Shown: one piece after another, positions 1 to 64,000 of the stretch | How the letters are laid out: each line of letters opens with the position of its first letter | Position numbering within the stretch: the first letter of the stretch is position 1 | NCBI GenBank assembly: GCA_903878085.1 | Contig: CAIRGJ010000062.1 | Span: 62,001 to 126,000 of the forward strand | From: an uncultured Hyphomicrobiales bacterium | GTDB taxonomy: Bacteria; Pseudomonadota; Alphaproteobacteria; Rhizobiales; Xanthobacteraceae | DNA length: 64,000 nt | Direction: 5' to 3' | Translations under genes and position numbers: made by a program | Notes under the pieces: model-generated | Told to the model about the DNA's origin: nothing | The model's database searches: none | What the model saw: only the letters and a program-made list of their open reading frames with translations

Positions 1-211
1 CGCCCGCGGCGATGCCGAACAGCGCGCCGATTAAGGTCGAGCCGGTGAGATAGGCGCCGGCAAAGCCGCAGGCTGCGCCCATGATCATCATGCCTTCGAC
101 GCCGAGATTGAGCACGCCGGAGCGCTCGGCCACCAGTTCGCCCGCCGCCGCCAGCAGCAGCGGCGTCGAGGCGGCGATCACCGACAGGAAAATGGCTTCA
201 AGCAGTCCCAT
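1..211 (-). CDS. ABC transporter permease, nucleoside/BmpA type (partial, 3' end outside window)
   Basis: N-terminal 70 residues of an inner-membrane permease of the branched-chain-amino-acid-like family used by nucleoside and purine importers (YufQ/NupQ type). From the ATG at 209-211 it reads MGLLEAIFLSVIAASTPLLL, then a Gly-rich hydrophobic stretch with GVLNLGVEGMMIMGA, a typical conserved loop of this permease family. The start overlaps the stop of the upstream permease gene by 14 nt, which indicates translational coupling. The gene runs off the left edge, so its length and any following genes are unknown. The substrate is inferred as a nucleobase or nucleoside from the downstream urate-degrading genes; ribose-type sugars cannot be excluded. 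Confidence 0.85.
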   Translation of the reverse strand, partial: MGLLEAIFLSVIAASTPLLLAAAGELVAERSGVLNLGVEGMMIMGAACGFAGAYLTGSTLIGALFGIAAG

Positions 212-1289
212 CGGCCGCCTTTCGGAAAGGGCTGATCAGCCGGATGCGGTAGAGGATGAGGGAATCGCAGGCCAGCACGTAGAACAGCAGGATGCCCTGG
301 AATACTTTGGTGAGATCGAGCGGGATCTTCATCGAAATTTGCGCGCCTTCGCCGCCGATGAAGGTCAGCGCCAGAAACAATCCCGCGATCAGAATGCCGA
401 CCGGGTTCAGCCGTCCGAGGAACGCGACGATGATGGCGGTGAAGCCATAACCCGGCGAGATGCCGGGCTGCAGCACGCCGACCGGACCGGCGACTTCGAT
501 GATGCCGGCAAGACCGGCCAGCGCGCCGGACACCGCGAAGGTGAACAGTACCAGCCGGTCCGAACTGAACCCGGCAAAGCGCGCGGCCTTCGGCGCCGCG
601 CCGACCACGCGGATTTCGAAACCCTTGATGGTGCGGCCCAGCATCACGGTCGCCAGCATCACCACGATCAGCGCCACGATTGCGCCGGCGTGCAGCCGGC
701 TGCCTTCGATCAGCACCGGGACGTTGGCGACCGGATCGAAGGTGGCGGTGGTCGGGAAGTTCATGCCTTTCGGGTCGCGCCAGGGTCCGCGCACCAGATA
801 GTCCATGATCAGGTCGGCGACATAGACCAGCATCAGGCTGGTGAGGATTTCATTGGCGCCGAATTTCACTTTGCACAGCGCCGGGATCATCGCCCACAGC
901 GCGCCGCCGAGCGCGCCCATCACCAGCATGGCCGGCAGCACCCAAGGCCCGGCGCCGGTGCCGTTGGTCACGACCGCCAGCCAGCTGCCGCAAACCGCGC
1001 CCATGATGAACTGGCCTTCGGCGCCGATATTCCAGACATTGGCGAGATAGCAGAACGACAGGCCAATCGCGATCATCACCAGCGGTGTCGCCTTCACCGC
1101 GATTTCCATCAGCGAATAAGAATCGGTCAGCGGCTCGACGAAATAGACGTTCAGCGCGGCGATCGGATTCTTACCAAGGATGGCGAACAGGATAGCCATG
1201 GTGACCAGCGTCAGCACGATGGCGATCAGCGGCGACAGGATCGCGATCTTGGTCGAGCGTTCGGCGCGCCGTTCAAGCACCAACTGCAT
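198..1289 (-). CDS. ABC transporter permease, nucleoside/BmpA type
   Basis: A 363-residue inner-membrane permease, the partner of the partial permease to its left. It has about nine or ten hydrophobic segments and the conserved loop NVWNIGAEGQFIMGA around residue 85, diagnostic of the permease family of nucleoside importers (YufP/NupP type). It begins 17 nt inside the end of the ATPase gene and ends inside the next permease gene, so the three are one translationally coupled operon. The basic, Arg-rich N-terminus before the first membrane segment is usual for the larger of the two permeases. No solute-binding protein (BmpA-like) lies inside the window; it may lie beyond the left edge. Confidence 0.9.
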   Translation of the reverse strand: MQLVLERRAERSTKIAILSPLIAIVLTLVTMAILFAILGKNPIAALNVYFVEPLTDSYSLMEIAVKATPLVMIAIGLSFCYLANVWNIGAEGQFIMGAVCGSWLAVVTNGTGAGPWVLPAMLVMGALGGALWAMIPALCKVKFGANEILTSLMLVYVADLIMDYLVRGPWRDPKGMNFPTTATFDPVANVPVLIEGSRLHAGAIVALIVVMLATVMLGRTIKGFEIRVVGAAPKAARFAGFSSDRLVLFTFAVSGALAGLAGIIEVAGPVGVLQPGISPGYGFTAIIVAFLGRLNPVGILIAGLFLALTFIGGEGAQISMKIPLDLTKVFQGILLFYVLACDSLILYRIRLISPFRKAADGTA

Positions 1290-2856
1290 GACTTACCTCT
1301 ACAGTTGGTTCGGGCTGACTGACGGAACTGCCGCCCATCAGCAGGCCGAGCTTCTCGCGCGTCGCCGACGCGGCCACCAGCGGCTCGGACAGGCGGCCGT
1401 GAAACATCACGGCGATGCGGTCGGCGATTTCGGCCAACTCGTCGAGATCCTGGCTGATCACCAGCACCGCGGTGCCGCGGCCGGAGAGATCGAGCAGCGC
1501 CTGGCGGATCACCGCGGCGGCGCCGGCATCAACGCCCCAGGTCGGCTGGCTCACCACCAGCACGCCCGGTTCGCGCAGGATTTCACGGCCGACGATGAAT
1601 TTCTGCAAGTTTCCGCCCGACAGGCTGACCGCTTCCGGGTCGCGCTTGGCCTTGCGCACGTCGAAGGTCTTGGTGGTCTTGTCGACGGTTTCCAACGTCG
1701 CCGGTCTGTCGATGAAACCGTGATTGACCATGCCGCTCGCGGCGTGGCCGGTGAGCAGCGCGTTTTCCGATAACTTCATGCGCGGCGCGGTGCCGTGGCC
1801 GAGGCGTTCTTCCGGCACGAAGGCGGCGCCCAGCCGCCGCCGCTGCGTCACCGACATTAATCCGGCGGCTTCGCCGTCGATCACGACATTGCCCTCGGCG
1901 CCGGACAGCCGCTCGCCGGACAAGGCCGCGAAGAATTCGTCCTGGCCGTTGCCGGCAACCCCGGCGATGCCGAGGATCTCGCCGCCTTTGACCTCAAGCG
2001 AGATGGTGTGGAGATAAGTGCCGTGCGGATCGTCGGGCGCCAGCGACAGATCCTTGATGACAAGCCGCGGCACCGTGGTGGCGCGCGCGGTCTTGGCTTT
2101 GACCTCGCCGATGTCGGCGCCGACCATCATCCGCGCCAACGAGGCGGCGGTCTCGGCGCGCGGGTTGCAGGTCGAAATTTTCTTGCCGCCGCGCAGGATC
2201 GTGGCGGTGCCACAGAGCCGTTTCACTTCCTCGAGTTTATGACTGATGTACAGCAGGCCGCGGCCTTCGCTTCTCAGCCGTTCGAGCACGATGAAAAGCT
2301 GGTCGGCTTCCTGCGGCGTCAACACCGCGGTCGGCTCGTCGAGGATCAGCAGTTTCGGATTCTGCATCAGCGCACGCACGATCTCGATGCGCTGGCGCTC
2401 GCCCACCGATAGCCGCCAGACGTCGCGCTTGGGATCGAGCGGCAGGCCGTAATCGTTCGAAACTTGCGCCAGCCGCGCCGACATGGCGGCGAAGCTCTCT
2501 TTGCCGTCGAGGCCGAGCGCGACATTCTCGGCGACCGTCAGGTTATCGAACAGGGAAAAGTGCTGAAACACCATTCCAATGCCGAGAGCACGCGCTTCCG
2601 AGGGCCCGGCAAGCACAACCTTTCGGTTCATCCAGCGCAATTCACCGGCGCTGGGTTGAATGAGGCCGTACATCATTTTGACCAGCGTCGATTTGCCGGC
2701 GCCGTTTTCGCCCAGCAAAGCGTGGATTTCGCCGGCATAGAGTTCGATATCGATGGAATCGTTGGCGAGGAAAGTGCCGTAGCGTTTGGTGATCCCGATA
2801 GCCTGCAGCAGCGGTGTTTCCGCGGAGGAACCGTGCGCCGACGCTGGATTCAACAT
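1273..2856 (-). CDS. ABC transporter ATP-binding protein with two ATPase domains, nucleoside/sugar type
   Basis: A 527-residue double-ATPase subunit powering the two permeases downstream. The first domain has a full Walker A (GENGAGKST, about residues 49-57), signature LSVGERQ and Walker B ILDEPTAVL. The second has a degenerate P-loop (GVAGNGQDEF) and signature LSGGNLQK, the normal asymmetry of RbsA/YufO-type proteins. I place the start at the ATG at 2854-2856; an in-frame TTG at 2934 would add 26 residues of Arg/Ser/Pro-rich sequence not typical of the family. It is the first gene of the operon, so the promoter should lie in the 2857-3489 gap. Nucleoside or purine import is inferred from the neighbours. 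Confidence 0.9.
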   Translation of the reverse strand: MLNPASAHGSSAETPLLQAIGITKRYGTFLANDSIDIELYAGEIHALLGENGAGKSTLVKMMYGLIQPSAGELRWMNRKVVLAGPSEARALGIGMVFQHFSLFDNLTVAENVALGLDGKESFAAMSARLAQVSNDYGLPLDPKRDVWRLSVGERQRIEIVRALMQNPKLLILDEPTAVLTPQEADQLFIVLERLRSEGRGLLYISHKLEEVKRLCGTATILRGGKKISTCNPRAETAASLARMMVGADIGEVKAKTARATTVPRLVIKDLSLAPDDPHGTYLHTISLEVKGGEILGIAGVAGNGQDEFFAALSGERLSGAEGNVVIDGEAAGLMSVTQRRRLGAAFVPEERLGHGTAPRMKLSENALLTGHAASGMVNHGFIDRPATLETVDKTTKTFDVRKAKRDPEAVSLSGGNLQKFIVGREILREPGVLVVSQPTWGVDAGAAAVIRQALLDLSGRGTAVLVISQDLDELAEIADRIAVMFHGRLSEPLVAASATREKLGLLMGGSSVSQPEPTVEVSHAVGA

Positions 2857-3489
2857 GAACGAAGGCCTCGAACGCAGGCGCGGCGGTGAGATCGGTGGCC
2901 GCGTCACAAAACTATCAAGCCAATACTGTGCCAAAACACCGGGTGGCAGAAGCCACCAATAAGCGGCACGCGTTGCTCAATTCGACGCCATTTAATCAGT
3001 GTGCCTCCCGGGAAGGCAATAAGTGGAGCGGATGCAGGCCGAATCGCTGGCCATTGTCGCCAAAGCGCGCCCACCAGATCAGACCGGTCACGAAGCAGTT
3101 TCGCTGCGGCGTGTCGTGGACGTTTGGGCAAATTGGCCGTTAAAGGCGTTGCAACTTGGCAACAGTGCATAAGATTACGAAGACTCTGGCGCTGCTGCAA
3201 TTTAAGGCTGCACGATTTTTAGACAGGCATAGTGCATTCTTTGCCTCCGACCGCCGAGCCGTTCAGGGCCATCGATCAGCGAGATTCCTCAAATTTTTCC
3301 GGCCCTAAATCGAAAGCCCACTGTCGGCGTGGCAATGGGCACAACCGGCAAAGGCGATGTTTTTTGCATAACGGTCGGAAATACCGGCAAATACTGGCGA
3401 ATCTTCAGGCTTTCCCGCGGCGAACGGCACTGATTAGGTTTTGTCACAATTAAAAAACGCTTCAGTTCGCAACTCGTTGGGGATCAAAA
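2857..3489. other. Long non-coding gap between divergent importer operon and outer-membrane protein gene
   Basis: 633 bases with no convincing gene. The short open frames here have no recognisable protein features. The right end is A/T-richer (around 3430-3489) and carries a GGGGA ribosome-binding stretch just before the ATG at 3490. Promoters for both divergent genes presumably lie here, but I could not identify a clear operator. Confidence 0.5.
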
Positions 3490-4425
3490 ATGTACGGTAA
3501 AACTCTCGCGCTCGCTGCACTTCTCGTAGCAACGGCAACCGGCATCGCCGGCGCTGCCGACATGCCGGTGAAAGCGGTCAAGGCTGTTGCGCCGGCGCCG
3601 TTCTTCTTCGTGAACGACAACTCGGTCAGCTATCACTACGAATTCATGGCGACCAATCCCGGCGCCGACAAGACGCCGAAGAACGTCCTGACCTTCACGC
3701 ACTTCGACGTGTGGGCCTACGGCACCAACTTCATCAACATCGATTGGCTGAAGGCGGGCCACCGCACGCCGACCGCGACCGGCACCGAGGGCTACACCGA
3801 AATCTACGGCTTCTTCCGCAGCACGTTCGGCTTCAACGAGATCTTCGGCACCAAGGCCTTCTCCTACGGCCCGCTGACCGACGTCTCGCTGATGGTCGGC
3901 TCGGACCTCAATACCGACAACACCGGTCTCGGCTCCGCCAAGCGCTCGATCGAAACCGGCCTGCAGTTCAGCTTTGCGATGCCTTACAAAGGCTTCTTGA
4001 ACCTGACGCCGACCATCTACAAGGAATGGCAGCACGACGGTTTTGCCGCCGGCAGCGCTCTGAACCCGTCGGGCGCGGTCAACTTCAACACCACCTGGGG
4101 CTTCGAATACTTGTACGTTCAGCCGCTGGCGATGTTGCCGCCGTCGATCCCGCTGACCTTCAAAGCCTTCGGTACCGTCCATGGCCCGAAGGGCTGCGGC
4201 GAACCCTGCGCCGTCGGCCTCGTCCGCGGCACCGAGTGGTACGCCCAGCAAAACCTCGAACTCGATATCGGCAAGGTCCTGAACTATCGTCCTGGCATGT
4301 ACTCGATCTGGGGCGGCTATCGTTATTGGGTCAACAAGTTCGGCATCAAGGCGAACCAGCCGTTTGGCAACCTCACCGCCACGGTGGAAAGCACCTGGCT
4401 GATGGGTGCGACGATCACCTTCTGA
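3490..4425 (+). CDS. Outer-membrane beta-barrel protein, Tsx-like
   Basis: A 311-residue exported protein with a Sec signal peptide (hydrophobic to about residue 22, AGA then ADMPVK as mature start). The mature part alternates aromatic and polar residues, contains FTHFDVWAYGTNFINIDWL and ends in an aromatic residue (TITF), the outer-membrane barrel insertion signal. Length and the FTHFD-type strands resemble nucleoside-specific channel Tsx and related DUF5020 barrels. Tsx function fits the divergent nucleoside-type ABC importer and the urate genes, but this is inference. The start has a GGGGA ribosome-binding site 6 nt upstream. A strong terminator follows. Confidence 0.7.
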   Translation: MYGKTLALAALLVATATGIAGAADMPVKAVKAVAPAPFFFVNDNSVSYHYEFMATNPGADKTPKNVLTFTHFDVWAYGTNFINIDWLKAGHRTPTATGTEGYTEIYGFFRSTFGFNEIFGTKAFSYGPLTDVSLMVGSDLNTDNTGLGSAKRSIETGLQFSFAMPYKGFLNLTPTIYKEWQHDGFAAGSALNPSGAVNFNTTWGFEYLYVQPLAMLPPSIPLTFKAFGTVHGPKGCGEPCAVGLVRGTEWYAQQNLELDIGKVLNYRPGMYSIWGGYRYWVNKFGIKANQPFGNLTATVESTWLMGATITF

Positions 4426-4451
4426 TCGCCAGTCCATCGTCTGAAACAAAG

Positions 4452-4489
4452 CACGCCGGTCGAGACAATCGACCGGCGTGTTTGCTTTT
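4452..4489 (+). terminator. Bidirectional rho-independent terminator
   Basis: A perfect 12-bp stem (CACGCCGGTCGA at 4452-4463 with its complement at 4469-4480) and a 5-nt loop are followed by TTTGCTTTT. On the minus strand the same hairpin is followed by CTTTGTTT, so it can end both the barrel gene and the convergent uraD-hiuH gene. Confidence 0.9.
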
Positions 4490-4507
4490 GTGTCGGGAGC
4501 GTTCGCT

Positions 4508-5395
4508 CTAGCTGCCGCGATAGGTCGAATAGCTCCACGGCGTCATCACCAGCGGCACGTGATAATGGCCTTCCGGTTCGGCAATCGCGAACTGGATCGG
4601 CACAACGTCGAGATAAGGCGGCTCCGACAGCGCCACGCCGCGAGCGGCGTAGTAGGCGGCGGTGGCGAAACGCAATTCATAGCTCCCAATCGGCAAAGGC
4701 CGCTCCGCGATCAGCGGCTGGTCGGTGCGGCCGTCGCGATTGGTGATGGACCGCACGATCAGGCGGTCTTGGCCCGCTTGCGATAATTCCCACAGCTCGA
4801 TGGCGACGCCGGCGGCCGGCATGCCGCCATGCACGTCGAGCACATGCGTGGACAACCGTCCGGTAACTTTCAGCCGGTCCGGCGCCGCGACCCGGGCATC
4901 GAGCCGTAACGCCGCGATGCGGAAGATTTCGCCCAGCGCCGTTTCCATCTCGCCGTCGTTGCCATGGCTGAGGCGGCGCTCGAATTCATTGAGGATCGAA
5001 TCCTTGGTGTGGCGGCGCACACAGACGATGAACGGAATGCCGAATTTCGCCTGATAGGCGTCGTTGAGCCGGTGAAAGCGGGCAAACTCCTTATCGGTCA
5101 GGCGGTCGAGCCCGACGCTGGCCTGCTCGTTGGTCGAATCCGCGGTGAGCGCGCCGGCGCGGGCCGCTTTGCCGGCGAGATCGGGATGCGCTTTCACCAG
5201 CTTAAGCCGCGCGTCGGCCGGCGCTGCGCGCACCGCGGCGGTCATGACGTCGTGCAGGGCGGCGAGCGTGGCAAAAGGCCGGCGCGCGCCGGCAGCCTGC
5301 GCCACCCAGGCCGAATGTTCGTAAATATCGGCGAGCGCGGCGCTGAAGTCGGCTTCGTTCGCCGCGTTGAGAGCGTCGAGCGAATAAGAAGTCAT
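4508..5395 (-). CDS. Bifunctional OHCU decarboxylase / 5-hydroxyisourate hydrolase (UraD-HiuH fusion)
   Basis: A 295-residue fusion catalysing the two steps after urate oxidation: hydrolysis of 5-hydroxyisourate to OHCU, then decarboxylation to S-allantoin. Residues 1-165 are the UraD fold with the signature HPDL at 70-73 and the FxxLNDAYxxKFG stretch around 109-120. Residues about 178-295 are the transthyretin-like HiuH domain, with THVLD (His184), the Arg of DGR (223), His278 and the C-terminal YRGS tetrapeptide, so both active sites look complete. The same domain order occurs in plant allantoin synthase. The ATG at 5393-5395 overlaps the puuD stop by 4 nt (ATGA). No peroxisomal-type signals are expected; it is cytoplasmic. 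Confidence 0.95.
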   Translation of the reverse strand: MTSYSLDALNAANEADFSAALADIYEHSAWVAQAAGARRPFATLAALHDVMTAAVRAAPADARLKLVKAHPDLAGKAARAGALTADSTNEQASVGLDRLTDKEFARFHRLNDAYQAKFGIPFIVCVRRHTKDSILNEFERRLSHGNDGEMETALGEIFRIAALRLDARVAAPDRLKVTGRLSTHVLDVHGGMPAAGVAIELWELSQAGQDRLIVRSITNRDGRTDQPLIAERPLPIGSYELRFATAAYYAARGVALSEPPYLDVVPIQFAIAEPEGHYHVPLVMTPWSYSTYRGS

Positions 5396-6588
5396 TGCTT
5401 GGGCGCGCCGGCGGCGATCCAGGACGCCAGCACCTGGCGCTCGCCGTCGGTGATTTCGGTCACGTTGCCGGGCGGCATGGCGCGCGATTTCACCGCGTTG
5501 ATGGCGATCATCCTGACGTGGAGCTTGATCTGCTCCGCATCGTCCAGCCGCACGCCCTTGGGCGGGTAGAGAAATCCGGTCCAGACCGGCTGGGCGGAAT
5601 GGCACATGCTGCAACGGGAGACGATGATCTCCTGGACCTCCGCGAATTTCGGTGTCGCCGGAAGATTGCCGACCTTGACGCCCGGCGTGCCGACGCCGGA
5701 CAGCCAGGCAATCGCCATCATGCCGCCTGCTGCGACGAACCAGGTCCACCACGGGCTGTCTTTGCCCTCGTGGCGGGAATTGTAGAAGTGCCTGATAACC
5801 GGGCCGATCAGCAGCACGATGGCGACGATCAGCCAGTTGTAGCGGGTGGCGAAAAACAGCGGGTAGTGATTGCTCAGCATCAGGAAGATGACCGGCAGCG
5901 TCAGGTAATTGTTGTGCACCGAACGCTGCTTGCCGATGGCGCCCCAAGTGGGGTCGGGAGGCGTGCCGGCGATCAGCGCAGCCACCGTCTTCCGCTGATA
6001 GGGCATGATGATGACGAAGACGTTCGCCACCATGATGGTGCCGATCAGGGCGCCGATCTGCGTGAAGGCGCCGCGGCCGCTGAAGACGTGGGTGAAGACG
6101 TAAGTCAGCGCCACCAGGAAGACATAGCCGACCACCGCCAACGCCACCTCGTGCTTGCCGAGCGGCGAGCGGCACAGCGCCTCGTAGGCGATCCAGGCCG
6201 CCGCCAGACTGAAGAACGCCACCGCGGCCGCCATCGGCGCGCTGAGGTCCAGCACCGACTTATCGATCAGGAACAGCTCGGCGTTGAAATAATAGACCAG
6301 CACCAGCAAAGCGAAGCCCGACAGCCAGGTGGCGTAAGCCTCCCATTTGAACCAGGTGAGTTCGTCCGGCATCGCCGACGGCGCCACCATGAACTTGATC
6401 ATCTGATAGAAGCCGCCGCCATGCACCTGCCAGGCCTCGCCTTTGACGCCGGCGGCCAAAGCGCCGTGGTTCTTCAGGCTGAGATCGAGGTGGATGAAGT
6501 AGAACGAGCTTCCGATCCAGGCGACGCCGGCAATAACATGCACCCAGCGAAGCGTGGCGCTCAGCAATTCCGTCAGGACGAGATCCAA
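5392..6588 (-). CDS. puuD: Urate hydroxylase PuuD, membrane protein with C-terminal cytochrome c domain
   Basis: A 398-residue integral membrane urate oxidase that passes electrons from urate to the respiratory chain instead of making hydrogen peroxide. About eight hydrophobic segments fill residues 1-300 (it opens with TLRWVHVIAGVAWIGSSFYF, the family hallmark). A short cytochrome c domain follows, with heme motif CSMCH near residue 325 and a downstream MPPGN Met ligand. The family normally has this architecture. The best start is a TTG (6586-6588) with AAAAAGG upstream; no ATG is available before the first membrane segments. It is coupled by ATGA overlap to the UraD-HiuH fusion, so the pair takes urate to allantoin. 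Confidence 0.93.
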   Translation of the reverse strand: MDLVLTELLSATLRWVHVIAGVAWIGSSFYFIHLDLSLKNHGALAAGVKGEAWQVHGGGFYQMIKFMVAPSAMPDELTWFKWEAYATWLSGFALLVLVYYFNAELFLIDKSVLDLSAPMAAAVAFFSLAAAWIAYEALCRSPLGKHEVALAVVGYVFLVALTYVFTHVFSGRGAFTQIGALIGTIMVANVFVIIMPYQRKTVAALIAGTPPDPTWGAIGKQRSVHNNYLTLPVIFLMLSNHYPLFFATRYNWLIVAIVLLIGPVIRHFYNSRHEGKDSPWWTWFVAAGGMMAIAWLSGVGTPGVKVGNLPATPKFAEVQEIIVSRCSMCHSAQPVWTGFLYPPKGVRLDDAEQIKLHVRMIAINAVKSRAMPPGNVTEITDGERQVLASWIAAGAPKQ

Positions 6589-6686
6589 GGCAATTGACCT
6601 TTTTAAACGCCCGGCCCGGTCAGCATGCCAGAGGGCAGCTGCACTTTACAAGTGGGCGTGCGGTCAAGGCCAGCACCAGGCGAAGG

Positions 6687-7442
6687 TCAGATCGTCAGCT
6701 TGAATAGCGTCGTCGTCTCCATGTCGTCGCCGTACCAGGCGACGATCGCGGCTTCATGCTTGTCGATATATTTCGTGACGCCGTTGTCCTGCGTCATCGG
6801 CATGTCGTGGCCCGGCACCAGGATGCTGCCGGGCCGCTTGCGCCACAGCTGCCAGATTTTCGCGATCGAGGCTTTGCTGACCGCAGCGTCGTAGGTCATG
6901 TCGGTGGTGCCGGACACCAGCTCGGCGCGGTTCTTGGCGGCGTCGCCGGAAAAAATCACGTCCTTGTCCGGCGCATGCAGCACGTAGACGAGGCAGCCGG
7001 GCGTGTGGCCGGGCGCCAAATGCGCGGTGATGCCGGGGAAGACTTCCTCGCCTTCCTTTGCCGTGTGCAGCTTCGGATAGGTTTTCAGTTCGCGCATATA
7101 GAGCTCAGGCACCGGGGTTTCGCCCCACGGCACCGTCAGCGACCAATCCAGTTCATGCGCGCCTATGACAATTCTTGCATTGGGAAACATCGGATAGTTC
7201 ACCGAATGGTCGTGATGCGAATGCGTCAGCAGCAGGTCGGTGACCTCGGCCGGCTTCAGCCCGCGCTCGGCGAAACGCTTGAGCAGCATGGTGCGCATGC
7301 TGAAGCCGCCGGTATCGACCACCACGATGCGGCCCTGCGCCTTCAGGACGACGACCGTGCTCCAGCCCAGCCCGCCATGGCAGACGGATTTGCCGGGAAA
7401 TCCCGTGACGACAATATCGAGATCGTAATCGTTGATTTTCAT
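6687..7442 (-). CDS. MBL-fold metallohydrolase, glyoxalase II / lactonase type
   Basis: A 251-residue cytoplasmic zinc hydrolase. The metal-binding motif THSHHDH is near residue 75, a second His sits in APGHTPG (about 149), Asp in FSGDAA (about 170) and His in VPGHDMP (about 216). Together these form a complete binuclear site of the metallo-beta-lactamase superfamily. It overlaps the upstream dehydrogenase gene by 4 nt (ATGA) and is the last gene of a five-gene minus-strand operon with aldolase, amidohydrolase and binding-protein genes. Lactone or thioester hydrolysis in that pathway is inferred; the substrate cannot be read from sequence. Confidence 0.85.
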   Translation of the reverse strand: MKINDYDLDIVVTGFPGKSVCHGGLGWSTVVVLKAQGRIVVVDTGGFSMRTMLLKRFAERGLKPAEVTDLLLTHSHHDHSVNYPMFPNARIVIGAHELDWSLTVPWGETPVPELYMRELKTYPKLHTAKEGEEVFPGITAHLAPGHTPGCLVYVLHAPDKDVIFSGDAAKNRAELVSGTTDMTYDAAVSKASIAKIWQLWRKRPGSILVPGHDMPMTQDNGVTKYIDKHEAAIVAWYGDDMETTTLFKLTI

Positions 7443-8563
7443 TGGCTGTTCGACATCCGTGGTGTGTTGGAGACTTTGAGCGGCGGCAGGCTCGCTCTGG
7501 CCGCCTCCGCCTGCAGCTCGGCCAATTCCTTGGCATTGTAGGGCACGCCGACGCGGCGATATTCGGCTTCGAGCCGGCGCTCGCGCTCGCCCGGCATCAA
7601 GATCTCGTCGAAACCTTCGGCGCGGCGGCAGGCGTGCACGTTGCGCGCCAATTTATCCATGCGCGCGAGATATTCGTCCTTCGACACGAACAGATCGGGC
7701 TTCATCGCCAGCAGGAAGTGGCCGACATTCTGCGGGCGGTCGTAATCCTTGAATTGATTGCCGACTTCACCGGCGCAGGCGGCGCCGGTGATGACGCCGC
7801 ACAGCACGTCCATCATCATCGACAGGCCGGAGCCTTTCGGTCCGCCGATCGGCTGCATCACGCCGCCGTCGAGCGCAGCATGGGGGTCGGTGGTCGGACG
7901 GCCGTCTTTGTCGAGCGCATAGCCGAGCGGAATGGCTTCACCGCGCCGCGCGGCGCGCCGCACTTTGCCGCGCGCCGCCGCGGCCGGCGACATGTCGAGA
8001 TCGAACGGCGTCTCCGCGCCGGCCGGCGCGCCGCAGGCGATCGGCGAGGTGCCGATGATCGGGTCGCGGCCGCCCCAGGGCGGCATGCCGGGCGAGGCAT
8101 TGGTGAACACCATCCCGATCATCCCGGCGTCCATGGCCTGCAGCATGTAGTTCGCCGCCATGCCGAAATGCGTGCTGCGGCGGCAGGTGACGATACCGAC
8201 GCCGAACTCGCGCGCCATTTCAATGGCTTCCGCCATTGCTTTGGTGGCGACGACGAAGCCGAAGGCATTCTGGCCGTCGAGGCCGCCGACCATTGGCGTC
8301 ACGCGCTCGACTTTCAATTCCGGTTTCGGATTGATCAGCCCGCGCCGCACGCGGTCGAGGTAATGCGGCAGATATTGCAGGCCGTGAGTGTCGACGCCGC
8401 GCAGATCGGCGCGCACCAGACAGGACGCGACGATGCGCGCGTCATCCTCGGGCACACCGTGCGCGATCAGCAGGCGGCGGCCGAAAGCTTCGGCATCTTC
8501 GGCCGTGGCATAGAACGGACCTTGCGCCGCTTCCGGCTTGGTCGCTTCGCTGACTGTGCTCAT
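7439..8563 (-). CDS. Ldh family NAD(P)-dependent oxidoreductase (malate/L-sulfolactate/ureidoglycolate dehydrogenase type)
   Basis: A 374-residue member of the type-2 malate/lactate dehydrogenase family. Recognisable marks are RADLRGVDTHGLQYLP near residue 52 (conserved His of the active site), CRRSTHFGMA around 135, TSPIACGAP around 170 and GPKGSGLSMMMDVL around 240. These enzymes oxidise 2-hydroxy acids to 2-oxo acids. The gene is coupled by ATGA overlap to the MBL hydrolase and lies 10 nt after the binding-protein gene. The substrate is unknown; the operon context suggests a hydroxy acid released by the aldolase or amidohydrolase steps. The tail after residue 340 is a little longer than in short family members. 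Confidence 0.88.
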   Translation of the reverse strand: MSTVSEATKPEAAQGPFYATAEDAEAFGRRLLIAHGVPEDDARIVASCLVRADLRGVDTHGLQYLPHYLDRVRRGLINPKPELKVERVTPMVGGLDGQNAFGFVVATKAMAEAIEMAREFGVGIVTCRRSTHFGMAANYMLQAMDAGMIGMVFTNASPGMPPWGGRDPIIGTSPIACGAPAGAETPFDLDMSPAAAARGKVRRAARRGEAIPLGYALDKDGRPTTDPHAALDGGVMQPIGGPKGSGLSMMMDVLCGVITGAACAGEVGNQFKDYDRPQNVGHFLLAMKPDLFVSKDEYLARMDKLARNVHACRRAEGFDEILMPGERERRLEAEYRRVGVPYNAKELAELQAEAARASLPPLKVSNTPRMSNSQ

Positions 8564-8573
8564 TGTATGTTTC

Positions 8574-9590
8574 TCAACTGCCGTTCAGGCCATAGGCTTC
8601 AGGAAAGAACATATCCTTCCACGAGTCCGGCTTCTTCTTGATGCGTCCGACTTTGTGCATGAACTCGACGATCTTCATCACCGCGACCGGCGTCGTGGTA
8701 TAGTCGACGTCGGGATCGGCCACCATCTTCTCCAGCGCGTCGAGCGGGTTCTTGTCCTTGGTCGCGGTCAAATAAATCTGCGCGGCGTCGCGCGGATGCG
8801 CCTTGATGAAGGCATTGGCCTCGTTGAAGGCCGCAACCACCGCCGCACAGATTTGCGGATTGGCGTCGTGGAATTTCTTGGTCGCCACCAGCGTGCCATT
8901 GGTGTGGCGGCTGCCGACGGCGTCGTAAGATTTCAGTACCTGATGAATGCCCGGCGTCGCCAACTCGTAATAGTAGAACGGCGAACTGGCGAAATGCGAA
9001 TTGATCTCGGAAACGCCCGACATCAACGCCGCCGCTGCATCCGCATGCGACCGGGTGATGGTGATGGAGTCGAGCTTGTCGTAATGCTCGAAGCCCCAGA
9101 TCTTGGCGGACTCCATTTCCAGCGCGATGGCGTGGCCGGTGAGCTTGACCGCCGGCAGTGCGATCTTGTCCTTGTCGGTGAAGTCCTTGATCGTTTTTAC
9201 ATTGGGATTTCGCGTCACCAACACGTAGGGCATCGACTGCATGGCAATCAGCGCGCGCGCTTCCTGCGGCGTGCCGGCCGTTTTGTCCCAGATGGTGGCC
9301 AGCGTCGGAACGCCCGGGCCGATGAAGTCGGCCTGGCCGGCCAGCAGCGCATCGAGCTCAGCTGCCGGACCGGCGCGCTGCGTCCAACTTGTCTTGACGT
9401 CGCCGAGGCCCGCCGCCTTGGCGTGCTTCTCGATCAGCTGCTGCGCCTCGATCACGATCATCGGCAGATAAGGCAGGCCGAACTGCTTCGACATCCGCAC
9501 TTCGGTGACTTCGGCAAAAGCGCTTGGGGTTTGTGCGCTAGCGGCGATGGCGGCCGCGATCAGCGCGCTGGCTACGAGCTTCCTCCACAT
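8574..9590 (-). CDS. ABC transporter substrate-binding protein, NitT/TauT (SsuA-like) type
   Basis: A 338-residue periplasmic binding protein with a Sec signal peptide (MWRKLVASALIAAAIAAS, cleavage near AFA, residues 24-26). The mature part has the NMT1/SsuA-like pattern: GLPYLPMIVIEAQQLIEKHA, ALLAGQADF, then MSGVSEINSHF. It is a clear paralogue of the binding protein at 13367-14398; they share GLPYLPM, WDKTAGTP, SMP, FYYYELAT and NSWKD-type blocks. No ATPase or permease gene lies beside it, so it probably uses the transporter at 11558-13307. A GGAGGGA ribosome-binding site precedes the ATG. Confidence 0.88.
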   Translation of the reverse strand: MWRKLVASALIAAAIAASAQTPSAFAEVTEVRMSKQFGLPYLPMIVIEAQQLIEKHAKAAGLGDVKTSWTQRAGPAAELDALLAGQADFIGPGVPTLATIWDKTAGTPQEARALIAMQSMPYVLVTRNPNVKTIKDFTDKDKIALPAVKLTGHAIALEMESAKIWGFEHYDKLDSITITRSHADAAAALMSGVSEINSHFASSPFYYYELATPGIHQVLKSYDAVGSRHTNGTLVATKKFHDANPQICAAVVAAFNEANAFIKAHPRDAAQIYLTATKDKNPLDALEKMVADPDVDYTTTPVAVMKIVEFMHKVGRIKKKPDSWKDMFFPEAYGLNGS

Positions 9591-9615
9591 GAGTCCCTCC
9601 CTGCTTTTCTAATTT

Positions 9616-10515
9616 TTAGAATTGATAAAGCCGCGCCGGGTTATCGACGAGGATCTTGCGAAGCTCGGTCTTGTCTCTGGTCCAGGACGCCAGGCGGTTG
9701 AGCGCCGCGCCGTTGTCCTCCGGGCGGAACGGTTCGACCACGGCGGGGTCGCGCTTGGCGGCGCCGGGATGCGGCCAGTCGGTGCCCCACAATATGCGGT
9801 CCGGATTGGCCGCGATCATCGCGCGCGCGATCGGTGCGGCGTCGGGATAATTCGGCAATTGCGAGATGCGGTATGGCGCGGAGATTTTCACATAAATCTT
9901 GCCGCTCTTGAGCAGCGCCAGCAATTCCTTGAATCCCGGCTGATCGACGCCGAGTTCCGCCTTCGGCCGGCCGAAGTGGTCGACCACCAGCGGCGTCGGC
10001 AGCTTCAGGATGGCGTCGTGCAGCGGCGCAAGAACGCCGAGATTGGTATAAGTCTGCACGTGCCAGCCGAGCCGGACGACGCGCTCGGCGGTGCGTTGGA
10101 ACAGCCGGCCGGCGACGGCGGAGTCAATCTCGCCATGAGACTCGATGTTGACGCGCACGCCGCGAATGCCGGCTCCATGCATGTCGTCGAGCATGGCATC
10201 GGTGGTGGCGTCGTCGATCACCGCGACGCCGCGCGCGCGGTCGCCCATCTTGCGCACAGCATCGACCGTGACCGCATTGTCCGCGCCATAGGGGCTGGGA
10301 TGCACGACCACGACGCGGTCGATGTGGATCGCCTTGTGCAAGGCGTTCAAATCGTCGATCGACGCCGGCCCCGGCGTGTACAGCCGCTTCGGCGACAGCG
10401 GAAATGTTTTGTCCGGCCCGAAGATGTGGGTATGGCAGTCACAGGCGCCGCTTGGCACCTCGAACGACGGCGGTGTCGGTGTGACGCCGAGAATTGGTTT
10501 TCCTACCGGCATCAC
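9616..10515 (-). CDS. Amidohydrolase-2 family hydrolase, 2-pyrone-4,6-dicarboxylate hydrolase (LigI)-like
   Basis: A 299-residue TIM-barrel hydrolase. It opens with ACDCHTHIFGP (metal-binding HxH), has VVDHFGRP near residue 185 and GTDWPHPG near residue 255 (catalytic Asp), the pattern of LigI and related lactonases that hydrolyse cyclic esters of dicarboxylic acids. The start is either GTG at 10515 or ATG at 10512, both overlapping the stop of the aldolase gene. Co-transcription with an HpcH-type aldolase suggests ring opening followed by aldol cleavage, by analogy with protocatechuate or gallate pathways. The exact substrate is not determinable from sequence. Confidence 0.82.
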   Translation of the reverse strand: MMPVGKPILGVTPTPPSFEVPSGACDCHTHIFGPDKTFPLSPKRLYTPGPASIDDLNALHKAIHIDRVVVVHPSPYGADNAVTVDAVRKMGDRARGVAVIDDATTDAMLDDMHGAGIRGVRVNIESHGEIDSAVAGRLFQRTAERVVRLGWHVQTYTNLGVLAPLHDAILKLPTPLVVDHFGRPKAELGVDQPGFKELLALLKSGKIYVKISAPYRISQLPNYPDAAPIARAMIAANPDRILWGTDWPHPGAAKRDPAVVEPFRPEDNGAALNRLASWTRDKTELRKILVDNPARLYQF

Positions 10516-11312
10516 GCCTTGCTCATGTCGTGGACCTGCTTCGCCTTTTCGGTCATGGCGGCTTGCAGGAACTGAATATCGGTCCCGGTCGACACCATGC
10601 GCGCGCCCATGGCGATGAATTCCGCCGCGAGCTTCGGTTTGGTCGACAGCCCGCCGACGCCGACGTGCTTACCGTGTTTGCGGCAGGCGGCGATGGTGCG
10701 GGCATAGGCGTCGCGCACCCTCGGATGCTCGTGCTGGCCGGCGAGCCCCATGCTGGCGAGCATGTCGTTTACGCCAATCAAAACCATGTCGACGCCTTCG
10801 ACCGCGGCGATCTCGTCGGCTCTGTCGAGCGCCTCGGCGGATTCGAATTGCACGATCACCATGGTGGCGTCGTTGACCGCGGCATTGGCCTCGGCGGTTG
10901 GGAAAGAGCGGTATTCGAGATGGGGCAGGGCGCCACCAGCGCCACGGTCGCCAAATGGCGCAAACTTCGCCGCCTTGACCACCTCGCGCGCCTCTTCCGC
11001 TGATCGTATGCCGGGCGCGACGATGCCGAGCGCGCCGCCGTCCAGCACGCGCTGGATATATTCTGGCGTGTTGGCCGGCACGCGCACCATCGGCGCAATG
11101 CCGACGCTCAGCGCCGCCAGACAAATCTGCCCGGTCATATCGAGCGTCATGGTCGAATGTTCGAGGTCGATATAGATCATGTCGAAGCCGGCGGTCTTGG
11201 CCATCCGCGCGATCTCGACGCCGCGCGTCAGCCGGATGGTCATCGAGGCGACGACTTCATCCCGCGCCAGTTTCTCTTTGACGATATTGCGTAGAATTTC
11301 TGCGGCTTTCAC
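10512..11312 (-). CDS. HpcH/HpaI family aldolase
   Basis: A 266-residue class II pyruvate-type aldolase. Family marks are FDMIYIDLEHSTM near residue 45 (catalytic His-Glu region), RVPANTPEYIQRVLDGGALGIVAPGI around 85 (Arg, metal site) and MVIVQFES around 155 (metal Glu). The chosen start is the GTG at 11310-11312, which has GAGGAG about 8 nt upstream; a longer in-frame start at 11348 lacks a ribosome-binding site. It is the first gene of the minus-strand operon that continues with the LigI-like hydrolase, binding protein, Ldh and MBL genes. It should cleave a 4-hydroxy-2-oxo acid to pyruvate or a related oxo acid. Confidence 0.88.
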   Translation of the reverse strand: MKAAEILRNIVKEKLARDEVVASMTIRLTRGVEIARMAKTAGFDMIYIDLEHSTMTLDMTGQICLAALSVGIAPMVRVPANTPEYIQRVLDGGALGIVAPGIRSAEEAREVVKAAKFAPFGDRGAGGALPHLEYRSFPTAEANAAVNDATMVIVQFESAEALDRADEIAAVEGVDMVLIGVNDMLASMGLAGQHEHPRVRDAYARTIAACRKHGKHVGVGGLSTKPKLAAEFIAMGARMVSTGTDIQFLQAAMTEKAKQVHDMSKA

Positions 11313-11557
11313 TTGGCGGTCTCCTCGCAGGCGGCTCGTACCGCCCATTATTGTTTTGCGTCAGCATGGGCGGCGGGTGCGGCACCCGTCAACCGGCCGC
11401 CACGACATTCTCAAGGAACGCCGGAATCGGCCTGGCCGGTGAGCGGAACGATAGACAGCCTTGCGGAAACCGGCCAAACTTACGGCCGGACATCGGTACG
11501 CCAGAGACCGGGCCGCAAAGAAAAAAATAGCGACCAGGGGCGGGAGGAACCAAGGCG

Positions 11558-12457
11558 ATGATGAGCGGCACCACAGTCGCATCGAGATCGGCCGTACCAG
11601 GCGCCGGCGCGCGCAAGGAAGCGGCCGGCCGCTCGCGCGGCGGCAACGCCGCCGATGCCGGCCAGCCTTTGCTCGACGTGCGCGGCGTCACCATCCAGTA
11701 CAAAACCCAGCACCATCTGATCACCGCGACTTACCGTGTCAGCTTCAAAGTCTTGCAAGGCGACCGCTTCGTCGTGGTCGGACCGTCCGGTTGCGGCAAG
11801 TCGACGTTGCTCAAGGCCGTCGGCGGCTATCTGGCGCCGACCGAGGGCGAGATCCGCCTCAAGGGCGAGTTGATCACCAAGCCCGGCCCGGACCGGCTGA
11901 TGGTGTTCCAGGAGTTCGATCAACTGCTGCCGTGGATGACGGTGCTCGAGAACGTTGTGTTCCCGCTCAAGACCACAGGCACGTTGCAGGGCAAAGCCGC
12001 GATTGAACGCGCCATGCATTATATCCAGAAGGTCAAATTGACCGACTTTGCCAACAGCTATCCGCACACTCTGTCCGGGGGCATGAAACAGCGCGTGGCG
12101 ATTGCGCGCGGCATGGCGATGGAGCCGGACATCCTGTTGATGGACGAGCCGTTCGCCGCGCTCGACGCGCTGACCCGCACCCGCATGCAGGACGAGCTGC
12201 TGCAATTATGGGACGAAATCCGTTTCACGGTGCTGTTCGTCACCCATTCGATTCCCGAGGCGATCAAGCTCGGCAGCCGTATCCTGCTGCTGTCGCCGCA
12301 TCCGGGGCAGGTGAAGGCCGAGATCAACAGCGTGCCGCGCGGCCAGGAAAATTCCGACGAGGCCGCTGCGCTTGGCCGCGAAATTCACGACATGCTGTTC
12401 GCCGATCAAATCGAGGAGGCGCCCCATGCATCAAGCGCAAACATTCCCGGTCACTGA
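11558..12457 (+). CDS. ABC transporter ATP-binding protein, NitT/TauT (SsuB/TauB) type
   Basis: A 299-residue ATPase. Walker A is GPSGCGKST (about residues 77-85), the Q-loop lies in MVFQEFDQLLPW, the signature is LSGGMKQR and Walker B is ILLMDEPFAAL, with the switch His in FVTHS. The first 40 residues are a low-complexity Ala/Arg/Gly extension not seen in most homologues. GGGAGG precedes the ATGATG start. It overlaps the permease gene by 32 nt. The operon (ATPase, permease, binding protein) is divergent from the aldolase operon and shares its 245-nt promoter region, so the two are probably co-regulated. Confidence 0.92.
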   Translation: MMSGTTVASRSAVPGAGARKEAAGRSRGGNAADAGQPLLDVRGVTIQYKTQHHLITATYRVSFKVLQGDRFVVVGPSGCGKSTLLKAVGGYLAPTEGEIRLKGELITKPGPDRLMVFQEFDQLLPWMTVLENVVFPLKTTGTLQGKAAIERAMHYIQKVKLTDFANSYPHTLSGGMKQRVAIARGMAMEPDILLMDEPFAALDALTRTRMQDELLQLWDEIRFTVLFVTHSIPEAIKLGSRILLLSPHPGQVKAEINSVPRGQENSDEAAALGREIHDMLFADQIEEAPHASSANIPGH

Positions 12458-13307
12458 GCGCCCGAATATCTACTGCGAGACGCTGGGTCCCGAACAGTTC
12501 GGCATCATCGAGAAGCCGCTGACCTGGTTCGAGCAGATCTACAATCAGACCTGGTTGCGCAAGGTCGGCATCCTGGTGTTTCTGGCGCTGGGCTGGGAAT
12601 TGTACGGCCGCTGGCTCGACAATCCGCTGCTGGTGCCGCCGTTCAGCGACGCGGTGCGCGCCTTGCTGACGGATGTCGGCAACGGCACCATCCCGAAGCG
12701 GGCCTTGAGTTCGATCCAGGTGCTGATGATCGGCTTTGCCTCCGGCACCTTGCTCGCCGGGCTGTTGACCGTGTTCGCCATCTCGAGCCGTCTCGGCACC
12801 GACTTCCTCGACACCATGACCGCGATGTTCAACCCGCTGCCGGCGATCGCGCTGTTGCCGCTGGCGCTGATCTGGTTCGGGCTGGGCGCCGGCAGTCTGG
12901 TGTTCGTGCTGATCCATTCGGTGATGTGGGCGGTGTCGCTCAACATGCTCGCCGGCTTCCGCGGCGTGTCGATGACGGCGCGCATGGTCGGCCGCAACTA
13001 CAATCTCACCGGCTTGCGCTTCGTCGCGCGCATTCTGATCCCTGCGGCATTTCCCAGCATCCTGGCGGGCTTGAAGATCGGCTGGGCCTTCGCCTGGCGC
13101 ACCTTGATCGCGGCCGAGCTGGTGTTCGGCGTGTCGTCGGGTCAGGGCGGGCTCGGCTGGTACATCTTCGAGAGCAAGAACCAGCTCAACATCGCCGAAG
13201 TGTTCGCCGGCCTGCTCACCATCATCATGATCGGGCTCGCGGTCGAGAACGTGGTGTTTCGCGTCATCGAGAAAAGAACGGTGCAACGCTGGGGCATGCA
13301 GTCTTAA
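12426..13307 (+). CDS. ABC transporter permease, NitT/TauT (SsuC) type
   Basis: A 293-residue inner-membrane permease with a cytoplasmic N-terminus of about 45 residues and six hydrophobic segments. The ATPase-docking loop contains ARMVGRNYNLTGLRFVARILIP near residue 185, the EAA-type motif of the BPD family. The start ATG at 12426 has GAGGAGG 6 nt upstream and sits inside the ATPase gene. It works with the ATPase before it and the binding protein after it. Confidence 0.9.
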   Translation: MHQAQTFPVTERPNIYCETLGPEQFGIIEKPLTWFEQIYNQTWLRKVGILVFLALGWELYGRWLDNPLLVPPFSDAVRALLTDVGNGTIPKRALSSIQVLMIGFASGTLLAGLLTVFAISSRLGTDFLDTMTAMFNPLPAIALLPLALIWFGLGAGSLVFVLIHSVMWAVSLNMLAGFRGVSMTARMVGRNYNLTGLRFVARILIPAAFPSILAGLKIGWAFAWRTLIAAELVFGVSSGQGGLGWYIFESKNQLNIAEVFAGLLTIIMIGLAVENVVFRVIEKRTVQRWGMQS

Positions 13308-13366
13308 AAGGCGCTCGCAACGTCTGACTGCACGACAAGCCCGGCTTAAAAAACGGGGAGGTCTTC

Positions 13367-14398
13367 ATGATCCGCAGGCGAGATTTCTGCAAGACGATGG
13401 CGGCCGCGCCGGTGGCGTTAGCCATGCCGGGTCTGCTGCGCTCGAGCTTTGCCGACGAAGTCTCCAGCATCGTGCTCATCAGCCAGACCGGGCTGCCTTA
13501 TCTGCCGATGATGGTGATGGAGGAGCTCAAGCTAGTCGAGAAAAACGCCGGCAAGCTCGGCGTCGCTTCGCTCAAGCCGGAATTCAAAAGCATGGGCGGC
13601 ACGCAATCGTTGATCGACGCGCTGCTGAGCGGCCAGATGACCTTCGGCGTCACCGGCGTGCCCGGCCTCTGCGTGCTGTGGGACAAGACCGCCGGCACAC
13701 CGAACGAGGTGCGGGCTTTGTCCGCGGTGCAGTCGATGCCGTTCATGCTGGTGACCAACCGCCCCAGCATCAAGACGCTGCGTGACTTCACCGAGCACGA
13801 CAAGATCGCGGTGCCGGCGGTCAAAGTGTCGAGCCAGGCGATCTGCCTGCAGATGGCGGTTGCCAAGGAATGGGGCTTCGAGAACTACGCCAAGCTCGAC
13901 GCCTACACGATCACCCGTTCGCACCCGGAAGCCGCGGTTTCGGTGATGTCGAAGGCGAGCGAGATCAACAGCCACTACTCAGTCGCGCCGTTCTATTATT
14001 ACGAATTGGCGACGCAGGGCGTGCACAAGGTGCTCAATTCCTACGATACGCTGGGCGGCCCGGGCACCAACGGCGTCATGCTCATGACCAAGAAATTCCG
14101 CGACGCCAATCCGAAGGTCACCCAGACGGTCTACGCCGCGCTGTCGGAAGCCGAGGACTTCATCAACAAGAAGCCGAACGAGGCGGCGGAAATCTACATA
14201 AAGGCCGCCAAGGAAAAGCGCAGTTCGCAGGCCGAGATGGCCAAGTTCATCTCCGATCCGGACAATATCTGGACCACGATGCCGCAGCAGACCATGACCT
14301 TCGCCGGCTTCATGAACAAAGTCGGCACCATGAAGCGGCTGCCAAATTCGTGGAAGGACCTCTACATGCCGGAATGCCACGACCTCGCCGGTACCTGA
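13367..14398 (+). CDS. ABC transporter substrate-binding protein, NitT/TauT type, Tat-exported
   Basis: A 343-residue periplasmic binding protein. Its N-terminus, MIRRRDFCKTMAAAPVALA, is a twin-arginine signal, unlike the Sec signal of its paralogue at 8574-9590. The mature part shares GLPYLPMM, WDKTAGTP, ITRSHPEAAVSVMSKASEINSH and FYYYELATQG with that paralogue. It follows the permease gene by 59 nt with its own ribosome-binding site (GGGGAGG). Its stop lies 3 nt from the stop of the convergent TPP-enzyme gene, leaving no room for a separate terminator. Confidence 0.9.
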   Translation: MIRRRDFCKTMAAAPVALAMPGLLRSSFADEVSSIVLISQTGLPYLPMMVMEELKLVEKNAGKLGVASLKPEFKSMGGTQSLIDALLSGQMTFGVTGVPGLCVLWDKTAGTPNEVRALSAVQSMPFMLVTNRPSIKTLRDFTEHDKIAVPAVKVSSQAICLQMAVAKEWGFENYAKLDAYTITRSHPEAAVSVMSKASEINSHYSVAPFYYYELATQGVHKVLNSYDTLGGPGTNGVMLMTKKFRDANPKVTQTVYAALSEAEDFINKKPNEAAEIYIKAAKEKRSSQAEMAKFISDPDNIWTTMPQQTMTFAGFMNKVGTMKRLPNSWKDLYMPECHDLAGT

Positions 14399-14401
14399 CG
14401 C

Positions 14402-16012
14402 TTACAGTTCCCGCAGCGCGTTGAACTGCGCGACATAGCCCGACGCATCGATGCGCACGCCGATCACCGTGGTGCGCTTGGTCTTGAGGGCTGCGGACAG
14501 CGCGTTGCTGAAGTCCTGTTCGGTCTCCACCGTGACGCCGTCGGCACCGAAGGATTGCGCCAGCTTCTGCCAGTCGACGCCGCCGAGTTGCACGCCGTGC
14601 AGCGGAATGCCTTTGATCTCCTGTTTGACGCGAATGAGGCCGATCTCGCGGTCGTCGAACACGATGACGATGATTGGCAGGTTCTCGCGCTGCGCGGTCT
14701 GCAGTTCCGCGACCGTCATCAGGAAACCGCCGTCGCCGGTAAACGCCACCACCGGCCGGTCCGGAAACGCCATGCGCGCGGCCAGTGCGCCCGGCACGGC
14801 GTAGCCCATCGAGGCGAGGCCGTTCGAGGTGAGAAACTCGCGCGGCCCGTAGGATTCCCACTTCTGCACCACCAGCAGGCGGCTGGCGCCGGCATCGCAA
14901 GTGGCAATCGTGTCGCGCGGCAGGATGGCGCGCGCGACTTCCATGGCGCGCTGCGGCGACAGGCCGGTGGCCGGCGTGTTGAGCGCGTCGCGCACCTCGT
15001 TGCGAAAGTTCTTGGCGGATTTCTCGCCCCAATTGGTGCCTTCCGGCGCCCATTGCGCCAGACCGGCCAGGATGGATTTCAGGTCGCCGATGATTTCGGG
15101 GTCGGCCGGCACCAGCGCATCGGTGCTGGCGACCGACGACAAAGCCAGCACGGGCAACGTGTAAGGCCACGGCTTGGGCTGCAGCTCGACCGCATCAAGG
15201 CCGATGGTGACGATCAGGTCGCTCTCCATCACCAGCTTGCGCTCGATCAGGCCGCCAATGATGCAGCCGGCGCGCAACGGGTGATCCTCCGGAATCATGC
15301 CTTTGCACTTGGTCGTCGTGAGCACCGGCGCGCCGAGGCGCTCGGCGAATTTCACGAACTCCGCCGACGCCTTGCACCAATAGACGCCCATGCCGGCGAT
15401 CAGAATCGGCCGCTTGGCGCGGTTGAGCATGTCGAGCGCGGGTTTGAGATCGCCGCGATCCGGGCCCGGCGTGATCCAGTTCGGCAGCAGCGTCGGCTCG
15501 GCGGTCATCTCACCGGCCTCGCGGGTGGTCTCGCTCTGCGGAAAATCGAAATGCACCGGGCCGGGCGGCGTCGCGGTGGCGGTGCGCATGGCGCGGCGCA
15601 CCTGCTGACGCACCACCTTGGCGTCGATGACAGTGCTCCACTTCACGATAGGCTCGTACATCGCCTGCTGATTGATGCGCTGGCGCAGGCCGGTCTCGTA
15701 GGTCGGACGCGAATAGGAATCTGTAATGGCAATGAGGGGCGAGCGATCGAGGAAGGCGTGCGCGACGCCGTTGACCATATTGGCGGCGCCGGGCCCGCGC
15801 GTCGAAAGACAGATGCCGGGACTGCCGGTGAGGTCGCCCCACGTCGAAGCCAGCATGGCGCCGGCGACTTCCTGTTTCATCAGCAGAAAACGCATCTGGC
15901 GCTGCCGCGCCGCTTCCATCAGTTCGACCGACTCGCCGCCGGGATGGCCGACAATAAACGGCGTGCCGGCTTCCTTGAACGCGGCGGCCAGCACTTCGAC
16001 GGTTGAGGACAT
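14402..16012 (-). CDS. Thiamine-diphosphate-dependent enzyme, acetolactate synthase / benzoylformate decarboxylase family
   Basis: A 536-residue three-domain TPP enzyme. The N-terminal Pyr domain has the catalytic Glu in MKQEVAGAM near residue 51 and RGPGAANMVNGVAHA around 76. The middle domain binds nucleotide or is structural. The C-terminal PP domain has the GDGGFLMTVAELQTA motif near residue 430 ending in VFDD, a slight variant of the usual GDG-x-NN box. The best start is the ATG at 16010-16012 with GGGAGG upstream; the longer frame adds 24 residues without a ribosome-binding site. The neighbouring 2-hydroxyacid dehydrogenase and aldolase operon suggest 2-oxo acid decarboxylation or carboligation, not branched-chain synthesis. 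Confidence 0.85.
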   Translation of the reverse strand: MSSTVEVLAAAFKEAGTPFIVGHPGGESVELMEAARQRQMRFLLMKQEVAGAMLASTWGDLTGSPGICLSTRGPGAANMVNGVAHAFLDRSPLIAITDSYSRPTYETGLRQRINQQAMYEPIVKWSTVIDAKVVRQQVRRAMRTATATPPGPVHFDFPQSETTREAGEMTAEPTLLPNWITPGPDRGDLKPALDMLNRAKRPILIAGMGVYWCKASAEFVKFAERLGAPVLTTTKCKGMIPEDHPLRAGCIIGGLIERKLVMESDLIVTIGLDAVELQPKPWPYTLPVLALSSVASTDALVPADPEIIGDLKSILAGLAQWAPEGTNWGEKSAKNFRNEVRDALNTPATGLSPQRAMEVARAILPRDTIATCDAGASRLLVVQKWESYGPREFLTSNGLASMGYAVPGALAARMAFPDRPVVAFTGDGGFLMTVAELQTAQRENLPIIVIVFDDREIGLIRVKQEIKGIPLHGVQLGGVDWQKLAQSFGADGVTVETEQDFSNALSAALKTKRTTVIGVRIDASGYVAQFNALREL

Positions 16013-16158
16013 CAACAGGCCTCCCAATAATACGGCTCTGCGGGCCGCTATGCGCAGCATGGCAGGACAAACGCCGATCGCCAACCGCGTTGCGGCGCAA
16101 GATGGCAGCTATTCGCTATATGCATTAGGATCGTCTTAGGCTTTGCGAGGTCTCAGAG

Positions 16159-17151
16159 ATGTCCGACGTCACCATTGCCGTCCTCGACTTGTTCCATCCG
16201 CAGATCGAAGCTGCCATCAAGGCGGCGGCGCCGGTGAACTGGCGCGTGTCGTTCACCGCCGCCAACACGCTAGCGGCGCGCGTCGATGTGTTGCGCGGCG
16301 CCGACATCGCGCTGATCATGGCGGCGCATATGCCGAAGGAATTATTGAGCCAGGCGCCGCGGCTGCGCTTCATTCAGAAGCTCGGCGCCGGCGTCGACCG
16401 CATCGATCTCGATTATTGCCGCGAGCGCGGCATCGGCGTGGCGCGGCTGCATGCCGGCAACAGCATTCCGGTCGCCGAGCACACGATACTCCTGATGCTC
16501 GCGGTCTATCGCCAACTGCCACAGATCGACCGCCGCACCCGTGCCGGCGTCTGGAGCAAGGAAGACGCGCGCGGCATGCATCGCCAGTTGTTGCATAAGA
16601 CTGTCGGGCTGGTCGGCTTCGGCGCAGTCGGCAAGGGTGTCGCCAAGCGCTTGCGCGGCTTCGACGTCGATATCCTCTATTACGACCCATTCCGCGCATC
16701 GTTGGAAGTCGAGCAGAGCCTCGGCGTCACTTATTGCGATCTCGATGATCTGCTGCACCGCGCCGACATCGTGTCGCTGCACCTGCCGCTGATGAAGGAG
16801 ACGCAAGGCATCATCGACGCCAAGCGCATCGCCGCGATGAAGCAAGGCGCGGTGCTGATCAATTGCGCCCGCGGTGGCCTGGTCGATGAAGCGGCACTCA
16901 CGGCTGCCTTGAAGAGTGGACGCCTGTTCGGCGCCGGCATCGATGCCTTCTCCGAGGAACCGCCGGTCGGCAGTCCACTGCTCGAATTGGAGAACACCGT
17001 GGTCACCTCGCATCTGGCTGGCGCCACGATCGATAATTTCGCCGGGCTGCTGGCGCGTTCGATCGAGAACATGAAGTCTGTGCTGCGCGGCGAGGCGCTG
17101 CCGTCGGGCGATGTCGCGGTCGCGCCGGAGCCCAAAGTGGCGGCGGAATAG
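16159..17151 (+). CDS. D-isomer-specific 2-hydroxyacid dehydrogenase
   Basis: A 330-residue NAD-dependent enzyme of the phosphoglycerate/glyoxylate reductase family. The Rossmann motif GFGAVG lies near residue 155, the catalytic Arg in NCARGGLVDE around 235, Glu in SEEPP around 264 and the catalytic His in TSHLAG around 281. It is divergent from the TPP-enzyme gene with 146 nt between their starts. It probably reduces or oxidises a 2-oxo/2-hydroxy acid of the adjacent pathway. Assigning it to serine biosynthesis is unlikely, since there is no C-terminal ACT domain. Confidence 0.9.
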   Translation: MSDVTIAVLDLFHPQIEAAIKAAAPVNWRVSFTAANTLAARVDVLRGADIALIMAAHMPKELLSQAPRLRFIQKLGAGVDRIDLDYCRERGIGVARLHAGNSIPVAEHTILLMLAVYRQLPQIDRRTRAGVWSKEDARGMHRQLLHKTVGLVGFGAVGKGVAKRLRGFDVDILYYDPFRASLEVEQSLGVTYCDLDDLLHRADIVSLHLPLMKETQGIIDAKRIAAMKQGAVLINCARGGLVDEAALTAALKSGRLFGAGIDAFSEEPPVGSPLLELENTVVTSHLAGATIDNFAGLLARSIENMKSVLRGEALPSGDVAVAPEPKVAAE

Positions 17152-17258
17152 CCGCCGCGCATGATTCCGAAAAGTGTGAAGCGGTTTTCGGGCAAGATCA
17201 TGCGCCAAACAATCGTCCGATGGACAAACCGGACGGGCGGCTTTACTCCAATCGTCAC

Positions 17259-17335
17259 GCGCTGGTAGCTCAGCTGGATAGAGCACCAGACTTCGAATCT
17301 GGGGGTCAGGGGTTCGAATCCCTTCCAGCGCACCA
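17259..17335 (+). tRNA. tRNA-Arg (anticodon TCG)
   Basis: A full cloverleaf: acceptor GCGCTGG pairs with CCAGCGC, D-arm GCTC/GAGC, anticodon stem CCAGA/TCTGG with loop CTTCGAA (anticodon TCG at 17293-17295), T-arm AGGGG/CCCTT around TTCGAAT, discriminator A and an encoded CCA. It would read CGA and, by wobble or modification, other CGN arginine codons. No integrase or duplicated 3' end was seen next to it. Confidence 0.97.
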
Positions 17336-17623
17336 CCTTGTCCTCTTGGACCTCTTGGCGCTCCCGAGTAAGGCGCTTGCGAACGTTGAGGAATAATCGG
17401 TTCTGGCACGAACAACCCGATAGATGGCACACGGCGCTGTCCGCGGCGGCAAAGTCCTGCCCTGCCTACCCGGCGCCGCGAAATCGGCATACAGTTTGGT
17501 ACTAAACATCTGTATCGAACGCTGAATTGACCTATTGGAAGCAATGAAACCGAGGCTGAGGATTATCGACGCTGGCGCGTTCCGAGGCTGTCGTATCGGC
17601 GGCCTGCGAATGAGCAACGGACG

Positions 17624-19609
17624 ATGACCGAGTACCCGGCGCCAGGCCGCGAGGCCGATCTGATTTCACGCGTGCGCGCGGCGGCGCGCCAGGAGCAGTT
17701 TCTCGACGTGGTTTCCGCCGATGAAGCCCGCGCCCGATTTATCGCTCACATCGATATGGCGCCGCTCGGCGACGAGACCGTGTTGCTGAGCGATGCGCTG
17801 GGCCGCGTGCTGGCGCATGATGTGGTGGCGGCGGTCGACGCGCCGCCGTTCGACCGCTCCAATGTCGACGGCTTCGCGCTACGCGCCGCCGATACGCTCG
17901 GCGCCGGCGATGTCGCGCCGAAGATTTTTACGCTCAACGGCGAAGTGATCGCCTGCGGTCATGCCCCGGCGCTGGAAGTAGAGTCCGGCACAGCGACGAC
18001 GATTGCGACCGGCGGCGTCATTCCGCGCGGCGCCGACGCAGTGGTGATGATCGAACAGACCGAACTGATTGGCGATGACCCACCGCGCATTGAGTTGCGC
18101 CGCGCCGCGGCGCCCGGTCAGTTCGTCTCCTACGCCGGTTCCGACATCGCGCGGGGCGAAACCTTGCTCAGGCGCGGCGCGCGCATCGGCTCACGCGAAA
18201 TCGGCATGCTGGCGGCGAGCGGATTGGCGCATATCGACGTGGTGCGGCGGCCGAAGGTCGCGGTGCTGTCCACCGGCGACGAACTGGTCGAGCCGGGCAA
18301 GCAGCTTCGGCCGGCCAGCGTCTACGACAGCAATGGCGCCATCATCGCCGCCGCGGTTTCGGAAGCCGGTGGCGTGCCGCTGGCGATGGGTGCATTTCCC
18401 GATGACGCCGCGGCGCTGGAAGAGGCGGTGCGCGAGGCGCTGGCGGCGAGCGACATGGTGGTGCTGTCGGGCGGCACCTCGAAAGGCGCCGGCGATCTGT
18501 CGCACGCCATCGTGTCGCGGCTGGGGCGGCCGGGCATCCTCGTGCATGGCGTCGCGCTCAAGCCGGGCAAGCCGCTCTGCCTCGGCGTCATCGACAAGAA
18601 GCCGATCGTGGTGCTGCCGGGCTTTCCGACCTCGGCGATCTTCACGTTCCACGCTTTCGTCGCGCCGGTGATCCGCGCGCTGGCCGGTTTGCCACCGGAA
18701 GCGGCCGAAACTGTGCACGCGCGCGTGCCGGTGCGCATCGCGTCTGAGTTGGGCCGCAAGGAATTCGTGCTGGTGTCGCTGATCGACAGCGAGCAAGGCG
18801 TCATCGCGTTTCCGACCGGCAAAGGTTCCGGCTCGGTGACCAGCTTCTCGCAGGCCGACGGCTTTCTTGAAATCGACGCGCTGGCGTCGTCGCTCGATGC
18901 CGATAGCGACGTGCAGGTGACGTTGATCGGTAGCGCCGCGCAGGCGCCCGACCTGGTCATTATGGGTAGCCACGATGTGGCGCTCGATGTGGTGGTCGGC
19001 AGCCTGGCCGAGCGCGGCTTTTCGGCGCGCACGCTGGCGGTCGGCAGTCTCGGCGGCGTCGCAGCCGCCGGCCGCGGCGAATGCGACATTGCGCCGGTGC
19101 ATCTGATCGATCCGGCGAGCGGACAATATAATGTGCATCTGGTGTCGCCCGGCCTGACGCTGGTGCCGGGCTGGCGGCGCATGCAGGGCGTGCTGTTCCG
19201 CTTGGGCGACAAGCGCTTCGAGGGCCGTACGGCGCGGGAGGCGCTGGCCGCGATCGTCGCCGATCCGGCCGCGCTGATGGTCAACCGCAATGCCGGCGCT
19301 GGCACCCGGGTGCTGATCGATAGTCTGCTGGCCGGCGCGCGCCCGCCCGGTTACGCCAACCAGCCGAAGTCGCACAACGCGGTGGCGGCGGCGATCGCGC
19401 AGGGCCGCGCCGACTGGGGCGTCGCCATCGAGCCGGTGGCCAGGCTCTACGGCCTCGGCTTCCTGGAACTGGCGTCCGAGCACTACGATTTCCTAGTGGT
19501 CGAAAGCCGCCGCGACCGGCCAGCGGTGCAGGCCTTCTTCGCCGCACTACGCGACGAGACAACGCGCCAACGCATTCGCGCGCTCGGTATGCAGCCAGCC
19601 GATGACTAG
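17624..19609 (+). CDS. MoeA-like molybdotransferase fused to a periplasmic-binding-protein-like domain
   Basis: A 661-residue fusion. Residues about 20-430 match MoeA, which inserts molybdenum into adenylylated molybdopterin: PPFDRSNVDGFA near 80, STGDELVEPG near 217 and GGTSKGAGD near 283. Residues about 440-661 are a PBP-like (PF12727-type) domain starting VIMGSHDVALDVV, with MVNRNAGAGTRVLID near 550 and SHNAVAAAIAQGRADWG near 585. The same fusion occurs in archaeal and some bacterial MoeA paralogues and is often linked to molybdo- or tungstoenzymes. No signal peptide, so the PBP-like domain is cytoplasmic and may sense or hold molybdate/tungstate or a cofactor. It precedes the formate dehydrogenase locus, which fits a dedicated cofactor role. 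Confidence 0.88.
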   Translation: MTEYPAPGREADLISRVRAAARQEQFLDVVSADEARARFIAHIDMAPLGDETVLLSDALGRVLAHDVVAAVDAPPFDRSNVDGFALRAADTLGAGDVAPKIFTLNGEVIACGHAPALEVESGTATTIATGGVIPRGADAVVMIEQTELIGDDPPRIELRRAAAPGQFVSYAGSDIARGETLLRRGARIGSREIGMLAASGLAHIDVVRRPKVAVLSTGDELVEPGKQLRPASVYDSNGAIIAAAVSEAGGVPLAMGAFPDDAAALEEAVREALAASDMVVLSGGTSKGAGDLSHAIVSRLGRPGILVHGVALKPGKPLCLGVIDKKPIVVLPGFPTSAIFTFHAFVAPVIRALAGLPPEAAETVHARVPVRIASELGRKEFVLVSLIDSEQGVIAFPTGKGSGSVTSFSQADGFLEIDALASSLDADSDVQVTLIGSAAQAPDLVIMGSHDVALDVVVGSLAERGFSARTLAVGSLGGVAAAGRGECDIAPVHLIDPASGQYNVHLVSPGLTLVPGWRRMQGVLFRLGDKRFEGRTAREALAAIVADPAALMVNRNAGAGTRVLIDSLLAGARPPGYANQPKSHNAVAAAIAQGRADWGVAIEPVARLYGLGFLELASEHYDFLVVESRRDRPAVQAFFAALRDETTRQRIRALGMQPADD

Positions 19610-20879
19610 GTGCCTGCGCGCATTATTGTTGCTGCTGCCGTTCGCGTTCGGTCCGGCACATGCTCAGTTGCGCGGCCACGGCGGCCCGGTGCGCGCGCTG
19701 GCGATTTCACCGGACGGCAAGACCGCGCTGTCCGGCAGTTTCGATTCATCGGCGATCCGATGGTCGCTCGAGCGCAACGCCGCCGAGCAGGTGCTGCGCT
19801 TCCACGGTAGCGCGGTGAATGCGGTTGCGATTCTGCCGGATGGCCGGCTGGTGACCGGCGGCGAAGACGGCAAGATCGCGCTCTGGAAGTCGGGCGCGGC
19901 CGAACCGCTCAAGCAGTTTGAGGGTCATACCGCGCCGATCGTCTCCCTCGCGGTATCGCCCGATGGCAAAATGATCGCGTCGGCGTCGTGGGATCGCACG
20001 GTACGCGTTTGGCCGGTCGATGGCGGCCCACCCTTGCTGCTCGAAGGCCACCAGCAGAACGTCAATGGCGTCGTCTTCATGCCGGACGGCAAGGCCGTGG
20101 TCAGCGTGAGCCACGATCCGCAAATCCGCATTTGGCCGCTTAATGGCGGGCCTGCGACCATCGTGACGTTGGCGACGCCGCTGAATTCCGTCACCGTCGC
20201 ATCCGATGGCGAGATCGCCGTCGGCGGCGCCGACGGCAAAGTCTATTTCTATTCGGCGCAGGGCGAGCCGCGCGGCGAAGTCGAGACCGCGCCGACGCCG
20301 ATCATCGCGGTGACGGTGTCGCCTGACGGCAAGCGGGTTGCCGCCGCCAGCATTCGCGGCTCGGTGGCGATCATCGATCGCGCGTCCCGCAAGCTCGAAC
20401 ACACGCTGGTCGGCCCCGGCCTGCCGGTGTGGTCGTTGGCGTTCTTTTCCGATAGCCGCACATTATTGACCGGCGGCGCCGACCGCATGATCCGCCGCTG
20501 GGACGCCGCGAGCGGCGATCCGATTGATGCTGTGGTGGTCGGTGCGCCGAACGATCCGCTGGCCGTTTATGCCGGCGATCCGGGCGCGCAAGTCTACCGA
20601 GCCTGCATCTCCTGCCACGCGCTGACGCCCGACGAGGGCGAGAAGGCCGGTCCCAGCCTTGCTGGAATTTTCGGCCGCAAGATCGCAACGTTGCCGGGCT
20701 ACCGTTATTCCGACGCGCTTAAACGCATGGATATCGTGTGGACGCCGGAGACGGTGGCGAAGATGTTCGAGGTCGGGCCGTCGGTCTACACGCCTGGCAC
20801 CAAGATGCCGGAACAGACCATCGGTTCGGCTGACGATCGCAAGGCGCTGGTGGAGTTTCTCGGCAAGGCGACGAGATAA
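19602..20879 (+). CDS. Exported WD40-repeat protein with C-terminal cytochrome c domain
   Basis: A 425-residue protein with a Sec signal peptide (LRALLLLLPFAFGPAHA, cleavage near residue 21). Residues about 22-315 hold seven WD40-like blades with recurring LAISPDGK and IRxW units. The C-terminal 100 residues are a class I cytochrome c with heme motif CISCH (335-339), GPSLAGIFGR and a distal Met in GTKMPEQ. It overlaps the moeA-like stop by 8 nt. A periplasmic electron-transfer role next to formate dehydrogenase is plausible: the beta-propeller could dock a partner. Similar propeller-cytochrome fusions are known, but I do not know a characterised function for this one. Confidence 0.88.
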   Translation: MTRCLRALLLLLPFAFGPAHAQLRGHGGPVRALAISPDGKTALSGSFDSSAIRWSLERNAAEQVLRFHGSAVNAVAILPDGRLVTGGEDGKIALWKSGAAEPLKQFEGHTAPIVSLAVSPDGKMIASASWDRTVRVWPVDGGPPLLLEGHQQNVNGVVFMPDGKAVVSVSHDPQIRIWPLNGGPATIVTLATPLNSVTVASDGEIAVGGADGKVYFYSAQGEPRGEVETAPTPIIAVTVSPDGKRVAAASIRGSVAIIDRASRKLEHTLVGPGLPVWSLAFFSDSRTLLTGGADRMIRRWDAASGDPIDAVVVGAPNDPLAVYAGDPGAQVYRACISCHALTPDEGEKAGPSLAGIFGRKIATLPGYRYSDALKRMDIVWTPETVAKMFEVGPSVYTPGTKMPEQTIGSADDRKALVEFLGKATR

Positions 20880-20892
20880 CGATGCGAAGCGA

Positions 20893-22920
20893 TTAACTCT
20901 CGCCCTTCTGCTCGCGCTCGCGCAGATAGTCGTCGGTGGTGCGCACCGGTGGACGCGGCGTGGTGGCGAACGGGTCGAAATTTTCCTTTGCCATCGCGCT
21001 GACACGGCAATCCGCGCACATCCGGATGACGTCGAGCCGTTTCTTGGAGTCCTTGAACATCCAGTGCTGGCCTTCGAGCTTGGCGATCACGCGCTCGATG
21101 GTGCTTTTGACTCCGAACGGCGTGTTGCAACTGATGCAGAGAAACGGCTCTTCTTGCTTGATGATCCGGTTCATCGCGGTGGCGGCGAGGAAATTGATTT
21201 GCGGCGTCAGGCTGATCACCTTCTCGGGGCAGGTCGCCTTGCACAGTCCGCATTGCACGCAGGCATCTTCCGCGAAACGCAGCATCGGCCGCTCGGGGTC
21301 GGCCGACAGCGCGCCGGTCGGGCAGGCCGACACGCAGGCCAGACACAGCGTACAACCTTCGACATTCACATCGATCGTGCCGAACGGTGCGCCGTCCGGC
21401 AGCGCCACGACATTGACCGGTGCCGGCGCCACCGCATGCATCTCGCGCAGCGCCAGCCGCATCACGTCGCGCTTGCCGCCGATGGCGGAGAAGGTGGCGG
21501 GCTTTGCGGCGCCATCCATCGGCGCCACAGCCCGCAAGGCGCTGCCAAGCGCGTCCGGGTCGTCGGTCTCAATGGTCGCGATACGCGCGCCGTCAAAGCC
21601 AAGCCCTGCGAGGATCGGCTCCGCCAGCGCGATGGTCTTGGCAAGGCCGGCGACATCGTGGCGCGGTTTGGCGCGAAGGAGAAACCGCACTGCCGATGCA
21701 CCATAGGCAAATGACGCGGCCACGGCTTCCAAGCCAACCTGGGTGACTTCGTTGATCTGCACCGGCAACACATTTGCCGGCAGTCCATCGCCGTGACGCG
21801 CCAGCGCATGGATCAATTCGCCGCCGTGCTCGGCATCATAGAACATCACCACCGCGCGCTTGCCACCGGCTTCGCGGTAGGCGCCAAGCAGCGCGCGCAA
21901 TGTGCGCAGCAGCGAGTCGGCCGGCGGCAACGCATAAGTCGCGGCGCCGGTCGGACAGGCGGCGGCGCATTGGCCGCAGCCGGCGCAGATTTGCGGATCG
22001 ATGATTACGTGGTCGCCGTTGGGCGAAATCGCCCCGGTCGGGCACAGATCGAGACAGCGGCGGCAGCCGACGATCTTGGAACGCGAATGCGCGCACAGAT
22101 CCTCGGTGAAATTGATGTAGCGCGGCTTGTCGAAGGCGCCGGTCAAATCGCGCGCCTTAAGCACGGCGCGCAACACGGCCGCCGGATCGCCCGGATCGGC
22201 GCGCAGATAGCCGTCGCGCAGATCGGCGGCCGGGAACAGCGGTGCTCCGCCGGACAGATCGATCAGGATGTCGCAGCGCGACGTCGCGCCGTGGCGCGAA
22301 GCGCCAAACGTCAGCGCGCCGCGCGACGACGGATGCGGCGCGGCGAAATCGTCGACCGTCAGTTCGAACGCGCCGAGATGGCCCTTGGCCTGCCGGATGG
22401 TGCCCTTCACCACCGGGAATTCGGTGACGCGCAGCGGCGCGACGCCGGTCGGCTGCTTGATCAGCACGGTAAGGTCGAGATGCTCTTTCAAAAGATTGGC
22501 GGCTTCGATCACCCGCTCGTCCTTGCCGTAGAGCAGCGTGACGCCTTCGCTATTGAGCGTAACGTAAGATGCCTCGGGCACGGGCTCCGCCGCCGCTGCA
22601 ATCAGCGCCGCCATCTTCGGCCCGGCAGCCTGGGCGTCCTTCGCCCACCCGGCGTTCTCGCGAATGTTGACGAAAGTAATCGCTCCGGCGCCCTCGATCT
22701 CTTGCGCAACCTCGGTGAAGAGCGGCGCTTCCTGCGTGCAGGCAACCGCCAACGGCTCGCCACCGGCGGCAATTTTACGAAACCGATCCAGCTCGGCGCG
22801 ACAAAGCTCGCGGCCTTCGACCACCACGGCATCGCGGCAAGCGCGGCGCACCGCCTGGCCGTCGAGCGGCATGGTGTCTTCACAGGAGCAGATCAGAACA
22901 TTACGCGGCCTGTCGGCCAT
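20893..22920 (-). CDS. Multi-[4Fe-4S] ferredoxin-type protein of formate dehydrogenase locus
   Basis: A 675-residue soluble iron-sulfur protein. An N-terminal part of about 250 residues is without clear homology to me. A ferredoxin module near 285-330 has an unusual first Cys set (C-x9-C-x2-C-x3-CP) and a standard CAGCGQCAAACP. A middle domain resembles the MvhD/HdrA-associated fold (VVMFYDAEHGGELI). A second module has CTLCLACVSACP and CVQCGLCKATCP. Near the C-terminus lie CISC and CADC pairs. The start is the ATG at 22918-22920, giving MADRPRNVLICSCED; a far longer in-frame extension overlaps the divergent gene and is rejected. It is divergent from the accessory block by 150 nt. Electron transfer or cluster delivery for formate dehydrogenase is inferred. 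Confidence 0.85.
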   Translation of the reverse strand: MADRPRNVLICSCEDTMPLDGQAVRRACRDAVVVEGRELCRAELDRFRKIAAGGEPLAVACTQEAPLFTEVAQEIEGAGAITFVNIRENAGWAKDAQAAGPKMAALIAAAAEPVPEASYVTLNSEGVTLLYGKDERVIEAANLLKEHLDLTVLIKQPTGVAPLRVTEFPVVKGTIRQAKGHLGAFELTVDDFAAPHPSSRGALTFGASRHGATSRCDILIDLSGGAPLFPAADLRDGYLRADPGDPAAVLRAVLKARDLTGAFDKPRYINFTEDLCAHSRSKIVGCRRCLDLCPTGAISPNGDHVIIDPQICAGCGQCAAACPTGAATYALPPADSLLRTLRALLGAYREAGGKRAVVMFYDAEHGGELIHALARHGDGLPANVLPVQINEVTQVGLEAVAASFAYGASAVRFLLRAKPRHDVAGLAKTIALAEPILAGLGFDGARIATIETDDPDALGSALRAVAPMDGAAKPATFSAIGGKRDVMRLALREMHAVAPAPVNVVALPDGAPFGTIDVNVEGCTLCLACVSACPTGALSADPERPMLRFAEDACVQCGLCKATCPEKVISLTPQINFLAATAMNRIIKQEEPFLCISCNTPFGVKSTIERVIAKLEGQHWMFKDSKKRLDVIRMCADCRVSAMAKENFDPFATTPRPPVRTTDDYLREREQKGES

Positions 22921-23070
22921 GGGCTCTCTAACCTTTCGCAGTGCAACCCAGGTTCGGCGAATGCCGCTACGGCATATTGGCCGCTGATCCGGCACGGCCA
23001 CGGGACTGGCCTCTGGACCTTCTGAGGCGTAACTATAGATATTCCAATGAGCAAGTAACAGTGAGGATCG

Positions 23071-23832
23071 ATGCCCGAGGAAGCGCGCACGCGAAGGATG
23101 ACGCCATCGGCGCCGGAACTCTCGCTGCCGTCGCTGTTCACTCCGGTGCGTCTGCGCGAAGTGGGCGACGCCTTCGCACATGCAACATCGATTGCGGCCG
23201 ATCAGGGCGCAGGCACTTTGGTCTATGTCGGACGCTTCGATCTCGCCGAGTTCGCCTTGGTGCTGGAACCGGCGGAGCCGCTGCGCCAGGCGCGCCGCGC
23301 CTTCTATGCCGGCATGGTGGCGCTGGCCGATGCGTTGTCCGCCCACGCCTTGCCCGAGACCACCATCACCATCGACTGGCCCGACGCGGTTGCGGTCAAT
23401 TACGGTCTGGTGGGCGGCGGACGGTTGGGCTGGCCGCAGGGCATAAGCGAAGATCAGACGCCGCCCTGGCTGGTGTTCGGCGCCATGATCCGCACGGTGT
23501 CCGTGACCGGCGCCGAGCCGGGCCTTAATCCGCTTTCCACCGCGCTGGAGGAGGAAGGCTTCACCGAGACGATGTCGATTGAGGTGATCGAGAGCTTCGC
23601 GCGCCATTTCATGCTCGCTCTCGATTCCTGGCAGGAGTACGGCTTCGGCGCGGTGGCGAAAGATTATCTGGCGCGCATGCCCGCCGAAAAGGCCGTGCGC
23701 CGCGCTATCGACGACAATGGCGATCTGCTGATCAGCAGCATGGGCAAGGGTGAGGTCGAGCGCCAAGCGCTGCTTCCGCGGCTCGCGACGCCAAGCTGGC
23801 TCGATCCCCAAACAAGGGGCCCGCGCGCGTGA
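23071..23832 (+). CDS. Biotin/lipoate protein ligase-fold protein with degenerate active site
   Basis: A 253-residue protein resembling the BPL_LplA_LipB_2 family with a DUF4444-like C-terminal domain. The fold is recognisable from DQGAGTLVYVGRFDLAEFALVLEP and TITIDWPDAVAVNYGLVGGG, which line up with the GRGRRGR and KWPND...K-x-GGIL stretches of biotin ligases. Here the glycine/arginine loop reads GAGTLVY, KWPND reads DWPDA, and the lysine before GGG is missing. Canonical adenylation is therefore doubtful. GTGAGG lies upstream of the ATG. It overlaps the next gene by 4 nt and starts the plus-strand formate dehydrogenase operon. Confidence 0.75.
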   Translation: MPEEARTRRMTPSAPELSLPSLFTPVRLREVGDAFAHATSIAADQGAGTLVYVGRFDLAEFALVLEPAEPLRQARRAFYAGMVALADALSAHALPETTITIDWPDAVAVNYGLVGGGRLGWPQGISEDQTPPWLVFGAMIRTVSVTGAEPGLNPLSTALEEEGFTETMSIEVIESFARHFMLALDSWQEYGFGAVAKDYLARMPAEKAVRRAIDDNGDLLISSMGKGEVERQALLPRLATPSWLDPQTRGPRA

Positions 23833-24371
23833 AGCTGTTGCGCACCATCAGGCTCGATCCCTCGGACACGTTTGTGTTCGACAAGGCGGCCGAGCCCGGC
23901 GAATGGGCGGTGTCCGGTGCTTTCGTGTTTTGGGGCAGCGATCCGGCCGATTTGCAAGGCAAGGCACGCTCGGCGTTTCGCAGCGGATTTCTCGGCGTCG
24001 CGTCGCTCGGCTGGTCGACGCTGGTGCAGATCGTGGAGGCGAGCGAGGCCGACCGCGTAGCGCTGGTCGAGGCGCTGGTGCAAAGGCTCGTTGAGAATTT
24101 CGGCGCGCCCGATCTGGCCTCCGCCCGCGCCGCCGCCGAGGAAGAAGTGACCTTCGCCGAGTCGCTGTGCAGCGAGGCGCAGGATACCTTGGTGGCGGTG
24201 CATCGCGCCAACGAGGATGGCGCGGTGCATGAGACCTTCCGCACGCTGCGCCCGCGCAATGGCTCGAAGCCGCAGCGTGTGTTCTCGTTCTTCGAAGTGG
24301 AAGGCGATGACGACACGCAGCCGGCCGAATCCGTCGATCTGATCGGTATGGCCGGACGGGATCGCACATGA
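23829..24371 (+). CDS. DUF6505 family protein
   Basis: A 180-residue cytoplasmic protein without signal peptide or membrane segments. It opens MKLLRTIRLDPSDTFVFDKAAEPGEWAVSGAFVFW and has an acidic, Glu/Ala-rich middle and a C-terminal FSFFEVEGDDD stretch. I recognise it only as a conserved companion of formate dehydrogenase accessory genes in Bradyrhizobium-like genomes (DUF6505). It overlaps both neighbours by 4 nt, implying tight co-translation. No catalytic motif is visible. Confidence 0.75.
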   Translation: MKLLRTIRLDPSDTFVFDKAAEPGEWAVSGAFVFWGSDPADLQGKARSAFRSGFLGVASLGWSTLVQIVEASEADRVALVEALVQRLVENFGAPDLASARAAAEEEVTFAESLCSEAQDTLVAVHRANEDGAVHETFRTLRPRNGSKPQRVFSFFEVEGDDDTQPAESVDLIGMAGRDRT

Positions 24372-25375
24372 ACGACTTCTGGATTTCCAGCGGCCATCAT
24401 CTGCTCGACCGCGACGCGGGCGGCGGCCTGCTGCTGACCGACGATTTTCTCAAGGTCTACATGGCGCGGCCCGAGATCATTCCGCCGCCGGAAGCTTGCG
24501 CGGTCGAGCGCGCGCTATACGCCGCGCTGCTGGCCGATCCGCGCATGCCGGTGTCGGCGTCCGACATCGCAGGAATCGCCGATGCCGATGCGCGCGAGAA
24601 CTGGCAACTGCTGATCAAGTTCCGCGATCATCTGGTGCACCACAAGACGCTAGAAGCGGCCTATGTCGATCTGGTCAAACAGGGGCTGTCAAAAACGCCG
24701 TCGCTGTTCGTCAATCAGCTCGTACATTTGGTGATGCGCAACGCGCTCGACGGTGTCACCGATGCTCGCGTCGTGCGCGCCGGCGAAATGTTTTACCGCA
24801 CGCAACGCGTCACCATGCATGAAGGCTCGCTGATCGCGGCCGACGAGGAAAAGATCGGCGGCGCCAATCCGGCTTTGGTGTCGCCGCTGGTGTCCATGCT
24901 CGGCATTCCGGCCGAGGCGCATATCCACGTCATCAATGACGAGAACGCATCGGGTTATTGGGAGCGCAGCGATCGGTTCGACATGGCGATCGATCTGACC
25001 GCCGGCCGCGACGGACTGGTCGCGCTGGCGACTGCTATGCAACGCTGGATCGCGCATGTGCTCGGCGTCGACGTCACCATCGAACCGCTAACCGAAATGC
25101 GCGGCGTTAATCTCGCCTGGTATGTCGGGCTCGACGCCGACGCCACCAAGATCGGCGACAAGATGTGGAACGGCGAAGCGATCGATGACGCGGCGACGGC
25201 GCAAGTGATCGGGCTGTTCCAACTGACGTTCCGCGATCCGTCGCTCATGCTCGACCGCGTGCGCGGCGAGCCAGTCTATTTGATTTTGTCGATGACTGAA
25301 GACAAGCTGATCCGCATGAAGCCGCAAAACCTGATCGCGGGATTGCCGATCCGCCATCTGGAGGCCGTCGGATGA
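24368..25375 (+). CDS. DUF6352 family protein
   Basis: A 335-residue soluble protein starting MNDFWISSGHHLLDRDAGGGLLLTDDFLKVYMARPEI. A Trp-rich central region follows, with NAGEMFYRTQ-like and LGIPAEAHIHVINDENA segments, and the C-terminus has GEPVYLILSMTEDKLIRMKP. I know the family only as an uncharacterised gene beside molybdenum formate dehydrogenases. ATGA overlaps at both ends place it within the same coupled operon. Nothing in the sequence reveals a catalytic site; a structural or assembly role is a guess. Confidence 0.75.
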   Translation: MNDFWISSGHHLLDRDAGGGLLLTDDFLKVYMARPEIIPPPEACAVERALYAALLADPRMPVSASDIAGIADADARENWQLLIKFRDHLVHHKTLEAAYVDLVKQGLSKTPSLFVNQLVHLVMRNALDGVTDARVVRAGEMFYRTQRVTMHEGSLIAADEEKIGGANPALVSPLVSMLGIPAEAHIHVINDENASGYWERSDRFDMAIDLTAGRDGLVALATAMQRWIAHVLGVDVTIEPLTEMRGVNLAWYVGLDADATKIGDKMWNGEAIDDAATAQVIGLFQLTFRDPSLMLDRVRGEPVYLILSMTEDKLIRMKPQNLIAGLPIRHLEAVG

Positions 25376-25878
25376 GCGGTCCGCTCGTCAGCATTCCGGT
25401 TGGCGTCATTGTCGAGCGCAGCAAGGGCGCGACGCCGTGGGCGGAATTCTATTGGCGCGCGGTCAGCGTATTGCCCGGCCAGCCCGCCACTGCGGCATGG
25501 ACCAAGCTCAGCGACGACGGCGAGCGCATATCGTTTTATGCCGGCACCGCCGAGGTCCAGTTGTACCCAACCGAGACCGGCTTTTATCGCGACAATCTCC
25601 AGTCCGGCGCGCCCTCGTTTTGGGTAGCGCTGCGTCCGGTCGAAGCCGACCCGCCCTACATGGTGTCGGTGGTGACGGCGGATCCGAATGAAGGCGAAAG
25701 CCTCACCGAAACCGTAACCGATCTGGTCGAACAGGTGCCGATGCCGCTTACGATCCAACAGGTTGTCGCCGCTTTCGTCGCCGAGCATCATGTCGAGCAG
25801 CCTTTCGTCAAACGCAAGCGCGACCGCGCCGATCCCGAAGCGCTGGCGCGCCGCAGCCGCGGAGACGATTTCGAATGA
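25372..25878 (+). CDS. DUF3305 family protein
   Basis: A 168-residue protein opening MSGPLVSIPVGVIVERSKGATPWAEFYWRAVSVLPG, with a compact beta-rich core to about residue 110 (VQLYPTETGFYRDNL, PSFWVALRP) and a basic C-terminal tail (KRKRDRAD). DUF3305 proteins are found almost only beside DUF3306 and formate dehydrogenase genes. The basic tail of this protein and the acidic character of its DUF3306 neighbour could allow the two to pair; this is inference. It is coupled by 4-nt overlaps on both sides. Confidence 0.8.
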   Translation: MSGPLVSIPVGVIVERSKGATPWAEFYWRAVSVLPGQPATAAWTKLSDDGERISFYAGTAEVQLYPTETGFYRDNLQSGAPSFWVALRPVEADPPYMVSVVTADPNEGESLTETVTDLVEQVPMPLTIQQVVAAFVAEHHVEQPFVKRKRDRADPEALARRSRGDDFE

Positions 25879-26597
25879 GCGAGCCGGAAAATTTCCTGTC
25901 GCGCTGGTCGCGCCGCAAGCGGGAAATCGATGCGGAGCAGCCGCAGGCTGCGCCGGAAACGGCCGCGCAAGATTCTGCGCAAGAGCGAGCGCAAGACACC
26001 GCACAAGACACCGCGTCCACGGAGAAGTCCGCCGCCAATCCGGGGCCAGCATTACCGGAGCCGGTCTTCGATCCGGCCAGCCTGCCGCCCCTTGAGTCGA
26101 TCGGCGCTCAAACCGACATCACGGCCTTCCTGAAGGCCGGTGTCCCCAGCCAATTGCGGCTTGCGGCGCTTCGTCGCGCATGGCTGGCCGATCCGGCGAT
26201 TCGCGACTTCAAAGGCATGGCGGAATACGACTGGGACTTCACCGTGCCGGATAGCATGCGCGGCTTCGGCGAAATGGATCCCGGAACCGACGTCCAGAAA
26301 ATGCTGACGGAAATGTTCCCCGATGCTGCGAGCGCGCGTGAGAGAGTTGCGGAACTGACGAAACCTTCGGAGCAAATCACGCCATCGCAGCAGGAACCAA
26401 GTGGGCCGCCGGAACCGGACACAGCGCCCGCAGCTGAGGCGAAAGTCGAAAGCACGACAGCAACTCAAATCCAGACCGCCAAAAATAAAAATATGCTGCA
26501 GCGCGAAGAAAATATTGCAGCGCAAGATACAAAATCTGAGTCGGATGACCCGCAAATCAAACGTCGTCGCTCACAAGGTGGCGCGATGCCTCAATAG
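25875..26597 (+). CDS. DUF3306 family protein
   Basis: A 240-residue protein. It begins MSEPENFLSRWSRRKREID, the family hallmark (FLxRWSRRK), then a disordered Ala/Glu/Gln-rich linker. The conserved core at about 70-150 has LPPLESIGAQTDITAFLKAGVP, LRRAWLADPAIRDF and AEYDWDFTVPDSMRGFGEMDP. The tail is long and Lys/Gln-rich and looks disordered. The core can be compared with redox-partner or chaperone scaffolds, but no function is known to me. It ends the coupled run that began at 23071; a 91-nt gap precedes the torD-like gene. Confidence 0.82.
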   Translation: MSEPENFLSRWSRRKREIDAEQPQAAPETAAQDSAQERAQDTAQDTASTEKSAANPGPALPEPVFDPASLPPLESIGAQTDITAFLKAGVPSQLRLAALRRAWLADPAIRDFKGMAEYDWDFTVPDSMRGFGEMDPGTDVQKMLTEMFPDAASARERVAELTKPSEQITPSQQEPSGPPEPDTAPAAEAKVESTTATQIQTAKNKNMLQREENIAAQDTKSESDDPQIKRRRSQGGAMPQ

Positions 26598-26688
26598 CAG
26601 ACAATTATCCGGCACCTATAGCCTTAAGCTATTGACCCGCGCCCGCATCGCAGTACCTTCACATTGCAACTATTTGAAAGTGAGCCGC
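26598..26688 (+). promoter_or_regulatory. Probable promoter/operator region before the HTH-TorD gene
   Basis: A 91-nt gap that is markedly A/T-richer than its surroundings around 26625-26680. It contains TTCACATT and TTTGAAAGTGA half-sites that form an imperfect TCAC...GTGA dyad (about 26658-26684). Since the next protein carries an N-terminal helix-turn-helix, autoregulation here is a specific possibility. No confident -35/-10 pair was identified. Confidence 0.35.
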
Positions 26689-27462
26689 ATGCGCGACGCG
26701 GGTCTCAATGAAGCCATTCGTGCTGCCGGAAGCGTATCCGAGCTCGCGCGGCAATTGGGGATCTCGCAGCCTTCGGTTTCAAATTGGAACCGCGTGCCCG
26801 CGGAGCGCGTGGTGGCGGTTGAAACCCTTACTGGCGTCGATCGCGTGGTGCTGCGGCCCGATCTGTTCGGCGAAAATCAAATGACCGGCGATGTCGATGA
26901 AATAGATGCCGCGCGCGCGCAGGAATACGCGCTGCTCGCGGCGTTATTGGTGCGTGCGCCGGATGCGGCGCTGCTCAACCGGCTCGCTAGCCTGTGCGGC
27001 GACGCAAGTCCGCTGGGTGTGGCGCATGTCGCGCTGGCGGAAGCCGCCGCCAACGTTACCGTCGAGAAAGCCGAGCGCGAGTTTTTCAATCTTTTCATCG
27101 GCGTCGGCCGCGGCGAGCTGATGCCTTACGCGTCTTATTATCTCACCGGTTTCCTGCACGAGCGCCCGCTGGCACGGCTGCGCGGCGACCTAGGTACGCT
27201 CGGCATCGAGCGTGTCGAAGGCAATGTCGAGCCGGAAGATCACGCCGCGACCTTGTGCGAGATCATGGCGGGTCTTGCCTCGGGCCGCTTCGGTCGCGCC
27301 GGCAGCGATCAGGAAATCTTCGAAAAACACATCGCGCCGTGGATGGGACGCTTTTTCAGCGATCTCGAACAGGCCGAGGCTGCGCGGTTTTACCGGCCGG
27401 TCGGAATGATCGGCTGCTTATTGATGGACATCGAGGCGGAAGCTTTCGCGCTGAACGCATAA
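26689..27462 (+). CDS. TorD/DmsD-type molybdoenzyme chaperone with N-terminal YdaS/Cro-like helix-turn-helix
   Basis: A 257-residue fusion. Residues 1-62 form a Cro/YdaS-like DNA-binding domain (LNEAIRAAGSVSELARQLGI, then SQPSVSNWNRVPAERV). Residues about 75-257 are the all-helical TorD family of chaperones that bind Tat signal peptides of molybdoenzymes, with REFFNLFIGVGRGELMPYASYYL near 130 and EDHAATLCEIMAGLA near 180. It would hold apo-FdhA for cofactor insertion before Tat export. The fused DNA-binding domain could let chaperone occupancy control transcription. The start is ATG 26689; GTG 26680 is an alternative three codons upstream. It directly precedes the small Tat protein and fdhA. 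Confidence 0.88.
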   Translation: MRDAGLNEAIRAAGSVSELARQLGISQPSVSNWNRVPAERVVAVETLTGVDRVVLRPDLFGENQMTGDVDEIDAARAQEYALLAALLVRAPDAALLNRLASLCGDASPLGVAHVALAEAAANVTVEKAEREFFNLFIGVGRGELMPYASYYLTGFLHERPLARLRGDLGTLGIERVEGNVEPEDHAATLCEIMAGLASGRFGRAGSDQEIFEKHIAPWMGRFFSDLEQAEAARFYRPVGMIGCLLMDIEAEAFALNA

Positions 27463-27498
27463 TTGTTCGGCGCGATCTACGACCAAGGAGGACTGGCG

Positions 27499-27708
27499 AT
27501 GAAGTCGGAACCCAAAAACAAACTCGGACGCCGCGAATTTTTGCGCGCGCTCGGTGCCGGCGCCGGCGTTGCGGCCGTGAGCGCCGCGCCGCTGGCCACG
27601 CCGGCGGCGGCGGATAGCGAAAACAACGATGAAAAGCGCAAGGCCCGCTACAAGGCGGATTCCGCCAGTGTGCAGACCTACTACCGCGTCAACCGTTATC
27701 CGAGCTGA
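27499..27708 (+). CDS. Small twin-arginine protein of formate dehydrogenase region (TIGR02811 type)
   Basis: A 69-residue protein that is little more than a Tat signal: GRREFLRALGAGAGVAAVSAA, then a short charged mature part ending VQTYYRVNRYPS. The family occurs immediately upstream of formate dehydrogenase alpha subunits; its role is unknown. The ATG at 27499 has AAGGAGGA 7 nt upstream; a longer frame start adds no signal features. It lies 12 nt before fdhA, in the same operon. Confidence 0.9.
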   Translation: MKSEPKNKLGRREFLRALGAGAGVAAVSAAPLATPAAADSENNDEKRKARYKADSASVQTYYRVNRYPS

Positions 27709-27720
27709 AGGAGCTGAGCC

Positions 27721-30669
27721 GTGCTGATCAAAAGAGCAGAACGTCAGGCGCGCCGCGGCAGTCTTGCAGCCGCGATCGGCAGTCAAACGGCCGGCGGCGT
27801 CGACCGCCGCGCCTTCCTCCGCAAATCCGGCCTAGTCGCCGGCGGTCTCGCCACGATCGGCGCGCTGCCGCTCGGCAGCGTCCGCAAGGCGGAAGCCGCC
27901 GGCAGCTATGTCGCCGGCGCCACCATCCGCAAGAACATCTGCACGCACTGTTCGGTCGGCTGCACCGTCATCGGCGAAGTCTCGAACGGCGTCTGGGTCG
28001 GCCAGGAGCCGGGCTGGGAAAGCCCGATCAACCGCGGTTCACATTGCGCCAAGGGCGCGTCGACCCGCGAACTGGTGCACGGCGACCGCCGTCTGCGCTA
28101 TCCGATGAAGCTCGTGAATGGCGAGTGGACGCGGATTTCCTGGGACGTCGCGATCAACGAGATCGGCGACAAGATGATGGAGATCCGCAACAAGTCGGGC
28201 GCCGATTCCGTCTATCATCTCGGTTCGGCCAAGTTCACCAACGAAGGCGCGTATCTGTACCGCAAGTTCGCCGCCTTCTGGGGCACCAACAGCGTCGACC
28301 ATCAGGCGCGCATCTGCCATTCGACCACCGTCGCCGGCGTTGCCAATACCTGGGGCTACGGCGCGCAGACCAACAGCTACACCGACATCCGCAACTCGAA
28401 GACGATCCTGTTCATCGGCAGCAACGCGGCCGAAGCGCATCCGGTTTCGCTCCAGCACATCCTGGAAGGCAAGGAATCCAACCGCGCCAACATGATCGTG
28501 GTCGATCCGCGCCTGACGCGCACCGCGGCCCATGCCACTGAATACGTCCGCATCCGTTCCGGCACCGATATCCCGGTGGTGTGGGGCATGTTGCACCACA
28601 TCTTCAAGAACGGCTGGGAAGACAAGCAGTTTATCGAGCAGCGCGTCTACGGCATGGACGACATCCGCAAGGAAGTCGCGAAGTGGACGCCGGAGGAAGT
28701 CGAGCGCGTCACCGGCGTTCCCGGCGCGCAGCTCGAACGCGTCGCCAAAATGTTTGCCACCGAAAAGCCGGCGACGTTGATCTGGTGCATGGGCGCGACC
28801 CAGCACACCGTCGGCACCGCCAACGTACGCGCTTTCTGCATTGCGCTGCTGGCAACCGGCAATGTCGGCGGCCCTGGCATGGGCGCCAACATCTTCCGCG
28901 GCCACACCAATGTGCAGGGCGCCACCGATCTCGGCGTTGATATCGCGAACCTGCCGCTCTATTACGGGCTGGTTGAAGGCGCTTGGCGCCATTGGTCGCG
29001 TGTCTGGGAAGTCGACTATCAATACTTCGTCGATCGCTTCGACAAGTCGACCGGGCCGGACGGCAAAGTCACCAACACGATGAACACGCCCGGCATCCCA
29101 TCGACCCGGTGGTTCGACGCCACACTCCTCGACCAGAAGGACGTGAAGCAAAAAGACAACATCAAAGCGATGTTCATCATGGGTCACGGCGGCAATACCG
29201 TGACGCGCGTGCCGCAGGCGCGGAAGGGCGTCGAGAAGCTTGAATTGCTGGTGGTCTGCGACCCGCATCCGACCACCTGGGCTTCGATGTCGCCGGAGCG
29301 CAAGAACGGCACCTACCTGCTGCCGATCGCCACCAGTTACGAGACCAACGGGTCGCGCACCGCGTCCAACCGCGCGCTGCAGTGGGGCGAGCAGATCGTC
29401 AAGCCGATCTTCGAGTCCAAGGACGATCTCGAGGTCATGTACCTCCTGGCCAAGAAGCTCGGCTTCGCCGAGCCGATGTTCAAGAACATCAAGGTCGAGA
29501 ATAACGTGCCGGTGCCGGAAGACATCCTCCGCGAGATCAACCGCGGCGGCTGGTCCACCGGCTACTGCGGTCAGTCGCCGGAGCGCCTGAAGTCGCATAT
29601 GGCCAATCAGCGCGACTTCGACATGCTGACGCAGAAGGCCACCACTGGCGCGAATAAAGGCGATTATTACGGCCTGCCGTGGCCGTGCTGGGGCAAGCCC
29701 GAGTTCAAGCATCCGGGCACGCCGCTGCTCTACAACACCAACCTCTCGGTCAAGGAAGGTGGCGGCACGTTCCGCGCCCGCTTCGGTCTCGAACGCGAGG
29801 AAACGCTCCCCGATGGCAGCAAGCGCAAGGTCAGCCTGCTCGGCAACGGTTATTACTCCAAGGACTCCGAAATCAAGGACGGCTATCCGGAGTTCACGCT
29901 CGGCGTGCTCAAGAAGCTGGGCTGGGACAAGGACCTGACGCCGGAAGAACTGGCCGTGATAGCAAAGGTCAATCCGGCTACGCCGGATGCGGTTTCCTGG
30001 GCCATCGACTTGTCAGGCGGTATTCAGAGAGTCGCCATTGAGCACGGCTGCGTCCCGTACGGAAACGGCAAGGCGCGCGCCAACGCGTTCGGCTTGCCCG
30101 ACGCCATCCCGGTGCACCGCGAGCCGATCTACACGCCGCGGCCCGAACTGGTCGCCAAGTACCCGACGCTGCCGAATGCCGTGCAGTTCCGGGTGCCGAA
30201 TATCGGCTTCGACGTGCAGAAGGCCGCGGTCGACAAGGGCATCGCGAAGCAGTTCCCGCTGATCCTGTCGTCCGGCCGTCTGGTCGAATACGAGGGCGGC
30301 GGCGAGGAAACCCGCTCCAACAAGTGGCTCGCCGAGTTGCAGCAGGACATGTTCATCGAGATCAATCCAGGCGATGCCGCCGAGCGCGGCATCAAGGATG
30401 GTGGCTGGGTCTGGGTGACCGGCGCGGAGAACAACTCCAAGGCCAAGATGAAGGCGCTGGTGACCGAACGCGTCGGCAAGGGCGTGACCTGGTGTCCGTT
30501 CCACTTCGGTGGCTGGTTCGAGGGCGTCGATCAACGCGCCAACTATCCGAAGGGAACTGATCCGATCGTGCTGGGCGAGAGCGTGAACGCGCTCACCACT
30601 TACGGCTTCGATCCCGTCACCGGCATGCATGAACCAAAAGCCACCCTCTGCCAGGTCAGAGCGGCTTAA
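27721..30669 (+). CDS. fdhA: Formate dehydrogenase catalytic (alpha) subunit, Tat-exported, cysteine form
   Basis: A 982-residue molybdopterin enzyme oxidising formate to CO2 at the periplasmic side. The Tat signal has RR at 29-30 (DRRAFLRKSG). A [4Fe-4S] site uses C74, C77, C81 and C109 (CTHCSVGC ... HCAKG). The Mo ligand is Cys199 in RICHSTTVAG, the position held by selenocysteine in E. coli FdnG, so no SECIS element is needed. MIVVDPRLTRTA and the C-terminal molydopterin-dinucleotide domain (LILSSGRLVEYEGGGEETRSN) are intact. The start is GTG with AAGGAG upstream. Followed at 13 nt by fdhB. The protein is of normal length for FdnG-type subunits. Confidence 0.96.
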   Translation: MLIKRAERQARRGSLAAAIGSQTAGGVDRRAFLRKSGLVAGGLATIGALPLGSVRKAEAAGSYVAGATIRKNICTHCSVGCTVIGEVSNGVWVGQEPGWESPINRGSHCAKGASTRELVHGDRRLRYPMKLVNGEWTRISWDVAINEIGDKMMEIRNKSGADSVYHLGSAKFTNEGAYLYRKFAAFWGTNSVDHQARICHSTTVAGVANTWGYGAQTNSYTDIRNSKTILFIGSNAAEAHPVSLQHILEGKESNRANMIVVDPRLTRTAAHATEYVRIRSGTDIPVVWGMLHHIFKNGWEDKQFIEQRVYGMDDIRKEVAKWTPEEVERVTGVPGAQLERVAKMFATEKPATLIWCMGATQHTVGTANVRAFCIALLATGNVGGPGMGANIFRGHTNVQGATDLGVDIANLPLYYGLVEGAWRHWSRVWEVDYQYFVDRFDKSTGPDGKVTNTMNTPGIPSTRWFDATLLDQKDVKQKDNIKAMFIMGHGGNTVTRVPQARKGVEKLELLVVCDPHPTTWASMSPERKNGTYLLPIATSYETNGSRTASNRALQWGEQIVKPIFESKDDLEVMYLLAKKLGFAEPMFKNIKVENNVPVPEDILREINRGGWSTGYCGQSPERLKSHMANQRDFDMLTQKATTGANKGDYYGLPWPCWGKPEFKHPGTPLLYNTNLSVKEGGGTFRARFGLEREETLPDGSKRKVSLLGNGYYSKDSEIKDGYPEFTLGVLKKLGWDKDLTPEELAVIAKVNPATPDAVSWAIDLSGGIQRVAIEHGCVPYGNGKARANAFGLPDAIPVHREPIYTPRPELVAKYPTLPNAVQFRVPNIGFDVQKAAVDKGIAKQFPLILSSGRLVEYEGGGEETRSNKWLAELQQDMFIEINPGDAAERGIKDGGWVWVTGAENNSKAKMKALVTERVGKGVTWCPFHFGGWFEGVDQRANYPKGTDPIVLGESVNALTTYGFDPVTGMHEPKATLCQVRAA

Positions 30670-30682
30670 AGGAGCAACGATC

Positions 30683-31279
30683 ATGGCACGTATGAAATTT
30701 CTCTGCGACGCCGACCGTTGCATCGAATGCAACGCCTGCGTCACCGCCTGCAAAAACGAACATGAGGTGCCGTGGGGCATCAACCGCCGGCGCGTGGTCA
30801 CGATCAATGACGGCAAGCCGGGCGAGCGTTCGGTGTCGATGGCTTGCATGCACTGCACCGACGCGCCTTGCGCGGCGGTGTGTCCGGTCGATGCTTTCTA
30901 TACGACTGCCGATGCCGTCGTCCTGCACTCCAAGGACATCTGCATTGGTTGCGGCTATTGCTTCTACGCCTGCCCATTCGGCGCGCCGCAATATCCCAAA
31001 GTCGGCAATTTCGGTTCGCGCGGCAAGATGGACAAGTGCACCTTCTGCGCTGGCGGCCCGGAAGCCGACAACAGCAAGGAAGAGTACGAGAAATACGGCG
31101 CCAACCGTCTGGCCGAAGGCAAGCTGCCGCTGTGCGCCGAGATGTGTTCGACCAAATCGCTGCTCGCCGGCGACGGCGACATCATCGCGCAGATCTACAA
31201 GGCCCGCGTCATCAGACGCGGCTACGGCTCCGGCGCCTGGGGCTGGCAGACGGCCTATAGCGAGACGATCGCGACCTGA
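30683..31279 (+). CDS. fdhB: Formate dehydrogenase iron-sulfur (beta) subunit
   Basis: A 198-residue four-cluster ferredoxin subunit passing electrons from FdhA to the membrane cytochrome b. It has CIECNACVTACKNEH at about 13-27, CMHCTDAPCAAVCP around 57, CIGCGYCFYACP around 90 and a C-terminal CTFC...CAEMC set. It lacks the C-terminal membrane anchor of E. coli FdnH and matches the shorter FdhB of Wolinella/Campylobacter-type enzymes. The start ATG at 30683 has AAAGGAG upstream. A short AAAGCGG/CCGCTTT hairpin lies between it and fdhC. Confidence 0.94.
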   Translation: MARMKFLCDADRCIECNACVTACKNEHEVPWGINRRRVVTINDGKPGERSVSMACMHCTDAPCAAVCPVDAFYTTADAVVLHSKDICIGCGYCFYACPFGAPQYPKVGNFGSRGKMDKCTFCAGGPEADNSKEEYEKYGANRLAEGKLPLCAEMCSTKSLLAGDGDIIAQIYKARVIRRGYGSGAWGWQTAYSETIAT

Positions 31280-31282
31280 TCC

Positions 31283-31309
31283 AAAGCGGTGCGGGCTCCG
31301 TGCCGCTTT
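31283..31309 (+). other. Hairpin between fdhB and fdhC
   Basis: AAAGCGG at 31283-31289 pairs with CCGCTTT at 31303-31309 in an 83-nt gap; only a short T pair follows, so it is more likely a processing or partial-attenuation hairpin than a strong terminator. Confidence 0.4.
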
Positions 31310-31362
31310 GTTGAATGACAAGAACAGTTTCGAGAACTGCGAACCGATTGAGGAGGATGAAT

Positions 31363-32373
31363 ATGACGGGGCTTTTAACGCGAGTGCGCTTCGTTGCCGG
31401 TGCTTTGGCGCTGGCGTTCATCGTCGCTATGGCAGCCCCGGTCTCGGCGCAGCAGCCAGCCTCGGTCAATCCGACCGCCAGCGCCGTGCAGGAGCAGCAG
31501 CTTCTCAAGGAGCTCAACAAGATTCAGGGTCGCGGTACTATCCCCGACGTGAAGTCATATGTCCTTGAGCATCCGGCCGGGCAGGAATGGCAGCATTTCC
31601 ACACTGTCACGCTCAAATGGATCGGCGCCGTTGCGATTATCGGCACGCTGGGGCTCCTTGTGATCTTTTATCTGGTGCGCGGCTCGGTCCGTATCGAGAG
31701 GGGACGTTCGGGAATCAAGATTGTCCGGTTCACAGGATTCGAGCGGTTCGTACACTGGATGACGGCAGTCTGTTTTGTCGTGATGGCACTGAGCGGTCTC
31801 AACATTACGTTCGGCAGAGCACTGCTGCTGCCGTTGCTCGCTCCGGAGACGTTCACCGCAATTTCGGAACTGGCAAAATATTTCCACAATTATCTCAGCT
31901 TCCCGTTCACGCTCGGCGTGGTTTTGATCCTGTTCATGTGGATCGCAGGCAATATCCCGAACAGCGTCGATGTCGAATGGGTTAAGCGTGGCGGCGGCAT
32001 TGTCGGGCACGATCATCCTCCAGCTTACCGGTTCAACGCCGGCCAAAAGGCAATCTTTTGGATTCAGGTCTTGGGCGGAACGGCGATGGTGATGAGCGGC
32101 TATGTATTGATCTTCCCGTTCTACGGCACTGGCGTTGCCGGCATGGAACTCGCCGAAATGGTGCACGGGATTGTCGCGATGCTCTACATCGCCACCATGT
32201 TGGGACACATTTATATCGGCTCGCTTGGTATGGAAGGCGCCTTCGAGGCGATGGGCGAGGGCACCGTCGACCTCAATTGGGCAAAGGAGCACCACAGTCT
32301 GTGGCTTGAGGAAGAAGCGGTGCGCGGTTCAGGTGAAGTTCCCCGCGAGGCCATGACCAGGCCGGCTGAATAG
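31363..32373 (+). CDS. fdhC: Formate dehydrogenase cytochrome b556 (gamma) subunit
   Basis: A 336-residue membrane diheme cytochrome b that accepts electrons from FdhB and reduces quinone. A cleavable signal-like N-terminus (to about residue 32, VSAQ) and a 60-residue periplasmic segment precede four membrane helices. FERFVHWMTAVCFVVMALSG carries the first heme His, FHNYLSFPF and EMVHGIVAMLYIATMLGHIYIG later ones. The start at ATG 31363 has AGGAGG six nt upstream; ATG 31357 directly abuts that site and is less likely. Compared with E. coli FdnI (about 220 residues) the extra N-terminal part is normal for the longer proteobacterial FdhC form. Confidence 0.92.
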   Translation: MTGLLTRVRFVAGALALAFIVAMAAPVSAQQPASVNPTASAVQEQQLLKELNKIQGRGTIPDVKSYVLEHPAGQEWQHFHTVTLKWIGAVAIIGTLGLLVIFYLVRGSVRIERGRSGIKIVRFTGFERFVHWMTAVCFVVMALSGLNITFGRALLLPLLAPETFTAISELAKYFHNYLSFPFTLGVVLILFMWIAGNIPNSVDVEWVKRGGGIVGHDHPPAYRFNAGQKAIFWIQVLGGTAMVMSGYVLIFPFYGTGVAGMELAEMVHGIVAMLYIATMLGHIYIGSLGMEGAFEAMGEGTVDLNWAKEHHSLWLEEEAVRGSGEVPREAMTRPAE

Positions 32374-32384
32374 CCGAAACGTCG

Positions 32385-32427
32385 GTTTTCAAAGCCAAGG
32401 GTTCTGCCCGACGCCCTTTGTGAAAAC
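32385..32427 (+). terminator. Compound hairpin after fdhC
   Basis: GTTTTCA (32385-32391) pairs with TGAAAAC (32421-32427), enclosing a second stem AAGGG (32397-32401) with CCCTT (32414-32418). No T-run follows, so it may be a processing or mRNA-stabilising structure between fdhC and the 42-residue gene, not a classic terminator. Confidence 0.4.
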
Positions 32428-32523
32428 TGAGACGAACGGTGCAGGTGGTGCAATCCGCGACGCGGCGTCACACCACCGATTGGAACGTGGCTTTAGGTTT
32501 TGATGCATGAAAGGAAACAGCCG

Positions 32524-32652
32524 ATGAAAAGTTTTATTGTGGCCTGTATTGCGGCCGTTTTGCTCGCTGTCATTGGCAGCTTCGCGCTAAGCGCTTTCCA
32601 AGAATCCGCGGATAAGGCATTCAGCACGACCTCCGTGCGTCTCGGGGCCTGA
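32524..32652 (+). CDS. 42-residue single-span membrane microprotein
   Basis: A small open frame of 42 codons: MKSFIVACIAAVLLAVIGSF, then LSAFQESADKAFSTTSVRLGA. It has one strongly hydrophobic segment (residues 4-24) and a short polar C-terminus ending in VRLGA. GAAAGGA lies about 7 nt upstream of the ATG. I recall very similar short proteins with SSVRLGA-type ends in Bradyrhizobium-like genomes. Position 150 nt after fdhC suggests possible relation to that complex, but the intervening hairpin leaves this open. Function unknown. Confidence 0.7.
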   Translation: MKSFIVACIAAVLLAVIGSFALSAFQESADKAFSTTSVRLGA

Positions 32653-32947
32653 CGTTCCGGCGTCGCAATACATTGCGATTTCAATGACATAAGCGTTCGC
32701 AATCTTATTCTGACTTCGCGCCACATCCTGCGCGGCGATATTAACTGTAAACGCGCGCTTCGCCGGAAATTGCGCGAAATCGGCCGGTTTTGAGCGCGGA
32801 ATGGCTGCCATGATTGGCGCTTTGACTGGTCTTGGCCTAAAGCATCCCCATATCAGCCAATCCATCGATCCGTGCGGCCGCCATCGCGCGACCCGCACCG
32901 GCATTTCTTTCATTGCAATGCTGCAACCAGCCAAGGTCTGACATCTC

Positions 32948-34909
32948 GTGACATTCTTGCCCACAAGCCCGCCGTTTGCCCGCGCCTTGACCGAACGCAG
33001 CTACACCGAGCCGACGCCGGTGCAGACCGCGGTGTTGGCCGATGCCGCCGCCGATCGCGATCTGCTGGTCTCGGCGCAGACCGGCTCCGGCAAGACCGTT
33101 GCCTATGGTCTGGCGATCGCAAAAAATCTTCTCGACGGCGCCGAGCGCTTCGAGCGCGGCGTCAAGCCGCTGGCCTTGATCGTCGCGCCGACCCGCGAGC
33201 TTGCCATGCAGGTGCAGCGCGAACTCACTTGGCTCTATCAATATACCGGCGCCCGCGTGGTGTCCTGCGTCGGCGGCATGGACCCGCGGCGCGAACAGCG
33301 CGAGCTCGCCGACGGCGCGCATATTGTCGTCGGCACGCCAGGCCGGCTCTGCGATCACCTGCGGCGCGGTCGCCTCGACGTTTCGCAATTGAAGGCCGTC
33401 GTGCTCGACGAAGCCGACGAGATGCTCAACCTCGGTTTTCGCGAGGACATGGAATTCATCCTCAAGACCACGCCGGCGGAACGCCGCACGCTGCTGTTCT
33501 CCGCGACCTTGCCGCGCGGCATCGTCGCTTTGGCGAAGCAATATCAGAAGAACGCCTTTCGCGTTGAAGTCGTCGCCGGCGAAGCCGGCCATGCCGACAT
33601 CGAGTACCGCGCCATCCGCGTCGTGCCGAACGATGTCGAGCACGCGGTGGTCAACGTGTTGCGCTTTTTTGAATCGCCGAGCACGCTGGTGTTCTGCAAC
33701 ACCCGCAACGCCGTCCGCCATTTGCAGGCGGCGTTGTTGGAGCGCGGCTTCTCCGTGGTGGCGCTGTCGGGCGAGTTGACGCAAAGCGAGCGCACCCACG
33801 CGCTGCAGTCGCTGCGCGACGGACGCGCGCGCGTCTGCGTCGCCACCGACGTCGCGGCGCGCGGCATCGATCTGCCGAACCTGGGCCTCGTCATTCATGC
33901 GGAATTGCCGAACGATCCGGAAGTCATGCAGCATCGCTCCGGCCGAACCGGCCGCGCCGGCAAGAAGGGCGTGAGCGTCCTGCTGGTGCCGCCGGCCCGC
34001 CGCCGCCGCGTCGAAATGATGTTCAGCCAGGCCCGCATCGAGGCCATCTGGGGCACCGCACCGCAGGCGGAGGAAATCCGCAAACTCGACCAGCAGCGCA
34101 TGTTGCAGGACGCACTTTTTTCGGAAACGCCGACCGAGGACGATCTGGTGCTGGCGCGCGCCTTGCTGGCCGAACGCTCGGGCGAGGAAATCGCCGCGGC
34201 GCTGGCCCGGCTTTATCGCGCGCGGCTGCCGTCACCCGAAGACATTCTCGATCCCGGCCAGGATCGGGGACAGGATCGCGGCCGGTCGCGCGACGATCGC
34301 AGTGACCGGCGCGACGACCGAAATGCGCGCGGCGACGATAGCGGCCCGGACTCGCGGACCAAAAAGCCCGGCTTCCGCCACAGCATGGCGGGCGGCAGCG
34401 TCTGGTTCCGCGTCGGCGTCGGGCGCGAGAAGAATGCCGAGGCGCGCTGGCTGCTGCCGATGATCTGCCGCCGCGGCGGTATCGTGAAGCAGGATATCGG
34501 CGCGATCCGGATTTATGGCGCGCACAGCGAGTTCGAGATTTCGGGGCAGGCCGCCGAGAAATTCTCGGTCAACCTCAAGCGCCCCGACAAGGAAGAGAAC
34601 ATCCGCATCGAGCCGTTGCCGGGCGGTCCGCAAGGCGAAGCGCCGTCCGAGCGGCCGGTCGAACGGTCTGTTGAGCGGCCCGAGAGCGCCAAGCCGGCGG
34701 CGGACGCCGGCGCGCGCGAGGAGCCGGGTTTCAAAAAGAAGCCGGATTACGCGAAAAAGCGGGACTTCCATCAAAAACATCGCCGCGACCACAAGCCGGC
34801 CCATGCCGGACAGCCGCGGCCGGAAGGCGCCGGCCGGTTCGCCAAACCGGCTTTCGGAAAAAAGCCGGCTTTCGGCAAGAAGCCAAAGAAAAACAAGTTT
34901 CACGGCTGA
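32948..34909 (+). CDS. DEAD-box RNA helicase with DbpA-type RNA-binding domain
   Basis: A 653-residue ATP-dependent RNA helicase. The motifs are in order: AQTGSGKT near 38, PTRELAMQ, GTPGRLCDH, DEAD (about 157-160), SAT near 182, the helicase C-domain with ATDVAARGIDLP near 300 and HRSGRTGRAGKKG near 325. A basic Arg/Asp linker follows, then a DbpA-type RNA-binding fold (VWFRVGVGREKNAEARWLLPMI) at about 480-550 and a Lys/Pro-rich tail ending FGKKPKKNKFHG. It likely acts in ribosome assembly or mRNA turnover in the cold, as CsdA-type helicases do. The start is GTG at 32948. Confidence 0.93.
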   Translation: MTFLPTSPPFARALTERSYTEPTPVQTAVLADAAADRDLLVSAQTGSGKTVAYGLAIAKNLLDGAERFERGVKPLALIVAPTRELAMQVQRELTWLYQYTGARVVSCVGGMDPRREQRELADGAHIVVGTPGRLCDHLRRGRLDVSQLKAVVLDEADEMLNLGFREDMEFILKTTPAERRTLLFSATLPRGIVALAKQYQKNAFRVEVVAGEAGHADIEYRAIRVVPNDVEHAVVNVLRFFESPSTLVFCNTRNAVRHLQAALLERGFSVVALSGELTQSERTHALQSLRDGRARVCVATDVAARGIDLPNLGLVIHAELPNDPEVMQHRSGRTGRAGKKGVSVLLVPPARRRRVEMMFSQARIEAIWGTAPQAEEIRKLDQQRMLQDALFSETPTEDDLVLARALLAERSGEEIAAALARLYRARLPSPEDILDPGQDRGQDRGRSRDDRSDRRDDRNARGDDSGPDSRTKKPGFRHSMAGGSVWFRVGVGREKNAEARWLLPMICRRGGIVKQDIGAIRIYGAHSEFEISGQAAEKFSVNLKRPDKEENIRIEPLPGGPQGEAPSERPVERSVERPESAKPAADAGAREEPGFKKKPDYAKKRDFHQKHRRDHKPAHAGQPRPEGAGRFAKPAFGKKPAFGKKPKKNKFHG

Positions 34910-34959
34910 AGCCATCGCAAATCGCGTTAGATTAATATGTTGCTTCGCGGAGCTGATCG

Positions 34960-35271
34960 ATGATGAAGGCGGTGCTGATCGTTTGTGGCTTGGTGTTGGC
35001 CGGTGCGGCTTTGGCGCAGCAGCCGGCGCTGCGCGGTCAGGCGCTGCTCGAAGACAATTGCGCGACCTGCCACGCGGTCGGCAAGACCGGCAGCAGTCCG
35101 CTTGCCACCGCGGCGCCGTTCCGCACCCTCAGTCGCAGCTTCGATCTCGACAAGTTCCAAATTGAGTTGCAGCGCGGCCTGCTGACCGGTCATCCCGACA
35201 TGCCGGAATTCAAGTTCAGCGACGATGATGCCCGTGCGGCGGCGGCGTATCTGCGGTCGATTCAGGAATAG
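34960..35271 (+). CDS. Small class I cytochrome c
   Basis: A 103-residue exported c-type cytochrome: Sec signal MMKAVLIVCGLVLAGAALAQ, heme motif CATCH near residues 35-39 and a distal Met in HPDMPEFKF near residue 82. Soluble periplasmic electron carrier. It follows the helicase gene by 50 nt and ends 5 nt before the convergent reductase gene, so no shared pathway is implied by its position. Confidence 0.9.
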   Translation: MMKAVLIVCGLVLAGAALAQQPALRGQALLEDNCATCHAVGKTGSSPLATAAPFRTLSRSFDLDKFQIELQRGLLTGHPDMPEFKFSDDDARAAAAYLRSIQE

Positions 35272-35276
35272 CGCCG

Positions 35277-36242
35277 CTACCGATCGATCTCAATCTCATC
35301 GCTCTTGGCCCGCGACACGCAGATCATAATGTTGCTGGCTTTATCCTGCTCGGCCAGGAACAGGTCGCGGTGGTCGGCTTCGCCCGCCAGCAATTTCGTC
35401 TTGCAGGTACCGCAGGTGCCGGTTTCGCATGAGCTCGGCACCTCGAGGCCGTGGGCGCGCAGCACTTCGAGGATGGTCTTGTCCGTCGGCACCTCGAGCA
35501 CCGCGCCGGAGCGCGCCAGTTTCACCTTGAACGGCTTGTCGGTCGGTTTGTGGGTCTCGGCGTCGCTGAAGGCCTCGAAATGCACTGCGGCGTGCGACCA
35601 GTGGTCGGTCATGGCGCGCACCGCTTCCATCAGCGGCCGCGGCCCGCAGCAATACAGATGCTCGCGGTTCTTGCGCTCGGCCAGGATCGGCTTGAGGTCG
35701 AGCGAGCGTGACATGTCGCCGTAATCATAGTGAATGGTGACCTTGTCCTTGAATTGAGGCTCGCTCAGCTCGTCGCGGAAGGCGGTAGTCTCCGGCGAGC
35801 GCGAGCAATAAAACAGCCGGAACCGCTTTCCTTCCGCCATCACCTGCCGGATCATCGCCATCATCGGCGTAATGCCGATGCCGCCGGCGACGAACAGGAA
35901 ATCCTGCGCACGCTGCGGCAGTTCGAAATCGTTGACCGGCGCACTCACCGTCAACGCGTCGCCGGCTTTGACGTGGTCGATCAGATCGGTGGAGCCGCCG
36001 CGGCCATTGACCTCGCGCTTGATCGCGACCTGGTAGCGATTGCGCTCGGCCGGGTCGTTGCATAGCGAATACTTGCGCAGCAGGCCGTTTGGCGTGTGGA
36101 TGGCAATATGCGCGCCGGCGGAAAACGCCGGCAGCGCTGCGCCGCTGGCGTCGCACAACTCGAACAGATGAATGCCGTCGGCAATGCGCTCGTTGCGCGT
36201 GACACGGAGCCGCATCGTTTGCGGCGCTTGGGGTACGGTCAT
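35277..36242 (-). CDS. PDR/VanB-type flavin and [2Fe-2S] oxidoreductase
   Basis: A 321-residue single-component reductase of the phthalate dioxygenase reductase class. The flavin domain has RKYSLCNDP near 55, the NAD(P) domain VAGGIGITPMMAM near 118 and YCCGPRPLMEAV near 200. A C-terminal plant-type [2Fe-2S] ferredoxin follows, with CETGTCGTCKTKLL near 272 and a final Cys in ICVSRAKSDE. It normally donates electrons to a Rieske oxygenase, but none lies in this window. It follows the subtilase stop by 5 nt, so it is probably the last gene of the sigma-factor operon. Confidence 0.9.
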   Translation of the reverse strand: MTVPQAPQTMRLRVTRNERIADGIHLFELCDASGAALPAFSAGAHIAIHTPNGLLRKYSLCNDPAERNRYQVAIKREVNGRGGSTDLIDHVKAGDALTVSAPVNDFELPQRAQDFLFVAGGIGITPMMAMIRQVMAEGKRFRLFYCSRSPETTAFRDELSEPQFKDKVTIHYDYGDMSRSLDLKPILAERKNREHLYCCGPRPLMEAVRAMTDHWSHAAVHFEAFSDAETHKPTDKPFKVKLARSGAVLEVPTDKTILEVLRAHGLEVPSSCETGTCGTCKTKLLAGEADHRDLFLAEQDKASNIMICVSRAKSDEIEIDR

Positions 36243-36247
36243 TGGCG

Positions 36248-37411
36248 TCAGCGTGCTCCGCTGACGCGTTCGACCGGCGGCGTGGCGGCGGCCATCGATG
36301 CATCGTCCGCCATCAGCGCGGCATAGGCATCGGCTAGTCCGGCGCCGAACATCGGGTCGCGTCCCGGCGGTCCGAGATCCTTGGCGGTCGACAGCAGGAT
36401 GCCGCGCGCCTGGTCCGGGGTCAGGCCGGGCTTGCGCTCGATCATCAAGGCGATAATGCCGCTGACTTCGGCCGCCGCATATGACGTGCCAGACGACACT
36501 TCGTAGCCGCCGTCGGGGATCGCGACCATGATCTGCGAACCCGGCGCCGCCACCGCGATATGCGGCCCGCGGTTGGATTGCTCGAGCAGTCTATCGTTGG
36601 CGTCGGTCGCGCTCACCGCGATTACATTCGGATCGGCGGCGGGATAAAGCGGCGCCGACTTCGCGCCTTCATTGCCGGCGGCCGCCACCAGCACGATGCC
36701 CTTCTTGCGCGCGGCTTCCAGGCTGCGATGGATCGCCGGATCGGCCGGCCCGGCAAAGCTCATATTGATGACGCGGGCCTTGTTCGTCGCGGCCCAGTCG
36801 AGACCTTTGAGAATATTGAACGTCGTGCCTTCGGCGCTCTTGCCCGCGGGGTCGAAGGCGCGGATCGCGAGCACGCGGGCGCCCGGCGCCGCACCCATCA
36901 GTTTGCCATGCGCGGCGATGAGCCCGGCGATGGCGGTGCCGTGCTTGTGCGGCGTCGGCGGCGTGCCAATGGCATCGTAGCTCTGCGCCACCGAACCGGC
37001 GAGGTCGGGATGCGCAACGTCGATGCCGGAATCGATCACCGCGACCAGCACGTTGTCGCCTTTGGCCAGGCCATGCGCCTGCGGCAACCGCAATTTGCCG
37101 AGTTCGTATTGCGCCGGATCGCCTTCGACCGCCGCTACCGGCTCTCTCTGTTGCAGCGTGAACAGATAATTCGGTTGCGCCGAAGCGACCCGCGCGTCGC
37201 CCTCGATCGCCTGCACGGCCCTCGGCACGGTGATGCCGCTGGGCACGCGCCAGCGATACAGCGTCGTGCCGGTGAGCTGGAAGCTTTGCGATTCCAGCCG
37301 CGTCAGCCGGAAGCGGCTTTGCAGCGCGTTGATCTGCGCCGGACTAACTGTGTTCGAAATTTCGACCACGACCTCGTCGGGCACCATGCGGCGCTCGCCC
37401 ACCGGCGGCAC
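36248..37411 (-). CDS. Subtilisin-like serine protease catalytic region (S8), separated from its signal peptide by a frameshift
   Basis: A 387-residue subtilase core. It starts at a GTG (37409-37411) and has an inhibitor-like prodomain to about 115, then catalytic Asp127 (VAVIDSGID), His157 (HKHGTAIAG), the oxyanion Asn in AAAGNEG near 247 and Ser310 (SSGTSYAAA). It has no signal peptide in this frame. The adjoining frame (37344-37901) supplies one, and removing a single G from the G5 run at 37411-37415 joins the two into ...RGPSGVPPVGERRM..., a natural protein. A sequencing error, a true frameshift or programmed slippage would each explain this. Extracytoplasmic protease controlled by the upstream ECF sigma factor. 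Confidence 0.85.
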   Translation of the reverse strand: MPPVGERRMVPDEVVVEISNTVSPAQINALQSRFRLTRLESQSFQLTGTTLYRWRVPSGITVPRAVQAIEGDARVASAQPNYLFTLQQREPVAAVEGDPAQYELGKLRLPQAHGLAKGDNVLVAVIDSGIDVAHPDLAGSVAQSYDAIGTPPTPHKHGTAIAGLIAAHGKLMGAAPGARVLAIRAFDPAGKSAEGTTFNILKGLDWAATNKARVINMSFAGPADPAIHRSLEAARKKGIVLVAAAGNEGAKSAPLYPAADPNVIAVSATDANDRLLEQSNRGPHIAVAAPGSQIMVAIPDGGYEVSSGTSYAAAEVSGIIALMIERKPGLTPDQARGILLSTAKDLGPPGRDPMFGAGLADAYAALMADDASMAAATPPVERVSGAR

Positions 37412-37901
37412 CCCCGCTCGGACCGCGCTGCGCCGTGCGCTGCGGCCGACGCGGGCCCTGGTTCTGCGGCGGCAGATCGACGATGCCGTCGTCGATCTGG
37501 CCGCCGGACGGCGGGATCATGCCGGGGATCGCCATCAGCACCCCGGGCGCTACGGCGCCAAAGCTGCCGCCAAAGTTGCTGCCGCGATTTCCGTCGCCGC
37601 CGTTACCGCCCCATCGATTGCCCCCACCCCAACGATTGCCACCGCCCCAATTATTGCCGCCACCCCAACGGTTGCCGCCGCCGGTATAGCCGCCGCCACG
37701 GGGGCCTGTCGGCGCGGCGGGATTGGCCACCTGCGCCGTTCCGGGCGTCGCACGCGGCGCCACGGCGCTCCTGACCGTGTTTTTGGCCGTGCCCGGCGCC
37801 TGGCTTTGGACGCTGGTGTTGGTCTGTGCCGAAGCGCCGGCCAGCGTCGCAAGGCTCAGCGCGCTCGCGGCGGCGACGGATATCAGAAGCTTGCTGTTCA
37901 T
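37344..37901 (-). CDS. Signal peptide and Gly/Trp/Arg-rich N-terminal part of the split subtilase
   Basis: A 185-residue frame. A Sec signal (NSKLLISVAAASALSLATLAGASAQ) is followed by an Ala/Pro segment, a low-complexity array of GGGNRWGGGNNWGGGN repeats (about 75-100) and a proline- and arginine-rich end. The last 23 residues (RAPHGARRGRGRNFEHS side) look like out-of-frame sequence over the protease gene. Up to about residue 163 it matches the export and linker region expected ahead of an S8 protease of this kind. It lies 34 nt after the anti-sigma gene on the same strand. It could also be a separate small Gly-rich protein; the one-base restoration makes the split-gene reading likelier. Confidence 0.7.
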   Translation of the reverse strand: MNSKLLISVAAASALSLATLAGASAQTNTSVQSQAPGTAKNTVRSAVAPRATPGTAQVANPAAPTGPRGGGYTGGGNRWGGGNNWGGGNRWGGGNRWGGNGGDGNRGSNFGGSFGAVAPGVLMAIPGMIPPSGGQIDDGIVDLPPQNQGPRRPQRTAQRGPSGGAAGGRAPHGARRGRGRNFEHS

Positions 37902-37935
37902 GAATCGCCTCCGCAGCGGATTGACTCTACTTCAG

Positions 37936-38610
37936 TCACTCGGTCGTGGCGATGAAGCCGACGACTTTATCCTCTTGCAGCTTCTTGACGATGGTCGCGA
38001 GGTCTGCCTTCGGCAGCGCCGTCATCGAGACGCGAACCTTGTACAGCGCGCCGGTCATCGGCCCGGCCGTGATCGACAGTCTGTTGCCCTCGAGGAATTT
38101 GTTGACGTCGTCCTGCGTCGCCTGCGGCGCAAAGCGGATCAGCGTGAAGGCGCCCTCGCCAACGGGGGGCGTCGTCGGCGCCGACGCGGTCTGATAACCG
38201 CCGGCGCTTTTGTCTTTGACCAGCACAGTAGCGATGATGCCCGCCTGCAGCAGGATGGCGATGGCCGCGGCGCTGCCGGCATAGACCAATGTGCGTGGCG
38301 ACAGGCTCGAGAAAAATTCCGCGACCCGCGCGCCAATATTGAGCGACATCGCCGCCTTGCGCGCAGGCTCGGCGTCGATCTTGGCGAACAGTTTCTCCAT
38401 GGCATGCGCCGACGGCGCGCCCAGAGTTTCGTTGAGATGAATGGTCTCGCCGAATTCGTCGCGCACCAGTTCGTAACGGCGGGCAAGCTCGGGGTCGTTG
38501 GCCAGCGCCTGTTCGACCCGCTGCGCGTCGCGACGGCTCAAGGTGCCGGCCGCGTGCCACGGCAACAGCTCCTCAATCTCGCTTTGCGTTTCTTTGTCGA
38601 TTGCGTTCAT
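37936..38610 (-). CDS. Membrane anti-sigma factor (zinc-less ASD type)
   Basis: A 224-residue partner of the ECF sigma factor upstream. Residues 1-90 form a helical sigma-binding domain (IEELLPWHAAGTLSRRDAQRVEQAL) with HLNET; the typical HxxxCxxC zinc motif is absent. One membrane helix at about 104-125 (LVYAGSAAAIAILLQAGIIA) anchors it, and a periplasmic C-terminal domain (about 150-224, PPVGEGAFTLIRFAPQATQDDV) could sense envelope conditions. The start overlaps the sigma gene stop by 4 nt (ATGA). Regulated proteolysis or conformational release would free the sigma factor; the linked subtilase could take part, which is inference. Confidence 0.88.
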   Translation of the reverse strand: MNAIDKETQSEIEELLPWHAAGTLSRRDAQRVEQALANDPELARRYELVRDEFGETIHLNETLGAPSAHAMEKLFAKIDAEPARKAAMSLNIGARVAEFFSSLSPRTLVYAGSAAAIAILLQAGIIATVLVKDKSAGGYQTASAPTTPPVGEGAFTLIRFAPQATQDDVNKFLEGNRLSITAGPMTGALYKVRVSMTALPKADLATIVKKLQEDKVVGFIATTE

Positions 38611-39167
38611 GGCCAACCTCGATCGATTCCTTGCTCTTTCAGCAACTCGGACAATTTCTTGCGCGCGTAGAACATGCGCGTCTTCACCGTCGCTGCCGGA
38701 ATGCCGACGATCCCGGCCACTTCTTCCACCGACTTCTCGTGGTAGTATACAAGGTCGATGATCTCGCGGTGCTCGTTCGACAGAGAACTCAGACATTGCC
38801 GCAACAGCGCACCTTTATCCTTCTTCGCCAGCGCGGTTTCCGGATCGTCGGCGTCGTCTTCGATCCGCTCCGCGGTTTCCTCGTCCAGTTCCGCTTCCGG
38901 GCGGCGCCGCAGCGCCGACAAGGCCTTGAACCGCGCGATGCTCAGCATCCAGGTCGAGACCGCGGAGCGGCCCTCGAATCTTCCGGCTTGCCGCCAGACG
39001 TCGAGGAACACGTCGCTGATCAAGTCCTCCGCGGTGGCTTCGTTGCGGACCAGCCGCAGCACGAAGCGGTAAACCCGAACATGATGCCGTGCGAACAGCA
39101 CCTGCATGGCGAGCCGGTCACCACCCGCGATCCGTGCGATTAGAACTTCGTCCGTCGTCGTTTGCAT
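38607..39167 (-). CDS. ECF-type RNA polymerase sigma factor
   Basis: A 186-residue sigma-70 family factor of two domains. Region 2 runs from about residue 20 with FARHHVRVYRFVLRLVRNEATAEDLISDVFLDVWR; region 4 near 125-170 has LSSLSNEHREIIDLVYYHEKSVEEVAGIVGIPAATVKTRMFYAR, the helix-turn-helix that reads the -35 element. I choose the ATG at 39165-39167 (MQTTTDEV); a TTG at 39221 would add 18 residues atypical of the family. It is the first gene of an operon with its anti-sigma factor, the split subtilase and a flavin reductase. Confidence 0.9.
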   Translation of the reverse strand: MQTTTDEVLIARIAGGDRLAMQVLFARHHVRVYRFVLRLVRNEATAEDLISDVFLDVWRQAGRFEGRSAVSTWMLSIARFKALSALRRRPEAELDEETAERIEDDADDPETALAKKDKGALLRQCLSSLSNEHREIIDLVYYHEKSVEEVAGIVGIPAATVKTRMFYARKKLSELLKEQGIDRGWP

Positions 39168-39264
39168 CGCAGGGCAATCGGCTCGTGTGAGTAGGTCGTT
39201 GCGGGCGGCGGTTAGGTTCAAGCGGATTCGAAGAAAATTCCCGTGGCCCGCCCGGCGTCTAGCC

Positions 39265-39281
39265 AGTTTCCCTAGTTTCCC
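39265..39281 (-). promoter_or_regulatory. Tandem GGGAAACT motif upstream of ECF sigma gene
   Basis: On the minus strand GGGAAACT occurs twice, 9 nt apart (complement of AGTTTCCC at 39265-39272 and 39274-39281), about 100 nt before the sigma start. GGAAAC resembles the -35 consensus of ECF promoters, and these operons are often autoregulated. I found no good -10 match at the usual spacing, so this is a weak call. Confidence 0.3.
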
Positions 39282-39469
39282 CTGTTAAGGCGCGACGGGG
39301 CAAGCCGAACCCGGTCAAATATCGGGCATTTGGAGCGTTTTGCCTAAAAATGGGTGTGGGAGGGGGCAGGCGCTGCGTTTCCGGCGTGATCTCCATGAAC
39401 CTTTCCAGGGCAGGCCGCGACCCATGGGCAGGATGGCAGACGCACATCCCCCAAACAGGAGAGACCGCC

Positions 39470-39709
39470 ATGTTCCGCAAGATCATTCTCGCCCTCAGCG
39501 CCACCGCCGCCCTCGGCGCCGCTGTTCTCGCACCGACCGCCGCCTCCGCCTGGGGCCACGGTCACGGCCATCACGGCTGGCGCGGTGGCTACGGCTTCGG
39601 CTTCTACGGCCCGACCTACGTCGCCGGCCCCGACTGCTATCTCGTCCGTCGCCAAGTCCAGTTCGCTGACGGCAGCTGGCACTGGCGCCGCTTCCGGGTT
39701 TGCAACTAA
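39470..39709 (+). CDS. Small secreted Gly/His/Trp-rich protein
   Basis: A 79-residue exported protein: Sec signal MFRKIILALSATAALGAAVL ending ASA, then a short mature part with WGHGHGHHGWRGGYGFGFYG, a single DCYLVRRQVQ segment and a C-terminal RFRVCN, so two cysteines that could form a disulfide. Such proteins are frequent in Bradyrhizobium-like genomes and uncharacterised. The ATG has AGGAGAG upstream; the longer frame from 39350 would not place a signal at the start. A strong terminator follows. Confidence 0.85.
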   Translation: MFRKIILALSATAALGAAVLAPTAASAWGHGHGHHGWRGGYGFGFYGPTYVAGPDCYLVRRQVQFADGSWHWRRFRVCN

Positions 39710-39734
39710 TCGGGCAAACCTTTGGCTCGAGATC

Positions 39735-39774
39735 GCCCCGGCCTCGTCAGCAGCGACGCCGGGGCTTTCTTTTT
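39735..39774 (+). terminator. Rho-independent terminator
   Basis: GCCCCGGC (39735-39742) pairs with GCCGGGGC (39758-39765) and is followed by TTTCTTTTT. It ends the small secreted protein transcript; the hydrolase gene begins 70 nt further on. Confidence 0.9.
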
Positions 39775-39843
39775 GCGCGGTTTCAGCTTGTTATGTCGCG
39801 CGCCAACAAAAAGACAGCGACCAGGGACAAGGCAATAAGAACA

Positions 39844-40734
39844 ATGCTCGACGGCTTCAAGCGTTCAGACATCCAGACCAGCGGCGCGCGCATCGTCACG
39901 GTGGTCGGCGGCAGCGGCCCGCCGCTGCTGTTGATGCACGGCAATCCGTTCAACCACATGCATTGGTCCAAGGTGGCGCCGACATTGGCCAAGGAATTCA
40001 CCGTGGTGCTGACCGACCTGCGCGGCTACGGCGATTCCGAGAAGCCGCCCGGCGGCGACGATCATTCCGGCTATTCGTTCCGCGCCATGGCGCAGGACCA
40101 GGTCGAGGTGATGGCGGCGCTCGGCTACGACAAGTTCTTCGTCGGCGGTCACGACCGCGGCGGCCGCGTGCTGCATCGCATGTGCCTGGACCATCCGGAA
40201 AAGGTCTTGCGCGCCGCGATCATGGACATCATCCCGCAGCATCATCTGTACAACAACATCACCATGGCCTGGACGACGTTCTCCTGGCACTGGTTCTTCA
40301 ACATCCAGCCGGCGCCGCTGCCGGAGAAGATGATGGGCGCCGATCCCGACTGGTTCATCGAGAAGAAACTGGCGAAGACCAAACAGGGCCTGTCGTTCTT
40401 TCCCCCGGAGGCGCTGGCCGAATACAAGCGCTGCTTCCGCAATCCCGAGACCATCCATGCCATCTGCGAGGACTACCGCGCCGCGGCCGGCGTCGATCTC
40501 GCCATGGACACGGTGGATTTCGCCGCCGGCCGCAAGGTCGAGTGCCCGGCGCTGATCTTGTGGGGCGCCACCGGCGGCGTCGGCCGCAACACCAATCCGT
40601 CACCTGGCGAAATCTGGCAGCGCTATGCTTCCAACATCGTCGCCGCCAAGACGGTGCCGAGCGGACATTATCTGTCCGAGGAAGCGCCGGTGGAAACCAC
40701 CGCCGCCTTGCGCGAATTTTTTATTGCCGGCTGA
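39844..40734 (+). CDS. Alpha/beta hydrolase, fluoroacetate/haloacetate dehalogenase family
   Basis: A 296-residue enzyme closely resembling the fluoroacetate dehalogenases (FAc-DEX, RPA1163 type). Every functional residue of that class is in place with matching spacing: nucleophile Asp104 with Arg105 and Arg108 in GHDRGGRV, acid Asp128 in IMDIIP, halide-pocket His149 and Trp150 (WHW), Tyr211 in CEDYRA and base His275 in SGHYL. Related proteins also hydrolyse other haloacids or esters, so the true substrate is unproved. The start is the ATG at 39844 (MLDGFKRSD); an upstream ATG at 39793 adds 17 Lys/Arg-rich residues. A DUF1003 gene follows after 22 nt. Confidence 0.88.
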   Translation: MLDGFKRSDIQTSGARIVTVVGGSGPPLLLMHGNPFNHMHWSKVAPTLAKEFTVVLTDLRGYGDSEKPPGGDDHSGYSFRAMAQDQVEVMAALGYDKFFVGGHDRGGRVLHRMCLDHPEKVLRAAIMDIIPQHHLYNNITMAWTTFSWHWFFNIQPAPLPEKMMGADPDWFIEKKLAKTKQGLSFFPPEALAEYKRCFRNPETIHAICEDYRAAAGVDLAMDTVDFAAGRKVECPALILWGATGGVGRNTNPSPGEIWQRYASNIVAAKTVPSGHYLSEEAPVETTAALREFFIAG

Positions 40735-40756
40735 GCCGAGCAGAGGGACCATCACC

Positions 40757-41275
40757 ATGGAAAAAATCAAAGACCTGAAGGTTGAACTGCACGAAACCGA
40801 GCAACGCTTGCTGACTGAGCTCAGAACGCTGCGCCGCGGCCAACGCGGCGCGCTGTCGAAGACGGCGCCCGGCACGCTCACGATCGGTCAGCGCATCGCG
40901 GACGACGTCGCCTCGACGATGGGGTCGTGGAAATTCATCATCATCCAGTCCATCATTCTGCTGTTCTGGATCATTCTCAACGTCACCGCCTTCATTCAGC
41001 AGTGGGATCCCTATCCCTTCATCCTGCTCAATCTGGCGCTGTCGTTTCAGGCCGCCTATGCGGCGCCCTTCATCATGATGAGTCAGAACCGGCAGCAGGA
41101 CATCGACCGCAAATCGGCGGAGAACGATTTCAAGATCAACGTCAAAGCCGAGCTCGAGATCGAACTGCTGCATCAGAAGATCGACCAGCTCCGCGAGACC
41201 GAAGTCTTGCAATTGACGCAGGCGGTCAAGGAACTGACCGCAATGCTCGCCAAGGCCAAGATCGCGCCGGCGTGA
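40757..41275 (+). CDS. DUF1003 membrane protein
   Basis: A 172-residue protein with an N-terminal helical segment, two adjacent membrane helices (IIIQSIILLFWIILNVTAFI and a second at LLNLALSFQAAYAAPFIMMS, roughly 60-105) and a conserved SQNRQQDIDRKSAENDFKIN loop. The C-terminus is a coiled coil (ELEIELLHQKIDQLRETEVLQLTQAVKEL). This is the usual DUF1003 layout; function unknown. It lies 22 nt after the dehalogenase-like gene and so is probably co-transcribed, which may be accidental. Confidence 0.88.
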   Translation: MEKIKDLKVELHETEQRLLTELRTLRRGQRGALSKTAPGTLTIGQRIADDVASTMGSWKFIIIQSIILLFWIILNVTAFIQQWDPYPFILLNLALSFQAAYAAPFIMMSQNRQQDIDRKSAENDFKINVKAELEIELLHQKIDQLRETEVLQLTQAVKELTAMLAKAKIAPA

Positions 41276-41278
41276 GCC

Positions 41279-42199
41279 TTAAGCGATCTCGCGGTCCCAC
41301 GGCGGTTCGGGCGCAAACCGGGTCGCGATGAAATCGATGAAGGCGCGCAGCTTGGCGGCGGGGTGGCGGTCCGGCAGGTAGACGGCATAGATGCCGGCGA
41401 ACTCGAAGGTCGGCTGATCGAGCGCGATAGAGACCAGCGTGCCGGCGCGCAATTGCTCGGCGACGACAAAACTCGGCTGATAGATGACGCCTTGTCCGGC
41501 CACCGCCGCGGCGAGCAGGGCGTCGCCGTTGTTGGCGCGCAGATTGCCAGACACCTGCGCCGTCACCTCGCCGCGCGCACCGAAGGCCCAGCGGTCGGCG
41601 CCGGCCAGGCGCGACAACGTGTAGCCGAGACAATTGTGCTCGGCGAGGCTCGCCACCGTGTGCGGCGTGCCGCGGGTAGCGAGATAGGCCGGCGCCGCGC
41701 ACAATACTGTGCGGCACGGGGCAATGCGCCGCGCGATCAAGCTTGAATCGGCAAGGCTGCCGATGCGGATGGCGAGGTCCCAGCCTTCGTCGGCGAGATC
41801 GACGAGACGATCGTTCAGCCCAAGCTCGACCGTCACCAGCGGAAAGCGCCGCGCAAACTCCGGCATCAACGGCGCAATCTGACGCGCGCCGAACGACACC
41901 GGCGCGCTGAGCCGGAGCAGCCCCTTGGGCTCGATGCGGTCGGCGGCAACAGCGCTGTCGGCGGCATCGATCTCGGCGAGGATGCGCTCGGAGGATTCCA
42001 GATAGCTGCGGCCCGCGTCGGTGATCGAAAGCTTGCGGGTGCTGCGATGGAATAGTTTCACGCCAAGACGCGCTTCGAGCGCCGCCATGTGTTTGGTGAC
42101 CATGGTCTGCGACATGCCGAGCGCCCGCCCGGCAGCGGAAAAACTGCCGGCGGCGGCGGCTTTGGCGAAAACCTCAAGGCCGGTGAGGCGATCCAGCAT
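41279..42199 (-). CDS. LysR-type transcriptional regulator
   Basis: A 306-residue regulator. The N-terminal winged helix (LTGLEVFAKAAAAGSFSAAGRALGMSQTMVTKHMAALEARLG) covers residues 5-60; the effector-binding domain spans about 90-300. It belongs to the large CrgA/AaeR-type group that controls neighbouring oxidoreductase genes. It faces the doxX-dioxygenase operon across 94 nt, and the long inverted repeat there (42212-42252) is its probable operator. Stop codons of this gene and the DUF1003 gene are 3 nt apart. Confidence 0.93.
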   Translation of the reverse strand: MLDRLTGLEVFAKAAAAGSFSAAGRALGMSQTMVTKHMAALEARLGVKLFHRSTRKLSITDAGRSYLESSERILAEIDAADSAVAADRIEPKGLLRLSAPVSFGARQIAPLMPEFARRFPLVTVELGLNDRLVDLADEGWDLAIRIGSLADSSLIARRIAPCRTVLCAAPAYLATRGTPHTVASLAEHNCLGYTLSRLAGADRWAFGARGEVTAQVSGNLRANNGDALLAAAVAGQGVIYQPSFVVAEQLRAGTLVSIALDQPTFEFAGIYAVYLPDRHPAAKLRAFIDFIATRFAPEPPWDREIA

Positions 42200-42211
42200 A
42201 TCTCACTCTCA

Positions 42212-42252
42212 TGGTGTGAACTGTAATGCATATTAGCACAGTTATCACACCA
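42212..42252. promoter_or_regulatory. Palindromic operator between lysR and doxX
   Basis: TGGTGTGAACTGT (42212-42224) is repeated inverted as ACAGTTATCACACCA (42238-42252); the arms match perfectly apart from two extra bases in the right one. An A/T-rich centre (AATGCATATTAGC) separates them. It abuts the LysR start and lies 42 nt before the doxX ATG. Size and position fit a LysR activator/autorepressor site. Confidence 0.75.
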
Positions 42253-42293
42253 AAGAGAATAGACGATATGAGGGCCTGAAACAGGAGAACCCC

Positions 42294-42734
42294 ATGATCG
42301 ATACCCGCACCGCTCCGTATGCCGCTTTGCTGTTGCGCGTCACGCTCGGCGCGCTCTTTCTCGCCCACGCCGCTCTCAAGATTTTCGTCTTCACGCCCGC
42401 CGGAACGGCGAAGTTCTTCGCCAGCGTTGGCGTGCCGGCGGATCTGGCCTACGTCACCATCGCGGCCGAAGTCCTCGGCGGCGCCGCCTTGATCCTCGGC
42501 GTCTGGACCCGTCCGGTCGCGCTGGCGCTCACGCCGGTGTTGCTCGGCGCCATTTTCACCGTGCACGGCGCATCCGGATTCTTCTTCAACAACGCCAATG
42601 GCGGTTGGGAATATCCGGCTTTCTGGACCATTGCTTTGCTGGTCCAGGCCTTGCTGGGCGACGGCGCCTACGCTTTGCGCGGCTCGCGCATCGCCTCTAC
42701 CGGCGGCCAGCTCACCGGCGCATTCTCACGTTGA
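42294..42734 (+). CDS. DoxX family membrane protein
   Basis: A 146-residue inner-membrane protein with four hydrophobic helices, RVTLGALFLAHAALKIFVFTPAGTAKFFASVGVP at the start and AEVLGGAALILGVWTRPVALAL around 60, the standard DoxX/SURF4-like pattern. Family members act in thiosulfate:quinone oxidoreduction or oxidative-stress membrane complexes, most are untested. AGGAGA precedes the ATG. It is 51 nt ahead of the extradiol dioxygenase gene and is probably controlled by the divergent LysR protein. Confidence 0.88.
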   Translation: MIDTRTAPYAALLLRVTLGALFLAHAALKIFVFTPAGTAKFFASVGVPADLAYVTIAAEVLGGAALILGVWTRPVALALTPVLLGAIFTVHGASGFFFNNANGGWEYPAFWTIALLVQALLGDGAYALRGSRIASTGGQLTGAFSR

Positions 42735-42785
42735 ACCAGGCGGCGGGGCCGCACGTTCGGCCCCGTATCGCCGGAGGAAAATGTC

Positions 42786-43616
42786 ATGACGCTTCCCAGC
42801 CTGTTCTTGTCCCACGGCGCGCCGACGCTGCCGCTGACCGATGCCCCGGCGCGCACGTTCCTGAGCCAACTCGGCGCGACCCTCGAACGCCCCAGGGCGA
42901 TCCTGGTGATCTCGGCGCATTGGGAGACGGCGCAGCCGACCGTCAGCGCGGTCGAGCGCAACGAGACCATCCACGACTTCGGCGGCTTTCCGCGCGCGCT
43001 CTATGACATGCGCTATCCCGCGCCCGGCTCGCCGGCGGTCGCGGCGCGCGTTGCCGAACTGCTCGGCGCGGCTGGTCTCGCTTGCAAGACCGACCGCAGC
43101 CGCGGCTTGGACCACGGCGCCTGGGTGCCGTTGCTGCTGATGATTCCGCAGGCCAACATTCCGGTCCTGCAACTGTCGGTGCAGCCGCATCTCGGCCCCG
43201 AACATCATCTGCGCGTCGGCCGCGCGCTGGCGCCACTACGCCAGGAAGGTGTGCTGATCATCGGCAGCGGCAGCTTCACCCACGATCTGTCGGAGTTTCG
43301 CGGCCACGGTCCAAACGATCCGGCGCCGGCCTGGGTCAATAGCTTCGCCGATTGGATGGACAACGCGCTGACGACCGGAAAAACCGCCGAGCTGCTCGAC
43401 TATCGCCGTCAGGCTCCGTTCGCGACCAAGAACCATCCGACCGAAGAACACCTGTTGCCTTTGTATGCCGCGCTCGGTGCGGCAGGCGAGGGTGGCCAGG
43501 CCGAGCGGCTGCACGCGAGCAGCACTTACAGCGTGCTTCGCATGGACGTCTATGCGTTCCATGCGCCGGGCGAACTCGTGCAACACGATCGCCCGGCGGT
43601 TCCGGCGGTCGCCTGA
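42786..43616 (+). CDS. ygiD: 4,5-DOPA dioxygenase-like extradiol dioxygenase (class III, LigB type)
   Basis: A 276-residue metal-dependent ring-cleavage enzyme of the YgiD/LigB superfamily. Metal-site regions are LSHGAPTL near residue 9, SAHWE near 45, DHGAWVPLLLM near 115 and GSGSFTHDL near 160. These enzymes open catechol rings between carbons 4 and 5 (DOPA to betalamic-type products). The start has CGGAGG upstream. With doxX it forms the operon opposite the LysR gene; it has only 6 nt to the convergent hydrolase stop. The natural catechol is unknown. Confidence 0.9.
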   Translation: MTLPSLFLSHGAPTLPLTDAPARTFLSQLGATLERPRAILVISAHWETAQPTVSAVERNETIHDFGGFPRALYDMRYPAPGSPAVAARVAELLGAAGLACKTDRSRGLDHGAWVPLLLMIPQANIPVLQLSVQPHLGPEHHLRVGRALAPLRQEGVLIIGSGSFTHDLSEFRGHGPNDPAPAWVNSFADWMDNALTTGKTAELLDYRRQAPFATKNHPTEEHLLPLYAALGAAGEGGQAERLHASSTYSVLRMDVYAFHAPGELVQHDRPAVPAVA

Positions 43617-43622
43617 TAGACT

Positions 43623-44660
43623 TTACGCCGACACTGGCTCCGGCGCGGCCAGGAAGTTGTGAACGGCGTAATGCAGCAGGTGGCGGTTGACGCCGTAGCC
43701 GACCGCGTGCGCCGTCTTCGGCAGGATGACGAACTGGCGCTCGCCGTTCGGCAGTTGCCGGTAGAAGTCGAGCAGATCGTCGTTGGTCGAGTTGCCGTCG
43801 AACTCGCCGCGCAGCATCAGCACCGGCGACAATATCTTCTTCGGATCGACGATCGGCAGGTTTGCCGCCATGTCGACGTAAGTCCCGCTCGGAATGGTAT
43901 CGCCGAACTTCTTTTCTTCGGCGATGATCGCCTCCGCCACCGCGGGGTCGTAGCCCTGCGGATAGCCGTCGCGGGAAAAGATCGAGCGGATCATCGCGGC
44001 GTCGCGCTTGCGGCGCGGATTGGCGCGCAGCGCGTCGAGGTTCTTGCGGCGCCGCTCGATTTCCTCGGCGCCGTTGCCTTTATAGGTGAAGGCCGAGAGG
44101 CACAGCCTGCCGACGCTCTCCGGCTGTGCCTGCGCGAAGGCCGCGGCGCGGATGCCGCCGGACGAGGTGCCGTAGAAATGCGCCTTCTGTTGCCCGGTCT
44201 CTTTCGTCACCAGCGGCATTGCGGCCTTGAGGTCCTCGACGCCGCTGGCGATGTCGGAACTATTGCCCGAGGAGCCGGAGTAGCCGTAGCCGTCGTGGTC
44301 CATGGTCCAGACGTCGTAGCCGGAGCGCGCCAGCACGTTCATGAACGAATATTCGCCCTTGCCGGGCACGTTCAGATCGTAGGACGAGCGCGCCGAGTTC
44401 GACGAGCCGTGCACCAAGAATACCACCGGCAGCGCCGCAGCGCCGGCTTTCGGCGCGCCGATACGCTTGCGCCACAGATTGAGCTTCACGTTGCCTTTGT
44501 TAGCCCAATATTCCGCACTCCAGATGTCGCCTGAAGGTTCGGCGGCCGCCGCGGGCGTCACCAGGCCGGCCATCAGGCCGGCGCCGACACTAAGCCCGGC
44601 GGCTTTGAGAACGCCGCGGCGCGGCATGTCGAGGGAATGGAAATGCTCGGTTTCGCTCAT
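43623..44660 (-). CDS. Tat-exported alpha/beta hydrolase
   Basis: A 345-residue periplasmic hydrolase. The N-terminus carries a twin-arginine-like signal (MPRRGVLKAAGLSVGAGLMAG, cleavage near AAA, residue 40). The core has the oxyanion HGSSNS near 98, nucleophile Ser in GTSSGG near 167 and His in KTAHAVGYG near 321, with FDGNSTND around 287 giving the acid residue. Esterase or lactonase activity is likely. It stands alone, divergent from the membrane protein gene 216 nt away; no pathway partner is evident. Confidence 0.85.
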   Translation of the reverse strand: MSETEHFHSLDMPRRGVLKAAGLSVGAGLMAGLVTPAAAAEPSGDIWSAEYWANKGNVKLNLWRKRIGAPKAGAAALPVVFLVHGSSNSARSSYDLNVPGKGEYSFMNVLARSGYDVWTMDHDGYGYSGSSGNSSDIASGVEDLKAAMPLVTKETGQQKAHFYGTSSGGIRAAAFAQAQPESVGRLCLSAFTYKGNGAEEIERRRKNLDALRANPRRKRDAAMIRSIFSRDGYPQGYDPAVAEAIIAEEKKFGDTIPSGTYVDMAANLPIVDPKKILSPVLMLRGEFDGNSTNDDLLDFYRQLPNGERQFVILPKTAHAVGYGVNRHLLHYAVHNFLAAPEPVSA

Positions 44661-44875
44661 GGATGTGCTCCCTATGCCGTTGTAATTCCGCGTCCCGGTT
44701 CAACCGCGATCGCTGGTCCGCTGGCTCATTATGCGGCAGTCTAGCAAATCGCTAAGGCCAGGGGCAGTCCACTCGCGTCGGGATCGGAGTTCTGCTACTG
44801 GGTGAAAAATCGCGTTCTGGGGCGCGTGGCGCGCAAGGTCTTTTGGCCGGGAGACCGCGGGCGTTTTAGGAGCCG

Positions 44876-45967
44876 ATGTCGGATCAGCCGAAATCGGATG
44901 CCGGAGGGAAGATGCTGAATTGGTTGCGTGCCGCGGCGCGCTTTGTCCAGGACAAGATCGGCTGGAATCGTATCGGAGTGCTGCTCAGCGTCTCCATCAT
45001 CACGATCGCGGTCGTGGTGCTGGTCCGCATGCTGCGCGGTATCAACACCGACGATATCTATGCCGCGCTGCGGGCGACCGATCCACGCCATATCGCCGCC
45101 GCCGCGATTTTTGTCGCCGGCGGCTATTTCACGCTGACATTCTATGACTGGTTCGCGCTGCGTAATATCGGCCGCAAAGAAATTCCCTATCGCATCGCCG
45201 CGCTTGCCGGCTTTACCAGCTATTCGATCGGCCACAATGTCGGCGCCACCGTGTTCACCGGCGGCGCGGTGCGCTACCGCATCTATTCGTCCTTTGGCCT
45301 CGACGCGGTCGAGGTGGCGAAAATCTGTTTCCTGGCCGGTCTGACGTTCTGGCTTGGCAATGTCACCGTGCTGGGCCTCGGCATCACCATCCACCCCGAA
45401 GCCGCCGGCGCCATCGATCAACTGCCGGCGTTTCCCAACCGCTGCATCGGTTTCGGCCTGCTGTTCGTTCTGGCCTGCTATGTCGGCTGGATTTTCGCCG
45501 CGCCGCGCGAAATCGGCCGCGGCGAATGGACCGTGAAGCTGCCGAGCGGGCCGAGCACGCTGCTGCAGATCTTCATCGGCATCGTCGATCTCGCCTGCTG
45601 CTCGCTGGCGATGTACATGTTGTTGCCGGGCGAGCCGAACATCGGCTTCATCACCGTGGCGGTGGTGTTCGTCTCGGCGACGCTGCTCGGTTTTGCCAGC
45701 CACGCGCCCGGCGGGCTCGGCGTGTTCGACGCCGCTATGCTGGTGGCGCTGTGGCAATTCGACAAGGAGCAGGTGCTGGCCGGTCTGCTGCTGTTCCGCG
45801 TGCTGTATTATCTGGTGCCCTTCGCGCTGGCGCTCAGCATCCTGGGCATTCGCGAAATCTGGTTGAACATGCACGGCAAGCATAAGAAGGCGGAGCTGAC
45901 CGCGGTGACCACGGTGACCGCGCCGATCCGCACCGAAATCGAGGCGGGAAAAACCGATGCCGGCTGA
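44876..45967 (+). CDS. UPF0104 / lysylphosphatidylglycerol synthase-like membrane protein (flippase domain only)
   Basis: A 363-residue integral membrane protein with about eight helices. RRNIG...YRIAALAGFTSYSIGHNVGATVFTGGAVRYRIYSSFG near 100-150 and LLGFASHAPGGLGVFDAAML near 275 are the marks of the MprF N-terminal flippase (UPF0104) family. The aminoacyl-transferase domain of full MprF is missing, so it probably moves or handles a lipid and does not make LysPG itself. Its stop is 3 nt before phoR, suggesting one transcript and a link to phosphate-dependent membrane lipid change; that link is inference. Confidence 0.85.
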   Translation: MSDQPKSDAGGKMLNWLRAAARFVQDKIGWNRIGVLLSVSIITIAVVVLVRMLRGINTDDIYAALRATDPRHIAAAAIFVAGGYFTLTFYDWFALRNIGRKEIPYRIAALAGFTSYSIGHNVGATVFTGGAVRYRIYSSFGLDAVEVAKICFLAGLTFWLGNVTVLGLGITIHPEAAGAIDQLPAFPNRCIGFGLLFVLACYVGWIFAAPREIGRGEWTVKLPSGPSTLLQIFIGIVDLACCSLAMYMLLPGEPNIGFITVAVVFVSATLLGFASHAPGGLGVFDAAMLVALWQFDKEQVLAGLLLFRVLYYLVPFALALSILGIREIWLNMHGKHKKAELTAVTTVTAPIRTEIEAGKTDAG

Positions 45968-45970
45968 CGG

Positions 45971-47191
45971 ATGGCGGTAGAAGACGACCAGCGCAAGAAT
46001 TGGCCAAAAGACTGGCCAAGCCGCTTGCACGGCGCCTGGCAGGCGTTAGCCGGTCAGGGCGGCGGCGCCGACAACCGCGGCGTTGAATCGATTAACCGCC
46101 GCGGCGAGCATCCGCAGGCCCGGTTTATCGAGTCGCTGATCGGCGGTCTGCCGGACGCTGCGATCGCGCTCGAGCGTGACGGCAGCGTCATCGCGTTCAA
46201 CGCCGCCGCGCGCGCCATTGCGCCGGCGCTGCGCGAAGGCGAGCCGGCCTTGATCAGCCTGCGCATGCCGGAACTGGTCGACGCGGTCCGCCGCGCCAGC
46301 AAAACCCGCGAGCCGCAGCGCGTGGAATTCTTCGAGCGCGTGCCGCTCGACCGCTGGTTCGAGGCCTTCGTGGTGCCGGTCAAGCTCGCGGGGGTCGCCG
46401 ACGGGCGGTCCAATATTCTGCTGATGACGTTCAACGATCTGTCGCCGTTGCGCCGGGTCGAGGAAATGCGCGCCGACTTCGTCGCCAATGCCAGCCACGA
46501 ACTGCGCACGCCGCTGGCGGCGCTGCTCGGCTTCATCGAAACCTTGCAGGGTCCCGCCAAGAACGATCCGGTGGCGCGCGAGAAATTTCTCGCCATCATG
46601 CAGGGCCAGGCGACGCGCATGGCGCGGTTGATCGACGACCTGCTGTCGCTGTCGCGCATCGAACTCAACGCGCATCTGCAACCGAACACGCCGGTCGACC
46701 TGGCGCCCATCGTCCGCCAGGTCGCCGACGGTCTGCAGACGCTCGCGCGCGACCGCGACGTCGAGATCAAGCTCACGATGCCGCCGGACCCGCTGATCGT
46801 GTTCGGCGACCGCGACGAATTGATTCGCGCGCTGGAAAATCTGGTGGAGAACGCGCTGAAATACGGTGCGGCCGGCAAGCGCGTCGACATCGCGCTCAGC
46901 CGCGCCCAGACTCGCGCCGGCACGCCGGAGGCGCGCGTCGCGGTACGCGACTACGGTCCCGGCATCGCGCCCGAACATTTGCCGCGGCTGACCGAACGGT
47001 TCTACCGCGTCGATGTCGCCGACAGCCGCGCCCAAGGCGGCACCGGACTGGGGCTGGCCCTGGTCAAGCACGTGCTCAATCGGCACACCGGCAGGCTCTC
47101 CATCGAGAGCTTTTTGGGGCAGGGCGCCACCTTTATCATGCACTTGCCGTTGCGCACCGGCGATTCTGCGCCTTCCGGCGAATTGTCTTAA
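45971..47191 (+). CDS. phoR: PhoR-type sensor histidine kinase without visible membrane segments
   Basis: A 406-residue kinase of the phosphate regulon. A PAS-like domain (about 55-150, LPDAAIALERDGSVIAFNAAARAI) is followed by the HisKA domain with phospho-accepting His176 (ANASHELRTPLAALLG). The ATPase domain has ENLVENALKYGA near 295, DYGPGIAPEHLPRLTERFYRVD near 335 and GTGLGLALVKH near 360. PhoR proteins usually have one or two N-terminal membrane helices; here residues 1-55 are charged (KNWPKDWPSRLHG) and none is visible. It lies immediately before the pst-phoU-phoB genes, which leaves little doubt on its role. Confidence 0.9.
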   Translation: MAVEDDQRKNWPKDWPSRLHGAWQALAGQGGGADNRGVESINRRGEHPQARFIESLIGGLPDAAIALERDGSVIAFNAAARAIAPALREGEPALISLRMPELVDAVRRASKTREPQRVEFFERVPLDRWFEAFVVPVKLAGVADGRSNILLMTFNDLSPLRRVEEMRADFVANASHELRTPLAALLGFIETLQGPAKNDPVAREKFLAIMQGQATRMARLIDDLLSLSRIELNAHLQPNTPVDLAPIVRQVADGLQTLARDRDVEIKLTMPPDPLIVFGDRDELIRALENLVENALKYGAAGKRVDIALSRAQTRAGTPEARVAVRDYGPGIAPEHLPRLTERFYRVDVADSRAQGGTGLGLALVKHVLNRHTGRLSIESFLGQGATFIMHLPLRTGDSAPSGELS

Positions 47192-47207
47192 AAATCAATA
47201 GTTTGCG

Positions 47208-47225
47208 CTGTCATGTGACTGTCAC
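47208..47225 (+). promoter_or_regulatory. Pho box before pstS
   Basis: Two CTGTCAT-type half-sites (CTGTCAT at 47208-47214, CTGTCAC at 47219-47225) 11 bp apart with spacer GTGA form the PhoB-binding direct repeat of alphaproteobacteria. A possible -10 (TTATAG) follows at the expected distance. It lies 17 nt after the phoR stop and should drive pstSCAB-phoU-phoB in phosphate starvation. Confidence 0.9.
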
Positions 47226-47439
47226 TAAAGCTTTATAGAACGGTGACATGCAGAGCCTAACGGTGCTCACGACTTCGGAACGTCTCGCGGCAAAGCAAAG
47301 AAAAAGCCTCGTCCGAAGCTCAGTCTTGGAGCGCGTCTTTAGTTCAACAGCGGCCGCCTTCAGCGATAGGCGCAAAGGCAGCGGACGGTGGGTCATCCGG
47401 GCTCGCGTACGTCTATGGCCGCAAACATGGAGAGATCCC
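47226..47439 (+). other. 5' leader between Pho box and pstS
   Basis: A stretch of about 215 nt without a convincing gene, though an ATG at 47248 is in frame with pstS. The translated extension is basic and lacks a signal, so I treat it as untranslated leader. No known riboswitch was recognised. Confidence 0.5.
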
Positions 47440-48483
47440 TTGAAACATTGGACCACATTGGCAGCCGCCGGCCTGTTCGCCGCCGCCGCTTTTGGTGCCG
47501 CCAACGCCGCCGACATCTCAGGTGCCGGCGCTACCTTCCCCTATCCCGTCTACGCCAAGTGGGCCGACGCCTATAAAAAGGAAACCGGCAACGGACTGAA
47601 CTATCAGTCGATCGGTTCCGGCGGCGGCATCAAGCAGATCAAGGCCAAGACCGTGACCTTCGGCGCCAGCGACGCGCCGCTTCCGGGCAAAGAGCTCGAT
47701 GAATCGGGTCTCGCGCAGTTCCCGATGGTGATGGGCGGCATCGTGCCGGTCGTGAACCTCGACGGCGTCAAGCCGGGCGAACTGACCATCGACGGCCCGA
47801 CGCTCGCCAAGATCTTCCTCGGCGAAATCACCAAGTGGAACGATCCCGCGATCGCCAAGCTCAATGCTGGCGTCAAGCTGCCGGATCAGGCGGTTGCCAT
47901 CGTGCATCGTTCGGACGGATCGGGCACCACCTTCAACTTCACCTACTATCTGTCGGACGTGAACGCCGACTGGAAGTCGAAGGTCGGCACCAACGCCGCC
48001 GTACAGTGGCCGGCCGGCATCGGCGCCAAGGGCAACGAAGGCGTCGCCAACAACGTCGCCAATACCAAGGGTTCGATCGGTTACGTCGAATACGCCTACG
48101 CGCTGCAGAACAAGCTGACCTTCACCAAGATGGTCAACAAGAACGGCAAGACCGTTACCCCGACTGCGGAAGCCTTCCAGGCCGCGGCTGCCAATGCCGA
48201 CTGGAAATCGCAGCCCGGTTACGGCGTCATTCTCGCCAACCAGCCCGGTGACCAGGCGTGGCCGATGACGGCGGCGACTTGGATCCTGATCTACAAGCAG
48301 CCGACCGATACCGCGGCGACCGCCGAAGCGTTGAAGTTCTTCGCTTGGGCCTACAAGAACGGCTCCAAGATGGCCTCCGAGCTCGATTACGTGCCGATGC
48401 CTGCCAAGGTGGTCACGGATATCGAGAAGTATTGGGCGAGCGAAATCAAGGACGCCAACGGCAAGCCGCTGTTGACCAACTAA
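47440..48483 (+). CDS. pstS: Phosphate-binding periplasmic protein PstS
   Basis: A 347-residue high-affinity phosphate binding protein. The best start is TTG at 47440 with GGAGAG upstream, giving the signal [20 protein letters not shown] cleaved after AANA. The mature protein has [29 protein letters not shown] near 80, [17 protein letters not shown] near 165 (phosphate-binding Ser and Arg) and [11 protein letters not shown]. Starting at the first ATG (47248) would place 64 non-signal residues in front. It lies under the Pho box and is followed by a partial terminator before pstC. Confidence 0.95.
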
Positions 48484-48497
48484 GCAAACCGACCATC

Positions 48498-48528
48498 GGA
48501 AGGGACGCTCATCGGCGTCCCTTCCTTT
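48498..48528 (+). terminator. Intercistronic hairpin between pstS and pstC
   Basis: GGAAGGGACGC (48498-48508) pairs with GCGTCCCTTCC (48515-48525) around a 6-nt loop, followed by TTTGT. The short T-run makes it leaky, which would give more PstS than membrane components, as in many pst operons. Confidence 0.8.
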
Positions 48529-48614
48529 GTCCACCGCCACTTACAGGGCGGCTTGTGTTGCGGCCGCGAGGCCGCTTGAGTGGCTCGCCTGTTTCATGAG
48601 TCCAGGGGAGCCGG

Positions 48615-49634
48615 ATGCAGTCGACCCGGAGGCCACCAGTGGCTGATGTTGCGTTACAGAGTGGAACCATTTCGGTCGCCGAACAGGTCGACCGGGCCAA
48701 GGTTCTCCAGCGTCTGCGCTTAGGCGACGCGGCATTCCGGCATCTCACCCGCGCCGCCGCTATCACCGTTCTCATCATCCTCGGCGGCATCATCGTCTCG
48801 CTGGTGCATGGCTCCTGGCCGGCGCTACACAGCTTCGGCTTCTCGTTCCTGTTCGATGAAACCTGGAACCCGGTGACCGAGAAATTCGGCGCCATCGCAC
48901 CGATTTACGGCACCGTCGTCACCTCCCTCATCGCCATGCTGATCGCGGTGCCGGTCGGCCTGTTCATCGCGCTGTTTCTCACCGAACTTTGTCCGATGTG
49001 GCTGCGCCGCCCGATCGGCATCGCCATCGAGCTGCTCGCCGGCATCCCCTCGATCATCTACGGCATCTGGGGCCTGTTCGTGTTTGCGCCGTTCCTGCAG
49101 CAATATGTGCAGCCGTTCCTGATTTCGGCGTTCGGCAACGTGCCGGTCCTGTCCAATCTGTTCGCCGGTCCGCCTTACGGCATCGGCATCCTGACCGCCG
49201 GGCTGATCCTCGCCATCATGGTGCTGCCCTTCATCACCTCAATTTCGCGCGACGTGTTTGAAGCGGTGCCGCCGGTGCTCAAGGAAGCCGCCTACGGTCT
49301 CGGCTGCACCACCTGGGAAGTAGCGCGCTATGTCGTGCTGCCGTTCACCCGGGTCGGCGTCATCGGCGGCGTCATGCTGGGCTTGGGCCGCGCGCTCGGC
49401 GAAACCATGGCGGTGACCTTCGTGATCGGCAACGCGCACCGCATTTCCGGTTCGATCCTGGCGCCGGGCACCACGATTTCGGCCACCATCGCCAATGAAT
49501 TCACCGAAGCCGTCGGCGATCTCTACACCTCGTCGCTGATCGCGCTCGGCCTGATCCTGTTCGTCATCACCTTCGTCGTGCTCGCCTGCGCGCGGCTGAT
49601 GCTGATGCGGCTCAACGCTCGGCTGGGTAAATGA
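48615..49634 (+). CDS. pstC: Phosphate ABC transporter permease PstC
   Basis: A 339-residue inner-membrane permease with six helices. It has [39 protein letters not shown] around 80-115, [21 protein letters not shown] near 140 and the EAA loop [30 protein letters not shown] near 230. The ATG at 48615 has AGGGGAGCC upstream. It overlaps pstA by 4 nt. Confidence 0.95.
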
Positions 49635-50509
49635 CCATGACCGCGCAAGCCAACCCCTCGCAAACCAACACGCCGCTGTACCGCAGCCGCCAGCGCCGCA
49701 ACGTCATCACCATGACCCTGGCCTATGCGGCGACCGCCTTCGGCCTGATCTGGCTGGCGCTGATCCTCGGCGTCTTGTTCTACGAAGGCTTCAGCGGGCT
49801 GTCGCTCGCGGTCTTCACCGAAATGACGCCGCCGCCCGGCTCCGCCGGCGGCCTGCTCAACCCGATCATGGGCAGCCTGGTGATGACCGTCATCGCGGTC
49901 GCGATCGGCACGCCGCTCGGCATGCTGGCCGGGACTTATATGGCCGAGTACGGCCGCTATGACAAATTGTCGTCGGTGGTGCGCTTCATCAACGACATCC
50001 TGCTGAGCGCGCCGTCGATCGTGATCGGCCTGTTCGTCTACGAGATCATGGTGGCGCAGATGGGCCACTTCTCGGGCTGGGCCGGCGCGGTGTCGCTCGC
50101 GGTGATCGTGGTGCCGGTGGTGGTTCGCACCACCGAGGACATGCTCACTTTGGTGCCCGACACCTTGCGCGAGGCCGCGGCCTCGATCGGCCTGCCGCGC
50201 TCGCTGATGATCGTCAAAGTCGCCTATCGCGCCGCCCGCGCCGGCATGATTACCGGCGTGCTCCTTGCCGTTGCCCGCATCAGCGGCGAAACCGCGCCGC
50301 TGCTGTTCACGGCGCTCAACAACCAGTTCTGGAGCACCGACCTCAATGCGCCGGTCTCCAGCCTGCCGGTCGTGATCTTCCAGTTCGCGCTCAGCCCCTA
50401 CAAGGACTGGCAGAGTCTCGCCTGGACCGGCGCGCTGATCATCACCCTTACGGTGCTCACCCTCAGTATTATCGCCCGTGCCCTCGCTTCACAGAGAAAA
50501 TCGTCATGA
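49631..50509 (+). CDS. pstA: Phosphate ABC transporter permease PstA
   Basis: A 292-residue permease partner of PstC. It has [21 protein letters not shown] around 60, [41 protein letters not shown] near 105 and the ATPase-docking loop [32 protein letters not shown] near 180. The ATG overlaps the pstC stop, and its own stop overlaps the pstB start, so all three are translationally coupled. Confidence 0.95.
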
Positions 50510-51324
50510 ACAGCGTTGCCTCGTTCACCGTGCCGACCGTGACCCACGCGCAGAAAAGCGCCGAGGGCCTGGCGGAAAAAATTTCGGTCCAGAGCCTGGA
50601 TTTCTTCTACGGCGATAATCGCGCGCTAAAGAACATCAACGTGTCGCTGTACAAGGGCCACGTCACCGCCTTCATCGGACCGTCGGGCTGCGGCAAGTCG
50701 ACTTTGCTGCGCATCCTCAACCGGATGTACGACCTTTATCCGAACCAGCGCGCCAGCGGCCAGGTGCTGCTCGACGGCGAGGACATCTTGTCGCCGCACC
50801 AGGACATCAATTTGCTGCGCGCCAAAGTCGGCATGGTGTTCCAGAAGCCGACGCCGTTCCCGATGACCATCTACGAAAACATCGCCTTCGGCATCCGGCT
50901 TTACGAGAAGCTGCCGAAGTCCGAACTGGACGGCCGGGTGCAGCACGCCTTGCAGCGCGCCGCGCTCTGGAACGAGGTCAAGGACAAGCTCGGCGCCAAC
51001 GGCCTGTCGCTGTCGGGCGGCCAGCAGCAGCGCCTGTGCATCGCCCGCACCGTCGCCGTGCGCCCCGAAGTCATCTTGTTCGACGAGCCATGCTCGGCGC
51101 TCGATCCGATCTCGACCGCCAAGATCGAAGAGTTGATCGACGAGTTGAAGGACGACTACACCATCGCCATTGTCACGCATAACATGCAGCAGGCCGCCCG
51201 CGTCTCCGACTTCACGGCCTTCATGTATCTCGGCGAGTTGATCGAATACGGCGAGACCACCAAGATCTTCACGACACCCAACGATCGCCGCACCCAGGAC
51301 TACATCACCGGCCGGTTCGGTTGA
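50506..51324 (+). CDS. pstB: Phosphate ABC transporter ATPase PstB
   Basis: A 272-residue ATPase: Walker [10 protein letters not shown] near residue 57, Q-loop [20 protein letters not shown], signature [33 protein letters not shown] and switch His in IVTHNMQQA. The protein ends with the usual PstB tail [14 protein letters not shown]. It powers phosphate uptake and takes part in signalling to PhoR through PhoU. Confidence 0.96.
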
Positions 51325-51352
51325 GCGCGTCATAGAATTAAGGACCACGACA

Positions 51353-52072
51353 ATGAACGAACAGCACACCGCCAAGGCGTTCGACAGCGATCTGCAGGAT
51401 CTGTCGCGCATGGTCGCCGAGATGGGCGGGCTCGCTGAAAAGCAGGTCGCCGATTCGGTCGATGCCTTGGCCAAGCGCGACAGCGCGTTGGCGCAGCGTG
51501 TTACCTCCGCCGATACGATGATCGATGCCTTGCAGCACGAGATCGAGGAAAAAGCGGTGCTGACCATCGCCCGCCGCCAGCCGATGGCGGTCGACTTGCG
51601 CGAAATCGTCGGCGCGCTGCGGCTCTCCAACGATCTCGAGCGCATCGGCGATCTCGCCAAGAACATCGCCAAGCGCGTGATCGCGCTCAACGGCGAATTT
51701 CCGCCGGCCAAGCTGATCCGCGGCGTCGAACATATGACCGATCTGGTGCTCGAGCAGCTGAAGCTGGTGCTTGACGCTTATGCCAGGCGCGACGTCACCA
51801 AGGCGATGGCGGTGTGGCGCGGCGACGAGGAAATCGACGCGATGTGCACTTCCGTCTTTCGTGAGCTCCTCACTTATATGATGGAAGATCCGCGCAACAT
51901 CACCTTCTGCATCCACCTGATGTTCTGCGCCAAGAACATCGAGCGTATGGGCGACCACGCCACCAATATCGCGGAATCGGTGCATTATGTAATCGAGGGC
52001 CGGCCGATCGCCGAGTCGCGGCCGAAGGGCGACACCACCACCATCGCGGCGCTGGTCGCCGGAGAGAGGTAA
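51353..52072 (+). CDS. phoU: Phosphate-signalling protein PhoU
   Basis: A 239-residue double three-helix-bundle protein that restrains PhoR when phosphate is plentiful. Each half carries the metal-binding E/DxxxD signature: LRLSNDLERIGDLAKNIAKR near 85 and FCAKNIERMGDHATNIAES near 190. It lies 28 nt after pstB and 8 nt before phoB. Confidence 0.96.
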   Translation: MNEQHTAKAFDSDLQDLSRMVAEMGGLAEKQVADSVDALAKRDSALAQRVTSADTMIDALQHEIEEKAVLTIARRQPMAVDLREIVGALRLSNDLERIGDLAKNIAKRVIALNGEFPPAKLIRGVEHMTDLVLEQLKLVLDAYARRDVTKAMAVWRGDEEIDAMCTSVFRELLTYMMEDPRNITFCIHLMFCAKNIERMGDHATNIAESVHYVIEGRPIAESRPKGDTTTIAALVAGER

Positions 52073-52080
52073 TTAATTTA

Positions 52081-52782
52081 ATGAGCGCGCGCATATTGAT
52101 CGTCGAGGACGAAGAGCCGCTCACCATGCTGCTCCGCTACAATCTCGAAGCCGAAGGCTACGAGGTGGATACCGCGGCACGTGGCGACGATGCCGACACC
52201 AAGTTGAAAGAGACCACACCCGATCTGGTGGTGCTCGACTGGATGCTGCCCGGCCTGTCCGGCATCGAGCTGTGCCGCCGCCTGCGCGCCCGCCCGGAAA
52301 CCCGGCAACTGCCGATCATCATGCTCACCGCGCGCGGCGAGGAGAGCGAGAAGGTGCGCGGGCTGGCCACCGGCGCCGACGACTACATCGTCAAGCCGTT
52401 CTCGGTGCCGGAATTGCTGGCGCGCGTGCGCGCGCTGCTGCGCCGCGCCAACCCCGATCGCGTCGCCACCGTACTGGCGATCGGCGACATCGAACTGGAT
52501 CGCGAAAAGAAGCGGGTGTCGCGCTCGGGCCGCGCCGTCGATCTCGGGCCGACCGAATACCGGCTGCTGGAGTTCCTGATGGAGCGCCCGGGCCGCGTCT
52601 TCTCGCGCGAGCAGTTGCTCGACGGCGTCTGGGGCAGCGAAATCTATATCGACGAGCGCACCGTCGACGTCCATGTCGGCCGCCTGCGCAAGGCGATCAA
52701 CCGCGGCCACGTCCCGGATCCGATCCGCACCGTGCGCGGCGCCGGTTACGCGCTCGACGACCGCTTCGGCCGCGCGAGCTAG
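52081..52782 (+). CDS. phoB: Phosphate regulon response regulator PhoB
   Basis: A 233-residue OmpR/PhoB-family regulator. The receiver domain has the acidic pocket EDEEP, phosphorylated Asp53 (LDWMLPG), Thr in MLTARGE and Lys in DDYIVKPFS. The winged-helix domain at about 130-230 has LDREKKRVSRSGRAVDLGPTEYRLLEFLMERPGRVFSREQLLDGVWG. It binds Pho boxes such as the one at 47208-47225. Here phoB closes the operon instead of heading it with phoR. Confidence 0.96.
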   Translation: MSARILIVEDEEPLTMLLRYNLEAEGYEVDTAARGDDADTKLKETTPDLVVLDWMLPGLSGIELCRRLRARPETRQLPIIMLTARGEESEKVRGLATGADDYIVKPFSVPELLARVRALLRRANPDRVATVLAIGDIELDREKKRVSRSGRAVDLGPTEYRLLEFLMERPGRVFSREQLLDGVWGSEIYIDERTVDVHVGRLRKAINRGHVPDPIRTVRGAGYALDDRFGRAS

Positions 52783-52827
52783 GACGTGTACTCATAAATC
52801 AAGATTGGTGAGCAGTGGTTCGCCAAT

Positions 52828-52946
52828 GCCCGCTTTACCCCCGAAAGCAGACATGCGCCTGTACCGTAGACAGGTCCGCTTTGGGCCAGAAACAGACGTA
52901 AACGAATTTCGGAGCGATGTCCGCTCATCCGTCAGAAGCAGACATT
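52828..52946. repeat. Three imperfect copies of an intergenic CCGCTTT...GAAGCAGACAT element
   Basis: Copies begin at about 52828 (GCCCGCTTTACCC...GAAAGCAGACAT), 52874 (GTCCGCTTTGGGCC...AACAGACGT) and 52918 (TGTCCGCTC...GAAGCAGACAT), spaced 46 and 44 nt. Each is a decayed inverted repeat whose ideal arms would be TGTCCGCTTT / AAAGCGGACA. A further copy lies at 57412-57440. This looks like a dispersed non-coding repeat family in Hyphomicrobiales. The gap 52783-53039 holds nothing else that I can see. Confidence 0.7.
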
Positions 52947-53039
52947 AATCTGCGCGCCTGCCATGCGCCATCAAAAGCGGAAATCAAGCATCGATTTCGT
53001 CGGCTCAGGTCAGTCGGCAAAACGATGGTTCATTCAGCA

Positions 53040-53936
53040 TCATTGCGCGACCCCAGACGATGCGTCGCGCGCGCAATCGGCGAAGAGCAGGTACATCGTG
53101 GCGAAGAATTCCTCCGCCGCGTCGGCCAGCAGCGGCTGGATGATGACGCGCTCACCACCTGCGCCGGTACGCTCGATGAGGCCCTTGGCCTCGGCATCGC
53201 GGATCAGCTTGAGCACGTGCGGGCGCGATACCGAAAAGCGCCGCGCCAAGGCCGAGATCGAAATCGGCACCGCCCGCTGCGGCGGCATGGTGTCATCAGC
53301 CTCGCCGGCGGTCAGCAGGCTGGCCAGGATCAACATGCCGGCGTTGCGTTCGGCGAACAGCCCAAGATTCGGCGCGTGGGTGAGAAAACGAAAGCCGGCA
53401 AGAAATCGCTCCGACATGCCGACCACCAGGCGCGGGCCGAACTCGGGATCATCCAGCGCCGTCACCATCGCATTGCCGTCCGGCATGAGCGGCGCCATGG
53501 CGCCGAAATGCACGCGCCAGCGCGCCTGCAGCATGTCGAGCAGCTTGGCGGTCGGCACCAGGCGGCGCTGGCGGGCGTCGGCGCTGACCTCCGGCGCGAG
53601 ATAGCCGCCGAAACGCATCAAGGACAGCATCGCCGTTGTGCGGCCCGAACTGCAAATCCCCTGCTCCGCCGCCATGATCTTCATGCGCGTGGGCGTCAGG
53701 CCGGATGTCGGGTCGGCGGCATCGCGCGTGTAATGGAGATAAAGCGTGAGATAGCCGAACAGCAGGCGCGCGCGGTCGTCCATCAGCCAGTTGAGCAGAT
53801 GCCCGCCCTGATACATTTCAGTGAGGCTGGTGGCCGATGCGCGCATGGCGCCGGCAAAGCCCGGCTGGGCGCGGAGCGCGGCAATGCCTTCCGGGGTTGC
53901 CGGATTATTCCAGGTTCTCGCTGTGATTAAACTCAT
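53040..53936 (-). CDS. Winged-helix DNA-binding protein, MarR-like
   Basis: A 298-residue soluble protein. A C-terminal winged helix at about 225-285 has ISISALARRFSVSRPHVLKLIRDAEAKGLIERTGAGGERVIIQP. A second DNA-binding-like segment lies around 85-135 (GLTPTRMKIMAAEQGICSSGRTTAMLSLMRFGGYL), so it may hold two winged helices. The start is the ATG at 53934-53936; the much longer frame would run through the divergent adhesin gene. It faces the trimeric autotransporter across 124 nt and could regulate it. Confidence 0.75.
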   Translation of the reverse strand: MSLITARTWNNPATPEGIAALRAQPGFAGAMRASATSLTEMYQGGHLLNWLMDDRARLLFGYLTLYLHYTRDAADPTSGLTPTRMKIMAAEQGICSSGRTTAMLSLMRFGGYLAPEVSADARQRRLVPTAKLLDMLQARWRVHFGAMAPLMPDGNAMVTALDDPEFGPRLVVGMSERFLAGFRFLTHAPNLGLFAERNAGMLILASLLTAGEADDTMPPQRAVPISISALARRFSVSRPHVLKLIRDAEAKGLIERTGAGGERVIIQPLLADAAEEFFATMYLLFADCARDASSGVAQ

Positions 53937-54060
53937 TAACGCCGACCCTCGCTCCACATAGAGCAGGGATGCGACCAAATTTCTACAGTTGTGCCGCGCC
54001 CCCGCCCCTCTAGTTTCCGGTTTTTGGGGGGCGTGCCCGGTGCGCGGCACTTTGATTCCA

Positions 54061-56646
54061 ATGCGGCTGCGAATGCTTTTGGCCAGTGTCCTCCTGGCCG
54101 GCGCCGTCAGTGCCCTCGCCGCCCAGCCGGCGGCGGCGCAATTCGTCTGCGACAGCACCACCCCCGGCGGGGCCGACGGCTCCACGGCGACCGGCAACGG
54201 CGCAATGGCCTGCGGCTTGAACGCCGCAGCCAGCGGCGATTTCAGCGTTGCCGTGGGCAACAACAGCACGGCCACGCAGACCGATGGTCTTGCTTTCGGC
54301 CACCTTGCGACGTCGACCGGTTTGGGGAGCATAGCCATCGGTCAATTGTCGGGCGCCAGCGGCAACTCCTCGATCGCCATCGGCATTCAATCGGCCGCCA
54401 CTCAATCCGAGGCAATAGCGTTCGGCAACATGGCCAACGCAAGCGCCGCGAATTCGATGGCTTTCGGCACCAACAGTTCGGCCAGCGCGAATGGCGCACT
54501 CGCGTTCGGCGGGAATTCGAGTGCGGGCGGCGCCTCCAGCGTTGCGTTCGGCACTTTTTCCAATGCAAGCGCCAACAATTCAGCGGCGATCGGCAACAGC
54601 AGTTCGGCCAGCGCGATTGGCGCACTCGCACTCGGCGCGAATTCGAGTGCGGGCGGCGCCTACAGCGTTACGTCCGGTATGTATAGTCAGGCCAACGGCG
54701 CCAATTCCATCGCCATCGGCGGCAACGCCGCGCCCGGCGCCGGCAACGCGGCCTATGTCGATGCGGCAGCCGTGAACGGCATCGCCATCGGCAACGGGGC
54801 GCAGGTCACATCCGCTGCCACGTCGGACTCAATTGCAATCGGCGCCAATGCCAGTGCGAGCGCCACCTTGGCGACGGCAATCGGCGGCCAGGCCAATGCC
54901 GCGCGCGCTGGCACGGCCGTCGGTTTCGGCGCAAGTGCAGTGGCCCTCGACGCTTCGGCCTTTGGGGCCTCGAGCCTAGCCAGTGGCTTGAGCGGCACCG
55001 CCCTCGGCTCGGCCAGCAATGCGAATGGCAACTACAGCGTAGCCGTCGGCTCCCAAGCCTATGCCAATGCCGCCAACTCCATCGCCATCGGCGGCAACGG
55101 CAGCAGTGGCGCCGGCAATGCCGCATTCATCAACGCCGCCGCCGCCAACGGCATCGCCATCGGCAATGGCGCACAAGTCGGCGCCAGCGGCAGCAACTCC
55201 GTCGCCATCGGCTCGAACTCGGTCGCGAACGTCGCCAATGTGGTCTCGGTCGGCAAGGCGGGCAGCGAGCGCAAGATCATCAATGTGAGCGCCGGCACGC
55301 TCTCTTCCGGCTCGACCGACGCCGCCACCGCCGGCCAGCTCTTTACCGCCAACCAACGCGTCGCCGACGCGTTCGGCACCACGCTGACCAGCGGTCTGAT
55401 GAATGCGCCGAGCTACGTCATCCTGGGCACCACATATAACAATGTCGCCAGCGCCTTCAACGCCGTGAACGCCAATCTCGGCAATCTGCAGACACAGATC
55501 ACGAGCGGCACCTTCGTGCAGCAGAGCGCGGCCGGACAGCCCATCACCATCGGCGCCAATACCGGCGGCACCGTCGTCAACGTCGCTGGCACCGCCGGCA
55601 ACCGCACCGTCACCGGCGTCGCCGCCGGCACTCTGTCGTCGTCCAGCACCGACGCGGTCAACGGCAGCCAGCTTTACGCCACCAACCAGCAGGTGGCGGC
55701 GAACACCGCCGACATCGCCAGCCTGACCAGCACGGTCGCCGGCATTACCTCCGGCAGCACACCCTATTTCAAGAACAACAACACGGGCGCGGCCGCCTCC
55801 GCTACCGGCACCAATGCCAACGCCATCGGCAGTGGCGCCAATGCTGCCGGCAGCAATTCGCTGGCGTTCGGCACCAATGCGTCGGCCGCTGACTCCGGCA
55901 ATATCGCCATCGGGCAGAACAGCAACGCCAGCGGCAACAATGCTATCGCAATCGGTACCGGCGCCGTCTCCGCCGCGAACTCGGTGGTGATCGGGCCCGG
56001 CGCCACCGACAACAACTTCACAAATGCATCGGTCTACGGCGTCAATGCGCAGGTCGGCGCCACGGGCAACGTCGCCATCGGCGACGGCGCCAATGCGTCA
56101 AGCGCCAACTCGGTCGCGGTCGGCCAGAATGCGACGGTGCTCGCGAGCAACGGCTCGGCCTTCGGCCAGGGCGCAACAGTACAAGCAGGTGCAAACAATT
56201 CGGTTGCCATCGGCCAGGGTTCGATCGCATCCGCGCCGAACACAGTTTCGGTCGGCTCTGCCGGCAACGAGCGTCGCGTCACCAATGTCGCGGCGGGCAT
56301 CAATGGAACGGACGCCGTCAACGTCAATCAGCTCAACAGCGTCGTCGCCAGTATGAATTATCAGCCGCAAATCAATAATCTGCAGTCGCAGATCAACGAC
56401 ACCAATCAGCGCGTCGACAAAGCCAATGGCGGCGTCGCCATGGCGATGGCGATGGGCGGTGGTGCTCTGCCAGAGAGCAAGAAATACGCGCTGGGCGCCA
56501 ATCTCGGGACGTTCGCCGGCCAGAACGCATTGGCCGTAACCAGCGCCTTCCGCTTGAGCGAAAATCTTGTGGCGTCGGGAGCGATTGGCTACGGCCTCAA
56601 TCAGAACCAAGTCGGCGGTCGGGTAGGACTTCAAATCGCATGGTAG
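54061..56646 (+). CDS. Trimeric autotransporter adhesin (YadA-like)
   Basis: An 861-residue surface adhesin. Sec signal MRLRMLLASVLLAGAVSALA (cleavage near AAAQ, residue 27). A long head at about 40-400 is built from YadA 14-residue SxAIGxxAxA repeats, with head insert motifs ANGIAIGNGAQV. A neck/stalk near 405-560 has KAGSERKIINVSAGTLSSGSTDAATAGQLFTANQ and a coiled coil; a second head at about 580-730 and neck at about 740 follow. The C-terminal YadA anchor (MAMGGGALPESKKYALGANLGTFAGQNALAV) ends in QIAW. The trimer's anchor pulls the head through the outer membrane. Internal repeats suggest recent duplication of head modules. Confidence 0.94.
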   Translation: MRLRMLLASVLLAGAVSALAAQPAAAQFVCDSTTPGGADGSTATGNGAMACGLNAAASGDFSVAVGNNSTATQTDGLAFGHLATSTGLGSIAIGQLSGASGNSSIAIGIQSAATQSEAIAFGNMANASAANSMAFGTNSSASANGALAFGGNSSAGGASSVAFGTFSNASANNSAAIGNSSSASAIGALALGANSSAGGAYSVTSGMYSQANGANSIAIGGNAAPGAGNAAYVDAAAVNGIAIGNGAQVTSAATSDSIAIGANASASATLATAIGGQANAARAGTAVGFGASAVALDASAFGASSLASGLSGTALGSASNANGNYSVAVGSQAYANAANSIAIGGNGSSGAGNAAFINAAAANGIAIGNGAQVGASGSNSVAIGSNSVANVANVVSVGKAGSERKIINVSAGTLSSGSTDAATAGQLFTANQRVADAFGTTLTSGLMNAPSYVILGTTYNNVASAFNAVNANLGNLQTQITSGTFVQQSAAGQPITIGANTGGTVVNVAGTAGNRTVTGVAAGTLSSSSTDAVNGSQLYATNQQVAANTADIASLTSTVAGITSGSTPYFKNNNTGAAASATGTNANAIGSGANAAGSNSLAFGTNASAADSGNIAIGQNSNASGNNAIAIGTGAVSAANSVVIGPGATDNNFTNASVYGVNAQVGATGNVAIGDGANASSANSVAVGQNATVLASNGSAFGQGATVQAGANNSVAIGQGSIASAPNTVSVGSAGNERRVTNVAAGINGTDAVNVNQLNSVVASMNYQPQINNLQSQINDTNQRVDKANGGVAMAMAMGGGALPESKKYALGANLGTFAGQNALAVTSAFRLSENLVASGAIGYGLNQNQVGGRVGLQIAW
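54475..54684 (+). repeat. 126-bp head-module duplication within the adhesin
   Basis: The stretch starting AGTTCGGCCAGCGCG at 54475 recurs at 54601 with few changes (126 bp, 42 codons, three 14-residue YadA repeats). A longer similar pair is 54700-54807 and 55072-55179 (ANSIAIGG...NGIAIGNGAQV). Such repeats allow length change by recombination. Confidence 0.75.
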
Positions 56647-57002
56647 CAAACCGAAACAACCGGAAGCTTACGGCAATAATTCTCGCGGCGGCGTTCATAG
56701 TGCCCGTGGCGGCCGGCGCCCAGCAGACTGAATGGGCCAAGCTGCCGCGCATGCAGTTGGAACGGCAATTCGCCGGCCCCTTGCAGGACACCATCATCCA
56801 GCGTTGGCGCGATCCGGTAGACGGCGCCGTCTGCTATATCTATTTGCCAATCACCGCCGCGCACACGCCACCCACACCCACGGGCTATGTGCAATACGGT
56901 GCCAACACCATCGGCTCGCTCAGTTGTCTCCCCATGGGTCCGGCGCCCGCGCAAAAAGGCAGCACCCTTCAGCAAGCCGCTCCTGCGCCCAATCCGCGAT
57001 AA
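56640..57002 (+). CDS. Small exported protein coupled to the adhesin gene
   Basis: A 120-residue protein with a Sec signal (KLTAIILAAAFIVPVAAGAQ, to residue 27). A short mature part has QTEWAKLPRMQLERQFAGPLQDTIIQRWRDPVDGAVCYIYLPI, a second Cys in SLSCLP, and a Pro-rich tail. Its ATG overlaps the adhesin stop by 7 nt, so it should be made with the adhesin. Small exported helpers (SadB-like) assist some trimeric autotransporters, but sequence similarity to those is not evident. I cannot name a family. Confidence 0.7.
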   Translation: MVANRNNRKLTAIILAAAFIVPVAAGAQQTEWAKLPRMQLERQFAGPLQDTIIQRWRDPVDGAVCYIYLPITAAHTPPTPTGYVQYGANTIGSLSCLPMGPAPAQKGSTLQQAAPAPNPR

Positions 57003-57033
57003 GACTGCACGAACGGCCACACGCCAGAAATGG

Positions 57034-57123
57034 CTGCTTTGGGTCATTAGCGACCAAAACGATATGCTCGCTGAGAGTCCGCATTACTTCCGTTACCGAC
57101 CAATAAACGATCATTAGCGACCG
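57034..57123. repeat. 12-bp perfect direct repeats in a decayed intergenic element
   Basis: TCATTAGCGACC occurs at 57045-57056 and 57112-57123, 67 bp apart. The first is embedded in GCTGCTTTGGG, which resembles the dispersed CCGCTTT element. The truncated paaI begins directly after the second copy, so this may mark an insertion or deletion end. Confidence 0.55.
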
Positions 57124-57138
57124 GCCAATGGAGCGCGC

Positions 57139-57399
57139 CCCTACGCGTCCAATACGCGCAATAAGCGCATGGTGGCGCAGCATTGCAGCATCACCTATCT
57201 CAACCCGTCGCAGCGCGGTGAACCGCTCACCGCACATGCGGTCGAACGCCAACGCGCTGGCCGCTCGGGCATCTATGACGTGACGGTGAAGCGCGAGGAT
57301 GGGACGCTGATCGCCGAATTCCGCGGCCATGCTCGCGCCATCGAAGGAACTCTCGTGACCGCCATCGCTCCTGGAGAGATGGCGGGGGAATGTACTTGA
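57139..57399 (+). pseudogene. Truncated PaaI-type thioesterase
   Basis: Homology to PaaI (hydroxyphenylacetyl-CoA thioesterase, hotdog fold) begins at about 57139 with PYASNTRNKR and continues through MVAQHCSITYLNPSQRGEPLTA and RQRAGRSGIYDVTVKREDGTLIAEFRGHARAIEGT. Some 60 N-terminal residues, with the start and first catalytic region, are missing, and the homology breaks next to the repeated TCATTAGCGACC. An ATG at 57169 could give a 76-residue product, but without the missing part a working hotdog fold is unlikely. Confidence 0.75.
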
Positions 57400-57411
57400 G
57401 CTAACGCGCAG

Positions 57412-57440
57412 TGTCCGCTTTGGGCGCCATGAGCGGACTC
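57412..57440. repeat. Dispersed palindromic TGTCCGCTTT...AGCGGAC element
   Basis: TGTCCGCTTTGGGCG...ATGAGCGGACTCG is the best preserved single copy of the element seen in triplicate at 52828-52946: the arms TCCGCT and AGCGGA pair. Weaker relatives lie at 57975 (GTCCGCTTAG) and 59456 (TGTCCGGTCTTCACCCCAAAGCGACC). Confidence 0.6.
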
Positions 57441-57484
57441 GCACGCTTGGCTTAAAATAAAAGAGGCAGCCAACTGAGGCAGCC

Positions 57485-57673
57485 TTAGTCCCCGCGATCG
57501 GGGTCTGAATTGGTCGAGACTTGGACGCCTTTGAAGTTAGCCGCTTGGTCGGCAAGCTTCTGCCAAGCTTGGGCCATTTCGACTAGAAATGCCTTATGTC
57601 CGGGATCGACGACCAAACGTGCTGCTTCAAGGCAGCGTACTGCAAATCGCTGATAATCTTTTAGGGCGGACAT
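57485..57673 (-). CDS. Short conserved hypothetical protein, DYQRFA type
   Basis: A 62-residue helical protein: MSALKDYQRFAVRCLEAARL, then VDPGHKAFLVEMAQAWQKLADQAANF and a polar end. Related short proteins (KDYQRFAxECLEIA...MAQxWxxLA) are very common in Bradyrhizobium-like genomes, usually as isolated genes of unknown function. The start ATG at 57671-57673 excludes 23 upstream residues that do not fit the family. Confidence 0.75.
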   Translation of the reverse strand: MSALKDYQRFAVRCLEAARLVVDPGHKAFLVEMAQAWQKLADQAANFKGVQVSTNSDPDRGD

Positions 57674-57751
57674 TTTCGTGTCCAATTCAGATGAACGGAA
57701 ATGAGGCAAATTCTTTCCTATGCGGCCGGGAAACATTCGCATTGATGTTAA

Positions 57752-57838
57752 TCAACAGACAGCAGCCGCGGCGGCGGTCAACACCTTGGCGTAGCGCTCG
57801 GCATCGGACCTGATGATTGCGTCGAACTCGGTGGGTGG
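57752..57838 (-). pseudogene. C-terminal remnant of a TctC/Bug-type tricarboxylate receptor
   Basis: On the minus strand the frame reads PPTEFDAIIRSDAERYAKVLTAAAAAVC then stop, matching the conserved C-terminal helix (TPxEFxAxIRxDxxRWxKVV) of tripartite tricarboxylate transporter receptors. About 28 codons remain, and an in-frame TAG lies just upstream at 57845-57847. Nothing else of a receptor of about 325 residues is present. Confidence 0.5.
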
Positions 57839-58126
57839 CCGTGCCTACTCCCGTCGGTAGGGTTGTGGGACGGCGTCTTTCTGAGTCATGTCCCTTATTG
57901 CATCGGCCATCATGTTGCCAAATCCAGCAACGCTAACACCACGGGCCAGCGCAATAAATTCGCGCTTAGCCAACCTCATCTGGGCGTCCGCTTAGAGCCG
58001 ATTTTGTTGCAGAAGTCGGCCACTAGAGAAGAAAGGCAGCCGGGCCGATTTATTAAGGCGGTTGCTTGTCATCCGCTCGGTTGGGAGTGGCTGCACTCGT
58101 GACCTGATGGACGAACGAGATTCTAC
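57839..58126. other. Gap without a gene
   Basis: 288 bases after the receptor remnant. GATTTTGTTGCAGAAGTCGGCC around 58000-58022 looks like part of a decayed repeat often found in such genomes. No intact coding region or RNA gene was seen. Confidence 0.4.
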
Positions 58127-59149
58127 TCACGTCACGAGTTTTCGGCCGGTGACGGCTTCGAGGTTCTTGTAGAAAATCTTGTCGCTAGTCTCCTTATTAA
58201 GATTGAGCCCCTCGAGAATCCGCAACGTTTCGCGCGGATACATGGCTCCATTTTCGGGATCAAACGGGCAATCCGAAGCGAATACGATCTTGTCGATGGG
58301 AAAGAACTCAAGGCCGCACTTGGTCGCCGGCGTCGCTCCGAATACCGCGGTATCAGCATAGAAGTCCTGCTTAAAATAATCGAGCGGACGCTTCTTCAGG
58401 CTCTTACGGAGAGCGACATAGTCTTCATCGGTAGTGCGGGAGCCGAGAACGTCCCAGCCTGGGCCAATGCGGCCCTCAAGCATCGGGACGATGCCACCGA
58501 AATGGTGCGTAATGATCTTCAGGTTGGGGTGGTTGTCCATGATCTTGGAGAACACCAGGCGCGCCATCGCGGTCGCGGTCTCGTATGACCACCCGAACGT
58601 CCACCAGATTTCGTACAACGACTTCTTCTCGTCCAAATAGTCCGCCATATTGGCGCCGCGCGCCGGATGCAGCCAGACCGGTTTGCCGAGCTCGTTCATT
58701 TTTTTCCAGAATGGCAGGTATTGCGGGCGGTCGATTGGTTTGCCGGCGACGTTGGTGTAAATCTGAACTCCAAGCGCACCGAGCTGATTGATTGCGCGCT
58801 CGGCTTCCGCCACGCCGGCATCCGGAGCGTCGAGCGATATCTGTGCGATCCAGCCAGGGAAATACTGACGTTCCTTGGCGCATAGTTCAGCGAAGCCGTC
58901 ATTGATGATGCGGATGAATTCGTCGATCTGTTGCGGAGACTTGGCGAAGTTTTCGATCGGCGGCTGCGGGTAGGCCAGGATCTGCGCATAGTCCTTGTGG
59001 CTGTCGATGATCTTTTTGCGTGCATCGAGGTCATAGAGCGCCGGGATCGCGCGCACGCGCTTGCCCATATCTTTATATTCACCGGCAACCTCGAGCATCT
59101 TGTTGAAAAAGTTTTGCGGGAAAAAGTGAGTGTATGCATCGATTCTCAT
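58127..59149 (-). CDS. Amidohydrolase-2 family protein (ACMSD-like)
   Basis: A 340-residue metal-dependent TIM-barrel enzyme related to 2-amino-3-carboxymuconate-semialdehyde decarboxylase and other non-oxidative decarboxylases. The first metal motif reads AYTHFF, where most family members have HxH, so one His is replaced by Tyr. Others are intact: VWLHPARGANMADY near 165 (metal His), KIITHHFGGIVP near 213 and FASDCPFDPENG near 292 (catalytic Asp). It stands alone among remnants. The missing His may be tolerated, since some family members use only three ligands; the substrate is unknown. Confidence 0.82.
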   Translation of the reverse strand: MRIDAYTHFFPQNFFNKMLEVAGEYKDMGKRVRAIPALYDLDARKKIIDSHKDYAQILAYPQPPIENFAKSPQQIDEFIRIINDGFAELCAKERQYFPGWIAQISLDAPDAGVAEAERAINQLGALGVQIYTNVAGKPIDRPQYLPFWKKMNELGKPVWLHPARGANMADYLDEKKSLYEIWWTFGWSYETATAMARLVFSKIMDNHPNLKIITHHFGGIVPMLEGRIGPGWDVLGSRTTDEDYVALRKSLKKRPLDYFKQDFYADTAVFGATPATKCGLEFFPIDKIVFASDCPFDPENGAMYPRETLRILEGLNLNKETSDKIFYKNLEAVTGRKLVT

Positions 59150-59529
59150 ATTCCACGTTCCTCAATGAGTGCTGGTTAAGCTTCGATCACTCGTCGCTGC
59201 CGTTCGTCTTGGAGCCCTAACGGTCGAGAATTGTCGCCATAGATCCCCCTAGTCGTATTTTTACCGGGCACGCTAAGAGGCATATCCTTAACGATGCGGC
59301 CCGCGATATGGGCAGCAAAACGTGTGAAACCGGGGGGCGCATTGCGAATAATCAAAAATGCCGCGGACACATTTTGGCAAGGCCGCACATAAGAAAGTGG
59401 ATGGCTTGTCCTATGTCGCCTTTGTGTCATTCACGACCAAAGCGCTGTGCGCTACCATGTCCGGTCTTCACCCCAAAGCGACCAAAAACCGGGCCTTGGC
59501 GACCATCACCGTTGAACTATGTGTAGCGC
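59150..59529. other. Gap with decayed sequence
   Basis: 380 bases upstream of the amidohydrolase. No intact gene. A weak relative of the CCGCTTT element lies around 59456-59484. The promoter of the amidohydrolase gene should be near its start, but no motif is convincing. Confidence 0.4.
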
Positions 59530-59754
59530 CTGATCGGCACGCTACGGAGCGAATGTTTGGATTACGTGCGGATCTTCGGCGAGGCGCATCTGCGGCAAAT
59601 TTTGACTTTGTATGCTTCTTATTATTACAATCGGTAGCGAACGTATTTATCGCTGCGCAAGGATGTGCCGATTGGTAGAGCGGGCCAGCGATATGGTATG
59701 GTTTTAGCCACACCCGTTTTGTTAGGGCTGAATCATCGCTACGCGCGAATATGA
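59530..59754 (+). pseudogene. IS transposase C-terminal remnant (integrase core, IS481-like)
   Basis: One frame reads LIGTLRSECLDYVRIFGEAH, then LRQILTLYASYYYNR, a TAG at 59635-59637, RTYLSLRKDVPIGRAGQRYG and an end at LNHRYARI followed by TGA. This is the familiar C-terminus of integrase-type transposases (IGxxRRECLDH...FGEAHLRRIL...YYN..RTHLSL..DAP...HHxYARI). Only about 75 codons remain and the internal stop makes it inactive. No terminal inverted repeats were found. Confidence 0.8.
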
Positions 59755-59915
59755 TTTTCGGGAAGGACATCGTTGGGCGTATTCTGCCGCCGACAATCCT
59801 AGACGACCTGCATTACCAATATGTCCGGATTTAATTTCCGATTGGGACAGGGGCGGCTCAGGACGAGGGCATCCTCCTAAAACAATATTCCGATTCAGGG
59901 ATGGCTGCCACCGTT
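59755..59915. other. Gap after transposase remnant
   Basis: 161 bases, A/T-richer than the average. Nothing recognisable; probably decayed insertion sequence up to the convergent LysR gene end. Confidence 0.35.
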
Positions 59916-60806
59916 TCATAGCTTCCCGTTTACATAGGAAAGGAAGTCGCGCGCCGCCGACGGCAGCGGCGCGTAATAGGCGCAGCGCAAATCAAGGTCA
60001 CGTGGCCGCACCGCAAGCTGGACCGCTACCAGCGCGCCGGTTGCGACCTCCTGATCGACCGCGCATGATGGCAGTGCCGCGATGCCGCGCCCGAGACGCA
60101 CCATCTCCTTCACCGAAGCCGAGTCCTGCAATTCCATTGCGACATCGAACCGCGCGATACCGACCTCCTTCAAGGCTAGTCCGACCATTTGCATGTAGCG
60201 CGAATTACGCAGCCCGGTAAAAAATGGGTAGCGTAGAACTTCGTCCGGACCGACCTTTTTACGCCGCGCTAGCGGATGATCGCGCGACACGACCAGCCAC
60301 AGTGGCACTCGCGACAGCAGGTCGGTTTGCAGCCCGGAAAGCGGTCCGGCCGCCAGCACGATCGCCAAGCTGACGACATGCTCGCGTACGAGCGCTACGA
60401 CGTCTTCTATTGTGCCGGTGCGGGTAACCATCCGGACTTTGGGGAAGTTGCGCGTAAAACTCGCCAAATGTGTCGCCATCACATGCGGGGCTACGTCACG
60501 ATGCAGCGCGATCGACACCTCGCGTGCGTCAACTGAGCGCAGATCGCTGAGCGTGATGGTCGCCGCTTGCGACTTCTGCAGAAATTCGACGGCATAAGCG
60601 TATAGCGTGTCGCCGGCCTTGGTCAGTTGCGGGCGGGCGCCGCGTCTGCGGAAGAACAGCTTCTGCCCAATCTGGCCTTCCAGCGCCTTGATGTGCGCGC
60701 CAACCGACGGCTGCGCGATGCCGAGCCGCACGGCGGCCGCGTTAAAACCTCCGGCGTCCACAACCGACGTAAAAACACTGAGCCTGCGGGCACTTGCGGA
60801 GATCAC
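59916..60806 (-). CDS. LysR-type transcriptional regulator
   Basis: A 296-residue regulator: winged helix at residues 1-60 (RRLSVFTSVVDAGGFNAAAVRLGIAQPSVGAHIKALEGQIGQKLFF), effector domain about 90-290 (GPLSGLQTDLLSRVPLWLVVSRDHPLARR). It starts with GTG at 60804-60806 and faces hyuA across 178 nt, so it likely controls the hydantoinase operon, probably with its ligand being a substrate or product of that enzyme. Confidence 0.92.
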   Translation of the reverse strand: MISASARRLSVFTSVVDAGGFNAAAVRLGIAQPSVGAHIKALEGQIGQKLFFRRRGARPQLTKAGDTLYAYAVEFLQKSQAATITLSDLRSVDAREVSIALHRDVAPHVMATHLASFTRNFPKVRMVTRTGTIEDVVALVREHVVSLAIVLAAGPLSGLQTDLLSRVPLWLVVSRDHPLARRKKVGPDEVLRYPFFTGLRNSRYMQMVGLALKEVGIARFDVAMELQDSASVKEMVRLGRGIAALPSCAVDQEVATGALVAVQLAVRPRDLDLRCAYYAPLPSAARDFLSYVNGKL

Positions 60807-60825
60807 GGGCGTTCACACGGTTAAA

Positions 60826-60849
60826 ACTTATAGCCATCTGACTTTAAGT
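60826..60849. promoter_or_regulatory. Possible LysR operator before hyuA
   Basis: ACTTA (60826-60830) and TAAGT (60845-60849) form an inverted repeat in an A/T-rich stretch of the 178-nt divergent region, 20 nt upstream of the LysR start and 136 nt before hyuA. Arms of five bases are short, so this is tentative. Confidence 0.35.
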
Positions 60850-60984
60850 ATTAAGCCTCAAATCCCATTGCTTGACCAGAGCCTTCCCGTAACTCTCGCA
60901 CCAAGATCAATGAACTCGCGAGCCCGGCTCCGGCCAGACTAAACGCGAGGCTCTCGGGACGGAATACGGCAAGGAGTTCGGCGC

Positions 60985-63024
60985 GTGATTGTCGTTGCAA
61001 TCGATATTGGCGGCACCTTTACCGATCTGATCGGGTTCGACGATCGCGCCAAGCGCTTCGTCGAGGCCAAGAGCCTGACCACGCCAGCTCATCTGGTGCA
61101 GGGTATCATCGATTGCATCCGCAAGAGTGGCCTGGAAGCCGGCGCCATCGACGAGCTGATCCACGGCTCCACCATCGCGATCAACACGCTGATCGAACGC
61201 AAGGGCGCCAAGACTGGGCTGATCGTGACCAAGGGCACCCGCGACGTGTACGCCATCGGCCGCGGTAACCGGCCGGAAGCCTACAATCTGCTATTCAAGC
61301 GCCATCAGCCTCTGGTGCCGCGCCACCTCACCATCGAAGTCGATGAGCGCATGCTCGCTTCTGGGGAGGTGCATCGTAAGCTCCAGACCAATGATGTTGA
61401 GGCGGCTTGCCGTGCGCTGAAGGCTGAAGGTGTCGAGGCGGTCGCGGTCTGCTTCCTGCACTCATACGTGAACCCCGGTCATGAACGCGAGGCTGGCGCG
61501 GTGATCGCCAAGGGGATGCCGGACGCTTACCTCTCGCTGTCGCATGACATCCTACGCGAATATCGTGAGTTCGAGCGGACTTCGACCACGGTGGTGAACG
61601 CCTATATCGGACCGAAGGTCGGTGGCTACGTGAAGAGCTTGCACGCAAATCTTGGCGAGGTCGGATTTCGCGGCGACCTGTCGATCATGCGTTCCAATGG
61701 TGGTGTGATGACGCCGGAGGTCGCGCAGGAGCGACCCGCCGCGATGATGGAATCCGGTCCGGTCGGCGGAATCATCGCCTCGGCCCGCGTCGGCATGGCG
61801 CTTGGCCTGCCGAATGTGATCTCGTTCGACATGGGCGGTACGACCGCGAAGGCGAGCCTCATTCGCGACGGCGAGCCGACCATGGCGCCGGGCTACTATG
61901 TCGGCGGCTACGCCAGCGGCCATCCGGTGATGGTGCCGATGATCGACGTGGTCGAGGTCGGCGCCGGTGGCGGCTCGATCGCCTGGCTCGACGACATCGG
62001 CGCGCTGAAGGTCGGTCCGCAGAGCGCCGGCGCCGATCCCGGTCCTATCTGCTATCGCGGCGGCGGCCTTGAGCCGACCATCACCGACGCCAATGTGGTG
62101 CTCGGACGGCTCGATCCGGACAATTTTCTCGGCGGCCAGATGAAGCTAGATGCCGGCGGCGCCGCCAAAGGCATCAAGGACAAGATCGCCGATCCGCTCG
62201 GCATGACCACCATCGAAGCCGCGCAGGCCATCGTCGAGATCGGCATCAACAAGATGTCGCTGGCGGTGCGTGAGGTCTCGGTCGAGAAAGGTTACGACCC
62301 GCGCGACTTCGCGCTGGTCGCCTCCGGCGGCGCCGGACCACTGCACGTGCTGGCGATCGCCCGCGAACTGCACATTCCGAAGGTGATCGTGCCGCTGTTT
62401 CCCTCGCACTTCTCGGCGCTCGGTATGCTGCTCGCCGACGAGCGCCACGATTTCATCCGTACTTCCTACGCGGATCTCGCCAGCGTCGACTTCAAGAATC
62501 TAGTCGCGGTGCACGAGGAGATGGCGAGCGAGGCGATGGGCGGCGTGCGCCACAACAAGGGCGCCGAGCTGCAGGTGCATCTCGACCTGCGCTATGTCGG
62601 CCAGGAGTTCACGCTGCAGGTACCGGTGACGCTTGCCCAGTTGAAGAAGGGCGACCGCCACGCCATCCGCAAGCAATTCGACAAGCTTTATGAACATCGC
62701 TACGCGCACCATTCGCCGGACGAGGCGGTGGAAATGGTCAACATCCGCCTCGCGGTGGTCGGAAAGCGGCCGCGCCTGAAATTCCCCGGCCTCAAAGCGG
62801 CGGTGAAAGCGAAGCCTGTGCGCACCCGTAAAGTCTATCTCGGCGCGGCCGGCAAGGCCGTGACTTGCCCCGTGTTCAAGCGGCCGTCGCTCGGCGCCGG
62901 GGTCAAGATCGTCGGTCCAGCCTTGATCGAGGAGCACGGCACCACCACCGTGCTGTACCAAGGCGACGTCTGCCGCGTGGCGCCATCGGGCGAACTCATC
63001 ATTGCGGTTCGGGGGGCGAAATGA
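60985..63024 (+). CDS. hyuA: Hydantoinase/oxoprolinase subunit A
   Basis: A 679-residue ATP-dependent subunit of the N-methylhydantoinase / 5-oxoprolinase / acetone carboxylase family. The N-terminal Hydant_A_N domain carries the ATP-binding DIGGTFTDLIGFD at 7-19 and HGSTIAINTLIERKGAKTGLIVTKG around 60. The main domain has FERTSTTVVNAYIGP near 195, SFDMGGTTAKASLI near 275 and VGAGGGSIAW near 325. It starts with GTG at 60985 and its stop overlaps the hyuB start by 4 nt. It hydrolyses a cyclic imide or lactam at the cost of ATP together with HyuB; the substrate is unknown. Confidence 0.93.
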   Translation: MIVVAIDIGGTFTDLIGFDDRAKRFVEAKSLTTPAHLVQGIIDCIRKSGLEAGAIDELIHGSTIAINTLIERKGAKTGLIVTKGTRDVYAIGRGNRPEAYNLLFKRHQPLVPRHLTIEVDERMLASGEVHRKLQTNDVEAACRALKAEGVEAVAVCFLHSYVNPGHEREAGAVIAKGMPDAYLSLSHDILREYREFERTSTTVVNAYIGPKVGGYVKSLHANLGEVGFRGDLSIMRSNGGVMTPEVAQERPAAMMESGPVGGIIASARVGMALGLPNVISFDMGGTTAKASLIRDGEPTMAPGYYVGGYASGHPVMVPMIDVVEVGAGGGSIAWLDDIGALKVGPQSAGADPGPICYRGGGLEPTITDANVVLGRLDPDNFLGGQMKLDAGGAAKGIKDKIADPLGMTTIEAAQAIVEIGINKMSLAVREVSVEKGYDPRDFALVASGGAGPLHVLAIARELHIPKVIVPLFPSHFSALGMLLADERHDFIRTSYADLASVDFKNLVAVHEEMASEAMGGVRHNKGAELQVHLDLRYVGQEFTLQVPVTLAQLKKGDRHAIRKQFDKLYEHRYAHHSPDEAVEMVNIRLAVVGKRPRLKFPGLKAAVKAKPVRTRKVYLGAAGKAVTCPVFKRPSLGAGVKIVGPALIEEHGTTTVLYQGDVCRVAPSGELIIAVRGAK

Positions 63025-64000
63025 AGAAGCCGGTGAAAAAGTTGGACGCGGTCACCCTGGAAGTGATCCGCAACGCCTTGCCGGCGGTCGCCAACGAAAT
63101 GGCCGCGGATCTGCAGCGCACCTCGTACAACATGATGATTTACGAAGTGCGCGATTTCTGTACCGCGCTGATCGATCCGAATGGCGAACTTATCTCGCAA
63201 AATGTCGGTGGCGTCTCGCACTTTGTCGCTGATCTTGGCGTTATCATCATCGACGGGATGCGGCGTTACGGCCCCAAAGGCTTCAAGCCTGGCGATGTGC
63301 TGATCACCAATCACCAGGCGGTGGCCGGCCAGCACCTGAACAACGTCGTCATCTATATGCCCTATTTCTACAAGGGCGAGTTGCTGATGTTTACGATGGT
63401 GCGGGCGCACTGGATCGACATCGGCGGCACCTCGACTGGCTTTGGCGCCGGCCCGCAGGTCGCCGATCCGTGGTTCGAGGGCCTGCAGCTCGACCAGTTG
63501 AAGATCTACGAGGCCGGAGAACTCAACGAGACTCTGTATCGCGTCATCAAGGACAACATCCGCTTTCCGGAATCCTCGCTCGGCGACATGAAATCGCAGA
63601 TGGCGGCCTGTCGCCTCGCCGCGCGCCGCATGGACGAGTTGTTCGACAAATATGGCCGCGACACCATTCTGAGCGCCGTCAACACCATCTTCGGCGAGAC
63701 CGAGCGCAAATGCCGCAACGTGGTGCAGGCGTTGCCCGACGGGATTTACGAAGCCTCCGCCTCGATCGACGACGACGGCGTGCGCAAGGGCGAGCCTGTC
63801 CCGATCCACGTCAAGGTGACGATCAAAGGCAGCGGCATGACCATCGACCTGTCCGGCTGTTCGCTGGAACGCAAGGCGGGGATAAACTCGCGAACTTTGG
63901 CCGGCGCTCGCGTCGCCTATAAGGCGCTCACCGGGCCGCTCGATCCGGTCAACGAGGGCTCGTTCCGCGCCCTCGACGTGATCATTCCGGAAGGCAACAT
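63021..64000 (+). CDS. hyuB: Hydantoinase/oxoprolinase subunit B (partial, 3' end outside window)
   Basis: N-terminal 326 residues of the partner of HyuA. It opens MKKPVKKLDAVTLEVIRNAL, the constant beginning of the HyuB family, then DLQRTSYNMMIYEVRDFCTALIDPNGELISQNVGGVSHF around 30-70 and GDVLITNHQAVAGQHLNNVVIYMPYFY near 95, with the metal-binding His and Asp expected for this subunit. ATGA overlap to hyuA. The normal length is 550-600 residues, so roughly half is visible. Confidence 0.93.
   Translation, partial: MKKPVKKLDAVTLEVIRNALPAVANEMAADLQRTSYNMMIYEVRDFCTALIDPNGELISQNVGGVSHFVADLGVIIIDGMRRYGPKGFKPGDVLITNHQAVAGQHLNNVVIYMPYFYKGELLMFTMVRAHWIDIGGTSTGFGAGPQVADPWFEGLQLDQLKIYEAGELNETLYRVIKDNIRFPESSLGDMKSQMAACRLAARRMDELFDKYGRDTILSAVNTIFGETERKCRNVVQALPDGIYEASASIDDDGVRKGEPVPIHVKVTIKGSGMTIDLSGCSLERKAGINSRTLAGARVAYKALTGPLDPVNEGSFRALDVIIPEGN

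Follow-up and report, generated by a model that had tools for sequence, protein, structure and literature searches.

Gene content of the formate dehydrogenase locus

We analyzed a 64,000-nt stretch of DNA (the window, in whose numbering all coordinates are given) that carries a formate dehydrogenase operon, fdhABC, together with a block of accessory genes and a divergent polyferredoxin-like gene (Table 1). An earlier note on this DNA had described the layout, coordinates and family assignments of the block, and these were borne out on re-check, with exactly 4-nt overlaps at four junctions. The same note had the block running unbroken into fdhABC; this did not hold, as 91 nt (26598-26688) lie between DUF3306 and HTH-torD, and this gap contains a predicted promoter and operator.

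Table 1 Features of the locus (window numbering)
Feature	Position	Strand	Remarks
Polyferredoxin-like protein	20893..22920	-	675 aa; divergent from block; 24 invariant Cys
Biotin-protein-ligase-fold putative pseudo-enzyme (PF16917)	23071..23832	+	253 aa; KWPN lysine and GRGRxGR loop absent
DUF6505 (PF20115)	23829..24371	+	180 aa; GTG start; 4-nt overlap with preceding gene
DUF6352 (PF19879)	24368..25375	+	335 aa; 4-nt overlap
DUF3305 (PF11749)	25372..25878	+	168 aa; 4-nt overlap; also matches DUF3305 part of NF011058
DUF3306 (PF11748)	25875..26597	+	240 aa; 4-nt overlap
Predicted operator ATAG-N7-CTAT (ATAGCCTTAAGCTAT)	26618..26632	.	Sole copy in window
Predicted -35 element TTGACC	26632..26637	+	1-nt overlap with operator
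Predicted -10 element TACCTT	26654..26659	+	16-nt spacer
HTH-TorD	26689..27462	+	257 aa; Cro/YdaS-type DNA-binding domain (residues about 6-62) and DmsD/TorD chaperone
Tat-signal microprotein	27499..27708	+	69 aa; sub-threshold TIGR02811
fdhA, formate-dehydrogenase-type molybdopterin oxidoreductase	27721..30669	+	Twin-arginine signal, read by eye
fdhB, 4Fe-4S subunit	30683..31279	+	Start codon uncertain
fdhC, cytochrome b subunit	31363..32373	+	Start codon uncertain

The block proteins scored 190.8 (PF16917), 189.9 (DUF6505), 208 (DUF6352), 137.2 (DUF3305) and 92 bits (DUF3306) and so lay far above their Pfam cut-offs of 23.9-27 (23.9 for DUF6505, 25 for each of the other three DUF families). 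FdhA passes the Pfam domains of molybdopterin oxidoreductases, and its best NCBIfam match is TIGR01591 (formate dehydrogenase alpha), at 454.8 bits and thus below the 666.25 cut-off. Given its twin-arginine signal, FdhA is probably exported. FdhC, the gamma subunit, passes TIGR01583 (163.5 bits; cut-off, 115.85). The Tat microprotein aligned with the full length of TIGR02811 (formate dehydrogenase region TAT target) at 41.9 bits, short of the 48.45 cut-off, and resembles members of that family in position and Tat motif.

Co-occurrence of the accessory genes with the enzyme

We examined the distribution of these genes in 150 genomes from the phylum to which the window belongs (phylum sample) and 367 from its class (class sample), and their arrangement in the best 80 DUF6352 loci (related loci), 54 of which span at least 20 kb. 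In the phylum sample, DUF3305, DUF3306, the ferredoxin and FdhA of the same type were found in the identical 18 genomes; DUF6505 occurred in 12 of these, the ligase-like protein in 11 and DUF6352 in 7. The locus core therefore consists of the polyferredoxin, DUF3305 and DUF3306, present in every sampled genome with this FdhA type and accompanied by a TorD-type chaperone, and the ligase-like protein, DUF6505 and DUF6352 form an add-on present in part of these genomes. In the class sample, 55 genomes encoded DUF3305, 53 the window-type TorD and 51 both. DUF3305 lacked a TorD match at E 1e-8 in four genomes (G206, G264, G417 and G443), and TorD lacked DUF3305 in one (G444); a further genome, G164, matched through the HTH only. 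FdhA and FdhB were present in all 54 loci of at least 20 kb. The dedication of these genes to formate dehydrogenase, proposed in the earlier note, is upheld by the 18 shared genomes, and across the 150 genomes the DUF genes were not widespread without the enzyme. One exception was a MAG with a solitary DUF6352 and no window-type FdhA.

Joint inheritance or transfer of one cluster, with the DUF genes as passengers, could also produce such co-occurrence: most copies are clustered and some are plasmid-borne (DUF6352 in 10 of 72,556 plasmid records). We regard this as highly improbable, since all 18 genomes are congruent across the phylum sample and one of them, G016, retains the ferredoxin, DUF3305, DUF6352 and DUF6505 although they are scattered across about 0.4 Mb.

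It is also conceivable that the polyferredoxin and its partners carry electrons in formate oxidation and are not maturation factors. The 24 cysteines, invariant in an alignment of 15 sequences, leave space for up to six four-cysteine sites, and the ferredoxin occurs in the same 18 genomes of the phylum sample as FdhA. However, no signal peptide is visible by eye in the ferredoxin, whereas FdhA is probably exported; FdhB and the b-type FdhC already provide an electron path; and a gene for a WD40-cytochrome c lies nearby in 46 of the 54 loci. An electron-carrier role thus appears very unlikely.

A maturation machine for formate dehydrogenase is a plausible role for the block because of the TorD chaperone, the NCBIfam model of a MobA-DUF3305 fusion (NF011058) and the presence of mobA, mobB or fdhD near some loci (17, 20 and 11 of 54, respectively, within the flanks examined). 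A confident structure model of DUF3305 gave no match in a search of PDB folds. The fusion model, which links DUF3305 to cofactor guanylation, and these neighbors would also suit the view of the earlier note, a stable protein complex with fixed stoichiometry through which cofactor or electrons enter FdhA, with the HTH as a minor add-on. The strict co-occurrence of the core with FdhA favors such a complex, as do the 4-nt overlaps, which are conserved in related loci (ligase/DUF6505, 59/72; DUF6505/DUF6352, 61/75; DUF6352/DUF3305, 45/79; DUF3305/DUF3306, 63/73). Overlaps of 4 nt are, however, frequent in bacterial operons and indicate translational coupling, not stoichiometry. Moreover, DUF6352 lies far from the operon in G019 and about 0.3 Mb from it in G016, where DUF6505 is about 0.4 Mb away, and six loci (L019-L024) lack DUF6352 and carry the ligase-DUF6505 pair about 3-5 kb from DUF3305. 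The fixed stoichiometry that had been read from the overlaps is therefore not sustained, and we consider the complex unlikely.

FdhD, the bis-MGD chaperone of formate dehydrogenases (PMC6239281), is likewise linked to the maturation of these enzymes. A separate FdhD is encoded in all 18 genomes with this FdhA type, so the block is not a replacement for it. Because the core helper genes fully co-occur with the FdhA type among the 150 genomes, they are candidates for the factors missing when these enzymes, which are sought for CO2 reduction, are produced in other hosts.

HTH-TorD and its predicted operator

The first part of HTH-TorD matches PF15943 (56.4 bits; cut-off, 30), with Cro (3bd1, E 5.4e-8) as its best solved relative, and the second matches PF02613 (91.1 bits; cut-off, 22.2), with DmsD (3cw0, E 1.9e-5). 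Scores against the NCBIfam equivalog models fell below the required values (TorD, 41 of 132 bits; DmsD, 31.4 of 162). The protein thus reads as a fusion in which a Cro-type DNA-binding domain precedes a DmsD/TorD chaperone, and both parts share a single ORF in 50 of the 74 TorD ORFs of the related loci. It resembles the DmsD/TorD Tat chaperones of the NarJ subfamily (PMC4464133) in its PF02613 domain and in its fdh neighborhood with DUF3305 and DUF3306. The text of that paper places these two genes, described as putative membrane proteins, upstream of dmsD-fdhGHI operons at 60 %, and the neighbors named in a figure legend include a Tat protein and a gene for a 4Fe-4S protein. HTH-TorD differs from those chaperones in its fused Cro-type HTH and conserved predicted operator; the main text of PMC4464133 makes no mention of helix-turn-helix, DNA-binding, YdaS or transcription. 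The fusion and its regulatory reading seem to be new, and the regulatory reading was absent from the earlier note.

The palindrome ATAG-N7-CTAT was first spotted by eye in the same set of loci that was later used for counting. Within 130 bp upstream, an exact copy was present in 42 of 51 HTH-fusion loci (window included), with a spacer of 7 in all 42; no copy occurred within 350 bp upstream in the 24 loci without an HTH domain. In the class sample, which partly overlaps the first set, 7 of 10 HTH-positive loci had the site, versus none of 20 HTH-negative loci, where it was absent throughout the locus. Among the remaining HTH-positive loci of the first set, two had exact sites farther upstream, three had sites with one mismatch, and L118, L116, L119 and L121 had none within one mismatch in 250 bp. 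In the three class-sample loci that lacked the site (L141-L143), the HTH appeared divergent by eye. When all 4-base dyads were counted, ATAG/CTAT ranked first (42/51); the next unrelated dyad reached 11, and the best dyad in 20 shuffled sets 2-3. A GC-rich dyad reached 12/50 in a control stretch inside torD, so a count of that order is nothing unusual for DNA of this kind. With the window left out, the other 50 loci had 42 sites within their 130-bp upstream regions and 10 in the rest of their 926 kb. These comparisons establish, at the sequence level, that the predicted operator is conserved and tied to the HTH domain. A tree-corrected test was underpowered: the best tree carried 8 changes in the HTH and 7 in the site, but only two independent pairs lay on supported branches, none of them opposite (p 0.5-1). 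In addition, TTGAC was located at -1 or +7 to +10 of the site in 27 of the 42 regions and was absent nearby in 15; a putative -10 box, TANNNT, followed at a spacing of 16-18 in 24 of the 27 (raw count). A second copy of the site was observed at the ferredoxin/ligase boundary in two Bradyrhizobium loci (L063 and L070).

The palindrome could instead belong to another regulator, with the HTH of HTH-TorD serving as a dimerization or relic domain. The HTH-positive loci without a site would fit this, and the Bradyrhizobium copies could be explained by any regulator. Such a reading is unlikely given the absence of the site from the HTH-negative loci of both sets; the 24 of the first set include three Mesorhizobium loci (L108, L113 and L115) whose HTH-positive relative L114 has it. 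The site also lies directly before the HTH gene, as in Cro-type autoregulators. HTH-TorD shares with Cro/YdaS-type phage repressors (3bd1, PF15943) both the HTH and the short palindrome preceding its own gene, and differs from them in the attached maturation chaperone and in the placement of the site, which borders the predicted promoter on its upstream side.

Taken together, we consider it probable that the locus serves the biogenesis of a Tat-exported molybdenum formate dehydrogenase and that HTH-TorD regulates transcription of its own gene and of fdhABC. We infer that the promoter is active and that HTH-TorD binds DNA, presumably as dimers on ATAG-N7-CTAT beside the sigma-70-type promoter, which would place HTH-torD, the Tat microprotein gene and fdhABC under common control apart from the accessory block. 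The sign of regulation is a matter of conjecture: the site would be centered near -43 or -53, two positions that differ by one helical turn, and this would suit activation no less than repression. Equally conjecturally, DNA binding may be altered when the TorD part binds the Tat precursor of FdhA, so that enzyme synthesis would follow maturation capacity. The Tat proofreading chaperone would then be the transcription factor of its client's own operon, its free or apo-FdhA-loaded state setting fdhABC transcription through the palindrome; we put forward this specific proposal tentatively, at slightly less than an even chance. Little is understood of how cells adjust the production of exported, cofactor-rich enzymes to their capacity for maturing them. 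The locus suggests that the cell ties the two together, if so through folding-to-transcription feedback within a single protein, and the chaperone-HTH fusion with its identifiable predicted operator makes this coupling directly testable.

The ligase-like protein of the add-on

The ligase-like protein shares the fold family of biotin protein ligases (PF16917) and is homologous to a solved structure, 3bfm ('Biotin protein ligase-like protein of unknown function'; E 1.6e-28). Unlike biotin protein ligases, it is linked to fdh, and neither the KWPN-motif lysine nor the GRGRxGR biotin/ATP loop was present in any of 85 PF16917 copies from fdh loci, whereas both were present in all five canonical controls (L040, L041, L042, L048 and L049). 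These missing motifs argue against activity as a biotin protein ligase. The protein thus appears to be a pseudo-enzyme, a point that seems to be new and was not seen in the earlier note, and this reading supplies a functional context for 3bfm.

Layout and conservation of the accessory block

The window carries the formate dehydrogenase accessory block as the earlier note had set it out, with its genes, its divergent ferredoxin and its 4-nt overlaps in place. The five-gene run encodes, in order, a ligase-like protein (PF16917, biotin-protein-ligase fold), DUF6505, DUF6352, DUF3305 and DUF3306, and all four junctions are exact 4-nt overlaps. These overlaps had been thought to run unbroken into fdhABC; instead, 91 nt separate DUF3306 from the gene for HTH-TorD, a Cro/YdaS-type DNA-binding domain (HTH) fused to a DmsD/TorD chaperone, which is followed by a 69-aa Tat microprotein and then fdhABC.

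Features of the locus in the window
Feature	Position	Strand	Remarks
MoeA fused to PBP-like domain	17624-19609		PF03453/PF00994/PF03454 + PF12727
WD40 repeat protein	19602-20879		haem-type CxxCH in C-terminal part (by eye)
Ferredoxin gene	20893-22920	minus	divergent from the five-gene plus-strand run
Predicted operator ATAG-N7-CTAT	26618-26632		sole copy in the 64 kb
Predicted promoter element TTGACC	26632-26637
Predicted promoter element TACCTT	26654-26659
HTH-TorD gene	26689-27462		starts past the five-gene run

We analyzed conservation in a scan anchored on DUF6352, using the best 80 of at least 560 confirmed relatives, a choice that favours kin of the query. Presence was counted in the 54 of these 80 loci that span at least 20 kb, leaving out 26 shorter ones. 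Within this set, the ferredoxin, DUF3305, DUF3306, TorD, the microprotein, FdhA and FdhB occurred in all 54 loci, DUF6505 in 53, and the ligase-like protein and FdhC in 51 each. A MoeA-related gene lay close to the fdh locus in 29/54 loci and the WD40 protein, a possible periplasmic electron acceptor, in 46/54. One strain, Bradyrhizobium erythrophlei GAS478, held two copies of the locus (L076 and L081), both ordered TAT-fdhABC-ferredoxin-DUFs-TorD, with a TorD lacking the HTH and no ligase-like gene detected.

Overlaps recurred across the 80 loci at 59/72, 61/75, 45/79 and 63/73 of the successive junctions. The fixed stoichiometry proposed from these overlaps is not supported, as the arrangement varies. 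In one genome (G016), DUF3305 is separated from DUF6352 by about 0.3 Mb and from DUF6505 by about 0.4 Mb. Six loci (L019-L024) have the ligase-DUF6505 pair at a separate position, and DUF6352 is missing from their genomes. Since the set is kept despite this scatter, function, and not linkage alone, seems to bind it together. Reading the neighbours of the scattered DUF6352 and DUF6505 genes in G016 and G019 by eye, we saw no cofactor genes. Immediately upstream of the ligase-like gene in L019-L024 lies an ApbC/Mrp-like P-loop gene (labelled by eye). It hints at Fe-S delivery, and no counterpart was detected among the 54 longer DUF6352 loci (20 kb and above).

A solitary DUF6352 occurs in a 3.3-Mb MAG (L069 9953-12195, one of the shorter loci), followed by mobB and a convergent mobA (labels by eye); no FdhA of this type was found there, the best match scoring 188 bits. 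As an independent link to the cofactor, this arrangement is weakened by mobB and mobA lying past fdhC in several relatives (e.g. L051 and L053), and for that reason the solitary gene may be a deletion remnant.

Co-occurrence with formate dehydrogenase

We searched 150 genomes of the window's phylum, Pseudomonadota judging by the named relatives in the DUF6352 scan, for each part of the block. DUF3305, DUF3306 and the ferredoxin were each found in 18 genomes. FdhA, the molybdopterin oxidoreductase with a twin-arginine signal (read by eye), had matches in 22, of which 18 reached at least 964 bits and the other four only 206-213 bits, as expected of other molybdoenzymes. The genomes carrying DUF3305, DUF3306, the ferredoxin and a high-scoring FdhA were one identical set of 18, and within it fell every genome with DUF6505 (12/150) or DUF6352 (7/150). 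PF16917 as a family was widespread (94/150), with strong matches (at least 165 bits) in 11 genomes, all within the DUF6505 set. A twelfth match, 95.9 bits in G016, has the motifs of a canonical biotin ligase and is not included among the linked copies. FdhD occurred in 56/150 genomes, including all 18 block carriers; the block is therefore no substitute for FdhD.

In a sample of 367 genomes of the class, judged from the same relatives to be Alphaproteobacteria, DUF3305 was found in 55, the TorD protein in 53 and both in 51. DUF3305 appeared without a TorD match in G206, G264, G417 and G443, and a TorD match without DUF3305 in G444; G164 was matched by the HTH part only. That stretch (G164:C86:35840-36046; 36.9 bits) matches residues 1-67 of HTH-TorD alone, with no TorD. 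Elsewhere, a ferredoxin frame (G138:C23:83448-85421) contains one TAA stop, possibly a frame or read effect.

Part of this association has been described previously. In PMC4464133, DUF3305 and DUF3306 are reported upstream of dmsD-fdhGHI operons (60 %), a 4Fe-4S gene and a Tat protein are named in a figure legend, and species with TorD adjoining fdh are said to have fdhD/fdhE in trans. FdhD-like chaperones are described in PMC6239281.

Proteins of the block

The ligase-like protein is, judged by its motifs, a pseudo-enzyme. Neither the KWPN lysine nor the GRGRxGR loop of ordinary biotin ligases was found by motif search in any of 85 copies from these loci (some of them on short contigs that show no fdh genes, e.g. 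L059), and both were kept in 5/5 usable canonical controls. Seven controls were intended; L039 had no frame with both motifs, and the L032 piece did not span the motif region, the motif itself being visible in a separate alignment. Counting loop columns was uninformative, as 83/85 copies fill them through alignment, and the conclusion rests on the motif search and an alignment gap. In the solved homologue 3bfm, named 'Biotin protein ligase-like protein of unknown function', the printed alignment places an Asp at the position of the KWPN lysine. With both motifs lost, we reject the reading as a working lipoate or biotin ligase.

In an alignment of 15 ferredoxin sequences, 24 cysteines are invariant, a number that could fill as many as six four-cysteine sites. 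A degenerate MvhD-like domain, guessed by eye, was not supported; the 20 matches were to ferredoxin-type stretches. DUF3305 aligned with positions 220-368 of 382 in the NCBIfam MobA-DUF3305 fusion model (E 4.5e-23), its 81.4 bits lying far under the whole-protein cut-off of 820, a lead that may tie DUF3305 to cofactor guanylation or delivery. Its structure model is confident (pLDDT 89.6) and revealed no recognised fold among PDB structures. Sequence searches of the PDB returned nothing convincing for DUF6352, DUF6505 or DUF3305 (best E 0.46, 0.28 and 0.02, respectively), and hhalign detected no homology for the pairs DUF6505-DUF3305, DUF6352-ligase and DUF6505-ligase.

The HTH-TorD fusion and its predicted operator

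Over roughly residues 6-62, HTH-TorD matches PF15943 and Cro (3bd1); the remainder matches PF02613 and DmsD structures. The HTH lay within the same ORF in 50/74 TorD ORFs among the best 80 of at least 560 DUF6352 loci, and 10/53 TorD matches in the class sample, the window counted, span both HTH and chaperone.

The palindrome ATAG-N7-CTAT, a predicted operator, was present in the last 130 bp before the fused gene in 42/51 HTH-bearing loci, the window included, with a spacer of 7 nt in every one. It was absent from the 350 bp upstream of TorD in all 24 loci without the HTH. Among the other HTH-bearing loci, two had the site farther upstream, three had it with one mismatch, and four (L116, L118, L119 and L121) had neither an exact nor a one-mismatch copy within 250 bp. 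Because the motif was first spotted by eye, we tallied every 4-base inverted repeat having a spacer of 0-14. ATAG-N7-CTAT ranked first at 42/51, the next unrelated dyad reached 11, and the maxima in 20 shuffled sets were 2-3; in a control stretch inside torD, a GC-rich repeat reached 12/50. With the window set aside, the 50 other loci had 42 sites in the upstream 130 bp (two of them in L082), compared with 10 elsewhere in 926 kb.

A class sample drawn without the DUF6352 anchor, comprising 30 loci of best matches among 53 genomes, gave the operator in 7/10 loci with the HTH and, anywhere in the locus, in 0/20 without it, the pattern being its own reverse complement. With the window and G180 (probably the same contig as L123) removed, at most 8 HTH-bearing loci lie outside the DUF6352-anchored set, and 5 of these 8 have the site. 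A tree built from 75 TorD domains gave 8 changes of the HTH and 7 of the site, with only two independent pairs on supported branches and none opposite, too few for power. In the window's own 4.4-Mb genome, the slightly stricter pattern ATAGSNNNNNSCTAT gave 3 sites (the window operator, L131 and L132) versus 5 in a reversed control, and thus no wider regulon is indicated.

TTGAC adjoins the operator in 27/42 regions, with a one-base overlap in 8 and 7-10 bp downstream in 19, and TANNNT, a putative -10 box, follows at a spacing of 16-18 in 24 of these 27. We infer a centre for the operator at around -43 or -53, two positions that differ by one helical turn. This placement suits an activator contacting RNA polymerase and is also compatible with a repressor.

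Most likely, the block would mature the exported formate dehydrogenase in the cytoplasm. HTH-TorD would guard the FdhA precursor and simultaneously control its own transcription and that of fdhABC through the internal promoter. The sequences show the gene content, its co-occurrence, the fusion, and the operator with its link to the HTH; DNA binding by HTH-TorD and use of this promoter are inferred, and the sign of regulation, and sensing through precursor occupancy, are conjecture. The main text of PMC4464133 gave no match to the terms helix-turn-helix or DNA-binding, and passages of PMC4464133 and PMC10609526 mentioned neither an HTH-TorD fusion nor the operator. Among the matches listed in searches of open-licence full texts, there was likewise no account of the fusion or its operator, of the pseudo-ligase, or of a pairing between DUF6352 and formate dehydrogenase.

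Two Bradyrhizobium loci alone, L063 (about 8672) and L070 (about 8669), have an exact ATAG-N7-CTAT at the ferredoxin/ligase boundary as well. Two HTH-bearing loci without ATAG-N7-CTAT, L141 and L143, have in common an inverted-repeat-like element, GTTAC ... GTAAGT, upstream of HTH-torD (by eye), possibly a changed operator matching a changed HTH.
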